Part shown: one piece after another, positions 1 to 35,617 of the stretch
Position numbering within the stretch: the first letter of the stretch is position 1
Layout of the letters: the number at the start of each line of letters is the position of its first letter
DNA from: a virus
IMG/VR virus record: IMGVR_UViG_3300028536_000029
Coordinates: 1 to 35,617 of that record
DNA: 35,617 bases
Reading direction: 5' to 3' (one strand)
Program-made: the position numbers and the translations under genes
Notes under the pieces: model-generated
Told to the model about the DNA's origin: nothing
Database searches by the model: none
Seen by the model: the letters and a program-made list of their open reading frames with translations, nothing else

Positions 1-635
1 TCCTTCATCGCGGAAACGCGACCGGTCTTGTCCGGCAGATTGAACGTCGTACTGCCGTCGCCGCTTCCGTACGCTGTCCCCACGATAGCGAACAGCGTGG
101 CGTAGGTCGTGCGATTGATGGCCTGGCCGATCGGGAACGCAAATGAGCTGTTGGGAGCCGAAGAGCCCCAATAGTCCAATCCGGCAGCAAGCGGCACATT
201 GTATGGATTGCCGTAGAAGCCCCGCAGATAAAACGCTTGATCGCTGTTGTTATAAACACAGGTATACGGCGTTCCCTGAAGAAGAACGCCCGATAGCAGC
301 TCTACGTTTGGTGCTGAACGCAAGGGCTTTGCCCCGAGACCGTCAGGATTCAGCGTGCAAGCGCCTGTGTTCGTCGTATGCGGTGTAAAAGCGATCATTT
401 GCCCACTGAGATGGGCCAGAGTATCAAACACCTGATATGAATTGACCGCATAGGCTGTGCTGGTCCCGGAGGTGACAATAGCCCCCGCAATGTCATCCCG
501 GTATTTCGCTGTCGCGGCCATCATGGCACGGGCGGAGTCGTTGACGCTCGACGGCGCCTGTCCTTCCTGCCAATTGATCGAGGTATCCGCGGTTGCGTCC
601 GCGGCCGCTGTCTGCGACCACTTGTAGAGTGTCAT
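1..635 (-). CDS. Phage tail fibre with tail-collar domain, 3' end outside window
   Basis: The reading frame opens at an ATG at 635 preceded by GAGGGA at good spacing and stays open to the left edge, so the C-terminus is missing. About 211 residues are visible. The N-terminus (MTLYKWSQTAA...) resembles virion-attachment segments of fibre proteins from rhizobial prophages. A segment near residues 165-205 (GSSAPNSSFAFPIGQAINR, then LFAIVGTAYGSGDGSTTFNLPD) matches the phage tail-collar pattern found at fibre tips. The role is host-receptor contact at the end of the tail. It is the last gene of the minus-strand series seen here and is separated from the gene before it by a hairpin terminator. The fold assignment is family knowledge; receptor specificity is unknown. 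Confidence 0.85.
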   Translation of the reverse strand, partial: MTLYKWSQTAAADATADTSINWQEGQAPSSVNDSARAMMAATAKYRDDIAGAIVTSGTSTAYAVNSYQVFDTLAHLSGQMIAFTPHTTNTGACTLNPDGLGAKPLRSAPNVELLSGVLLQGTPYTCVYNNSDQAFYLRGFYGNPYNVPLAAGLDYWGSSAPNSSFAFPIGQAINRTTYATLFAIVGTAYGSGDGSTTFNLPDKTGRVSAMK

Positions 636-651
636 TTTACTTATCCCTCAA

Positions 652-682
652 GATGAAAAACGGCGATCTGATCGGGATCGCC
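652..682 (-). terminator. Rho-independent terminator before the tail fibre gene
   Basis: On the minus strand a 7-bp perfect stem (GGCGATC/GATCGCC, loop of 7) is followed by GTTTTTC. It lies between the 66-residue gene ending at 726 and the fibre start at 635, so it should reduce read-through into the fibre gene. Confidence 0.6.
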
Positions 683-725
683 GCGCTGTGACAGGCAGGT
701 CGGGCGCCGAAGCGCGTCGCGCGCC

Positions 726-926
726 CTATTCCTTGCGGCTCAATGAAAGATACTGCGCGCAGGGGCAGGCCGGTGCGCGAGCGGTCAGGAGATTGCGGAT
801 CACGCCGAGCGGCACGCCGGGACTTTCTTTGGCGACGACTTGCGCGCGCGCGTCGATGATCGCGTCAACATCAGCGCGAAGCTCCCTGATGCGCTCTTCA
901 AGCGGCGGTGTGCGTGTCGGTTTCAT
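726..926 (-). CDS. Small phage protein, 66 aa
   Basis: Starts at ATG 926 inside the 3' end of the preceding gene (29-bp overlap) and ends in TAG. The product is charged at the N-terminus (MKPTRTPPLEERIRELRADV) and ends with a Cys-containing segment (ARAPACPCAQYLSLSRKE). Amino-acid composition and tight packing between phage genes support a real gene. I do not recognise a characterised family. It resembles short conserved proteins of rhizobial prophages, a recollection and not a search result. The role is unknown, perhaps a minor virion or assembly factor. Confidence 0.6.
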   Translation of the reverse strand: MKPTRTPPLEERIRELRADVDAIIDARAQVVAKESPGVPLGVIRNLLTARAPACPCAQYLSLSRKE

Positions 927-1395
927 CGGCCTTGCTTTCCTGTTTTGTCTTGGTCTGCGGGAATTGATGCGCCGCGAGGTTTTGTCTGGCGACGGCGGCC
1001 TCGTTCTGCGCGCGCCGTAGCGCCTTCTCGCGCTGCTTTTCGTGGGCTGCGACATAGACTTGCAGATCGTACGGCAACGATCTGAAGCGCTGCTTGCGGT
1101 CGTCCGGCCATGAGCGCGGTGGATCGATCCCGGCAAGGTCGCTGACCGCGGCCGCGGCTGCGCCGCCGAGCGTGGGATCGGCGAGCCCGGCCGAAACATG
1201 CAGCTTCGAGATTTCCTGAACCGCCGGCCACAGCCGTTCGATACCAAGCGACCCGCAATCGGTAACGAAGCGCGCGACGGCAGCCGGCGCCGCGGGGCAT
1301 GGTGAGATGCCGTTCAGTTCGCACCAGCGCACGAACATCGGAGCGGCGCGAAGGCGCGCCTGCGCCAGTGCGGCAAGCACCGGATTGGTCATCAT
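898..1395 (-). CDS. Hypothetical phage protein with a recombinase-core-like N-terminal helical region
   Basis: A 165-residue protein starting at the first of two tandem ATGs, 12 bp after the gene ending at 1408. Residues about 20-80 (FVRWCELNGISPCPAAPAAV, then LHVSAGLADPT) resemble the SAM-like core-binding region that precedes the catalytic domain in tyrosine recombinases. The rest is a charged, coiled Ala/Gln/Lys-rich tail. There is no catalytic domain with the Arg/His/Tyr residues, so it is not an integrase. Its operon position before the fibre gene suggests a minor virion or assembly role. The likeness may be only helical composition. Confidence 0.65.
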   Translation of the reverse strand: MMTNPVLAALAQARLRAAPMFVRWCELNGISPCPAAPAAVARFVTDCGSLGIERLWPAVQEISKLHVSAGLADPTLGGAAAAAVSDLAGIDPPRSWPDDRKQRFRSLPYDLQVYVAAHEKQREKALRRAQNEAAVARQNLAAHQFPQTKTKQESKADETDTHTAA

Positions 1396-1407
1396 CCGCG
1401 TCGGGCG

Positions 1408-1674
1408 TTAGCGCTTCGCCTTGCGCAAGGCTTCGTGGACGCCGCCCATTTTCTTGCGCAGCGCCATCAGTTGCACGTGGCGGCGCAAATTGTGCGAACC
1501 GGAATCGATTTCGTCCCTCAGCTCGGCATCGAAGCTCTCAAGCGCGGTCGCCCGCTTCTCCAATCCGTAGAGCGCGAATTTCTCGGCCATCTCGTCAATC
1601 GGCATCGGCTTGCCGTTGAGTTTTTCGTTGATGGATTCCGTGCGTTCGATGAAATCACGATCGTCATCTGCCAT
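1408..1674 (-). CDS. Small charged helical phage protein, 88 aa
   Basis: ATG 1674 is preceded by AGGA at about 9 nt, which favours it over an upstream in-frame ATG at 1680. The product (MADDDRDFIERTESINEKLN...) is acidic at the N-terminus, basic at the C-terminus (LRKKMGGVHEALRKAKR), and predicted all helical. It lies 12 bp upstream of the 165-aa gene and probably shares its transcript. Family not recognised; a small assembly or chaperone-like role is possible. Confidence 0.65.
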   Translation of the reverse strand: MADDDRDFIERTESINEKLNGKPMPIDEMAEKFALYGLEKRATALESFDAELRDEIDSGSHNLRRHVQLMALRKKMGGVHEALRKAKR

Positions 1675-1741
1675 CGGCAATTATCCTTCGAAAATGACTA
1701 AGAACATAACCAGTTGAAATCACGATGAGGTCGGCGCACGT

Positions 1742-3162
1742 CTAGCGCCGCCCCTGTACGAACCACGGTTGCACCGGGTCGTCGCGGTAGAATCCGCGCA
1801 GTCCCTCATCCAGCGGCGGCGGGGCAAACTGGTTCGGATTTTGGGGGTCGATGCCCGCGGCGGCGGCGATCAGGCCCGGCAGGCCACCCGGGGAATATGG
1901 ATTGTCGGACGGAACAAGTGGCGCCGCCGGCGTGCTCGGATCGAATACGGGTGCTGGCGGATTATTGCCGTTCACAGGGCGCTGGCGTGGCACCGGCATG
2001 CCGCTGGTATTCGCGGGCGTCCCACCGATCTGTGGCGACGGCGCCGCTTTCGTCGGATTCTGGGGATCGACGCCAGCCAGGGCGGCGATCCAGTCGGCGA
2101 GGCCACCGGAGGAACTCAGACCACCGGGGAGAACGAACCGCGCGGGCGGCGTGCTCGGTTCGAACACGGAAGCTGGCGGATTGTAGCTGTCGATTCCGCT
2201 CACGCGTCGCATCGGCTTGCTGGATATCCCAGGTATCTCGCTAATCTGCGACCGCGCAGGCTGTGTCGGATTCACGGGATCGACACCCGCCAGGCCAGCC
2301 ATCCAATTGGTCATGTCGTTGCCGGAAGCGCTTCCGTTAGCAGGAGAGACAAACCGCGTCGCGAAAGCCCCAGCGTTCGATGCAGGCGATCGCGATTGAG
2401 CGCCGCTCGCCTGGTCCAGATATTGACGATGCGCTTCGTCGAATGGAAGCGGCGGTTTACCGGTAATGCTCGGTAGCAATCCTGTAGGTGAACTGCCGGG
2501 ATAGATAAACTCCTTGCGTAGAGCAGCGTTCAGTTGTGAATCGGAAAAAGGATCGTAAATACGTCCGGCTCCAGGCTCCGGCCCTGGTCCACGATATTGA
2601 ATGTCGTAAGAGAGGCCCTGATTTTCCGGATCGTAGGCTCTTCTTGCGATCTCCCGTCCAGTCTCAAGCCCCGGATTCTTCCACCAAGGGCCATGCTGGA
2701 AATCGAAATTTGTGTCTCCCAAGGCCGAATTTCAATTTGCTTGAATGTCTTGGAGCCATCTGGATTGACTTCGACCTTGCCAGTGATCCTTGCACTTTCG
2801 CTACCAAAAACGAGCGCACGCTGCAGATAATCCGCAGATCGCATGTCGGTCGTATAATTTGACAGCTTGGCAGTTAATGACGGATCCCTCTTATCCCTAT
2901 TCGGCACGAAGTCTAACAAGTCATAGGTGCCGGGGGCCAGATCGCGTCGTTCGATAAGGGTATTTATGATCGGAAACATACCCGGGTGATAGTATTTACC
3001 CGGCCCCTCGCTCATGTACCACGCCCTGTCTACGTCGACCGGAGAGGGCGGGCCCGTTACCGGAGTCGGCGTACCCGACGCAGTCGGCTTAAAATAATGA
3101 TCAACAAATTGCTGCGCCGTCCAACGTCGGCCGTTTGTCAACCTGACTTCATTCTCTGCCAT
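1742..3162 (-). pseudogene. Frameshifted modular protein: N-terminal globular domain plus C-terminal proline-rich repeats
   Basis: Two overlapping open frames make best sense as one protein broken by a single-base loss near 2700. Frame one starts at ATG 3162 (MAENEVRLTNGRRWTAQQF) and stays protein-like to ...SKTFKQIEIRPWET. A sensible continuation (FDFQHGPWWKNPGLETGRE, then YDPENQGLSYDIQYRGPGP) is in the next frame down to 1742. After about residue 230 come three approximately 70-residue repeats with the core GLADWIAALAGVDPQNPT followed by a PPAPVFDPSTPAAP-type segment. The same repeat occurs in the broken gene at 25345-26581, which also has its globular part first. It lies 16 bp after a membrane-anchored protein that may be its partner. 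No slippery heptamer is seen at the junction. The function of the globular domain is unknown; an effector is inferred only from context. Confidence 0.65.
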
Positions 3163-3178
3163 ATCGGTCTACCTTATC

Positions 3179-3676
3179 TTATCGCTCTGGAGAAGCATCT
3201 TCGAAGATGTGACCGACACCCCAACCGCCGGGCAATAAGTACATCTTCGGTGGTTTTGTTTTTGGCTCCGCGAATATCCTGGAATCATCTCTGAAAACTA
3301 CCCCGCAGTTTGAAAGCGACACGAAAGCGCTGACATACCTCTTCTTCGGTTCGCCCGTTGTTTCTCCCTCCAGACCGACTTCCCACACGATGACCCCGTA
3401 AATGTTTCTGGTTTTGACGACCGCGCAGCAATTATCAGTGTGACTAAAATCTACGGAGCCAGGTTTCTCATCAATATATCCAGGTATGCCGTGGCTTCCG
3501 TAATTAGCTCGCCAATATCTAGCCTTCGCCACTTCGATGACGTCGGCGTCTGACTGGATAATATGGTCGCCCAGACCGCAAATATTATTCTCTCGATAGA
3601 CGGACACGGCGATTGAGCCGACAACGAACACGACCAATGCGAGGAACAAGTATCTCACGCGAAAAATCTTCCTCAT
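3179..3676 (-). CDS. Small protein with N-terminal membrane anchor, immunity-like
   Basis: ATG 3676 has GAGGGA six bases upstream. The 165-residue product begins MRKIFRVRYLFLALVVFVVG, a basic residue cluster followed by one hydrophobic helix, so it is probably anchored in the inner membrane with about 140 residues outside. The outer part has several cysteines (NNICGLGD, DNCCAVV, SNCGVV). It ends 16 bp before the modular protein at 3162, so the two may be cotranscribed. An upstream region of about 120 bp carries a repeat shared with another anchored gene at 29029. Family not recognised; immunity is a guess from size, location and pairing. Confidence 0.65.
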   Translation of the reverse strand: MRKIFRVRYLFLALVVFVVGSIAVSVYRENNICGLGDHIIQSDADVIEVAKARYWRANYGSHGIPGYIDEKPGSVDFSHTDNCCAVVKTRNIYGVIVWEVGLEGETTGEPKKRYVSAFVSLSNCGVVFRDDSRIFAEPKTKPPKMYLLPGGWGVGHIFEDASPER

Positions 3677-3793
3677 GCGGCTTCCCTCTCTTTGCTAACG
3701 GCGAAGAACGTCAGCCGCCGTCAAATTTCATCAAGATCAATGCTGACTCTGCAACAATTTACAGGACGGTGCTCCTAGTTTGTGCCTATTTCG

Positions 3794-3855
3794 CGGGGTT
3801 TTTTCGTGTAGATCCCCGTTACTTATCGCAGATAATTTCAGGATATTTTGTGCAG
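3794..3855 (-). repeat. Dispersed intergenic repeat with hairpin, copy A
   Basis: This shares with 29564-29623 a 20-nt identical block (TTTCAGGATATTTTGTGCAG on the plus strand, 3836-3855) and a hairpin. The stem is CGGGG/CCCCG here and GGGGA/TCCCC in the other copy, and the loop keeps ACGAAAA on the minus strand. Both copies sit about 100-120 bp upstream of a minus-strand gene for a membrane-anchored small protein. Confidence 0.6.
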
Positions 3856-3911
3856 GGGCGATAGGACCTGCGCCCGGCGTCAGTCGTTGCCCCCGTTCGA
3901 TGAACACTCTT

Positions 3912-5279
3912 CTAGCTTTTGTTGGATTTTCTGGCGCGATATAGCGCCACCGCATCCTTGATGTCGCCGGAGCTCAAGAGCCGGGCGCTCAGCATACGCA
4001 TATCGGCACCCTCCCGCTCGGCTGGCGTGCGGGCTGCGCCGGGCCGCTGCACCGGCGGGACAGGCTTGGCGTAAGGCGCGTCCTTTGCCTTCATCATCAG
4101 GCGATATTTTCCGGCGTCGTACATCATGCGCTGAAACACCGCGTTGCGCATCAAGGGCTCGTTGTTGAACAATCTCAGCATCTCGTCAGGTTCGACGCCG
4201 CTTGCCCTGGCGGAGGCCATGATCTCAGCTGAGACTGCGCGCTGGGTGGCCTTCGGCTCGCCCTTCAACATAGTCTCGAAACGAGCATCCTCGGAGGTCG
4301 CATAGCCATGAAAATTCTGTCGCGCCATCTCGGCCTCGCGGCGGCTCTCGTGCTGCTGCTGCGCGAACATTTGTTCGGTGGACGCGATCATCGCCTGAAC
4401 GCGCGCGAATCTTGCGGGGTCCTGCCGCGACATCTGCGCGAGCACGCCGGGCCGGCTTTCCGGCGCGACGTTTGCGAACTCAGGGAACTGGTTGAGAAAG
4501 CTCATCTGCGCGATCTGCGTCGCCGCTGCCAGCCCGTTGAGATAGTCCTGCCGGGTTTTCTCGGCTTCGCCGATCCGCTGTTCGATGGCCTGGCGTACCT
4601 GTGGGTGATTGATCGCCTTTTCGATCTCGGGATCGAGTCCATCCGCCGCGCGTTCGCCGCTCGGGTCTGCCGGCTCGCTCGCCGCTTTTTCGGGGTCGGT
4701 CTTACCGGATTCCGTTTTGTCGGTTTTGGTGGATTGCGGTTCGAAGCCGTAAAACTCGGCGGCATCCGGATCCTCGGCCAACGCTGCGGCACGCATGGCG
4801 TCAACTCTCGCAGCCAACGCTTTGCTCGATTCATTTTCGATCGTGAATTTATCGGCGGAGATGGCGCTGGCATAGTCACGGGCGGCGCGATCAAGCGTGA
4901 CCGCCAAGTTTGCCGCACTGGGCTCGCCATTCTCGTCGATATATCCCCTAGCAACGATTTCGTCTGACAGCCCGGAGCGCTGCTCCGCCGCCTCGCGCAA
5001 GGACGCGCTATCGCTGCCGATCGCTTCTTCTTCGCCCTTCTCGTCCGGGTCCGGCATCGGCGTGTAGCCGGCATTGGCGAGTTCGAAAGCGGCACCGGTC
5101 AGCGCGGGATCGGGTTCATTGGCCAAATCTGGCACTCCTGTGGAAATTGGGTTGGGGTTGTGCAGCAGAGCAACTAGATGTTTCGGTCCCGTGCGCTTCG
5201 CGCCGTCGTCGCCGATCGCTTCCACTGATTCTCGACCTTGGCGAATTCGCACGCTCGCGTCGGCCTCAATCGGCTTCAC
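3912..5279 (-). CDS. Probable phage scaffold / capsid assembly protein
   Basis: A 455-residue, highly charged, helical protein starting at GTG 5279, which overlaps the stop of the gene before it (GTGA). The N-terminal half is acidic and low in complexity (PDPDEKGEEEAIGS; KTDKTESGKTDPEKAASEP). A central helical stretch (AQMSFLNQFPEFANVAPESR, then ARFARVQAMIASTEQMFAQQ) and a basic C-terminus (ARLLSSGDIKDAVALYRARK) resemble scaffold proteins, whose basic tail binds capsid protein. Scaffolds guide procapsid formation and leave before or during DNA packaging. Oddly, it lies about 19 kb downstream of the capsid gene instead of just upstream, so an internal virion protein is a fair alternative. Confidence 0.55.
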   Translation of the reverse strand: MKPIEADASVRIRQGRESVEAIGDDGAKRTGPKHLVALLHNPNPISTGVPDLANEPDPALTGAAFELANAGYTPMPDPDEKGEEEAIGSDSASLREAAEQRSGLSDEIVARGYIDENGEPSAANLAVTLDRAARDYASAISADKFTIENESSKALAARVDAMRAAALAEDPDAAEFYGFEPQSTKTDKTESGKTDPEKAASEPADPSGERAADGLDPEIEKAINHPQVRQAIEQRIGEAEKTRQDYLNGLAAATQIAQMSFLNQFPEFANVAPESRPGVLAQMSRQDPARFARVQAMIASTEQMFAQQQHESRREAEMARQNFHGYATSEDARFETMLKGEPKATQRAVSAEIMASARASGVEPDEMLRLFNNEPLMRNAVFQRMMYDAGKYRLMMKAKDAPYAKPVPPVQRPGAARTPAEREGADMRMLSARLLSSGDIKDAVALYRARKSNKS

Positions 5280-5734
5280 AGGCGATAGGTGCGTCTCCCC
5301 AATCGCCGTTCAGGCGGCGCCTGCTGAGACGCGTCCCGCGGATTTGAATCAAAACCGCTGTCTGGATTCGGCTCGCTCTGCCGCATCATCTCGTAGAGCA
5401 TTCCGAGCAAACCACCAGGCCTCTCGGCCGGTGCCATCTTTGGCGCGCCTTCTGCTCGTCCCGAAAGAGTTTCGGTGAGAAGCGAGTTGGGGTACCTAGG
5501 CGGATCCACGTCATGCGGCGTTTGCAATGGCGGAGGTACGGGAGCGGGAAAGAGATTTGGGCCTTGTAGAGGCGAAGGCAGTTGGGGCACCCATGACCCC
5601 GGCAGCGGGTTTGGAAGCGTCGGGGGAACCCGGGTGTTGACCCACCAAGGCACTTTGGGTTGAGGTTGAGGTAATGCCCCGTCGATCGCAAAATTGGGGC
5701 GCCTATAGGAATCATCTTTGAATGAGGACGTCAT
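5276..5734 (-). CDS. Proline-rich hypothetical protein with LLGML module
   Basis: Start chosen at ATG 5734 (MTSSFKDDSYRRPNFAIDG) with GGGAAA just upstream; an in-frame ATG at 5761 is possible. The 152-residue product is dominated by proline (PNPLPGSWVPQLPSPLQGPN) and has a short helical module (RPGGLLGMLYEMMRQSEP) like the GGLLGRLL modules of the other modular proteins in the window. The C-terminus is basic (PPERRLGRRTYRL). It overlaps the scaffold-like gene by 4 bp. It may be a stand-alone linker or leader module that has lost or never had an effector domain. Function unknown. Confidence 0.6.
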   Translation of the reverse strand: MTSSFKDDSYRRPNFAIDGALPQPQPKVPWWVNTRVPPTLPNPLPGSWVPQLPSPLQGPNLFPAPVPPPLQTPHDVDPPRYPNSLLTETLSGRAEGAPKMAPAERPGGLLGMLYEMMRQSEPNPDSGFDSNPRDASQQAPPERRLGRRTYRL

Positions 5735-5894
5735 TTGATTTCCCACGCTAGGTTTGGACATGAGGTTGGGACCCGGTCTATTTGCCAGACCAGATTTGGT
5801 TCACAGTTCTTTTTGGAGATACCCATTCCAGGCAGCACGCTCTCGCCGGACAGATATCACCTGACGAGATCAATTTTCTGGGGTGAGACCCGGT

Positions 5895-6857
5895 CTATGG
5901 ATCGTAGATGACCGAGTCCCGCAGACCAATTCGCGCTGCGATGACGTCAACTTCGTCCTGGCTTTGCGGATATGCCTCGTAACGGACCTTCGCTTTAATC
6001 TCGCTGGCGTAAAACCGCGGATTCCAGGTCCAATAGACGTCACTTGGATATCTGCCTGTCGCGTCAAACTTGCGCTTCAAGGCTCTTCGGACGGCCACGC
6101 TCTCCGGTGGCTCCAGGAATGGAGGCGCAAAAATCCTTCCATCGTAGAATTTGTCTTTGAATTTGATGACTTCCCAGACACGAGCAGAATAAAAAGCAGG
6201 ACCGACACATGGGTATTCCTGAAGACGTGGCGCAGTGGGGTCAAGTGTTTCTGAAAATCCGATACAGTTATTTGGTTCGCGAAGGTAATTGATCCACGCA
6301 ACAAGTGTATCCTTCGGTACGAAGGCCTCCGCTGACGCAATGAGGAGATAGTTGGCACAGGTGGCAAGGCAGTAATCGTAGACCACGACGGTTGCGTGTT
6401 TCTCTCCAAGCATGTTGGCAAGGGCAACGGTCGTGACAACATCTCCGCCGCCGCTGCGAACCACGAAATGACCGCCTTGTTCCAGACTATTGGCTAGCGA
6501 AATATCCTGCTCGGAATAATTCCAGCCATCGAGACACAGGACCCGTTTGTCGCTCCGAAGCGCCATCGGACGCGCGACATCTCCCCGACAATAGGCCAGA
6601 GCGTCAGCGTAACTTGCTCTCTCGACATCTGACACCTGGGCGCGCGAAATTTCCGCGCCCCAACCAACAAGAGCGAGTGCACAAAGAATTGCGAATCTTG
6701 GCGGCGCAAATTTCGCGATAAGGAGGACGAACGAGCGAAAACCGGTCGAAGTTTCCCTGTGCCCCTCGCCGCTTCGCGCACTTTGCCGGCGGGCGAAGCG
6801 AGCGAGAACTGACGGGCGCTCCACATGTTGACCTTGGTCAGGCCTTCGGCGCGGCAT
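5895..6857 (-). CDS. Exported ClpP-like (COG3904-like) protein, SOS-box promoter
   Basis: From ATG 6857 the product is 320 aa. A hydrophobic segment at residues about 43-73 ending GWGAEISRAQ looks like a signal peptide with an unusually long Arg-rich lead, so the true start is uncertain. Residues about 104-185 have the ClpP/crotonase-like pattern: RVLCLDG, VVRSGGGDVVTTVALANML, then VVVYDYCLATCANYLLIAS. Periplasmic ClpP-like proteins usually have a CxSAC motif here. This copy reads CLATC with no serine, so proteolytic activity is doubtful. A LexA-type box and -35/-10 elements lie directly upstream. Upstream TTG 6917 cannot be the start because it is the -35 element itself. Confidence 0.65.
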   Translation of the reverse strand: MPRRRPDQGQHVERPSVLARFARRQSARSGEGHRETSTGFRSFVLLIAKFAPPRFAILCALALVGWGAEISRAQVSDVERASYADALAYCRGDVARPMALRSDKRVLCLDGWNYSEQDISLANSLEQGGHFVVRSGGGDVVTTVALANMLGEKHATVVVYDYCLATCANYLLIASAEAFVPKDTLVAWINYLREPNNCIGFSETLDPTAPRLQEYPCVGPAFYSARVWEVIKFKDKFYDGRIFAPPFLEPPESVAVRRALKRKFDATGRYPSDVYWTWNPRFYASEIKAKVRYEAYPQSQDEVDVIAARIGLRDSVIYDP

Positions 6858-6888
6858 CACTGTTACCCGAAACTTCAGCACACAACCG

Positions 6889-6917
6889 TGTGTAGAACAT
6901 AACAGGAACGCTGTCAA
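6889..6917 (-). promoter_or_regulatory. Sigma70-type promoter with embedded SOS (LexA) box
   Basis: Minus strand: TTGACA (6917-6912), a 17-bp spacer, TACACA (6894-6889). The spacer contains GTTCCTGTTATGTTC (6909-6895), an exact match to the alphaproteobacterial LexA operator GTTC-N7-GTTC. LexA bound here would block RNA polymerase. It sits 32 bp upstream of the ClpP-like start. The same layout recurs at 28480-28508 and 31027-31055. Confidence 0.75.
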
Positions 6918-7143
6918 TCCCGCTTAGGTTGCGGACACAGTCTTGTGGCAGAGGCCATGGGCCATCCCCCTGTGCCCCTTCAGCTTAATTCCTCTCCATC
7001 ATGCGCGGAAATTGTTTCTGCGTTTGGGCGGCAAAACCGCGTGACTGGCCATTGCCGACATTCGGCTGGTGCACCGGCGCTTGCGGAATCAGCGTCTTTC
7101 CCACTTCCGGATGGACGCGTCGCGTTGTTTTGCTATCCGAGCT

Positions 7144-7919
7144 TCACTTGCTGTAGGCATTCACCCACTGCCCATTCGAATAGAGTTCTTTGTTGATGGA
7201 AATCCGAAGAGCGGCCTGCGCGTTCTTGATCTCGACTTGGTACGTATGCGTGAGAAAATTGCTCTCCGATGCGATCGTCAGGTCCTTCTCGGCATTCGCG
7301 AGATAAACCGTAAACGTCGTCGGCACAAAAAAGGCGATCCCGGTGAAATTCAACGGTTTTGATGGATTGTCGAATGGCACCGTTGAATGACTAAGCCCGA
7401 TCTTATCATCCCGATCCTCCGCCGGACGGGCTTTAAACACCCAGTCCTTATCGATTCTTGGAAGATTTCTCGCTTGTACTTCCTTCTCCGCCACTCCGTC
7501 CTGGTCGTATCGTTTGACCGTCAACACATATCGACATGCAGTATTTTCAACGACAAAGTCCGCGACGGTCCTCTCCGGCCCGCTCCCCTCCAAATAGACA
7601 ACCGTTTCGGCGGCGTCGAGAAGCTGAAAATCGGTGTCACCAATTCGAGCCTATTGCCAGCAGAGGACAACAGGCTCGTGAGTGTCGGGCACTTGGTTTC
7701 GAAATCGTCATCGAACTTGACGATGGTCACCCTGTTATTCGTGACCTCCGCCATTTTGTTCATGACGGCGTTTCTTCTAACGACCAGGAGATCTTCTCCG
7801 GGGGCAGGCTGGGGCAGCCAAGACAGCACGTCCGCATCAGTCTCCGCCGAAGCTCGCGTGCCATCGCTGACCAGTGCGATGAACAAAGCGCAGATGACAC
7901 CAAGCGTCTTTTGCGGCAT
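7144..7919 (-). pseudogene. Secreted small protein, one frameshift; putative partner of the toxin-like gene upstream
   Basis: Reading begins at 7919 with a clear signal peptide (MPQKTLGVICALFIALVSDG, cleavage likely after ASA) and a mature part such as VTIVKFDDDFETKCPTLTSL. Near 7625-7640 the sensible sequence passes to another frame (QLLDAAETVVYLEGSGPERT) and continues to 7144 (ending NKELYSNGQWVNAYSK). One lost base explains this. The reconstructed protein would be about 258 aa and exported to the periplasm. It starts 40 bp after the end of the modular pseudogene 7960-8900, the order expected of an effector and its protective partner. Family not recognised. Confidence 0.65.
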
Positions 7920-7959
7920 TTTTCAACAACCTAACGATGGCCGGTAGCCATACCGTCGC

Positions 7960-8900
7960 TCAAAAGGACTTTTGTATGACGACTTCCCCAGTCTTTCCGT
8001 CGATATGCGCGATGTCATCGTTGGTCACGGTAACCGTCTTCGCGCGACTATCTTTGTAAGAAAAAATGACAACGGTGCCATTCGTTACATCCATACTTCC
8101 GGCCGGGCTTCCCTTCGGATTATATGTGACATTTCTATCCCTTACCCAGACACATAATCTCTCCCACTAACTGCGTCTTTTTCATTCCTTTGCTGAATGC
8201 CCAGTAGTTCTCCGAAGGCCTGGTTGGCGTTGGTCGGAATTTCGAAATACCCGACCTTGCTTAAGCCAGGCGGTTGACCACCCGCTGTCGACCTTGCTTC
8301 ATTGCCAAGACCGGCCTGGCCGTTGCCGGAGGGACGCGCGTCGGCGGTGAGAGCGACCCGGTCGTTGCCGGTCGCCTCTGCGTCACCTGGCCGGCCAGTG
8401 CTCGCGTGATCAGCGTTTTTCCGACCTCTGGATGAACGATCGCCAGCATCGCATTGTGGTCGCCAAGAATTGGCTGCAGCGCCTCATATCGCGAATTCAG
8501 AACCTGCTGCGGATTTGCGGGATCGGTGGTGCGCTGTCCTGAACTCAAGCCAGTGATGCCGTTGGCAAGCGCCGCAAAGGGATTGCCGACCGGCGTATGG
8601 GCCCAACTTTTGAAGCCGGCGCTCAGGCGGTCGCCGAAATCCGGCGGTTGCTGTGCGGTTTGCGAAACATCCGCTATGCCGAACTGCGGCATCTGGTAAT
8701 CGCCGATCGGAATGTTCTGCGTTTGCCCGTAGTCCGGTAACGTTGGTCGGGGCATTGGCAAAGATATTGGCGTCTGCGGCCCGGTTGGTTGTCCTTGCGC
8801 GTACGCATCTTCGGGAACACTGGTGGTTCTGCCGCTTGATTGTCCGAAGCCTTGACCCGGCTGATATTGATCATGCTGCTGCAACGAAAGCAGGCGACCA
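7960..8900 (-). pseudogene. Type II modular protein (LLGRLLSLQ family) with variable C-terminus, two frameshifts and lost start
   Basis: From about 8900 down the DNA is clearly related to the gene at 9723-10511 (module DQYQPGQGFGQSSG; also VHPEVGKTLITRALAGQ), but the usual MGLFDGYFDPQQF start is replaced by unrelated sequence. The family frame is open to a stop at 8261. Near 8370 the protein-like sequence moves to another frame (LTADARPSGNGQAGLGNEAR, then KVGYFEIPTNANQAFGELLG), and near 8150 to a third (RNVTYNPKGSPAGSMDV; TVTVTNDDIAHIDGKTGEVV), ending at 7960. The reconstructed last 90 residues form a distinct domain, as expected for a swapped C-terminal effector. Both shifts equal single-base losses. 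The domain's activity is unknown. Confidence 0.65.
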
Positions 8901-9116
8901 GTATTTTCCAGTCCTCGAAGCTTTTGAAAGAGCTATTGCATGTTGCATAGCCTTCCGAGGGCCATCCGCTTCGACTGGAGTTTGGATATCCCAAACGACG
9001 AATCTATTTTCGCTGACCGATCTGTCGCAAATACAAGAGCCACTGTTACGGTAAAGTTCATTGAAACCCCCAATTCGGCTATTGGAAGCTATCGCGTTGC
9101 GGGGTCGCGAGGAATA

Positions 9117-9713
9117 TCATTCCCCATATTCCGGAGGTTCGTTCGGTCTGGAATCACCTGCTCGCTTCGGACAGAATTCATCGTAGCGGGTGACGATATC
9201 CCCCGAGATCAGCCCTGGCGGTGCTCGATCGACGAAGTCACGCTCGCGTCCGATATCAGGAATATCCTTCATCATCTGCAGCGACATGATTTCCTCGAGA
9301 ACCCGTGACAACTGTTCGCCCCGACCCAGCTGCAAAAGTATCCGTGCCTTGACGCCAAGTGCTTCCCTTCGGAAAAACCCGGTACGATAGGCTCTGTGCA
9401 AAGCCAGATCGATGCATCTCAACGCTTCTTCCGGATCGTCCAAAAAATATAGATATAGCGTTACCTTGCTGATCGGGCAACGAACGTCGTCCGGATAGAG
9501 TTCGATCATCTCGTCCAGAACTCGCAGAGCTTCGCGGTCCCGTCCAGCTTCAAACAAAAGGTGCTTAAGAGTCAGAGCCAAATCGTAGCGCTCTTCGCTG
9601 TCCGCCGTCCGCGTCCGCGCTGATACGGTGTCGATAACGCCACCAAGGGGAAGCAGCGTCTTCAGCTGATCGACCCACTGATCAAGCTTCCTAATTGAAT
9701 CGACAGTCCTGAT
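9117..9713 (-). CDS. TPR-like protein whose start codon appears to be ATC
   Basis: Convincing protein sequence runs from just after the TAG of the gene before it to 9117: TVDSIRKLDQWVDQLKTLLP, then DREALRVLDEMIELYPDDVR, DDPEEALRCIDLALHRAYRT and EALGVKARILLQLGRGEQLS. The repeated helical pairs fit a tetratricopeptide-like fold. TAGGAGG, which overlaps the previous stop, is followed after CTGCC by ATC (9713), exactly where a start should be. No ATG, GTG or TTG follows in frame until TTG 9581, 44 codons in. Either ATC is used weakly or a start ATG mutated to ATC. It is next to and in the same frame as the Type II modular gene, so it is a candidate partner (immunity) protein; that role is inference. 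Confidence 0.6.
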   Translation of the reverse strand: MRTVDSIRKLDQWVDQLKTLLPLGGVIDTVSARTRTADSEERYDLALTLKHLLFEAGRDREALRVLDEMIELYPDDVRCPISKVTLYLYFLDDPEEALRCIDLALHRAYRTGFFRREALGVKARILLQLGRGEQLSRVLEEIMSLQMMKDIPDIGRERDFVDRAPPGLISGDIVTRYDEFCPKRAGDSRPNEPPEYGE

Positions 9714-9722
9714 GGCAGCCTC

Positions 9723-10511
9723 CTATCGGTCGAGGTTGCGCCGGATTTCCTCGTCATCCAGCCCCCATTCTGGCGGTTCCGACGGTGGGAATCGACGGCC
9801 ATTCTTAACACACAAACCCCGTCGATCTTTTGCGCGTTCCTTACATCCGTGTAGAAAATCCGGATGAGCATATTCCTGCTCACGTCCGTAGCATCTGCTC
9901 ATCTCCGCCTCCAGTTGTTCATCGCACTCGTCCCGATCATCTCCACCGCCCCCCTTACCAGAAAATGTTCTCGGGTATAGTTGCAAGACTTTCGCGGCGG
10001 CCTTCCACCAATCCGGAATGGCTGGCACAGGGATCGGCGGCAGGGGTACGGGCTCCGTTGGAGGAAACGGTATTCCTCCCAGACGATAGCCGGCCTGAAC
10101 GACGTTGCCGATGTTATCGGGTTGCCGTCCTGTCTGCGCCTGCGCAATCAGGGTTTGGCCCACTTCCGGATGAACGGTCGCGAGCATCGCGGCGTGGTCG
10201 CCGAGAATTGGCCGCAATGCCTGGTATTGCGAATGCAGATCTTGGGCAGGCGGTTGCGGAGCGGGTGGCGTATGTCCATTGTTCGGCAAATTTGGCCAGG
10301 GCATCGGCTGGAGTACCGGCGCCTGCGGCGCGCTTGGTTGCCCTTGCGCGTAGGCATCTTCGGGAACACCTATGGTTCCGCCGCCGCTGGATTGTCCGAA
10401 GCCTTGACCCGGCTGATATTGATCTTGCGGCTGCAGCGAAAGCAGACGACCAAGCAATCCACCGCTGTGCTGGAATTGCTGCGGGTCAAAGTATCCGTCG
10501 AACAGACCCAT
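9723..10511 (-). CDS. Type II modular protein with Cys-rich C-terminal domain
   Basis: Intact, 262 residues, starting MGLFDGYFDPQQFQHSGGLL. The first 45 residues (LLGRLLSLQPQDQYQPGQG) and a helical module near residues 90-130 (SQYQALRPILGDHAAMLATV) are shared with the genes at 11617-12188 and 7960-8900. A proline-rich linker (PVPLPPIPVPAIPDWWK) leads to a unique C-terminal part of about 90 residues with conserved-looking cysteines and charge (DECDEQLEAEMSRCYGREQE; HGCKERAKDRRGLCVKNGRR), ending in PPEWGLDDEEIRRNLDR. I recall similar Cys-rich ends on rhizobial toxin-like proteins, unverified. The downstream TPR-like gene is its likely partner. There is no signal peptide. Target and activity unknown. 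Confidence 0.7.
   Translation of the reverse strand: MGLFDGYFDPQQFQHSGGLLGRLLSLQPQDQYQPGQGFGQSSGGGTIGVPEDAYAQGQPSAPQAPVLQPMPWPNLPNNGHTPPAPQPPAQDLHSQYQALRPILGDHAAMLATVHPEVGQTLIAQAQTGRQPDNIGNVVQAGYRLGGIPFPPTEPVPLPPIPVPAIPDWWKAAAKVLQLYPRTFSGKGGGGDDRDECDEQLEAEMSRCYGREQEYAHPDFLHGCKERAKDRRGLCVKNGRRFPPSEPPEWGLDDEEIRRNLDR
10136..10314. repeat. 179-bp direct repeat, copy 1 (Type II shared module)
   Basis: Pairs with 11861-12039 at a constant offset of 1725 bp. By eye I count about five mismatches in 179 bp. It encodes the LPNNGHTPPAPQPPAQDLHS to TVHPE segment common to the two Type II genes. Near identity suggests recent duplication or gene conversion and gives a site for recombination between cassettes. 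Confidence 0.8.
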
Positions 10512-10683
10512 TTTTAGGAACTCTTTTCGAGGGAAGAATGGCTTGTCCCCGCATCAAATCGCGCGGCCGAGTTCGCGTTGGCATATTCGTAGTTTTTGGT
10601 GCGATGGTCCGCGGCCGAAACAATTTACGCGACTGCGCGCCGAGGGCGATGACGGCCAGAAATTTCCAATGCGGAGAATATGA

Positions 10684-10775
10684 TTATATGTCGGCGATGA
10701 TTTCACGAATTGTATCGTCAACAACTGACCTTCTGCGTGCTTCGAAATCGAAGTAGCCGCGCGCGAGATCGTCAT
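10684..10775 (-). pseudogene. Remnant of an immunity-like gene (last ~28 codons)
   Basis: The translated segment DDLARGYFDFEARRRSVVDD then TIREIIADI matches the C-terminus of the intact small protein at 11330-11617 (SGYDFEANGRSIVERAVQEI). The first two thirds of that gene are missing. An ATG at 10775 overlaps the stop of the toxin-tail remnant just upstream, preserving the start-stop coupling of a complete pair, but that ATG is in a different frame from the homologous segment. It is a dead internal-deletion derivative. Confidence 0.55.
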
Positions 10776-10896
10776 TGGTCTCTATCCTTATCTCGGCGTC
10801 CACTGGGCCTGCCTGAGCCAGTAAAAGTATCCGCGGGCCCGTGGTTGATCCAGCTACCATCAGGGTTTTGTGCCCACAGCTCACCTATTGGGTTGG
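10772..10896 (-). pseudogene. Orphan toxin C-terminal tail, copy 1
   Basis: An open frame without a start codon encodes LANPIGELWAQNPDGSWINH followed by GPADTFTGSGRPSGRRDKDR and ends TGA, overlapping an ATG. The GSGRPSGRR-KDRD ending is shared with a second orphan tail at 11251-11325. Such tails are the extreme ends of larger C-terminal domains left behind after cassette replacement. It sits between two decayed small-protein genes. Confidence 0.55.
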
Positions 10897-11260
10897 CTAG
10901 TTGAAATCCGGAAACACTTCGATACCCAGCTTTATTCGCAGCGCCGAAAGACGCGCCATGTCCTGCCAGCGAAAGCTGTCGCCGATATTGATGTCGCCGG
11001 GCAAGTTAACGATCAAATCGATGGTTCCTCCACCATCGACGACGGTGACTCCACCCGCTCTCCTTGTACACGCTGGGAAGACGCTTTCCGACTAGTGTTA
11101 TCCGCGGGCTGCCCACCTTCCCAGCCAAAGTCGGCTTAAGCTGCAATGCCTCCGTTATCTTGGCTGGATCGATGTTCGGGTGTCTGATCATGAGCCGAAG
11201 GCTCTATCTCAGCGACCGTCTGATCCTCTCGTCCCATTCGTCCCCTTCGTCTAGCGCCAT
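10897..11260 (-). pseudogene. DUF4279-like immunity-type gene, nonsense codon plus frameshift
   Basis: Starts ATG 11260 (MALDEGDEWDERIRRSLR), meets TAG at 11204-11206, continues in frame as SLRLMIRHPNIDPAKITEAL and GSPRITLVGKRLPSVYKESG, then changes frame near 11040 to TIDLIVNLPGDINIGDSFRW and ends RIKLGIEVFPDFN. The spacing of NIDPAKIT, the central Gly/Arg region and the GIEVFP ending match the DUF4279 family, small proteins often found beside toxins as candidate immunity proteins. The ATG overlaps the end of an orphan toxin tail, the usual toxin-immunity junction. It is clearly inactivated. Confidence 0.65.
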
Positions 11261-11325
11261 CGATCGCGATCCTTTTCTCGCCGCCCGCTGGGTCTGCCCG
11301 AACCGGCGCCAAACGGCGACGGCAG
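11251..11325 (-). pseudogene. Orphan toxin C-terminal tail, copy 2
   Basis: Encodes PFGAGSGRPSGRREKDRDRW ending at TAG 11251, without a start codon. It begins right after the stop of the gene ending at 11330 and its end overlaps the ATG of the DUF4279-like pseudogene. The match to the tail at 10772-10896 (GSGRPSGRR-KDRD) is direct. It is a leftover of a displaced effector end still joined to its partner gene. Confidence 0.55.
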
Positions 11326-11329
11326 TCAA

Positions 11330-11617
11330 TTAATCAGCGCTTCGTGAATATGCTTCCGTCTTGGCGATGATTTCCTGAACAGCACGCTCAACAATCGACC
11401 TCCCATTCGCTTCGAAATCATAACCCGAGATGTCGGCGTGTGCATTGACGACTTCGAGGGCGAACACAGCGTCGGAAAGTTTGTCGCTCAAGGCGTCGTC
11501 TTCTATGACAGCCAAGAGACCCTCAACCTTATGGATGAGCGTGTGCAGCGACATCAGGCCATCCTGATAATCCTTGGCCGCACCCGTGATAAGACTGATT
11601 TGATAAGCTACGTCCAT
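11330..11617 (-). CDS. Small acidic helical protein, putative immunity partner
   Basis: Intact, 95 residues (MDVAYQISLITGAAKDYQDG; KVEGLLAVIEDDALSDKLSD; FEANGRSIVERAVQEIIAKT). Its ATG overlaps the TAA of the reconstructed Type II modular gene (TAATG), so translation is probably coupled. It is small, acidic, all helical and cytosolic, like colicin-D-type immunity proteins, though I cannot confirm the family. A truncated relative at 10684-10775 also follows a toxin-tail remnant, which strengthens the pairing of this family with effector C-termini. Confidence 0.7.
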   Translation of the reverse strand: MDVAYQISLITGAAKDYQDGLMSLHTLIHKVEGLLAVIEDDALSDKLSDAVFALEVVNAHADISGYDFEANGRSIVERAVQEIIAKTEAYSRSAD

Positions 11618-12188
11618 TATCGCCTGACCGTTATTACCGTTATAACCTGACCATCTGCACCAGTCACGACCTTCACTCCGTTCGTTCCAATGTGCGCGGT
11701 TTCGCCGGGATTGTTACCAGGGCCCCAGCGTCCTTCCACCAGTCCGGAATGGCTGGCATCGGCGGCGGGGGCATCGGCCCTATCTGAGGAAATGGTATTC
11801 CACCCAGGCCATGACCGGCCGAAATTGCGCTGGCGGCGTTATCGGGTCGCTGGCTCGCCAGCGCCTGCGCAATCAGGGTTTGGCCCATCTCCGGATGAAC
11901 GGTCGCGAGCATCGCGGCGTGGTCGCCGAGGATCGGCCGCAATGCCTGGTATTGCGAATGCAGATCTTGGGCAGGCGGTTGCGGAGCGGGTGGTGTATGT
12001 CCATTGTTCGGCAAATTTGGCCAGGGCATCGGCTGGAGTGCTGGCGCCGGCGGGGCGGACGATGTCTGATCAAGGCCTGCGCTCGGCTGATACTGCCCTT
12101 GCTGCGGTTGCAGCGAGAGCAGGCGGCCAAGCAGGCCGCCACTGTCCGCAAATTGCTGCGGATCGAAATAGCCGTCGAACAAGCCCAT
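11617..12188 (-). pseudogene. Type II modular protein, C-terminal tail out of frame
   Basis: ATG 12188 has GAGG seven bases upstream and opens MGLFDGYFDPQQFADSGGLL, nearly the same as the gene at 10511. The linker ends AIPDWWKDAG and the frame then gives a poor tail to 11673. One base over, from about 11730, there is a protein-like tail GRWGPGNNPGETAHIGTNGV then KVVTGADGQVITVITVRR, ending at TAA 11617-11619 that overlaps the next gene's ATG. A single lost base near the WWK codons explains it. The effector end would be short, about 45 aa. Its activity is not recognised. Confidence 0.65.
11861..12039. repeat. 179-bp direct repeat, copy 2
   Basis: Partner of 10136-10314. It lies in the shared part of the second Type II gene. 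See that entry for the alignment. Confidence 0.8.
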
Positions 12189-12206
12189 CAATCGGCCTCG
12201 TCATGA

Positions 12207-13076
12207 TTAGCTTGACTGCGAAAATTTCTTGCTGAATGGATTCAATAGATTTCCGATACCTTGCGCGATGGTCGCGAACTGCTGCGCACCGGACATCTGC
12301 TGCGTGCCGGTGGTGGTGCCGTTGGACTGCGAGCCAAGCCCAGCAATAGGGACGCCGATCTGCGCCAGCAAGCCGAGCGCCTGAACCGGGATGCCGCGAC
12401 GTTGCGCTTCCGCCGTCAGCGTGGCGTTGGCGCCGTAATTCTGCGCATCGAGCGCGGATTGCGCCGCGGTGACGCCCTGCCCCTGGTTGGCGAGATAGTT
12501 TTGCTGCATGCCCGACAGCGTGCCGGCCGTGGTGTTGCCGGCGTTGTAGAGGGCGTTCGCGGTATTGATCTGGTTGGCGACATCCTGATTGTACTGCTCG
12601 GCGATCACCGGCGCTTCGGCTGCCGCAATACCCCGTCCATAGGCCATCTGGTTGGCGCCGCTGAAGTCGCGGCCGGCGGCGGCGAATTGCGAGTTGACGC
12701 TGTTGCCGACGTCGGTCTGAATTTGTGCAAGCTGCGCGGCCAGCGCCGGATTGTTGCCGATCATGTTGCCGTTGGCGTAAGGCGTCAGTTGGCTCTGGAA
12801 GGTGCCGAGATTGCCTTGCACATTGCCGACCTGCGCATTCGCGCCGCCGCCGTTCAAGAGCGATTGCGCATATCCGCCGATCTGCCCGGCATAGGGATTA
12901 CCCTGCGACGCGTTGCTTTGCAGGGTGTTGAGGGCGCCGGTTTCCGCGGCCGTTAGGCCCGTGTTGTTGAGGCCCGTGCCGATCTGCCCCAGGATGCTCT
13001 GGAGCATCGGCTGCGCTGCCTGCCACGGCGCGGTCTGCGACTGCTGCGTCTGTGTCGATGACGATTGTCCGCCCAT
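12207..13076 (-). CDS. Ala/Gln/Asn-rich phage virion protein, possibly internal or ejected
   Basis: Start chosen at ATG 13076 (MGGQSSSTQTQQSQTAPWQA) because AGGG lies upstream and the extension beyond it is unlike protein. The 289-residue product is rich in Ala, Gln, Asn and Gly with few charges (GNNPALAAQLAQIQTDVGNS; LSGMQQNYLANQGQGVTAAQ), typical of internal virion or DNA-ejection proteins of short-tailed phages. It lies 18 bp before a Type II modular gene. The sequence pattern supports a virion component; ejection is inference. Confidence 0.65.
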   Translation of the reverse strand: MGGQSSSTQTQQSQTAPWQAAQPMLQSILGQIGTGLNNTGLTAAETGALNTLQSNASQGNPYAGQIGGYAQSLLNGGGANAQVGNVQGNLGTFQSQLTPYANGNMIGNNPALAAQLAQIQTDVGNSVNSQFAAAGRDFSGANQMAYGRGIAAAEAPVIAEQYNQDVANQINTANALYNAGNTTAGTLSGMQQNYLANQGQGVTAAQSALDAQNYGANATLTAEAQRRGIPVQALGLLAQIGVPIAGLGSQSNGTTTGTQQMSGAQQFATIAQGIGNLLNPFSKKFSQSS

Positions 13077-13461
13077 CACTGTATTCCCTTCATGACTGGA
13101 TTGGTCTCGTTGGTGGTTGCGCGCGCCGCCGCCCTTGCATCCGCAAATGCAGACACATTGGCTGCGCGCTTGCGCTGATTTTGCTTTTGACGATGTGATT
13201 GAATCAGAGGCGGTTTTCGAGGTGGCCACGGGCCGGGGCGCTGACGATTGCGAGAAGGATTTGCGAGAGCACCTTTCCGGAGAATTCCGCGGCGCGGACG
13301 CCTATACAGAAGCCAGCTTGGCGGGACCGTTTGCCACTAACCAATCGCCCTCAGTCTTCGAAATTCAAATATAACACTTTCGTGAATGCTCTAATTGCAC
13401 TTGACCACCGCGCAAGCCGCACCCCACTTGTCTTAAAGACTGGTCAGAGCAGTCGCGAACC
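13077..13461. other. Intergenic region between divergent genes
   Basis: No convincing gene. The right-hand part, from about 13357, upstream of the plus-strand membrane gene, is related to the region upstream of its paralogue (about 15441-15564): both contain TAACACT-T-GTGA and a later CTTG-CCA-CGC block. It therefore probably holds the promoter of that gene. Confidence 0.5.
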
Positions 13462-13998
13462 ATGGCAAGCGAGCCGCCATCGCAGGCAATTGAGCCATCA
13501 TCGCCGCTAAGTGCTAAGCGGCCGCCTACAGTATCTCCCCGCGTAGACGCTGCCATCATGGGCTGGTTCTTTGGTTGGCCAGTTGTTTTCTTCGCTTGCC
13601 TGCCTTTGGTGACACCCGGTGATACGCTTGAAGCCTGTTTGCTTGGTGCCGGTGGTCTGCTCTGGTTCTTCTCATGCTACGGAGTCTGCGGCATGCTGCT
13701 CCGGATGATCGAGACGCGCTGGCGAGTGCACCCGCTCTATCGCCGCATGGTGGTCGGCTGGTTTTTTGGCTGGTTCCCTCTGCTGGCCATTTGCGGCCAT
13801 TTAGCCGTCTTAATTGACCATCCCAACTGGATTGAATCGCTGATTATGCCTGGGACGATCCTCTGGTTCGCATCATGCTATGGGCTCTACGACATGCTGT
13901 TCGCGATGACCGAGGCACGCTGGCCAACGGCGAAATCGATTAGGGAAATCATAAGTTCTCTTGCTAAGATGTTTGTATCTCACCACCACTCTTCTTAG
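13462..13998 (+). CDS. Membrane protein with internal duplication, putative immunity protein (copy 1)
   Basis: 178 residues from ATG 13462. After a hydrophilic N-terminus (MASEPPSQAIEPSSPLSAKR) there are two homologous halves. Each has GWFFGW, hydrophobic helices, a WF-SCYG motif, and a closing M-E-RW (first half MLLRMIETRW, second MLFAMTEARWPT). About four membrane helices are likely. It is related to the plus-strand gene at 15565-15900, which has one unit. It faces the minus-strand gene at 14018-15058, with ends 19 bp apart. The same convergent arrangement holds for the paralogue, so the pair was probably duplicated as a unit. Immunity to a membrane-acting effector is inference. Confidence 0.7.
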   Translation: MASEPPSQAIEPSSPLSAKRPPTVSPRVDAAIMGWFFGWPVVFFACLPLVTPGDTLEACLLGAGGLLWFFSCYGVCGMLLRMIETRWRVHPLYRRMVVGWFFGWFPLLAICGHLAVLIDHPNWIESLIMPGTILWFASCYGLYDMLFAMTEARWPTAKSIREIISSLAKMFVSHHHSS

Positions 13999-14017
13999 GC
14001 GATTGCGCCGTCACGCA

Positions 14018-15058
14018 CTAATTTTCATTTGGCGCGACCGGCCGACCGAGGTACCGCTTCGCCGCAAGCGCGGTTGGTAGAACCCGGCGAAGCACTGGAT
14101 AGGCTTTCTGCACCGTCTGCCCCGCTTTGCTGTCTGGTAACGCTTCTTCCAGTGCTTGGACTGCCACACCAGGGACAACGGCATGCTTCGCCACAGTGCC
14201 GGGAAGTTCGCGTAGCGCCGCACCCGCTGTCTGCGCGCCGCGAACAACACCCAATGCCGCTCCACCTAAGACCATCGGCACCATTTCGCCGATTGTTTCC
14301 GCGAAGCGTCCAGCTCTGCTTTTGGGTTGATAAAGTTCGCCGACGTGATTTTCCAACCAATGCCGGAGTTCATCGGCCCCCCACCGTTTCCAGTAATCCG
14401 GCTCCCCTGCGGGAAGTTGCGGACGTCCGTCCTGACTTCTGAATAGGTTAGATACGAAGTTGTTCGGGAGGAAACCGAAGCCTGTCAGCGCATCTCCGGG
14501 CAGCCCTGCCGCGTTGACTGCACCATTGACGAAGCCGATGCCCGCCGATTTCGCAATGTCGACAGGATCAGGCGGAGGGGCTTCGGCACGGGTAAGGTTT
14601 CTGACACCGCGCGCCAGCCTGGCCGCCGCCGCCTCTCTTGCCTGTTGCGCCTGATCTGTCTCGTGTAGTGCTTGCGCCTGCGGCGCCGAAGCCTCCGCCC
14701 GCGGCGCAAGAAAGCCGGGCATCGGCAACGAAGCGCTGTTCGGAGCCCGTGAAAGTTGCCTGAAGTTCGGATCCGGCGGCACGGACGTCGCCTGTCCGCT
14801 ATTTCGCGCAAGTGTCTGATACCGGCCTTGTTCCGCTTGCAGCGCAAGCAACCTGCCGAGCAAGCCACCTTGCGGACTGCCATAGCTGTCCGAACTATAT
14901 TCGGGCGCGGCGTTTGTTGTCGAACGGAAATCGGGTCCCTGCTGCTGCAGGCTCTGCTCCTGCATCGCCCGGCGCAACATGCCCGGCAGGCCGCCGCCCT
15001 CGCCGCCGTAGGTTTCCGGATCGTACTCGTACGCGTCGCGAAAATTCATGCCGCCCAT
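14018..15058 (-). CDS. Type I modular protein (MNFRDAYEYDPETYG leader) with hydrophobic C-terminal region
   Basis: 346 residues from ATG 15058 (MGGMNFRDAYEYDPETYGGE). Residues 1-100 hold two short helical modules (LPGMLRRAMQEQ; GGLLGRLLALQAEQGRYQ) and FRQLSR. They are nearly identical to those of the gene at 15997-16851. The unique second half (SAGIGFVNGAVNAAGLPGDA; FAETIGEMVPMVLGGAALGV; VAKHAVVPGVAVQALEEALP) is Gly/Ala-rich with semi-hydrophobic helices, like the pre-toxin regions of large polymorphic toxins, but the protein stops (GRPVAPNEN) with no enzyme domain after it. It may be truncated or act on membranes itself. The facing plus-strand membrane gene is the candidate partner. Confidence 0.7.
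   Translation of the reverse strand: MGGMNFRDAYEYDPETYGGEGGGLPGMLRRAMQEQSLQQQGPDFRSTTNAAPEYSSDSYGSPQGGLLGRLLALQAEQGRYQTLARNSGQATSVPPDPNFRQLSRAPNSASLPMPGFLAPRAEASAPQAQALHETDQAQQAREAAAARLARGVRNLTRAEAPPPDPVDIAKSAGIGFVNGAVNAAGLPGDALTGFGFLPNNFVSNLFRSQDGRPQLPAGEPDYWKRWGADELRHWLENHVGELYQPKSRAGRFAETIGEMVPMVLGGAALGVVRGAQTAGAALRELPGTVAKHAVVPGVAVQALEEALPDSKAGQTVQKAYPVLRRVLPTALAAKRYLGRPVAPNEN
14820..15058. repeat. Direct repeat encoding the Type I leader, copy 1
   Basis: Highly similar to 16615-16851 over the first 80 codons, with stretches of near identity around the start codon. It marks duplication of the leader while the downstream coding parts differ. Confidence 0.75.
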
Positions 15059-15564
15059 CGGTTCAATTCCTTGTCTATGATGTGCTTTCTTCAACGCCGT
15101 CGTGGATATGTGGCCGCGTCATTTGCGGCCGACCCCGGGTCAAGGTTGGAACGAATTGTTGTTGCCGCTACGGCACGAGAAAGATCAGTAGACTATCCGT
15201 CGAGAAAGAAACCGGACCGGTTTCTTCGGAGCAGCCGCCAATTCCTGCGGCGGAGCCGCATACACCTGCGCATCGTCGGAAGTAGACGCGGACTCGGGCG
15301 TCCGGTTGAGTTTGGTACTACTGATGTCCCCGTTGGGCCACGGCCACTACGCCTCTTGAGCGGGCGCGGCAACGGTCGTTCGGCCGCCCATTGAGGCACT
15401 TCCGGCGCACTGCGGTATGGGCCAGCCGCCCGACGATCGTTTCGAATCATTGGCGTTGAACGTAACACTCTTGTGATTGCAGCTCGCCCTTGCCAACGCA
15501 TAGGCTGCATACACCATTCTTAGCAGACGGAAGTTATCCGGCATCGATGAGCGCAAGTCAGACC
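15059..15564. other. Region between duplicated cassettes
   Basis: Holds one possible short minus-strand gene with an in-frame stop (15185-15391) and, from about 15441, the conserved upstream region of the plus-strand membrane gene. Nothing else convincing was seen. Confidence 0.5.
15185..15391 (-). pseudogene. Possible small gene interrupted by TAG
   Basis: From ATG 15391 the frame reads MGGRTTVAAPAQEA, then TAG (15347-15349), then a protein-like segment WPWPNGDISSTKLNRTPESA and ELAAAPKKPVRFLSRRIVY to TGA 15185. Other genes here use TAG as a normal stop, so recoding is unlikely. It may be a recently broken small gene or chance; no family is recognised. Confidence 0.3.
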
Positions 15565-15900
15565 ATGGCGACCAATCCGTCATCACAAGCCATCCAACCG
15601 CCGACGTGGAGAGGCAATCAGCCGCCTCCGTTATCGCGCCGCGTGATTGCATTCATGGTGGGTTGGTTTTTTGGCTGGCCGCTTTTGGTGTTCGCTTATA
15701 ATCCTTTGAGGGCACCTCATGATCCGCTCACCCTCCTTATAGTTGTTCCTGGAGGTGCGATCTGGTTGTTCGCATGTCTTTATCCGATTGGTGTGCTTCT
15801 CACGATGGCCGAAGCCCGCTGGCCGGCTGCAGAGATCGGGGAAATCATCTACGTGCTTCTTAACTTGAGCCCGTACATCCTTTGGGTTCTTTTTCACTAG
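15565..15900 (+). CDS. Membrane protein, putative immunity protein (copy 2)
   Basis: 111 residues from ATG 15565 (MATNPSSQAIQPPTWRGNQP), chosen because the N-terminus then aligns with MASEPPSQAIEPS of the paralogue; an in-frame ATG at 15547 is possible. It contains one GWFFGWPLLVFAYNP / WLFACLYPIGVLLTMAEARWP unit and about three membrane helices in all. It converges on the Type I modular gene ending at 15997. It stands in the opposite direction to the surrounding operon and must have its own promoter. Function is inferred from pairing only. Confidence 0.7.
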   Translation: MATNPSSQAIQPPTWRGNQPPPLSRRVIAFMVGWFFGWPLLVFAYNPLRAPHDPLTLLIVVPGGAIWLFACLYPIGVLLTMAEARWPAAEIGEIIYVLLNLSPYILWVLFH

Positions 15901-15996
15901 ACATCGCTGCCCTTCCACGTCCGCTTTTCCTAAGTGACTGCGAGGGAGCACAGCTTTTTATTTGGTCACGACACCGGCGGATTGAGCACATGCGCG

Positions 15997-16851
15997 TCAT
16001 CGGCGCGGCCCCCAGATCGGCGGTGGAAACGGCCATTGCGGCATCGGCTCGCCGCTAACGATTCCCGGCGGTCCGCCTGTCGGCTGCTCTTGAGGAGCAT
16101 CCGATTTCGGACTCAAAGGATTGATACCGGCCACAACGGTGCTGGCAGCGCGGTTTCTCAAAAAGTCCAAAAACAAGCGCCCAAGCCCGCTGGTCGTGCG
16201 GGGAGCAAGAGGGCCTTGAAGAGATGCGGCCTCAAATGCAGCGATCGGGCCGAGTTCGCGCCCCAGGTTTTGTCGAAACGCCTCCTCCTCGGTCGAAGGC
16301 GCGCTGGTCGCGTCGATCGAGCTTTGGACCGCGAGTGCCTCTGCATTTTGGGCCGCCTTCAGTATCGCAATCAGTCCATGCGGGTCGGGATGATTCCAAT
16401 ATGCTTCGAGTCGATCGGAGAGTGAGCGCTCTGGCCGGGCGGCGAGATTGGAGCCCGATGGAGAATAGGCCGGGTTCGATTGACCGTCGGGTAGCGTTGC
16501 AGGATCGATCGCGCTTTGCGGCGGATTAGCGACGGGGACCCGAGAAAGTTGCCTGAAGTTCGTGTCCTGCGGCACCGGCGACGCTTGTCCGCTATTTCCC
16601 GCAGCCGGCTGATACCGGCTCTGTTCCGCTTGCAGCGCAAGTAGCCTGCCAAGCAAGCCACCTTGCGGGCTGCCATAGCTGTTCAGATTGTATTCGGGCG
16701 CCGCGTTTGGTGTCGAACCGAAATCAACCCCTTGCTGCTGCGGGTTCTGCTCTTGCATCGTCCGGCGCAGCATGCCTAACAGGCCGTCGCCCTCGCCCCC
16801 GTAGGTTTCCGGATCATACTCGTACGCGTCGCGAAAATTCATACCACCCAT
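15997..16851 (-). CDS. Type I modular protein, second copy
   Basis: 284 residues. The ATG at 16851 shares one base with the stop of the GNAT-like gene (TGATG). The leader (MGGMNFRDAYEYDPETYGGE) and modules LLGMLRRTMQEQ and GGLLGRLLALQAEQSRYQ match the copy at 14018. The middle (LSDRLEAYWNHPDPHGLIAI; SSIDATSAPSTEEEAFRQNL; RELGPIAAFEAASLQGPLAP) differs, and the end is proline-rich (GIVSGEPMPQWPFPPPIWGP). No enzyme motif is visible at the C-terminus. The coupling to the GNAT gene suggests it is made along with virion proteins. A decayed third leader lies at 17353-17567. Confidence 0.7.
   Translation of the reverse strand: MGGMNFRDAYEYDPETYGGEGDGLLGMLRRTMQEQNPQQQGVDFGSTPNAAPEYNLNSYGSPQGGLLGRLLALQAEQSRYQPAAGNSGQASPVPQDTNFRQLSRVPVANPPQSAIDPATLPDGQSNPAYSPSGSNLAARPERSLSDRLEAYWNHPDPHGLIAILKAAQNAEALAVQSSIDATSAPSTEEEAFRQNLGRELGPIAAFEAASLQGPLAPRTTSGLGRLFLDFLRNRAASTVVAGINPLSPKSDAPQEQPTGGPPGIVSGEPMPQWPFPPPIWGPRR
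16615..16851. repeat. Direct repeat encoding the Type I leader, copy 2
   Basis: Partner of 14820-15058; see that entry. Confidence 0.75.
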
Positions 16852-17273
16852 CAGCTCAATTCCTTGTCCATGATGATGTACTTTTCCTGATAGCCGTCCA
16901 GCACCCGCAGCCAACCCTTGCGGCCATAGATGCGGATGCACGTACAGTCTTCGCGCTTCGCATAAGCCTCGATCTGCTTGATCAACGGTAGCCAGCGCTT
17001 GATGCCGCTGCCGCCGCAGACCGTGATGATGCAGACCTTGCCGATCTCCGAATTGATCAGGATGGTCGCTGCAGCGGCTTCGACCGTTCGTCCGTTCCAG
17101 GTGATCCACAGCAGGCTGCGGCCGGCAAGAATGTCGGCTTCGATATCAGCGAACGCATTCAGCTTGGTGCGGCAGCAGGCCGCTTTCAGCAGCGGGCTAA
17201 CGTAAGGCCAGATCTCGTGAACCCGCTGGGGATCGACACAAACGAGATCAACCGGGGACGAATGCACAGACAT
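16851..17273 (-). CDS. GNAT-fold phage protein
   Basis: 140 residues from ATG 17273 (MSVHSSPVDLVCVDPQRVHE). The order of elements fits a small GNAT fold: an N-terminal helix pair, strands SLLWITWN and VEAAAATILI, a CoA-loop-like turn VCGGSGIKRWLPLIKQIEAY, and a last strand region CTCIRIYGRKGWLRVLDGYQ. Such GNAT-like proteins recur in late operons of short-tailed phages, where their substrate is unknown. The usual Q/R-x-x-G-x-G/A loop appears only as CGGSGI, so acetyl-CoA binding may be weak. It is coupled to the Type I gene downstream. Confidence 0.7.
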   Translation of the reverse strand: MSVHSSPVDLVCVDPQRVHEIWPYVSPLLKAACCRTKLNAFADIEADILAGRSLLWITWNGRTVEAAAATILINSEIGKVCIITVCGGSGIKRWLPLIKQIEAYAKREDCTCIRIYGRKGWLRVLDGYQEKYIIMDKELS

Positions 17274-17352
17274 CTGCGGCCCGCAATTGCAGATTTGACC
17301 GTAAGCTCGGGTCGTCGGGATTGCGGCACCGCAACTTGACCGACGCGATCGA

Positions 17353-17567
17353 CTATCGATGCGGATTGAAGATCGGCATCCAATACCGCATGGGCTCGCC
17401 GCTGACCAATCCAGCGAGTGGCGGCCGAGCCGCTTCCTTGCTATTCGCAAGATCGATACCCGGCTGCGAAGCGACCGGCGAAGGGCTCAGTAGCCAAGAC
17501 TGGTCGTTCGCACTTCTTCGTACCAATCTGTCTCTGGATCGAATTCATAACCGTCGCGGAAATTCAT
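17353..17567 (-). pseudogene. Decayed third Type I modular gene
   Basis: ATG 17567 opens MNFRDGYEFDPETDWYEE, clearly the Type I leader, but hits TGA after 26 codons (VRTTSLGY). In another frame follows SPSPVASQPGIDLANSKEAA and LAGLVSGEPMRYWMPIFNPH, ending TAG 17353. The ending matches the intact gene's GIVSGEPMPQWPFPPPIWGP. The copy has therefore lost its middle and one base of frame. Confidence 0.6.
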
Positions 17568-17684
17568 GTATCGCTCTCTATGTGGTGTCGGAGGGAAATC
17601 TGAGCCGGCGCGCCAAAGCAACGACGGATGTTGAAAACTCCTGCAACAATCTATAGCTTCTCGGAGCCATTCAGAGTGTGTCGC

Positions 17685-18167
17685 ATGAAGCTGCTACTGA
17701 CGATAATGTCGCTGACTTTCGCCGCATCTGCTGCCTTCGCCGTCGACTTTCGATGGACGCAAGGTTGGGGTCAAGGAATAGCAGAAGCCAACATCAGGAA
17801 TGGGAATGATTCAAGCGTTAATATCTACTGTCCAGAATGGCAGACGGATTCGACGCCTGGGATGTTTATCGAGGTGAAGAGGATAACGCCTCAACGTCAG
17901 CGCAACGAGCAGGTGACTGTGCAAATCATTGTTGATGGCAAAAACTATCCATTCTATCTCCAGGAAATTCAATTCAAGGCCGTTACAAGAGCGGATAAGT
18001 CGCAGTTCCGAGAACTCGTACGTGCGCTGGCCTTGAGCAAACAAAAATCATTTGTCGTGGAGTTTCCCAAATACAGCACAGCCGAAACCTTTTCTCTGCT
18101 TGATGCCCGAAAGGTTTTGGGGCTTGGGAAACACTCGATACTGAAGGGCTGTGACGAAGGCGATTAG
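17685..18167 (+). CDS. Exported small protein, plus-strand accessory gene
   Basis: Start chosen at ATG 17685 because it opens a clean signal peptide (MKLLLTIMSLTFAASAAFAV, cleavage after AFA). The mature part of about 140 residues is hydrophilic, beta-like (GWGQGIAEANIRNGNDSSVN; VTVQIIVDGKNYPFYLQEIQ; SFVVEFPKYSTAETFSLLDA) and has two cysteines. It converges on the tail gene ending at 18201 and runs against the operon. I recall similar periplasmic proteins as solitary genes in rhizobia, unverified. A periplasmic protective or superinfection-exclusion role is possible but not shown. Confidence 0.7.
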   Translation: MKLLLTIMSLTFAASAAFAVDFRWTQGWGQGIAEANIRNGNDSSVNIYCPEWQTDSTPGMFIEVKRITPQRQRNEQVTVQIIVDGKNYPFYLQEIQFKAVTRADKSQFRELVRALALSKQKSFVVEFPKYSTAETFSLLDARKVLGLGKHSILKGCDEGD

Positions 18168-18200
18168 CAGTCCGTCCAGGGCTCTCGCGACAAATCTTCC

Positions 18201-18515
18201 TCAGCCAAGGATGGCGTACAGAAACCTACGTCCCGCCGTCGCCGAGTTCGCGTGCGTGATCGTGAACGAACCGTTCGCCACCGCGCTCACGTAGAGCGTG
18301 CCGTTGCCGACTTCCGTCGCGGCATTGGCTGAGGCAGGCGTCAGGATCGGAGTAGAACCCGCCGAGCAGTTCGACGTGGTCACAATCGTGTTTGCCGATC
18401 CCGTCGCCAGCGTCACGCTGCCGACCGCGTTCGATCGCCCTGCCCCAAGCTGCTGGATGGCAAGCACGATCTTCTTCAAATCGGTCTCGGTGATTCCCGG
18501 AAGGTAGGCCGTCAT
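18201..18515 (-). CDS. Small phage tail protein, 104 aa
   Basis: MTAYLPGITETDLKKIVLAI, then a beta-rich Thr/Ala stretch ending YVSAVANGSFTITHANSATA and GRRFLYAILG. This closing pattern recurs in short phage tail proteins. It overlaps the stop of the 564-aa neck/tail gene by 4 bp and is the last gene of the compact virion operon before the accessory block. It probably decorates the tail or fibre. The exact position in the virion is unknown. Confidence 0.7.
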   Translation of the reverse strand: MTAYLPGITETDLKKIVLAIQQLGAGRSNAVGSVTLATGSANTIVTTSNCSAGSTPILTPASANAATEVGNGTLYVSAVANGSFTITHANSATAGRRFLYAILG

Positions 18516-20206
18516 AGCGTGCCGCTCGTCGTCAGATCAGGCACGACGCCTGCGCAAAACGTCCACGCCGTCGCCGCCGGGATCCGCACCTTGAAGCGCG
18601 AGTAGCGGGTGTCCTGCATCAGGTCGCAACGGCCGGTTCTGGCGTTGACCAGCACTTCCGCACCCGAAATCGCCGTTGCCGATGGCGTATCGCGGTGCGA
18701 AACCGAGCCATAGAGCGTTACGGCGTCGCTGATCGGTCGAAAGCCGCGGATCGTGACGCGGTTTTCATCGGTGCCCTGTTCTGCGCTTTCGATGGTCGCC
18801 TCGAGATTTGCACCGCGAAAGAAGCCGAGCACGTGAGAGCTGCTGAACTGCGCGATCTCCGGCTGCACGGCGGTGGCGTAGGCATCCAGGCTCAGCGTCA
18901 GGGCATCCAGCGAAGAAGAAATGCTGTCGAGGTTTTCCAGGGTCAGTCCGGTCTGGGAAATGCCCAGCAGATATTCGCCGGTCGTCACGACCGGAAAAAA
19001 TCTGTCGAGCACAAAATCATACCCGAGCAGTTTGTCGTAGGCGGTGCCGATGGCGCCGGAGACGGATTTGTAGGACCAGTATATCCGTGTGCTTCGCGGA
19101 TCGGCCGCGCCAACGAACAATTGCAGATTGCCCTTGTCGAGATCGGTCAGAAATGTGCGATCGACTTTTTCCCGGCCGATCGGCTCGGGCACGCCGCCGG
19201 GTTCGATCTTGTGAAAGCCCTGGCCGGCGTAGAAGAAGATTCGTTCACCCGCGCGGATGATCGAGTAAGGCGCGTAAAGGCCCTTGTCCTGCGTGATACG
19301 ATCGATCTGGAAGATGATCGGTGAGCCGGGAACGTAGGACATGCGCCGGATCGCCTGGTCCTGGAAGATGATCCCGTTTTCACCGCCGGCGACGCCGCGA
19401 ACAATGCCACCATCAGGAAAGTCCTGAAAATCCGAACTGTTGACGCCGCTCGCCCATGTCGTGGTGGCATTTAGGCCCGACCATTGGATCCGGTACGGAT
19501 TTGAGAGCAATCCCGAGAGAACAAGAAAACGGCCGACGACGCTGATATAGGCAGCCTGCGGAGGTGAGCCGGCGCATGCTGAAAATTCGGTCGCTGACGA
19601 AAGGTCAAATACCTGCAGCGCGGCGTTAGCTTGTGTTGCGAATACGAGATTGCCAAATTGCGCGAATTGCCAATTAGCGCTCGAGGACAGCGCCGAATAA
19701 GGCATCGTAACGGAGTGTGTGCCGCTTCCTGCGGTCGTAGTATTGATTCCAGGTCCGCCAGGGGTCACAGCTAGGCTGAAAATCGAACTAGTCGCGCCTG
19801 CAATATAATACTGAGTACCAGCCACCAAGGGGGATGGCAGCACTCCGGTTGTTTCCAGAATGATAGGTTGTCCCGTTACATATGAATTTGCGATGTTTAC
19901 GACAGCAGGGCTACCGCCGGATATCGTGCAAGTCTGCGTAGCGTTGACGTTCCTCCAGGTAAAATTCGTGTTGTTAAGCCGATACAGGCTGTCGGCCATT
20001 GCCGCGAACGTGACGACCGTTCCGTCCGATTTCAGCGCGTAGAAAGCGCCGCGACAGGCGGAAGGAAGCGCAGACGTGTAGACTGAAAGGCCGGGGAATG
20101 GACCATAGCCGTCGCCGCGCGGAATCACGTTCAGGATGTTCCTGGTGGCCTGGCCCTCATAGTCGCTGACATCGGGGCGATAGTCGCCGGTGGCGAGAAG
20201 CGGCAT
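18512..20206 (-). CDS. Large neck/tail protein, P22 gp10-like DNA-stabilisation candidate
   Basis: 564 residues with no frame break. The N-terminus (MPLLATGDYRPDVSDYEGQA, then GPFPGLSVYTSALPSACRGA) and repeated strand blocks (WQFAQFGNLVFATQANAALQ; GLYAPYSIIRAGERIFFYAG; YDKLLGYDFVLDRFFPV) suggest a beta-propeller-like protein of the packaged-DNA-stabilisation or tail-nozzle type, which plugs the portal after packaging. Residues about 92-168 (LPSPLVAGTQYYIAGATSSI) look like an inserted E1-FCCH-like domain seen in many phage structural proteins. It overlaps its neighbours by 1-4 bp within the virion operon. Confidence 0.75.
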   Translation of the reverse strand: MPLLATGDYRPDVSDYEGQATRNILNVIPRGDGYGPFPGLSVYTSALPSACRGAFYALKSDGTVVTFAAMADSLYRLNNTNFTWRNVNATQTCTISGGSPAVVNIANSYVTGQPIILETTGVLPSPLVAGTQYYIAGATSSIFSLAVTPGGPGINTTTAGSGTHSVTMPYSALSSSANWQFAQFGNLVFATQANAALQVFDLSSATEFSACAGSPPQAAYISVVGRFLVLSGLLSNPYRIQWSGLNATTTWASGVNSSDFQDFPDGGIVRGVAGGENGIIFQDQAIRRMSYVPGSPIIFQIDRITQDKGLYAPYSIIRAGERIFFYAGQGFHKIEPGGVPEPIGREKVDRTFLTDLDKGNLQLFVGAADPRSTRIYWSYKSVSGAIGTAYDKLLGYDFVLDRFFPVVTTGEYLLGISQTGLTLENLDSISSSLDALTLSLDAYATAVQPEIAQFSSSHVLGFFRGANLEATIESAEQGTDENRVTIRGFRPISDAVTLYGSVSHRDTPSATAISGAEVLVNARTGRCDLMQDTRYSRFKVRIPAATAWTFCAGVVPDLTTSGTL

Positions 20207-20817
20207 TATTCAGCGCTCCATGACTCGGGTTGTTTGATGATTGGCGTCCACGGCTCGATCTGCTCGGTTTGCGCGGTCCATGTTCCGCCTGGCGCCGCTA
20301 GCGGCGTCCACGCCTCGTTCTCAGTTGCACCATTCGTCCAGTCGTTGGTGCCGAACGGGCGAGGGAACCATGCCTCGAGATCGAGGGAGTAGTTAGCGTC
20401 ATAGCCGGTGACGGCGTACGAGCCTCCGCCGGCCAAGATCGAGGTGCCGAATGCCGCGGCGTTTCCCGATGCCGCATACGCGCCCGCGGCCCCCGAAAAC
20501 CGCGCCGCAACAATTGCGGCGTTTCCGGCCACGGAAAAGCCGCCGAGTAACGTGAAAAGCGAAACGCGGAACGCCGCCGCGCTTCCTGTGGCAGCGAAAC
20601 TCCCCGTAACGCCGGAGAACCCGGTCTTGAACGTTGCGACGTTGCCCGATATCGCGAAGGCACCGGCATTGGACGGCTGCGACGTCCGGAATGCGGTCGC
20701 CGGCCCGACAATCGCATAGGAACCGCTGCCTGCCGTCAAGACGGTGTTGGTCACACCAAGCGTGGATAGTTGTCCCAGCGCCAGGCGCCCGAGCGCATCG
20801 AAGCCAAGGACCGACAT
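20206..20817 (-). CDS. Phage structural protein with 20-aa and 10-aa tandem repeats
   Basis: 203 residues. After MSVLGFDALGRLALGQLSTL there are six consecutive 20-residue repeats (residues 32-151), for example GAFAISGNVATFKTGFSGVT and GAYAASGNAAAFGTSILAGG, with Gly at 1, aromatic at 3 and Gly at 7. The C-terminus has about five 10-residue units of the form xWTxxxxxxE (AWTPLAAPGG, TWTAQTEQIE, PWTPIIKQPE). The first set suggests a beta-solenoid rod; the Trp repeats may bind a partner. It sits between the fibre and neck genes, so a tail-needle or fibre-like part is likely. Confidence 0.7.
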   Translation of the reverse strand: MSVLGFDALGRLALGQLSTLGVTNTVLTAGSGSYAIVGPATAFRTSQPSNAGAFAISGNVATFKTGFSGVTGSFAATGSAAAFRVSLFTLLGGFSVAGNAAIVAARFSGAAGAYAASGNAAAFGTSILAGGGSYAVTGYDANYSLDLEAWFPRPFGTNDWTNGATENEAWTPLAAPGGTWTAQTEQIEPWTPIIKQPESWSAE

Positions 20818-20820
20818 GGC

Positions 20821-21969
20821 TTAGATGCCTAGCTGCAGGCTGATATCATCCCAACCGGCGGTCCACACATAATAGGTCGTTGATGCAAAGAAAGCCACCA
20901 TGCGGACTTGCTGCGACGTGTTGGTGATCACGTCGATCTGAGTGAAAGCCGCTTGCCCACTAGCTTGTACCGCTCCCACATTGGCGAGGCCACCACCGAG
21001 AGCTTGAGCGGCAATATCCATTGGCGACACCAGCATGACATCACCGGCCGTCGAGCTAACAATGGTGACCAGCAGGGTTGCCCTGGTGCGGATTCCAGGA
21101 GGCGTCGACACGCCTTGCGCAACCGCTGTCGTTCCGATCGTGCCTGCGTTGACGTTCTGGAAATACGGGTCCCAATAAAAGATGGAACCTATCTGAAAGA
21201 ACTTGGTCCATGCGATGCCTGCACCGGCGGCGAACAACGAGCCGATGCGACGATAAAGAGTGTAGGCCGCCGGGACGTTGCCGCCGAAAGTAGGCGCAGT
21301 CGAATTGGTCGAATAGCAGATGTCGACAACACCGGTATCCGGCCGCTTGATCAGATAGACATGGTACCACGTCGAGACAGTAAAACTTCCCGCATCGAGA
21401 CCGCCTTGTCCCGAACCTAACGACCATGCGGCATTGTTTTTGGTCGTGGCCGAAGGCAGCACCATCAGGTCCGATCCCGTGCTGTCGGCGGCTTCGCCGG
21501 CTTGAGCGGTGAAGCTGCCCGAGTTGCCGGCCGTCGAGAGCGTCAGCCCAAACGGTTTCGATCCTCGGAGCAACGCGGCGATGTTGGCCCGCGCCTGTGT
21601 ACGCTGCGTCGCTGTGAAGGTGTTCGCCTCCTCAATCGAGATCAAGTCCTCCTTGAGGGCAACGATTGCCACCTGCGGCACGGTCGAGAAATTGATCTTG
21701 GTGCCGGCACCGCTTTGCAAAGTGCCGGTGCCGGACGAATTGTAGAGCACAGTGGTGCGCGCAAATACGGTGGTCGAGGAATTGTAGGCGCCCTCCGCCA
21801 GCTCCCACTGCGAGAGATCGGCGGATTCGGCGCGAAACTTGTACACTCGCCCGTTGACGGCGTTCGCCGATGCCGGGCCTTGATAACCTGGGACCGCGAA
21901 GGAATAGGTCCAGTCGGCGGCACCGCCGGCCGAGGGAGTGAACCGGCAAACGTCGAGAAAAGCTGCCAT
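20821..21969 (-). CDS. Phage tail fibre/spike protein
   Basis: 382 residues. The N-terminus (MAAFLDVCRFTPSAGGAADW) followed by FRAESADLSQWELAEGAYNS and ARTTVLYNSSGTGTLQSGAG is the common beta-rich head of alphaproteobacterial prophage fibres. A short helical segment (EANTFTATQRTQARANIAAL) is the trimerisation-like motif often found in fibres. The rest (IVDICYSTNSTAPTF-type strands to TAGWDDISLQLGI) is probably the distal domain. It is 1 bp from the next gene upstream. A host-recognition or baseplate role is likely. Confidence 0.75.
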   Translation of the reverse strand: MAAFLDVCRFTPSAGGAADWTYSFAVPGYQGPASANAVNGRVYKFRAESADLSQWELAEGAYNSSTTVFARTTVLYNSSGTGTLQSGAGTKINFSTVPQVAIVALKEDLISIEEANTFTATQRTQARANIAALLRGSKPFGLTLSTAGNSGSFTAQAGEAADSTGSDLMVLPSATTKNNAAWSLGSGQGGLDAGSFTVSTWYHVYLIKRPDTGVVDICYSTNSTAPTFGGNVPAAYTLYRRIGSLFAAGAGIAWTKFFQIGSIFYWDPYFQNVNAGTIGTTAVAQGVSTPPGIRTRATLLVTIVSSTAGDVMLVSPMDIAAQALGGGLANVGAVQASGQAAFTQIDVITNTSQQVRMVAFFASTTYYVWTAGWDDISLQLGI

Positions 21970-21970
21970 G

Positions 21971-22402
21971 TTACGTAATCGTCAGGATGCCGTTGACCTG
22001 GTCGAGGTCGACCGTGAACGTGTTGCCATTGGTGAGCATAAGCGCCGCACCGTAGTCCCACCATCCGATCAGTGGCTTGGTCGCGGAGGTGGAGTTGTAG
22101 AGTATCGCATATTCGAACGGCCCAATCGATCCGCCTGAAGCTGTCCATGCCGGATCGCTACCGCCGATGAATTTGAACGCACCTGAGGTCTGCGAACCTG
22201 TGACGGTGCCGATCGAAACACCGCCGGCCGTGTAACCGTTCGCGGTCGCAAGGTCGCCGGGGGTATTGTAAACGGTATTGGTTGCGACGGGCAACGTGGT
22301 CGATAAATAGACCTTGTAAACGTGCGCCGTTCCCGTCTTCATGTCGTGCAGCGCGTTCGCCACATCGAGCACAAAGCAGTTGAATTTGTTGAATGCAGCC
22401 AT
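21971..22402 (-). CDS. Phage tail protein, 143 aa
   Basis: MAAFNKFNCFVLDVANALHD, then beta-rich (VYKVYLSTTLPVATNTVYNT; GSIGPFEYAILYNSTSATKP; WWDYGAALMLTNGNTFTVDL). This matches a class of small prophage virion proteins that carry an N-terminal helix and a decoration-like beta sandwich. It is placed between the adaptor and fibre genes. I cannot assign it to a precise position; a tail-tube-attached or fibre-base protein is likely. Confidence 0.7.
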   Translation of the reverse strand: MAAFNKFNCFVLDVANALHDMKTGTAHVYKVYLSTTLPVATNTVYNTPGDLATANGYTAGGVSIGTVTGSQTSGAFKFIGGSDPAWTASGGSIGPFEYAILYNSTSATKPLIGWWDYGAALMLTNGNTFTVDLDQVNGILTIT

Positions 22403-22414
22403 CTTTCCTATTTC

Positions 22415-23068
22415 CTAAATCACTTGACCGGACACGCGAACCGTCATCGGCCCCGCGTTGAAGGTCGACGTCAGTCCAAGATTGTTGAGATCGCTCAGCG
22501 CGGCCGAAAAGCCGAGACCCCAGGTCTGGATACGGCCGTCTTCCTTGAGATAGGGTGCGGTTTCCAGCAGCGTGCCGTAGAGATAAAGGTCCGGCGCCAG
22601 CGACAACAGCCAGTTCGGATCGTTGGTCGCAAGCGGCGGAATGTTTTTCCGGTACACCATCTCGATGGTATAAGCGTTGTCGGGTGTCGGCGCGATTTCG
22701 ATCTCGTCGCCGAACACCGTGAAGTAACGCGGCTGGCCCACCACGTCGGATATCCCGAACCGGTACTCATCGAGCTGGGTACCGGACTTGAATTCGAGAC
22801 AAGGCTTTCCGGTCACGCTCGACAGGCGCACCCGCCGCATCGACTGGAAGTCTGCCGGCAACGAGATGAACTCCGGTTCGCCGGAAACCAGATTAGCGAC
22901 CGCAGTTGAACGCTGTTCCATCTGGCGGACGAAGAGCTGCCGGTTGAACTTCGCTTCCACGAGCTGGATGAAGGTCGGAATCCGCGCAATCAGCGTGGCG
23001 TCCTGATCCCTTGCCAGATATTCGGTCACCGCAGACTGCAGCGATGCATAATCCACGATCTGCGTCAC
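22415..23068 (-). CDS. Phage head-tail adaptor protein (P22 gp4 / gp6-like)
   Basis: 217 residues from GTG 23068 with GGAGG upstream; the GTG overlaps the previous stop (GTGA). The N-terminus TQIVDYASLQSAVTEYLARD and helices IARIPTFIQLVEAKFNRQLF are typical of phage adaptor proteins that form the ring below the portal. The middle has strands (VSGEPEFISLPADFQSMRRV; FTVFGDEIEIAPTPDN) and a final helical region. It is cotranscribed with capsid and neck genes. Confidence 0.8.
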   Translation of the reverse strand: MTQIVDYASLQSAVTEYLARDQDATLIARIPTFIQLVEAKFNRQLFVRQMEQRSTAVANLVSGEPEFISLPADFQSMRRVRLSSVTGKPCLEFKSGTQLDEYRFGISDVVGQPRYFTVFGDEIEIAPTPDNAYTIEMVYRKNIPPLATNDPNWLLSLAPDLYLYGTLLETAPYLKEDGRIQTWGLGFSAALSDLNNLGLTSTFNAGPMTVRVSGQVI

Positions 23069-23397
23069 GCTACCTCCGTTGTCCAGCCGGCTTGCAGCTT
23101 CGGCCTGTCGGTTCGCAAGTAAGCCCAATCGGGATCGTCGAGCTTGCGTTGCACGACGAGGTCGAACTCCGGCGTGAACATCCGCAACGACGTATTGCCC
23201 CTGGCATGTTCCTCGTTGAGCCACCTGACGTAGATCACGTTGGGAATGCGCGCGACGTGGCGGCCCCATTCACCGCGCTGCTCGTCGCAGCGCGCTTGCC
23301 TGTTCCATTGCAGGATCGGTTCGACATCCTGGACGTGCTCAATGGCGAGGTCCTTGCCGTTGCTGTCGAGATGGGCTCGGATCAGGACGCCGTCCAT
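23065..23397 (-). CDS. Small virion operon protein, 110 aa
   Basis: ATG 23397 (MDGVLIRAHLDSNGKDLAIE) shares a base with the stop of the gene before it (TGATG). The product has many charged residues and Trp (VQDVEPILQWNRQARCDEQR; PNVIYVRWLNEEHARGN). I recall similar proteins between capsid and adaptor genes in alphaproteobacterial short-tailed prophages. A head-closure or assembly role is likely but not proven. Confidence 0.65.
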   Translation of the reverse strand: MDGVLIRAHLDSNGKDLAIEHVQDVEPILQWNRQARCDEQRGEWGRHVARIPNVIYVRWLNEEHARGNTSLRMFTPEFDLVVQRKLDDPDWAYLRTDRPKLQAGWTTEVA

Positions 23398-23708
23398 CAG
23401 CCCATCTCCGTGACCCAAAGCGTTCCCGCGCTCGCGGTCACGAGACCATTGGTGGCTGCCTTGATGGCAGCAATGCGTTGGCCCGGACTGACGATGACAT
23501 ATTCGATCACGTTCGCCGGCAAGTACGCATCGGCGGTCGTCGCCGTCTGCGCGCCATCGCCCACCCTGTAGCAGCAGGCGGAGTCCGCCACGACACGGAT
23601 CTGATAAGTCTCCGGACCGAAGGCATTGGTGATGGCCACGCTCGAATCATAGGCGATGGTCTGCGTCACGCCGGCACGTGACGCCGGTTGTTTGGGAAAG
23701 AACGACAT
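23397..23708 (-). CDS. Phage head protein, 103 aa
   Basis: MSFFPKQPASRAGVTQTIAY, then strands with ETYQIRVVADSACCYRVGDG and LPANVIEYVIVSPGQRIAAI. Beta-sandwich-like, Ala/Thr-rich, placed directly after the 120-aa head gene with no gap. The pattern fits small head-decoration or head-completion proteins. The specific family is not recognised. Confidence 0.65.
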   Translation of the reverse strand: MSFFPKQPASRAGVTQTIAYDSSVAITNAFGPETYQIRVVADSACCYRVGDGAQTATTADAYLPANVIEYVIVSPGQRIAAIKAATNGLVTASAGTLWVTEMG

Positions 23709-24071
23709 TTATGCAGCCCTCACAGCAACCGAAAAATGCATCGGGATCGACGCACCGGAGGCGCCGGACGGCGTCAGCACGATGACGTCATCTTCATTGA
23801 GATATGTCGGCGACGGCGGCGCCGCCGAAAATAGCTGTCCTGCGGCGGAGCCGGCCTGCGTCACGGTGAAGCTCGCAAGCGTGGTGGCGTTCGCAGCCAC
23901 CGTTACCGTACCGTCGGCGGTGGTGATGGCGCCACCAAGGATTCCGGTCGCCTTCAGCAGCCGGCAACGGAAGGGAACGCGGATATAGGCGGCGACAGGC
24001 GTGGTGCCGCACGACGGAGTGTAAGCCGTCAGATCGGTGGTGTTGAGCGTATGATTGCCCGGGAGTGGCAT
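23709..24071 (-). CDS. Putative capsid decoration protein, 120 aa
   Basis: MPLPGNHTLNTTDLTAYTPS, then RVPFRCRLLKATGILGGAIT and strands of Thr/Val/Ala to MHFSVAVRAA. It is the first gene after the capsid gene, separated by a rho-independent terminator, a common place for decoration proteins. All-beta composition supports this. The decoration role is inferred from position and fold type. Confidence 0.65.
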   Translation of the reverse strand: MPLPGNHTLNTTDLTAYTPSCGTTPVAAYIRVPFRCRLLKATGILGGAITTADGTVTVAANATTLASFTVTQAGSAAGQLFSAAPPSPTYLNEDDVIVLTPSGASGASIPMHFSVAVRAA

Positions 24072-24083
24072 TTCTCAGGTCTC

Positions 24084-24112
24084 CAAAAAAATGGGCGACC
24101 CGAAGGCCGCCC
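24084..24112 (-). terminator. Strong rho-independent terminator after the capsid gene
   Basis: Minus strand: 8-bp stem GGGCGGCC/GGTCGCCC with one G-T pair, TTCG tetraloop, then A and seven T. It probably terminates part of the transcript so that capsid protein is made in excess over downstream neck and tail proteins. Confidence 0.8.
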
Positions 24113-24141
24113 CAGGAAGAATGTGACGATGAAGATCAAGC

Positions 24142-25104
24142 TCAGGAGGTGGTGTTGTCGAACACGCCGCCGGACGCCTTTTCGTTGCGGGCAACGAGGG
24201 TATATTCCGCCAGTACCTGGCGGCGATCGGAGTCGCCGCTCTTGGCGAGCGGGATAGAAACCATGTTGCGGCCGTTGAGATACGCCACCGCCCACTTGTC
24301 GATTTCCAGCACCAGCACGTCGCGCGGGCGCTGGAAGCGACTGGCGACCACTTTGAGTTTGCCGAAATCGGATTCGTAGGCGTCGACCGAGGCTACGATC
24401 TTTTTCGACTTCGCTTCCTCGATCGCGGTGGAGCGGCCGGTGAAGGTTGAGAACACCTGCTTGTTGAAGGCGCCGGTCATGATGGTGCCGGGCTTGCCGC
24501 CATTGGTCCAGATCGAGGACAATACGGTTTTCAGCCGAACCTCGGTAAACGCGATCTGGGTGCCGTCGGTGCGCGTGCCGGTACCATCCGCGGCGGACGG
24601 ATCCGCCGCGCCGCCGGCCGTGCCCTTTGACGTGTTGCTCACGATCCATGACAGGATCGAGGCGGTCTTGCGCGGGGTCGCCGCGGCGCCGGCCACCTTG
24701 GCCTGGTTGGTGCCGACCAGGATGGTCTCGATATCGCGCTTCAGTTCGAGGCCCTTGAGCATCTCCTGATAGGCGAGCTCGTTGTCGCGGCCAGCGTGAT
24801 CGACCGCCTGCTGGGTGCCCGACACCTGCGCCATCTTGTAAGAAATCTGGCAGAGATTGCCGAGGCGCACCGTCGGTACCAGCGCGTTGGCGGTGGGGTC
24901 GTCGCCTTCGAGCTGGGCGTTGGCGCTGGAAGCGGGCGCAAGCGCCTGCGTCTGCCATTCGTGGTTCACAGCGGCAGCTTTCTCCTTGTCGACGCCGCTC
25001 ATGAACGGGGTATCGGTCGGGTCGATGCGATAGATCATATCGCTGAGGTCTTCACGGTTGCCGATCGAAGTGTAGGTGGTGACCGTGTTGGTGGGCAAAG
25101 TCAT
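24142..25104 (-). CDS. Major capsid protein, SU10 (DUF5309) family
   Basis: 320 residues. The N-terminus (TLPTNTVTTYTSIGNREDLS; YRIDPTDTPFMSGVDKEKAA; NHEWQTQALAPASSANAQLE) matches the SU10-type major capsid family: an edlsd motif, a DPTDTPF motif and the EW...EG segment. The length is typical. The ATG overlaps the stop of the small gene before it (ATGA). It forms the icosahedral shell with the HK97 fold. A terminator follows directly, as expected for a highly expressed gene. Confidence 0.88.
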   Translation of the reverse strand: MTLPTNTVTTYTSIGNREDLSDMIYRIDPTDTPFMSGVDKEKAAAVNHEWQTQALAPASSANAQLEGDDPTANALVPTVRLGNLCQISYKMAQVSGTQQAVDHAGRDNELAYQEMLKGLELKRDIETILVGTNQAKVAGAAATPRKTASILSWIVSNTSKGTAGGAADPSAADGTGTRTDGTQIAFTEVRLKTVLSSIWTNGGKPGTIMTGAFNKQVFSTFTGRSTAIEEAKSKKIVASVDAYESDFGKLKVVASRFQRPRDVLVLEIDKWAVAYLNGRNMVSIPLAKSGDSDRRQVLAEYTLVARNEKASGGVFDNTTS

Positions 25105-25313
25105 CTGTTGGTCCTCGTGGTGCCCGGTATCGCGTTATCCGAGAGCGCCGCATGCAAGCGAACGCACTCGTCAAGCGCGACGCGGGCGTGATTGGATTCT
25201 GGGGTGGTCAAATATCTCGATGGCACGATGGCGCGGAAGCGTCGCTTCCGGTTCAGCCTTCCCGAGACGTCGTCGCCGGGAGCCGGCGCATCGCGCAGGG
25301 ACGGCATAGGCAA
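25101..25313 (-). CDS. Small basic protein coupled to the capsid gene
   Basis: 70 residues from ATG 25313 (MPMPSLRDAPAPGDDVSGRL; RKRRFRAIVPSRYLTTPESN; ARVALDECVRLHAALSDN). Its stop overlaps the capsid start codon (ATGA), so translation coupling is likely. It is small, basic and helical. Such genes directly before capsid genes can be head-assembly factors. No known family was recognised. Confidence 0.55.
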   Translation of the reverse strand: MPMPSLRDAPAPGDDVSGRLNRKRRFRAIVPSRYLTTPESNHARVALDECVRLHAALSDNAIPGTTRTNR

Positions 25314-25344
25314 TTTCTAAGATAAAGCATCGGAAAAGCGCGTT

Positions 25345-26581
25345 TCAGCGCTGATACCTCCGGGTTAACCGATGGACCGGCGGCCGATCTCCAAAGCGAT
25401 CGGCAAACGAGCTCTCGCTATCGTCCGGTACGAATGGCACCGGCGGCGCGCCGGTGTCGAATACAGAAGCTGGCGGTTTTCCCGCAGCTTGTTCATTCTG
25501 CTGTCGAATATGATCCACGATCCGGCCAAGCAATCCTTGCGGCGGTGCAGGCGCTGGTGGCGGCAGAGATACAGAGCCGCTTGGCAAAGAAGGACTCCAT
25601 TTTATGAAACGGTCGCCGAACGAAGCCGATCGATCTGGAGATTGAATGTCAATCGGGTGCAACCAAGGGGTCGGCGTTGTTCCCGCATCGAATACAGATG
25701 CTGGCGAACCGTTGCCATACACCCCAGTCAAATATCGCACAGGGTTCGGGCTGGTGACGCCAGATACCCCACCGCTCTGCGGCGGCGGCGCCGGCCGCGT
25801 TGGATTCGACGGATCAATGCCAGCGAACGAAAATCTCCAATCGCCAACGCCGAGACCGTTACCGTCGCCGATCTGGCCGGCAGATTTTTTCACCCGCGAT
25901 CCGACACCGAAGCGATCGATGAGCGATGGCTCCCCATTCGCTACACCCGCGTCAGCGAAGCCTTGACGATGTTGTCGTAGTTTTGCGCAGACAGGCCGTA
26001 AGGCCCACTTGTATCTATCTTGGACTTGATATCAAGCCTCGGCGCCGTCGGGTTGAGAATGCGACCGTTGACCCAGTTCGGAATTCCTCCACTCCTCTCC
26101 GACCATTCGACCGGCAAGCCCGCAAATCGAGTTACCTGCCCGAGATGATAAGATGCGCTGCCGACAAAAGCTGGAACGACCGAGCCTTTTGGACTTCCCC
26201 ATTGCGGATGGCGTTGCAGATCTTGCGGGCCACCTTGGAAGAAGGCGCCCGTCATCTGTCCCAACGCTTGATGTAGCCCGGCCGTACCTGTTTTGTCTCC
26301 TGGATAGGCGGATTGATCGTATCGGCGATCTTGGCCGCGAACTCTCTCGCCTGTTGTTCGGTATAGTTCGCTGGGACGATTAGGTAGTTGTTCGGGTTGG
26401 CGATCTTGCCTGTCGCCTTGTATCTGTCCGAGGGGTCAGCATAGATGTAAGTCTGCTGGCAGCCGCCCGGCTTCGAGTCCGCCACTGGTTTGCCATCGCG
26501 AGTGAGAAATTTGGCGGGGACGTAGCCAGCGAATCTGCCGTTCTTGTCCAGTGAGCCAACGTAAAATAATTGCTCTGACAT
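25345..26581 (-). pseudogene. Modular protein in three frames: N-terminal globular effector-like domain plus proline-rich repeats
   Basis: ATG 26581 opens MSEQLFYVGSLDKNGRFAGY, then GKPVADSKPGGCQQTYIYAD and RPGYIKRWDR to a stop at 26252. One base over, the sequence continues naturally (MTGAFFQGGPQDLQRHPQWG; QVTRFAGLPVEWSERSGGIP; SGPYGLSAQNYDNIVKASLT) to a stop at 25941. One base over again it continues (GFADAGVANGEPSLIDRFGV; SFAGIDPSNPTRPAPPP; PPASVFDTGAPPVPFVPDD) to 25345. Both joints equal a one-base loss. The layout, globular part first and AGIDP-NPT / ASVFD repeats last, matches the broken gene at 1742-3162. The first joint could alternatively be a natural ATGA gene boundary. Activity is unknown. 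Confidence 0.6.
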
Positions 26582-26718
26582 TGATTGTATCCACCGAGTC
26601 GAATTGAAAATGCAAACGTCAACGCGGCGAGACATCTGCGTGTCTGCGGGACGGTTGCGCTGGCGCCCTGATCAGGTGTGGTCGAGTGCCTTGGGCCCCT
26701 TTAGGGAAGACGAGAGAC

Positions 26719-27297
26719 TCAGCCGCCTTGCATTTCTCCAAGCGCAATAGCGACTATGTAGAAATGGTCGAAAAGATGAACCGCACGGTCGTCCTGATCG
26801 ACCAGCACATTCCGATCGAGAAAATGCCGCATTGCATCTTTCCATTCCTCGGTTCTCTGAGATTTCGATAGAGCAAGCTCCCCGGTTGTATCGTAAAGCA
26901 CTGCAAAATTAAGTCCCCGTCGCCAGTTGCCCTCGCAGCGACCGACGGTCTGCTTGCTGCCGTTTTCGACGAATTCAACCAGTTCGCAATTACTGGCCAG
27001 ATATTCATCAATCGGCGAAACATGGATTCGAAATCCCTGTCTTTCGATCCAGTTAAGAGGCTCCGTAATTCCAAAGATTGGAAGGCAGATCACAATCCAG
27101 GTTGCGCCAAAAATCGCGACCTCTTTCCATCGACTCCGGAGAAAGGCACTGAAGGCAAGGAGAAACATCGGAAGCCAGCATATGAGACCTATCCATGCGA
27201 TCCATTCTGAAGAATCAGGAAGAATATGGGTCAGGAATGTCGAACCGTACTGTCCGAAGAGGACGACAACGATCAGAAGATATTTCCAACGGGTCAT
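26719..27297 (-). CDS. Membrane protein, paralogue of 30206-30847, putative immunity-type
   Basis: 192 residues. Three N-terminal membrane helices (YLLIVVVLFGQYGSTFLTHI; WIGLICWLPMFLLAFSAFLR; EVAIFGATWIVICLPIFGIT) are followed by a soluble domain (LNWIERQGFRIHVSPIDEYL; NGSKQTVGRCEG; FAVLYDTTGELALSKSQRTE). The same order, with shared motifs (QGFR-H, QTVG-C, YDT--), is found in the gene at 30206. It lies 138 bp before the broken modular gene at 25345-26581. Function unknown; a membrane-located protective protein is a guess from context. Confidence 0.65.
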   Translation of the reverse strand: MTRWKYLLIVVVLFGQYGSTFLTHILPDSSEWIAWIGLICWLPMFLLAFSAFLRSRWKEVAIFGATWIVICLPIFGITEPLNWIERQGFRIHVSPIDEYLASNCELVEFVENGSKQTVGRCEGNWRRGLNFAVLYDTTGELALSKSQRTEEWKDAMRHFLDRNVLVDQDDRAVHLFDHFYIVAIALGEMQGG

Positions 27298-27379
27298 TGT
27301 GAATGAACCAGCCAGAGGATCCAGTCATTGTGGCACGGGGACTTCGGACAAAATCGGCGACCGGGGTTAGATGGATCGC

Positions 27380-28453
27380 TCATTTAAGGAGCTTTGACAA
27401 ATCGACGATCATTCCTTGATTGCAATAAGATGCTTGCGGTCTCGGCGGCCTGCATTCCGCAGTCGGCTTCGCATCCCAGGTCAGAATCGCCTTCGTCCCC
27501 GTTGGCGAAACACTTATTCCGAACGTGTCGCGACCGCTCGCCGTAAGGAGTACTTGCCGCGCCAATAGTTTGGATGAGGGATATCGAAGCTCGGCCGCAT
27601 ACCGTGGGTAAGTCACAACGACATCATTGTACGGTATCCCGGGCTTGCCGAGCGGACCTATCGTTCCAAGGATTCCTCGGCCCCCGAGGGAAACCGAGTC
27701 AATGCGCGATCGCAACCGATCGCACTTCCAGCTAGCAATGCTACACTTGATGATCAGGTCTGGTCCGAGTTCGTCGCTATCGAACTTCAGGAAGGCGTCA
27801 AGAACCTCGATCGCGCCGGAATAGACGGCGAATAGCTTCGACGAATCATCGCTCCACTTGATGTGATCAACCACATTCAACGCGTCTACGGCGCTCGAAT
27901 CCCTGACGAGGATTGTTTTCAGGTTGCCGGCGTCGGCGGTGAGGCGCAGAGGTCTGTTGGTCGCTACACTTTGCAGATCAGCCGAGAACGAGGGTTCGGC
28001 GCTACCAATTTGAGGTACGTCGTAAGAAGCCAGAAACCGAGTAGCGCCGCTGCCGATATCGACCTTGGTGACATAGCCCAAGCGGGTGTCGACGTAGACC
28101 AGTTGCTGGCCATCGTTGCTGCATCGCATCGGCCATTCGGATGAGACAGCGATCGTCGCCGACGTGACGCCGGCGGCGTAGGCCTCAAGCTGGCCGTTCA
28201 CATCAAGAAGAAACCTGTCTTTGCGTCCGCACCACGTCTTGAAGCTGCCTTGCGGCAACGGGACATGGGGAAGAGCTTCAAGCGTCATCGGAGCAACTTT
28301 GCCTCGAGGTGGCGAGCCGCTCTCTTGCGCATCACAAGAGTTCGGCCACGCCAATAGGGCCAACAACGCGACGCTGCAGGCAAAAGAGCTGACACAGAAA
28401 GCTTTGGCGGAGGAACAATCTGGCATGGGGACGACGTGTATCGAGAGCGTCAT
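27380..28453 (-). CDS. Exported beta-propeller-like protein with SOS promoter
   Basis: 357 residues from ATG 28453; a start at the internal ATG of PMPDCSSAKAF is also possible. There is a signal peptide (CVSSFACSVALLALLAWPNS, cleavage near CDAQ). The mature protein has repeated WD/propeller-like strands (LQTYVDTRLGYVTKV-type; GSGATRFLASYDVPQIGSAE; SVDALNVVDHIKWSDDSSKL; FGISVSPTGTKAILTWD). Such folds bind ligands or proteins in the periplasm. A LexA box and promoter end about 27 bp upstream. It is far larger than the nearby small proteins, so it may not be an immunity protein. Family not recognised. Confidence 0.65.
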   Translation of the reverse strand: MTLSIHVVPMPDCSSAKAFCVSSFACSVALLALLAWPNSCDAQESGSPPRGKVAPMTLEALPHVPLPQGSFKTWCGRKDRFLLDVNGQLEAYAAGVTSATIAVSSEWPMRCSNDGQQLVYVDTRLGYVTKVDIGSGATRFLASYDVPQIGSAEPSFSADLQSVATNRPLRLTADAGNLKTILVRDSSAVDALNVVDHIKWSDDSSKLFAVYSGAIEVLDAFLKFDSDELGPDLIIKCSIASWKCDRLRSRIDSVSLGGRGILGTIGPLGKPGIPYNDVVVTYPRYAAELRYPSSKLLARQVLLTASGRDTFGISVSPTGTKAILTWDAKPTAECRPPRPQASYCNQGMIVDLSKLLK

Positions 28454-28479
28454 TTGGCGTTACTTCGCGAGAAGCCTCA

Positions 28480-28508
28480 TGACTAGAACAAAACAGGAAC
28501 TTCGTCAA
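28480..28508 (-). promoter_or_regulatory. Promoter with SOS (LexA) box
   Basis: Minus strand: TTGACG (28508-28503), 17-bp spacer, TAGTCA (28485-28480). The spacer holds GTTCCTGTTTTGTTC (28500-28486), a perfect GTTC-N7-GTTC operator. The downstream gene starts at 28453, leaving a leader of about 20 nt. Confidence 0.75.
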
Positions 28509-28749
28509 CGGCGCTGCCTGAAGTTGTACTTGCCTGCTCGGCGGCGTGTTGTGCTCATGGCGCGACAAGACAGTGCGTGTTGCCGGACGAAATCTCTTGA
28601 AAGCCCGCAGGCCGATTTCGCTGTACTCGCCCGGTCACTGGCTCGGTGGAATGCTACAGCAGCGGATTCAAAAAGCCCGCAACCAGTTTCCCGGCGCGGG
28701 CTCGACATTCTTGCGACGATGAACTTATGCACGTGATTTGCCCGACGTG

Positions 28750-28914
28750 TCAATTCTCCTGACAGTACTCAACGCCCCTCTCACCAATGAACTCACGCGT
28801 CTCATTTAGCGTTACGAGAAAAAGCGTCGTACCCGGGAGAACCAACGCAGCCACAGCATAAATTGGATAGAACATCCAGCGTTGACGAGGCGTAAGCCTA
28901 TTCCCGCACAGCAT
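28750..28914 (-). CDS. Small single-helix membrane protein, 54 aa
   Basis: ATG 28914 (MLCGNRLTPRQRWMFYPIYA, then LVLPGTTLFLVTLNETREFI). One membrane helix with a short charged C-terminus. The start was chosen because a promoter-like element ends just upstream; an in-frame GTG at 28956 would lie inside that element. Family unknown. Confidence 0.5.
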   Translation of the reverse strand: MLCGNRLTPRQRWMFYPIYAVAALVLPGTTLFLVTLNETREFIGERGVEYCQEN

Positions 28915-28932
28915 GAGTCTACCAGACCCTGA

Positions 28933-28963
28933 AATATGCATTCGGACTACTTTCACGTGTCAA
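28933..28963 (-). promoter_or_regulatory. Promoter-like element shared with the gene at 29029
   Basis: Minus strand TTGACA (28963-28958), then GTGAAAGTAGTCCGAATGCA and TATTTCAGGG. The -10 would be GCATAT or CATATT, 18-19 bp on. The same sequence with small changes lies at 29530-29559. Confidence 0.45.
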
Positions 28964-29028
28964 GGTGACGTAAATCCTGTCTGTCATAGCCGTAATTTCT
29001 CCAATAACATCCCTGACAAATTCTCTAT

Positions 29029-29469
29029 TCACCAGGAAGGAAGACCAGTCGAACGGATACTCGGGTATTCAATATTTCCGGTGTCCTTTCGCAGTCCGAA
29101 GCTAACCTCCGTGTCCGAATTTCTAAAGCTGATCGTGTACTCGGCGTATTGCTCGAATGGCGGTGCAGAAAACTTGGATGTCCTTGAGATCGAAATCACT
29201 TCATCGACACTGCATCCCTTTGCGGGAAGGTGTTCTCTCATCACAGCCCAATACGGCTCATTCTGGAGGACATTCTTGCCGAGCAATTCGTCAATCGATT
29301 CGACAAACCGGTGTAACTTTTCCGCGCACAATGTGGTTCGCGGTTGCTCCGCGCCGGAACGATCTGCGACGATACTCATCAAGGCTAGCAACGCTGGAAA
29401 AATAATTATCCTGAATACCCACGTTGTCGTGAAGGATCGCTGCGGAAGAGCATTCAGAGTTTCCATCAT
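29029..29469 (-). CDS. Small membrane-anchored protein, immunity-like
   Basis: 146 residues from ATG 29469, the first of two tandem ATGs. The N-terminus has a basic then hydrophobic segment (RSFTTTWVFRIIIFPALLAL), a signal anchor or signal peptide. The outer part (LCAEKLHRFVESIDELLGKN; REHLPAKGCSVDEVISISRT; YAEYTISFRNSDTEVSFGLR) is mixed alpha/beta. It has a promoter-like element and a dispersed hairpin repeat upstream, like the anchored gene at 3179. Family not recognised. Confidence 0.6.
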   Translation of the reverse strand: MMETLNALPQRSFTTTWVFRIIIFPALLALMSIVADRSGAEQPRTTLCAEKLHRFVESIDELLGKNVLQNEPYWAVMREHLPAKGCSVDEVISISRTSKFSAPPFEQYAEYTISFRNSDTEVSFGLRKDTGNIEYPSIRSTGLPSW

Positions 29470-29529
29470 TGCTTTTCCCACCCGAGAACCAGAGAAACCG
29501 CCAAGGCATGAGTGCCATCAGAATCCTGA

Positions 29530-29559
29530 AATATACAATCGGACTATTTTCATGCTCAA
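29530..29559 (-). promoter_or_regulatory. Promoter-like element upstream of the gene at 29029
   Basis: Minus strand TTGAGC (29559-29554), 18-bp spacer, TATATT (29535-29530), followed by TCAGG. It corresponds closely to the element at 28933-28963. It also encodes a possible 11-codon leader (MKIVRLYISGF). Confidence 0.5.
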
Positions 29560-29563
29560 TTCT

Positions 29564-29623
29564 GGGGACTTTTCGTGCACCTTCCCCTGCCTATCGACGA
29601 GATTTTCAGGATATTTTGTGCAG
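29564..29623 (-). repeat. Dispersed intergenic repeat with hairpin, copy B
   Basis: Second copy of the element at 3794-3855, with the 20-nt identical block at 29604-29623 and a changed but still paired stem. It is directly upstream of the promoter-like element at 29530-29559. Confidence 0.6.
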
Positions 29624-29727
29624 AAGGCAACGGGTACACGCGATTCAGCGGTCGGCGCAGGCGCAGCCCGCTAATCAGCAAGCAATCCAGTGATCCGAAC
29701 GGTAACATGAACCTCTGTAGGTTCGCG

Positions 29728-29910
29728 TCAGCCGCCCTTCTTCACGATCTGATATCCGGCGGCCTCGAGCTCCATGATCACGACCTTGGCGACGTGCGCG
29801 CTTTCCTCGACCTGAATCCAGTGGTCATGCGACGCCGGATCGTCTTCCCTCGGATATTTGACAAAGGCGGAATGGATAGCGGCGCTGATAATATCTTTTG
29901 GATCGGTCAT
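29728..29910 (-). CDS. Small phage protein, 60 aa
   Basis: ATG 29910 (MTDPKDIISAAIHSAFVKYP) has AGGGG upstream at good spacing. The rest (EESAHVAKVVIMELEAAGYQ then IVKKGG) is a compact helical protein. I recall similar proteins in rhizobial prophages, unverified. Surrounded by accessory genes; role unknown. Confidence 0.65.
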   Translation of the reverse strand: MTDPKDIISAAIHSAFVKYPREDDPASHDHWIQVEESAHVAKVVIMELEAAGYQIVKKGG

Positions 29911-30205
29911 CAGTTTCCCCTGCGTTCGGTCGAATCTAGCATGGTTTGCAACGGCAATGCGATGGCTCGCTTTCATCTCGTGCGAGCGGAAGCAGCTTTG
30001 TCACGTAGGCATGGTTCGTCGTGGCGCTCTTCGGCGCGCACAATCATGCCCTCGTTCGGGAATTGGCGACGCGATGCGTCACGAAGGGAAGGCTAGCGAT
30101 GCTGACACATCGGGAAACACTTCAATGCTTTGGTCGACCCGGGATTCGTTATGGTCGGATGGCGCGGGAGCGAAAAGGCAATACTGAAAATCGATGGTGC
30201 GTTCC
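29911..30205. other. Intergenic region
   Basis: No convincing gene on either strand. A minus-strand segment ends SIEVFPDVSASLAFPS, superficially like a DUF4279 ending, but nothing upstream supports it. Confidence 0.4.
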
Positions 30206-30847
30206 CTAGCACCCTGGGCCGCGGCCATAAGTGACCACCCGATAGAAGTTACCATAGAGATGCAGAGCGCCATCCTGTGAGCCGAGTGAGCCGTTGGATG
30301 CTTCCGAGATCGCACGCTGCCATTTCGGAGTTCTCTGCCAAGGCCCTAAAACGAATTGGTCTGCAGTATCGTACGCAACGTAATCGCAAAACCAGCCGTG
30401 GTCGGCTTGCTCGCAGAGTCCGACCGTTTGCTGACCGCCCTTTTCATCGAGAAAATCGACGCGACGACACCTGGAGAGGTAATTTCTATCCAGCAGAGTG
30501 TGGACACGGAAGCCTTGGGCGCTCAGCCAGTGGACTGGCGCCTTGACGCCAAGATTAAAGAGGAACAAGAGCATCCACGTGATGATGAAGACCGAGACCC
30601 ACTTCCAACGAAGCCTGAACAGAGCTTCCAGCGAAAAGAGGAACAACGGAATCAGCATCCAGTCACTGACCCACTGGAGCCAACCGAAGATAGGTTCAAA
30701 AATGAAATATGAGAACTCGGAGCCGTAGAAACCCAACACGGCCACGGCTATCACAATGCATCTCAGCCAGCTCACCGCATTGTTAGAAACAAGTTGTTTG
30801 ATAACAGCAGTGACCCGATACATCGGCCAGCTAACAACAGTCCTCAT
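30206..30847 (-). CDS. Membrane protein, paralogue of 26719-27297, downstream of SOS promoter
   Basis: 213 residues from ATG 30847; the ATG at MYRVTAV is an alternative. Three membrane helices (CIVIAVAVLGFYGSEFSYFI; WMLIPLFLFSLEALFRLRWK; VFIITWMLLFLFNLGV) are followed by a soluble domain (LSAQGFRVHTLLDRNYLSRC; GGQQTVGLCEQAD; VAYDTADQFVLGPWQRTPKW). It is clearly related to the gene at 26719. The SOS-type promoter is about 180 bp upstream. It interrupts the order of phage structural genes, so it is probably a late addition. Function unknown. Confidence 0.65.
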   Translation of the reverse strand: MRTVVSWPMYRVTAVIKQLVSNNAVSWLRCIVIAVAVLGFYGSEFSYFIFEPIFGWLQWVSDWMLIPLFLFSLEALFRLRWKWVSVFIITWMLLFLFNLGVKAPVHWLSAQGFRVHTLLDRNYLSRCRRVDFLDEKGGQQTVGLCEQADHGWFCDYVAYDTADQFVLGPWQRTPKWQRAISEASNGSLGSQDGALHLYGNFYRVVTYGRGPGC

Positions 30848-31026
30848 GGATCAGCATCCGTTAGCAAAACAAGCTGACGCATTGGCACGGCGCTACGTCA
30901 GTCATGGCAACCTCATCAGCTTCCTGCTTGGCGTTGTTGTCGCGAACCGACATTGTCTCGTGGGTTGTGAACGTCCAGGCCAACGCCGAACGAGACGTCG
31001 ACCAGTTTCACCTGATCGAAGCAGCT

Positions 31027-31055
31027 TGATAGAACACAACAAGAACAAAATCAAT
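31027..31055 (-). promoter_or_regulatory. Promoter with SOS (LexA) box
   Basis: Minus strand TTGATT (31055-31050), 17-bp spacer, TATCAA (31032-31027). The spacer holds GTTCTTGTTGTGTTC (31047-31033), a perfect GTTC-N7-GTTC operator. The next gene downstream is the membrane protein at 30847. Confidence 0.7.
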
Positions 31056-31089
31056 CGTGCTTCTTGAAGTTAGCTGCCCAGATTCCGGA

Positions 31090-31389
31090 TCACAGAATTC
31101 CAAACCGCCGCTTCCGCTCCGCGACCTGAACCAGGTCCCTCAGCTCGGCCTGCGCCAGCTTGCCGTTGGAGACGGTCGCGCTGAGATGGTTGCGCACCTT
31201 GGCGACGATGTTGATCGCAAGAAACAGCTTCTCCCGTCCAGCCACATCGTCGATTGTCGTGACCCGCCAAGCGGAGGTGTAATTCTCTTCGAGCATCGCA
31301 AAGGCTTCGATCAGCAATTCGTTGTCGAGCAACTCCTGCGCGCGCTGGGCTTTGGCGACCGCCTGGTCGAGCCTGTTTTCATCAGACAT
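31090..31389 (-). CDS. Phage protein between portal and capsid region, 99 aa
   Basis: ATG 31389 (MSDENRLDQAVAKAQRAQEL) overlaps the preceding gene by 8 bp. The helical product (NELLIEAFAMLEENYTSAWR; AINIVAKVRNHLSATVSNGK; LAQAELRDLVQVAERKRRFG) resembles small proteins found just after portal genes in alphaproteobacterial short-tailed prophages. The role is probably head assembly. Its location suggests that portal and terminase lie to the right of this window. Confidence 0.7.
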   Translation of the reverse strand: MSDENRLDQAVAKAQRAQELLDNELLIEAFAMLEENYTSAWRVTTIDDVAGREKLFLAINIVAKVRNHLSATVSNGKLAQAELRDLVQVAERKRRFGIL

Positions 31390-31795
31390 CGGGGTTGCCC
31401 TTTGCGGTGTTCGTCTGCCGCACCTTTGCGTCATGGTTTGCCGCGGCGGCCGCCATGCCAAGTTCCGCCCCAGCGAAATTGATTTCATGCCGGGCGTGCG
31501 CGCGTTGCATCTTCAGTGTTTCGATTGCGGCCTTCAGATGCGCGTTGAGCAGCGCCATCTTGGCATCGAGCTCAGTCTTCATCCTGGCCAGCTCGATTTC
31601 GGCCTGGACCTTGACCTGCTGGTGGATCGCCTCGGCTTGCGCCTTCTGCTGATTGGCCTGCGCCCTCGCCTGCGGTGCCAACACCTTTGGATCGAGCGGC
31701 GGCGTTGGCGGCGGATGCAACAACTGGCCGGTCCGCGGATTGATCGCGGTGGTGGTGGCGCCGGCAGCCTCGCCGGACCTAGTTTTGTCACTCAT
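31382..31795 (-). CDS. Coiled-coil phage protein, 137 aa
   Basis: MSDKTRSGEAAGATTTAINP, then a proline-rich segment (HPPPTPPLDPKVLAPQARAQ) and a long charged coiled coil (QVKVQAEIELARMKTELDAK; HLKAAIETLKMQRAHARHEI). It looks like the Gln-rich coiled tail often found at portal C-termini, here as a separate gene. Coupled to the 99-aa gene by an 8-bp overlap. Probable virion or assembly protein. Confidence 0.7.
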   Translation of the reverse strand: MSDKTRSGEAAGATTTAINPRTGQLLHPPPTPPLDPKVLAPQARAQANQQKAQAEAIHQQVKVQAEIELARMKTELDAKMALLNAHLKAAIETLKMQRAHARHEINFAGAELGMAAAAANHDAKVRQTNTAKGNPDV

Positions 31796-32014
31796 AGGTA
31801 TCCCCGTTCGATTTTGTGAATCTTCGCATCATGGCGGTGCGCCGTCGCTGCCATCATCGGAGCCCTGTCCAAGCAACGTCGCGGGCACAACGGATAATCC
31901 AGAGAGGCCGGCAAGCAAATAGGGATCGAATTTTCGAGCCCCGGGCCGAAGGCGGCATTCGGACTACGAAGTTGATTTGCGTCGCGAAGGTGTGTCAAGC
32001 TAGGAGCTTCCAAC

Positions 32015-32224
32015 ATGGTGAGACGGATGGCGGAAAACGGCAGCGAATGGGAGGAGCCGCCCTACACTGAGGAGGAGGAAGAGGAATTCTACTGGCGTAC
32101 CCAGTATGGTGTGGTCCAGGTCGCGCACGGCGGCCGAACCATCGTTCCTCAGCCACCACGGCCGCCTAAGAACGATCCCCAGAACGATCCCCCAGAATCG
32201 CAAACCCCAACGCCGGCAAAATAG
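32015..32224 (+). CDS. Small acidic plus-strand protein, 69 aa
   Basis: ATG 32015 with TAGGAG eight bases upstream. The product (MVRRMAENGSEWEEPPYTEE, then EEFYWRTQYGVVQVAHGG and PPRPPKNDPQNDPPES) is acidic then proline-rich. The codon pattern looks real. Its 3' end overlaps the end of the minus-strand fragment at 32166 by 59 bp. I recall similar short proteins in Bradyrhizobium accessory regions, unverified. Function unknown. Confidence 0.5.
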   Translation: MVRRMAENGSEWEEPPYTEEEEEEFYWRTQYGVVQVAHGGRTIVPQPPRPPKNDPQNDPPESQTPTPAK

Positions 32225-32829
32225 CGCCGGCCTTCATCGCCGCTTCGAGCCGGTCGACCCAACCCTTGCCCTCGCCGATGATCTTGCGGGCGTTCTGGAT
32301 GTCCTCGCGGGTGGCGCCCCATTGGCGCGAATATTCCTGATCCCGTTCGAACCGCGCCAGCGCCGCCTTCGGGATATCGGCATTGTCGTTCATGGCGGCG
32401 CGCAGCTCCGGCGTCACATTGATATAGGACAGCATCTCGCGCGTCGCCGCGCCGGATCCCTCCCCTTGCTGCCACGCCGGCACATAGTCGATGAAGCCGC
32501 TATCGACTGTCCCGCGCTGTGGCCGGACGCTGGCGACTGACTTGATGTCGGCCGTGAGTTCGCCCTTGCGAAGCGCGGGGCTGATATCGTCAGGGGGTGG
32601 GCCGAACCGCGTCATGGTAACGCCCTGGCCGCTGTCGACCACGTCCGGCAAACCCGCCGCCTCGCCGCGCCGTTGCAGCACCAGCAGTTGCTCGGGCGTT
32701 GCCTTCCCTGGCATCGGCGCGAACAATGAGTTGCCTGGTCCAAACCAGAGCTTGTGCCAGGCGGAGGCGTTCTGCGCGTCGACATAGCCGCGCGCCGCCT
32801 CCGATGCATTGAGGATGTTGCCGCCCGCG
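32166..32829 (-). pseudogene. Orphan C-terminal module without its N-terminus
   Basis: Good protein sequence begins abruptly right after the stop of the DUF6794 gene: GGNILNASEAARGYVDAQNA, then LWFGPGNSLFAPMPGKATPE, GVTMTRFGPPPDDISPALRK, EMLSYINVTPELRAAMNDNA and RLEAAMKAGAILPALGFAIL. It has no plausible own ribosome site; an ATG at 32861 lies inside the DUF6794 gene and adds unrelated residues. This is what remains when a new C-terminal module plus its partner is inserted and displaces the old module downstream. The activity of the module is unknown. Confidence 0.6.
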
Positions 32830-33237
32830 CTATTTGTGCAGCGATTGCCATACGGCCTCAATAATCTTCATCGAGGCATCTTCGGGATGACATCGGTAGC
32901 CACATGCCGAAAGTATCAATTTGTCATTGCCTTGCCAAAGGCCGTACCGATTGCGTATCCCCGTTCCGAGTTCGAAATGCAGAGAAATTGTGTCCTCCTT
33001 TTTCATAAACATAATTTTGAGCTTTTCGAACCGAGAAATCCGCGGCAGGAGATCGCGTACAGTTTCTTCCACTGTTACGGGCCAATTTTCTGGACCAAGC
33101 AGTTGTGGGCCCGTTTCGGTTCCTACCGCCGTAATCCGCATAAATACCAAGAAGACCGCTATAAGAATCAAAAAGCTACTGAGTGCTAATTTCACCCAGC
33201 GGCTCCTTGAAAGTCCGTCATTTGCTAGGCCGAGCAT
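32830..33237 (-). CDS. DUF6794 membrane-anchored protein, putative immunity partner
   Basis: 135 residues. An N-terminal membrane helix (WVKLALSSFLILIAVFLVFM, residues 14-33) is followed by a domain with the DUF6794 pattern: PVTVEETVRDLLPRIS, EDTISLHFELGTGIRNRYGL, WQGND, and HPEDASMKIIEAVWQSL. It starts 28 bp after the end of the ART/DUF4329 gene. Position, size and membrane anchor fit an immunity protein against that effector, but DUF6794 proteins also occur alone, so this is inference. Start 33237 is the best available ATG. Confidence 0.75.
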   Translation of the reverse strand: MLGLANDGLSRSRWVKLALSSFLILIAVFLVFMRITAVGTETGPQLLGPENWPVTVEETVRDLLPRISRFEKLKIMFMKKEDTISLHFELGTGIRNRYGLWQGNDKLILSACGYRCHPEDASMKIIEAVWQSLHK

Positions 33238-33265
33238 TCGAAAAATTCCTCACACTCTAGCGATT

Positions 33266-34621
33266 TTACCTGGGACCAAATGACCCCTGGGAATTTAGCG
33301 GCCGTGCGGGAGAATTACTAGAGGCGCCATTCGTGTTGCCAAGTACAGAGACGTCACCCTGAGATAGTTGATTTGGAATGGGCGAGTATTTGTAGATAAT
33401 ACCACTGGGCGCGCCTAGGTAAGAAGGTGCTCCCTCAGAGTCACTATCTCGTTTGTCCTTCAGCGAATAATTCTCGTTAAGCGCGGGGTCAGCCCCACGC
33501 GTGTGCGTGTGATACGCCCCGGCATTAACGCCCAACGAGTGGAGCAGCGGCGTTAGCACGCTATTGCCCGGTGAAGACGAATATGCCGTGCCCTCTGATG
33601 GCGGCGTGTATGAATAATCACCAAGGCCAAGCCATCTATGATAGACGCGCCCAGCGTATTCCAGTCCATAACGCTGCGAAGTCGGGTTGATATCCTGCAA
33701 TGCAGCAATGGCCGCTGCATCGGCTGTTGGATAGCTATCTCCTGCCGACGCTAAACGGAGCGAGTTGGCGTCTCGCACGATAATGATATTCTGTTTCCTG
33801 ATGCCACCCGGTGAGGTATAGTTCTTGATCATCACGGCATCATGCCCAGCATCAAAGGCGCTCCGTAATGCATCAACCACCTGACCATGAGTCTCCGATC
33901 CATCCAGCGTCAACGACGTCGGACGCTCCGCGCGATGCAGAAGCTTGTAAACCTGTGGATTGGTTTGCTCACTACCCCGTGCTGCCGCAAACTCATTCGC
34001 AACCTCGGGATCAAGCGCCAAGGAAACTCCAGGTGATTCCATGCCCGCCGCATTTGTGGAAACAGCTCTCGGAGAGCTGAACTCCGTTCCCGATCCATGG
34101 TAGAGTGGCATATCGGTTCGGAAGCCCATTTGCGTGGCGCGAGCCATGCGAGAGGCCGTATCCATCGGTAGCTTGAGGCCCACCCGTAATTCGTTGGCCG
34201 CCGCTGGCACAGTGCCGGCGCCGCCCATCATTGTCATCGCTGTGTCGACCGCTGGGCCGATGGATTGTGGCGCGTAGCCATCCTCTCCCAAATGCCCTAC
34301 GTCCGCAGCGCTCGCCTCAAGAGCGCGCTGTGGAAGTGTCAGGAGCTGCGTCATCATTCCATATGCAACTCTGCCAGCGATGTCGGCCGTCTTGTTGCCG
34401 ATCGCAGTTCCGGCGGAGAATTGTCCGCCGTCGCCAACGGCCGGCGCGCCGACATCGGATAGATCAGCCCCAGTCTCGAGCCGTTGGTGCTGGCTTTCCA
34501 GTTGCGTCCGTGCCTGTTCGATCAAGCCATCTGCGCTGAACGGATCATGGTCAACGGGGATAAGTGAAGCATCTCCGAAATCCGGTTGATGGTCCACAGG
34601 CACCAGAGAAAAATCAGGCAT
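33266..34621 (-). CDS. Type III modular protein: shared leader, ADP-ribosyltransferase-like domain, DUF4329 domain
   Basis: 451 residues from ATG 34621 (a TTG at 34630 is less likely). Residues 1-30 contain a duplicated motif (FSLVPVDHQPDF; ASLIPVDHDPF). Residues 80-135 (LLTLPQRALEASAADVGHLG; GYAPQSIGPAVDTAMTM) are shared with the gene at 34644. Residues about 170-290 (MPLYHGSGTEFSSP; GVSLALDPEVANEFAAARGS; IRKQNIIIVRDANSLRLAS) match the ART-like fold of phage polyvalent proteins. Residues about 300-425 (INPTSQRYGLEYAGRVYHRW; AGAYHTHTRGADPALNENYS; PSYLGAPSGIIYKYSP) match DUF4329, whose HTH--S--D pattern suggests a JAB-like metal site. DUF4329 is known at the ends of Rhs toxins. The intact frame contrasts with the broken cassettes nearby. 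Confidence 0.75.
   Translation of the reverse strand: MPDFSLVPVDHQPDFGDASLIPVDHDPFSADGLIEQARTQLESQHQRLETGADLSDVGAPAVGDGGQFSAGTAIGNKTADIAGRVAYGMMTQLLTLPQRALEASAADVGHLGEDGYAPQSIGPAVDTAMTMMGGAGTVPAAANELRVGLKLPMDTASRMARATQMGFRTDMPLYHGSGTEFSSPRAVSTNAAGMESPGVSLALDPEVANEFAAARGSEQTNPQVYKLLHRAERPTSLTLDGSETHGQVVDALRSAFDAGHDAVMIKNYTSPGGIRKQNIIIVRDANSLRLASAGDSYPTADAAAIAALQDINPTSQRYGLEYAGRVYHRWLGLGDYSYTPPSEGTAYSSSPGNSVLTPLLHSLGVNAGAYHTHTRGADPALNENYSLKDKRDSDSEGAPSYLGAPSGIIYKYSPIPNQLSQGDVSVLGNTNGASSNSPARPLNSQGSFGPR
34226..34350. repeat. Direct repeat in Type III leader, copy 1
   Basis: Nearly identical to 35493-35617 at a constant offset of 1267 bp; the last 80 bp are almost free of mismatches. It encodes LPQRALEASAADVGHLGEDG. 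The second copy runs off the right edge. Confidence 0.8.
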
Positions 34622-34643
34622 GCTGAACAACCATCAACTCGAT

Positions 34644-35617
34644 TTATCGGTCATCGCTGGACTCCCCGTTCGTTGCGCCGATGCCAACCGGTACCGCAAC
34701 GCCGTTGAACTGAATGACTTCGTTCAGGCGTGGATTATTATTGACGAACTTCCGGATGGTGGCCGCGGTCTTGGGCGCGACCGTCTTGAGATAATTGGGA
34801 TCTGCCATATAGGCGCGGAGTGCTTCCGCGATGTATTCGCGCGAAACGTCCTTGCCGCGGTAGCCGGCATTCTCCGGCGTGTAGAAGCGTCCTCTGGCGG
34901 CCTCGCCCGTCTGGGGGCCATACCGTCCTGTTCCGGGCGTCGTCGCGCGGTTGGGGTTGTTCAGCGTATTGTAGACCCGCCGCAGCTCGTCCATGAGCGG
35001 CCCGGCGTCGATGTCGCCGGCAAGATCGTCGACGGCATGCCCGAATTCGTGAGCTGAAACCTTATCTTTGGCAGCTTGATTTAAAGCCGAGAGAACGGTG
35101 ATCCCACGCTCCGGCCCATCCGGTCCTCGTGTGACTCCGTAAGCCCCAATCGAACCTCGAGGAAGTGCGCTCGCCGGCCCGCTCTGAATTGGCGAGCCAA
35201 GCGTTGCCGTTGCTGCGGCGTTAAGTTCCGCTGGCGTGAGGGCTTCGTCCATTCTGCCCAGCGTTCTTCGTCCGACAACGAATTCAGCCGCGAGATTTCT
35301 TCCTTCGATATCTTTGGAAAGATTTCCTGCGACATCAGATGGGGCTCCGGAAGGATAGTCCGCCTCGAAGGGGCGAGGCGATTTTGCCGGTGGATTATAG
35401 ATCGAAGCCGATCGTGATGCCAGCGAATCTGAGCCACCACGCAAAGGACTCGCCTCTGCTGGAACGACCGCCGCACGACCTGCCCCCACACCTCCCATCG
35501 TCATCGCCGTCTCTACCGCTGGGCCTATGGATTGCGGCGTGTAGCCATCCTCTCCCAAATGCCCTACGTCCGCAGCGCTCGCCTCAAGAGCGCGCTGTGG
35601 AAGTGTCAGGAGCTGCG
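34644..35617 (-). CDS. Type III modular protein with zinc metallopeptidase domain, 5' end outside window
   Basis: The frame is open to the right edge, where it encodes the same LPQRALEASAADVGHLGEDG as its neighbour. After a variable Pro/Ser linker comes a metallopeptidase domain: KVSAHEFGHAVDDLAGDIDA with HExxH (HEFGH, 35037-35051), then REYIAEALRAYMADPNYLKT, where the Glu of IAEAL (about 34824-34826) is the likely third zinc ligand. It closes with AATIRKFVNNNPRLNEVIQF. Such gluzincin-like domains occur in polymorphic toxins and phage polyvalent proteins. The stop is 22 bp before the ART/DUF4329 gene. No separate partner gene follows it. Confidence 0.75.
   Translation of the reverse strand, partial: QLLTLPQRALEASAADVGHLGEDGYTPQSIGPAVETAMTMGGVGAGRAAVVPAEASPLRGGSDSLASRSASIYNPPAKSPRPFEADYPSGAPSDVAGNLSKDIEGRNLAAEFVVGRRTLGRMDEALTPAELNAAATATLGSPIQSGPASALPRGSIGAYGVTRGPDGPERGITVLSALNQAAKDKVSAHEFGHAVDDLAGDIDAGPLMDELRRVYNTLNNPNRATTPGTGRYGPQTGEAARGRFYTPENAGYRGKDVSREYIAEALRAYMADPNYLKTVAPKTAATIRKFVNNNPRLNEVIQFNGVAVPVGIGATNGESSDDR
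35493..35617. repeat. Direct repeat in Type III leader, copy 2 (cut by window edge)
   Basis: Partner of 34226-34350; see that entry. The repeat probably extends further right. Confidence 0.8.

What the first reader, a model, noticed from the sequence alone, without database searches (positions are those of the whole stretch)
33266..35617. Neighbouring proteins share a leader but carry different enzymes
The 125-bp direct repeats 34226-34350 and 35493-35617 encode the same leader. After it one protein has an HEFGH metallopeptidase and the other an ART-like plus DUF4329 pair. This is direct evidence of domain swapping by recombination within a repeated leader.
Basis: seen in the sequence. Interest (0 to 1): 0.75.

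Follow-up and report, generated by a model that had tools for sequence, protein, structure and literature searches.

The report
Shared address tag on phage toxins
Two neighbouring genes in a soil-bacterium phage share a short start peptide that we also find on more than a hundred otherwise unrelated phage proteins, many of them toxins with their own antidote gene, so it looks like an unreported address label for loading swappable weapons into virus particles next to the portal.

Summary
Observation confirmed, with a caveat. The repeats 34226-34350 and 35493-35617 are 115/125 identical and encode the same leader; what follows is unrelated (HEFGH zincin; weakly ART-like part plus DUF4329). A near-identical contig (L003) holds both genes whole, in tandem, with leaders 90% identical over 408 bp. 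The window's last 77 bp copy gene A exactly where L003's gene B has its own bases, so that stretch is gene conversion or an assembly k-mer artefact.

Interpretation partly supported. Enzymes are exchanged behind this leader, but the exchanged unit is larger: later tagged genes are often preceded by a duplicated portal 3' end, in six cases closer to another phage's portal, as in orphan CDI/Rhs modules.

Beyond the finding: the leader's core, (L)[VI]PVD[HY]DPF, is a terminal short motif on more than 100 diverse (pro)phage proteins (ARTs, WHH and NucA nucleases, CHAP, SLT), some with immunity genes (SUKH, ComJ). The gene upstream, usually the portal, ends in a second terminal motif, DGxxYVPDPxRPGKYL; about 42 of 44 tag2 genes are followed by a PVDHDP-tagged gene. 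Neither motif is in any held paper. Best reading: a MuF-like polymorphic toxin/virion cargo system addressed by a peptide pair at the portal. Virion loading is inferred.

The parts
33266..34630 (-). Gene A, 454 aa (MPDF start ATG at 34621): leader + ART-like part + DUF4329
   Evidence: whole and 99-100% identical in L003
34226..34621 (-). Leader of gene A (about 132 aa), 87% identical in protein to leader of gene B
34577..34606 (-). Tag box 1, LVPVDHQPDF
   Evidence: sequence; alignment A1
34538..34564 (-). Tag box 2, LIPVDHDPF
   Evidence: sequence; alignment A1; motif scan
33731..34108 (-). ART-like part of gene A (weak)
   Evidence: ART-PolyVal E 0.02 for the isolated part, homologues L013 and L232 score similarly; 3D model too poor to decide
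33380..33721 (-). DUF4329 of gene A
   Evidence: Pfam PF14220 E 6.2e-14
34644..35617 (-). Gene B, 5' end cut by contig end: leader remnant + HEFGH zincin-type peptidase
   Evidence: complete 417 aa in L003:4734-5987; model confident over most of residues 170-320 and 340-400
35037..35051 (-). HEFGH active-site motif of gene B
   Evidence: sequence; H, E, H invariant in 14 relatives
35493..35617 (-). Leader remnant of gene B; last 77 bp identical to gene A
32830..33237 (-). 135-aa DUF6794 protein with N-terminal membrane segment, next after gene A: candidate immunity protein (inferred)
   Evidence: Pfam PF20594 E 8e-14 on the corresponding L003 gene
31382..31795 (-). Free-standing copy of the portal C-terminal tail, distal edge of the cargo stretch
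   Evidence: 59% protein identity to portal residues 437-534 of L003; the neighbouring 31090-31488 resembles the gene next to the portal in L216

Best explanation
Genes A and B are two members of a family of (pro)phage cargo proteins, mostly polymorphic toxins, that carry a short N-terminal address tag ([LF][VI]PVD[HY]DP[FWD], usually two boxes) and sit directly behind the portal gene, whose product ends in a partner tag (DGxxYVPDPxRPGKYL). Shown: the tags are short linear motifs confined to protein ends, the two tag genes are neighbours almost without exception, the tagged proteins are otherwise unrelated enzymes, several have cognate immunity-type genes, and the enzyme parts are exchanged between phages as cassettes of portal 3' end + leader + toxin + immunity. 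Inferred: the tag recruits the protein into the procapsid, most simply by docking on the portal's C-terminal barrel, so that the enzyme leaves with the DNA and acts in the infected cell; recombination across portal tail and leader keeps the address while changing the weapon. A and B would be a recent tandem leader duplication carrying a peptidase and an ART-like/DUF4329 enzyme.
For: (1) Position-blind DNA scan for PVDHDPF in viral contigs: 84 hits in the first 60 aa, 32 in the last 30 aa, 11 internal (at least three of these in ORFs over-extended upstream), 5 in no ORF. (2) Tag2 in fetched loci: 91 of 91 within 20 aa of the C-terminus; independent tag2 scan: 44 of 44 C-terminal, next gene starts with tag1 (PVD[HY]DP plus F/W/Y/D) in about 42 of 44. 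(3) Upstream genes are portals in most of 61 (PHROG portal families up to E 1e-151), some are other virion proteins such as the Pam5 tail lysozyme. (4) Tagged proteins: ART-PolyVal 12, WHH 7, colicin-DNase 6, HYD1 ART 2, NucA/NucB 2, CHAP 2, LPD23, InPase, SLT. (5) Next gene: SUKH (E 1e-23), ComJ (E 5e-22); matched pairs WHH+SUKH and NucA/NucB+ComJ. (6) Portal 3' fragments before second tagged genes; own portal best in L145, L151, L013 and others, a foreign portal closer in L150, L153, L157 (twice), L014, L077. (7) Synonymous sites near saturation (pS 0.55-0.77) with pN/pS 0.14-0.23 in the tags. (8) Portals without tag2 (L216, PaP4, Rhizobium phage) have no tag1 neighbour.
Against: No virion proteomics or binding data. 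Tag1 also occurs at C-termini and behind genes that are not portals, so docking to the portal itself is not required by the data. pN in the tags is biased low because the motif was used to collect them. Some tagged ORFs are short or disrupted, so parts of the prophage arrays may be decaying. No portal piece lies between B and A, so the cassette model does not explain this particular pair. Gene A's ART assignment is weak, and gene B has no obvious immunity gene of its own.
Confidence: 0.66

Rival explanations
1. The leader is only a DNA homology patch (recombination substrate or site) that lets toxin ends be exchanged; its peptide has no function of its own.
For: Repeats of portal tail and leader flank the cassettes; fragments come from other phages' portals.
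Against: Codons of the tag vary freely at synonymous sites (pS 0.55-0.77) while residues stay; the motif also occurs at extreme C-termini; the DNA distance between tag2 and tag1 takes 30 different values from 23 to 137 bp; phages as far apart as Pam5 share the peptide but not the DNA.
Confidence: 0.1
2. Plain gene duplication of a whole gene followed by divergence of the C-terminal halves, with no swapping.
For: A and B lie head to tail 13 bp apart and share 408 bp at 90%; L006 carries a real tandem duplication of tagged zincins fused in one ORF.
Against: The remainders have unrelated sequences, and each enzyme part has its own relatives in other phages behind other N-termini or none.
Confidence: 0.06
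3. The repeat is an assembly artefact: two alternative versions of one gene from different strains were chained into a false tandem.
For: The contig ends exactly at a 77-bp exact repeat, a typical assembler word length, and those bases equal gene A rather than L003's gene B.
Against: L003 contains both complete genes in the same order with distinct, 90% identical leaders, and goes on into the portal gene. The artefact can explain only the last 77 bp. L003 could come from a related sample or assembler, so full independence is not proven.
Confidence: 0.07
4. The tagged proteins are prophage-borne toxins released at lysis or through another export route for competition between lysogens and non-lysogens, and the tag serves that route, not virion loading.
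For: Immunity-type neighbours (SUKH, ComJ) and classical bacteriocin/polymorphic toxin domains.
Against: Position directly behind the portal with overlapping stop and start, the partner tag on portals and a tail lysozyme, and tagged peptidoglycan hydrolases and polyvalent-type domains all point to the particle.
Confidence: 0.15

Closest known systems
MuF polymorphic toxins of temperate phages (PMC5576092)
   Same: Gene immediately downstream of the portal gene, conserved N-terminus with variable toxin end, small downstream ORF thought to be immunity, (pro)phage-borne.
   Different: N-terminus is a short linear tag, not a folded MuF domain; the portal carries a partner tag; hosts found are Bradyrhizobium and other alphaproteobacteria rather than Firmicutes; cassettes carry portal tail copies.
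Phage T4 internal proteins with a capsid targeting sequence (PMC3012670)
   Same: Diverse proteins share only a short N-terminal peptide; anti-defence proteins among the cargo.
   Different: Unrelated motif, often two boxes and also at C-termini; LUZ24/PaP3-type portal; coupled to a motif on the portal; tag cleavage not known.
Polyvalent proteins of phages and conjugative elements (PMC5512222)
   Same: Overlapping domain repertoire (ART-PolyVal, zincin peptidases, InPase, LPD23), predicted to be packaged and injected.
   Different: Here the enzymes are mostly split over separate short proteins that share one tag and include bacteriocin-type nucleases with immunity genes.
Orphan cdiA-CT/cdiI and rhs-CT modules (PMC4927057)
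   Same: Displaced toxin/immunity pairs in array, each headed by a fragment homologous to the upstream delivery gene.
   Different: The delivery gene is a phage portal, and the fragment belongs to a separate gene in front of the toxin, not to the toxin gene itself.

Membership tests
MuF polymorphic toxins | MuF domain at the N-terminus | tested here: not met
   Pfam scan of 101 tagged proteins lists no MuF family among its 22 families; one protein matches a PHROG 'minor head protein'
MuF polymorphic toxins | Gene immediately downstream of the portal gene | tested here: met
   Portal families dominate 61 upstream genes, with overlapping stop and start
MuF polymorphic toxins | Variable C-terminal toxin domain and small downstream immunity gene | tested here: met
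   WHH+SUKH and NucA/NucB+ComJ pairs; for gene A only a candidate (DUF6794)
T4-type internal proteins with capsid targeting sequence | Short N-terminal peptide shared by unrelated proteins | tested here: met
T4-type internal proteins with capsid targeting sequence | Peptide sufficient for encapsidation and removed by the prohead protease | not testable with these tools
   needs purified particles
Polyvalent proteins | 2 to 15 conflict domains in one polypeptide, known polyvalent domain families | tested here: inconclusive
   Some tagged proteins carry ART-PolyVal, LPD23 or InPase; gene A has DUF4329 plus a weak ART match; gene B has one enzyme domain
Orphan CDI/Rhs-type toxin/immunity arrays | Displaced modules preceded by a fragment of the upstream delivery gene | tested here: met
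   Portal tail fragments before second and third tagged genes; not met for the B-A pair itself
Zincin metallopeptidases (gene B) | HExxH plus downstream Glu and zincin-type fold | tested here: met
   H283, E284, H287, E354, E358 invariant in 14 relatives; confident model of the enzyme part; nearest structures are zincin peptidases but all with E above 0.001
ADP-ribosyltransferases (gene A) | Significant match to an ART family | tested here: inconclusive
   ART-PolyVal E 0.02, below the gathering score; model unusable

The most novel reading that the evidence does not exclude
The two terminal motifs form a lock-and-key pair at the tip of the portal barrel: the portal's C-terminal DGxxYVPDPxRPGKYL tails hold proteins bearing LIPVDHDPF boxes. 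That would be a general plug-in address system for loading diverse enzymes into short-tailed phage heads, with toxins exchanged between phages by recombination through portal tail and leader.
Probability: 0.4. Interest if true: 0.88.

Novelty: new variant of a known kind. Interest (0 to 1): 0.74.

Why it matters
How short-tailed phages choose which proteins ride inside the head is largely unknown. A peptide pair that predicts cargo from sequence alone makes that testable, turns 'hypothetical' prophage genes into an annotatable class of injected effectors and toxins with immunity genes, and shows how phages re-arm by swapping cargo while keeping the address. No paper in the held library contains either motif.

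Tried and rejected
The literal 125-bp repeat as proof of recombination: set aside because its exact part coincides with the contig end. Named phages: gene A and gene B have no relative in the INPHARED phages; the tags appear there at useful scores only in cyanophage Pam5. PDB: no convincing match to either motif. Portal tail against PDB: no match for the last 117 residues, although the portal body matches portal entry 7sxk and its relatives (E 2e-68). Structure of gene A: AlphaFold model too poor to use. Gene B fold search: best matches are zincin peptidases at E about 0.01, not enough to name a family. Rival 'conserved DNA or RNA element across the gene junction': rejected on synonymous freedom and variable spacing.

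Full report
What is in the window. The window is a complete IMG/VR record of 35,617 bp. Near its right end two genes run on the - strand: B (from beyond 35617 to 34644) and, 13 bp later, A (34630 to 33266). Both copies are read in the same frame and give the same peptide; after it the proteins are unrelated.

The contig end needs care. Contig L003 is 99.82% identical to window 29525-35617 and continues for another 5 kb. It holds both genes whole: B 4734-5987 and A 6001-7365, with leaders 90.2% identical over 408 bp. Six of the eleven differences between window and L003 fall in the window's last 125 bp, and within the last 77 bp the window carries gene A's bases where L003's gene B has its own. 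Because the contig stops exactly at the end of this exact 77-mer, I read that stretch as an assembly-graph word shared with gene A or as a local gene conversion. The tandem arrangement itself is confirmed.

The enzymes. B: HEFGH with invariant downstream glutamates in 14 relatives, and a confident AlphaFold model of the enzyme part with a low-confidence, probably disordered leader. Nearest folds are zincin peptidases but no match reaches E 0.001. A: DUF4329 is solid (E 6e-14), the ART-like part weak (E 0.02), and the model of A unusable.

Are enzymes swapped behind the leader? Yes, by comparison. Leader A versus leader B is 87% identical, while B versus the Bradyrhizobium jicamae relative is 63% in the leader and 68% in the enzyme. 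DUF4329 is joined directly to the leader in L008 (about 75% identity); the ART part follows a leader without DUF4329 in L013 and stands without leader in L232; the zincin follows other N-termini in L220-L230. In more than ten loci neighbouring genes share the leader and differ behind it.

What is exchanged. In Bradyrhizobium-type loci the first tagged gene starts within the last codons of the portal gene (typically 8 bp overlap). Second and third tagged genes are often preceded by partial copies of the portal 3' end (for example L145 9289-10011 = portal residues 324-564). In six of fifteen fragments tested another phage's portal is closer than the phage's own, which points to import of the cassette portal tail + leader + toxin + immunity from elsewhere. 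This is the layout of orphan cdiA-CT/cdiI modules (PMC4927057). The pair B-A has no portal piece between the genes and looks like a tandem leader duplication. In the window a portal tail copy lies at 31382-31795, followed by a gene that in phage ppBeUSDA76-2 (L216) follows the portal directly.

The leader is an address-like peptide. A DNA scan for PVDHDPF, blind to position, returned 84 occurrences in the first 60 residues, 32 in the last 30, 11 internal, 3 near an open end and 5 outside any ORF. The proteins behind it are different: ART-PolyVal, WHH nucleases, colicin-type DNases, HYD1 ART, NucA/NucB, CHAP, SLT, InPase, LPD23 and others. Synonymous sites are near saturation while residues are kept (pN/pS 0.14-0.18; pN is biased low by selection on the motif). 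In genomes the two-box leader was found almost only in Bradyrhizobium, plus two Methylobacterium-group genomes and one MAG labelled Nitrospirales, and in 12 of 147 genomes of the Bradyrhizobium genus, four of them with two or three copies.

A second motif. Nearly all of 61 upstream genes end in GARxAxDGxxYVPDPxRPGKYLxV; the exceptions are two small ORFs that are probably not the true upstream gene and one truncated portal. Most are portals; others are different virion proteins, for instance the tail lysozyme of cyanophage Pam5. Across 10,608 ORFs the motif was found 91 times, always within 20 residues of the C-terminus. A separate position-blind scan for it gave 44 of 44 C-terminal occurrences, with a tag1 gene next in about 42 of 44 (38 counted automatically at the N-terminus, the rest variants such as PVDHDPW read by eye). 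Portals without tag2 have no tag1 neighbour (L216, PaP4, Rhizobium phage). Neither motif occurs in the held papers.

Immunity. Downstream genes include SUKH proteins (7 of 45) and ComJ (4 of 45); WHH+SUKH (L150) and NucA/NucB+ComJ (L013) are matched pairs. Gene A is followed by a DUF6794 protein with a membrane segment, a candidate immunity protein by position only.

Mechanism and limits. The portal body is homologous to the solved portal 7sxk (E 2e-68), which from my own knowledge is that of phage PaP3, a portal with a C-terminal barrel. [quoted passage not shown] A docking of tag1 proteins on the tag2 tails of the portal inside the head is therefore the simplest reading, but it is inference; nothing here shows particles or binding. 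The nearest known systems are MuF toxins, also directly behind the portal with small downstream ORFs (PMC5576092), and T4 internal proteins that share only a targeting peptide (PMC3012670).

Verdict. The larger finding is the terminal tag pair.

Noticed in passing
L003 875-1420 and 3053-4747; L145, L150, L153, L009, L140, L216: The portal gene of these Bradyrhizobium-type phages is split into an N part (about 182 aa) and a C part (about 555 aa). They are adjacent in L009, L140 and ppBeUSDA76-2 (L216) but 0.4-4.7 kb apart with cargo-like genes in between in others; a single ORF in PaP4 and a Rhizobium phage.
   Followed up: partly
window 8261-8884, 9723-10511, 11673-12191, 14018-15094, 15997-17109 (-): A second repeated-leader family (GGLLGRLL[AS]LQ...) with 300-nt repeats at 86% identity and diverging ends.
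   Followed up: no
window 1742-2722 and 25345-25893 (-); L003 2115-3038: A third shared element, ASVFDxGxxPxPFVP with AGVDPxNP repeats, three times in one protein; in L003 it sits between the two portal halves.
   Followed up: no
window 26719-27297 and 30206-30847 (-): Two membrane proteins of about 200 aa that look like paralogues by eye, no Pfam match; candidate immunity genes.
   Followed up: no
L009:8391-8738: PVDHDPF leader followed by a PPAKDLHSQ stretch typical of the window's GGLLGRLL family: apparently a chimera between two leader families.
   Followed up: no
L006:2128-4515: Two tagged zincin copies fused in one 796-aa ORF, with a tag-like box repeated in the middle.
   Followed up: partly
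one of the 45 downstream genes in alignment A4: An Acb2/Tad1 hairpin domain (anti-CBASS type) in a gene next to a tagged cargo gene.
   Followed up: no
L216 (OP596614.1) 19585-21246: The portal C part of Bradyrhizobium phage ppBeUSDA76-2 is an intact ORF without annotation in the record.
   Followed up: partly
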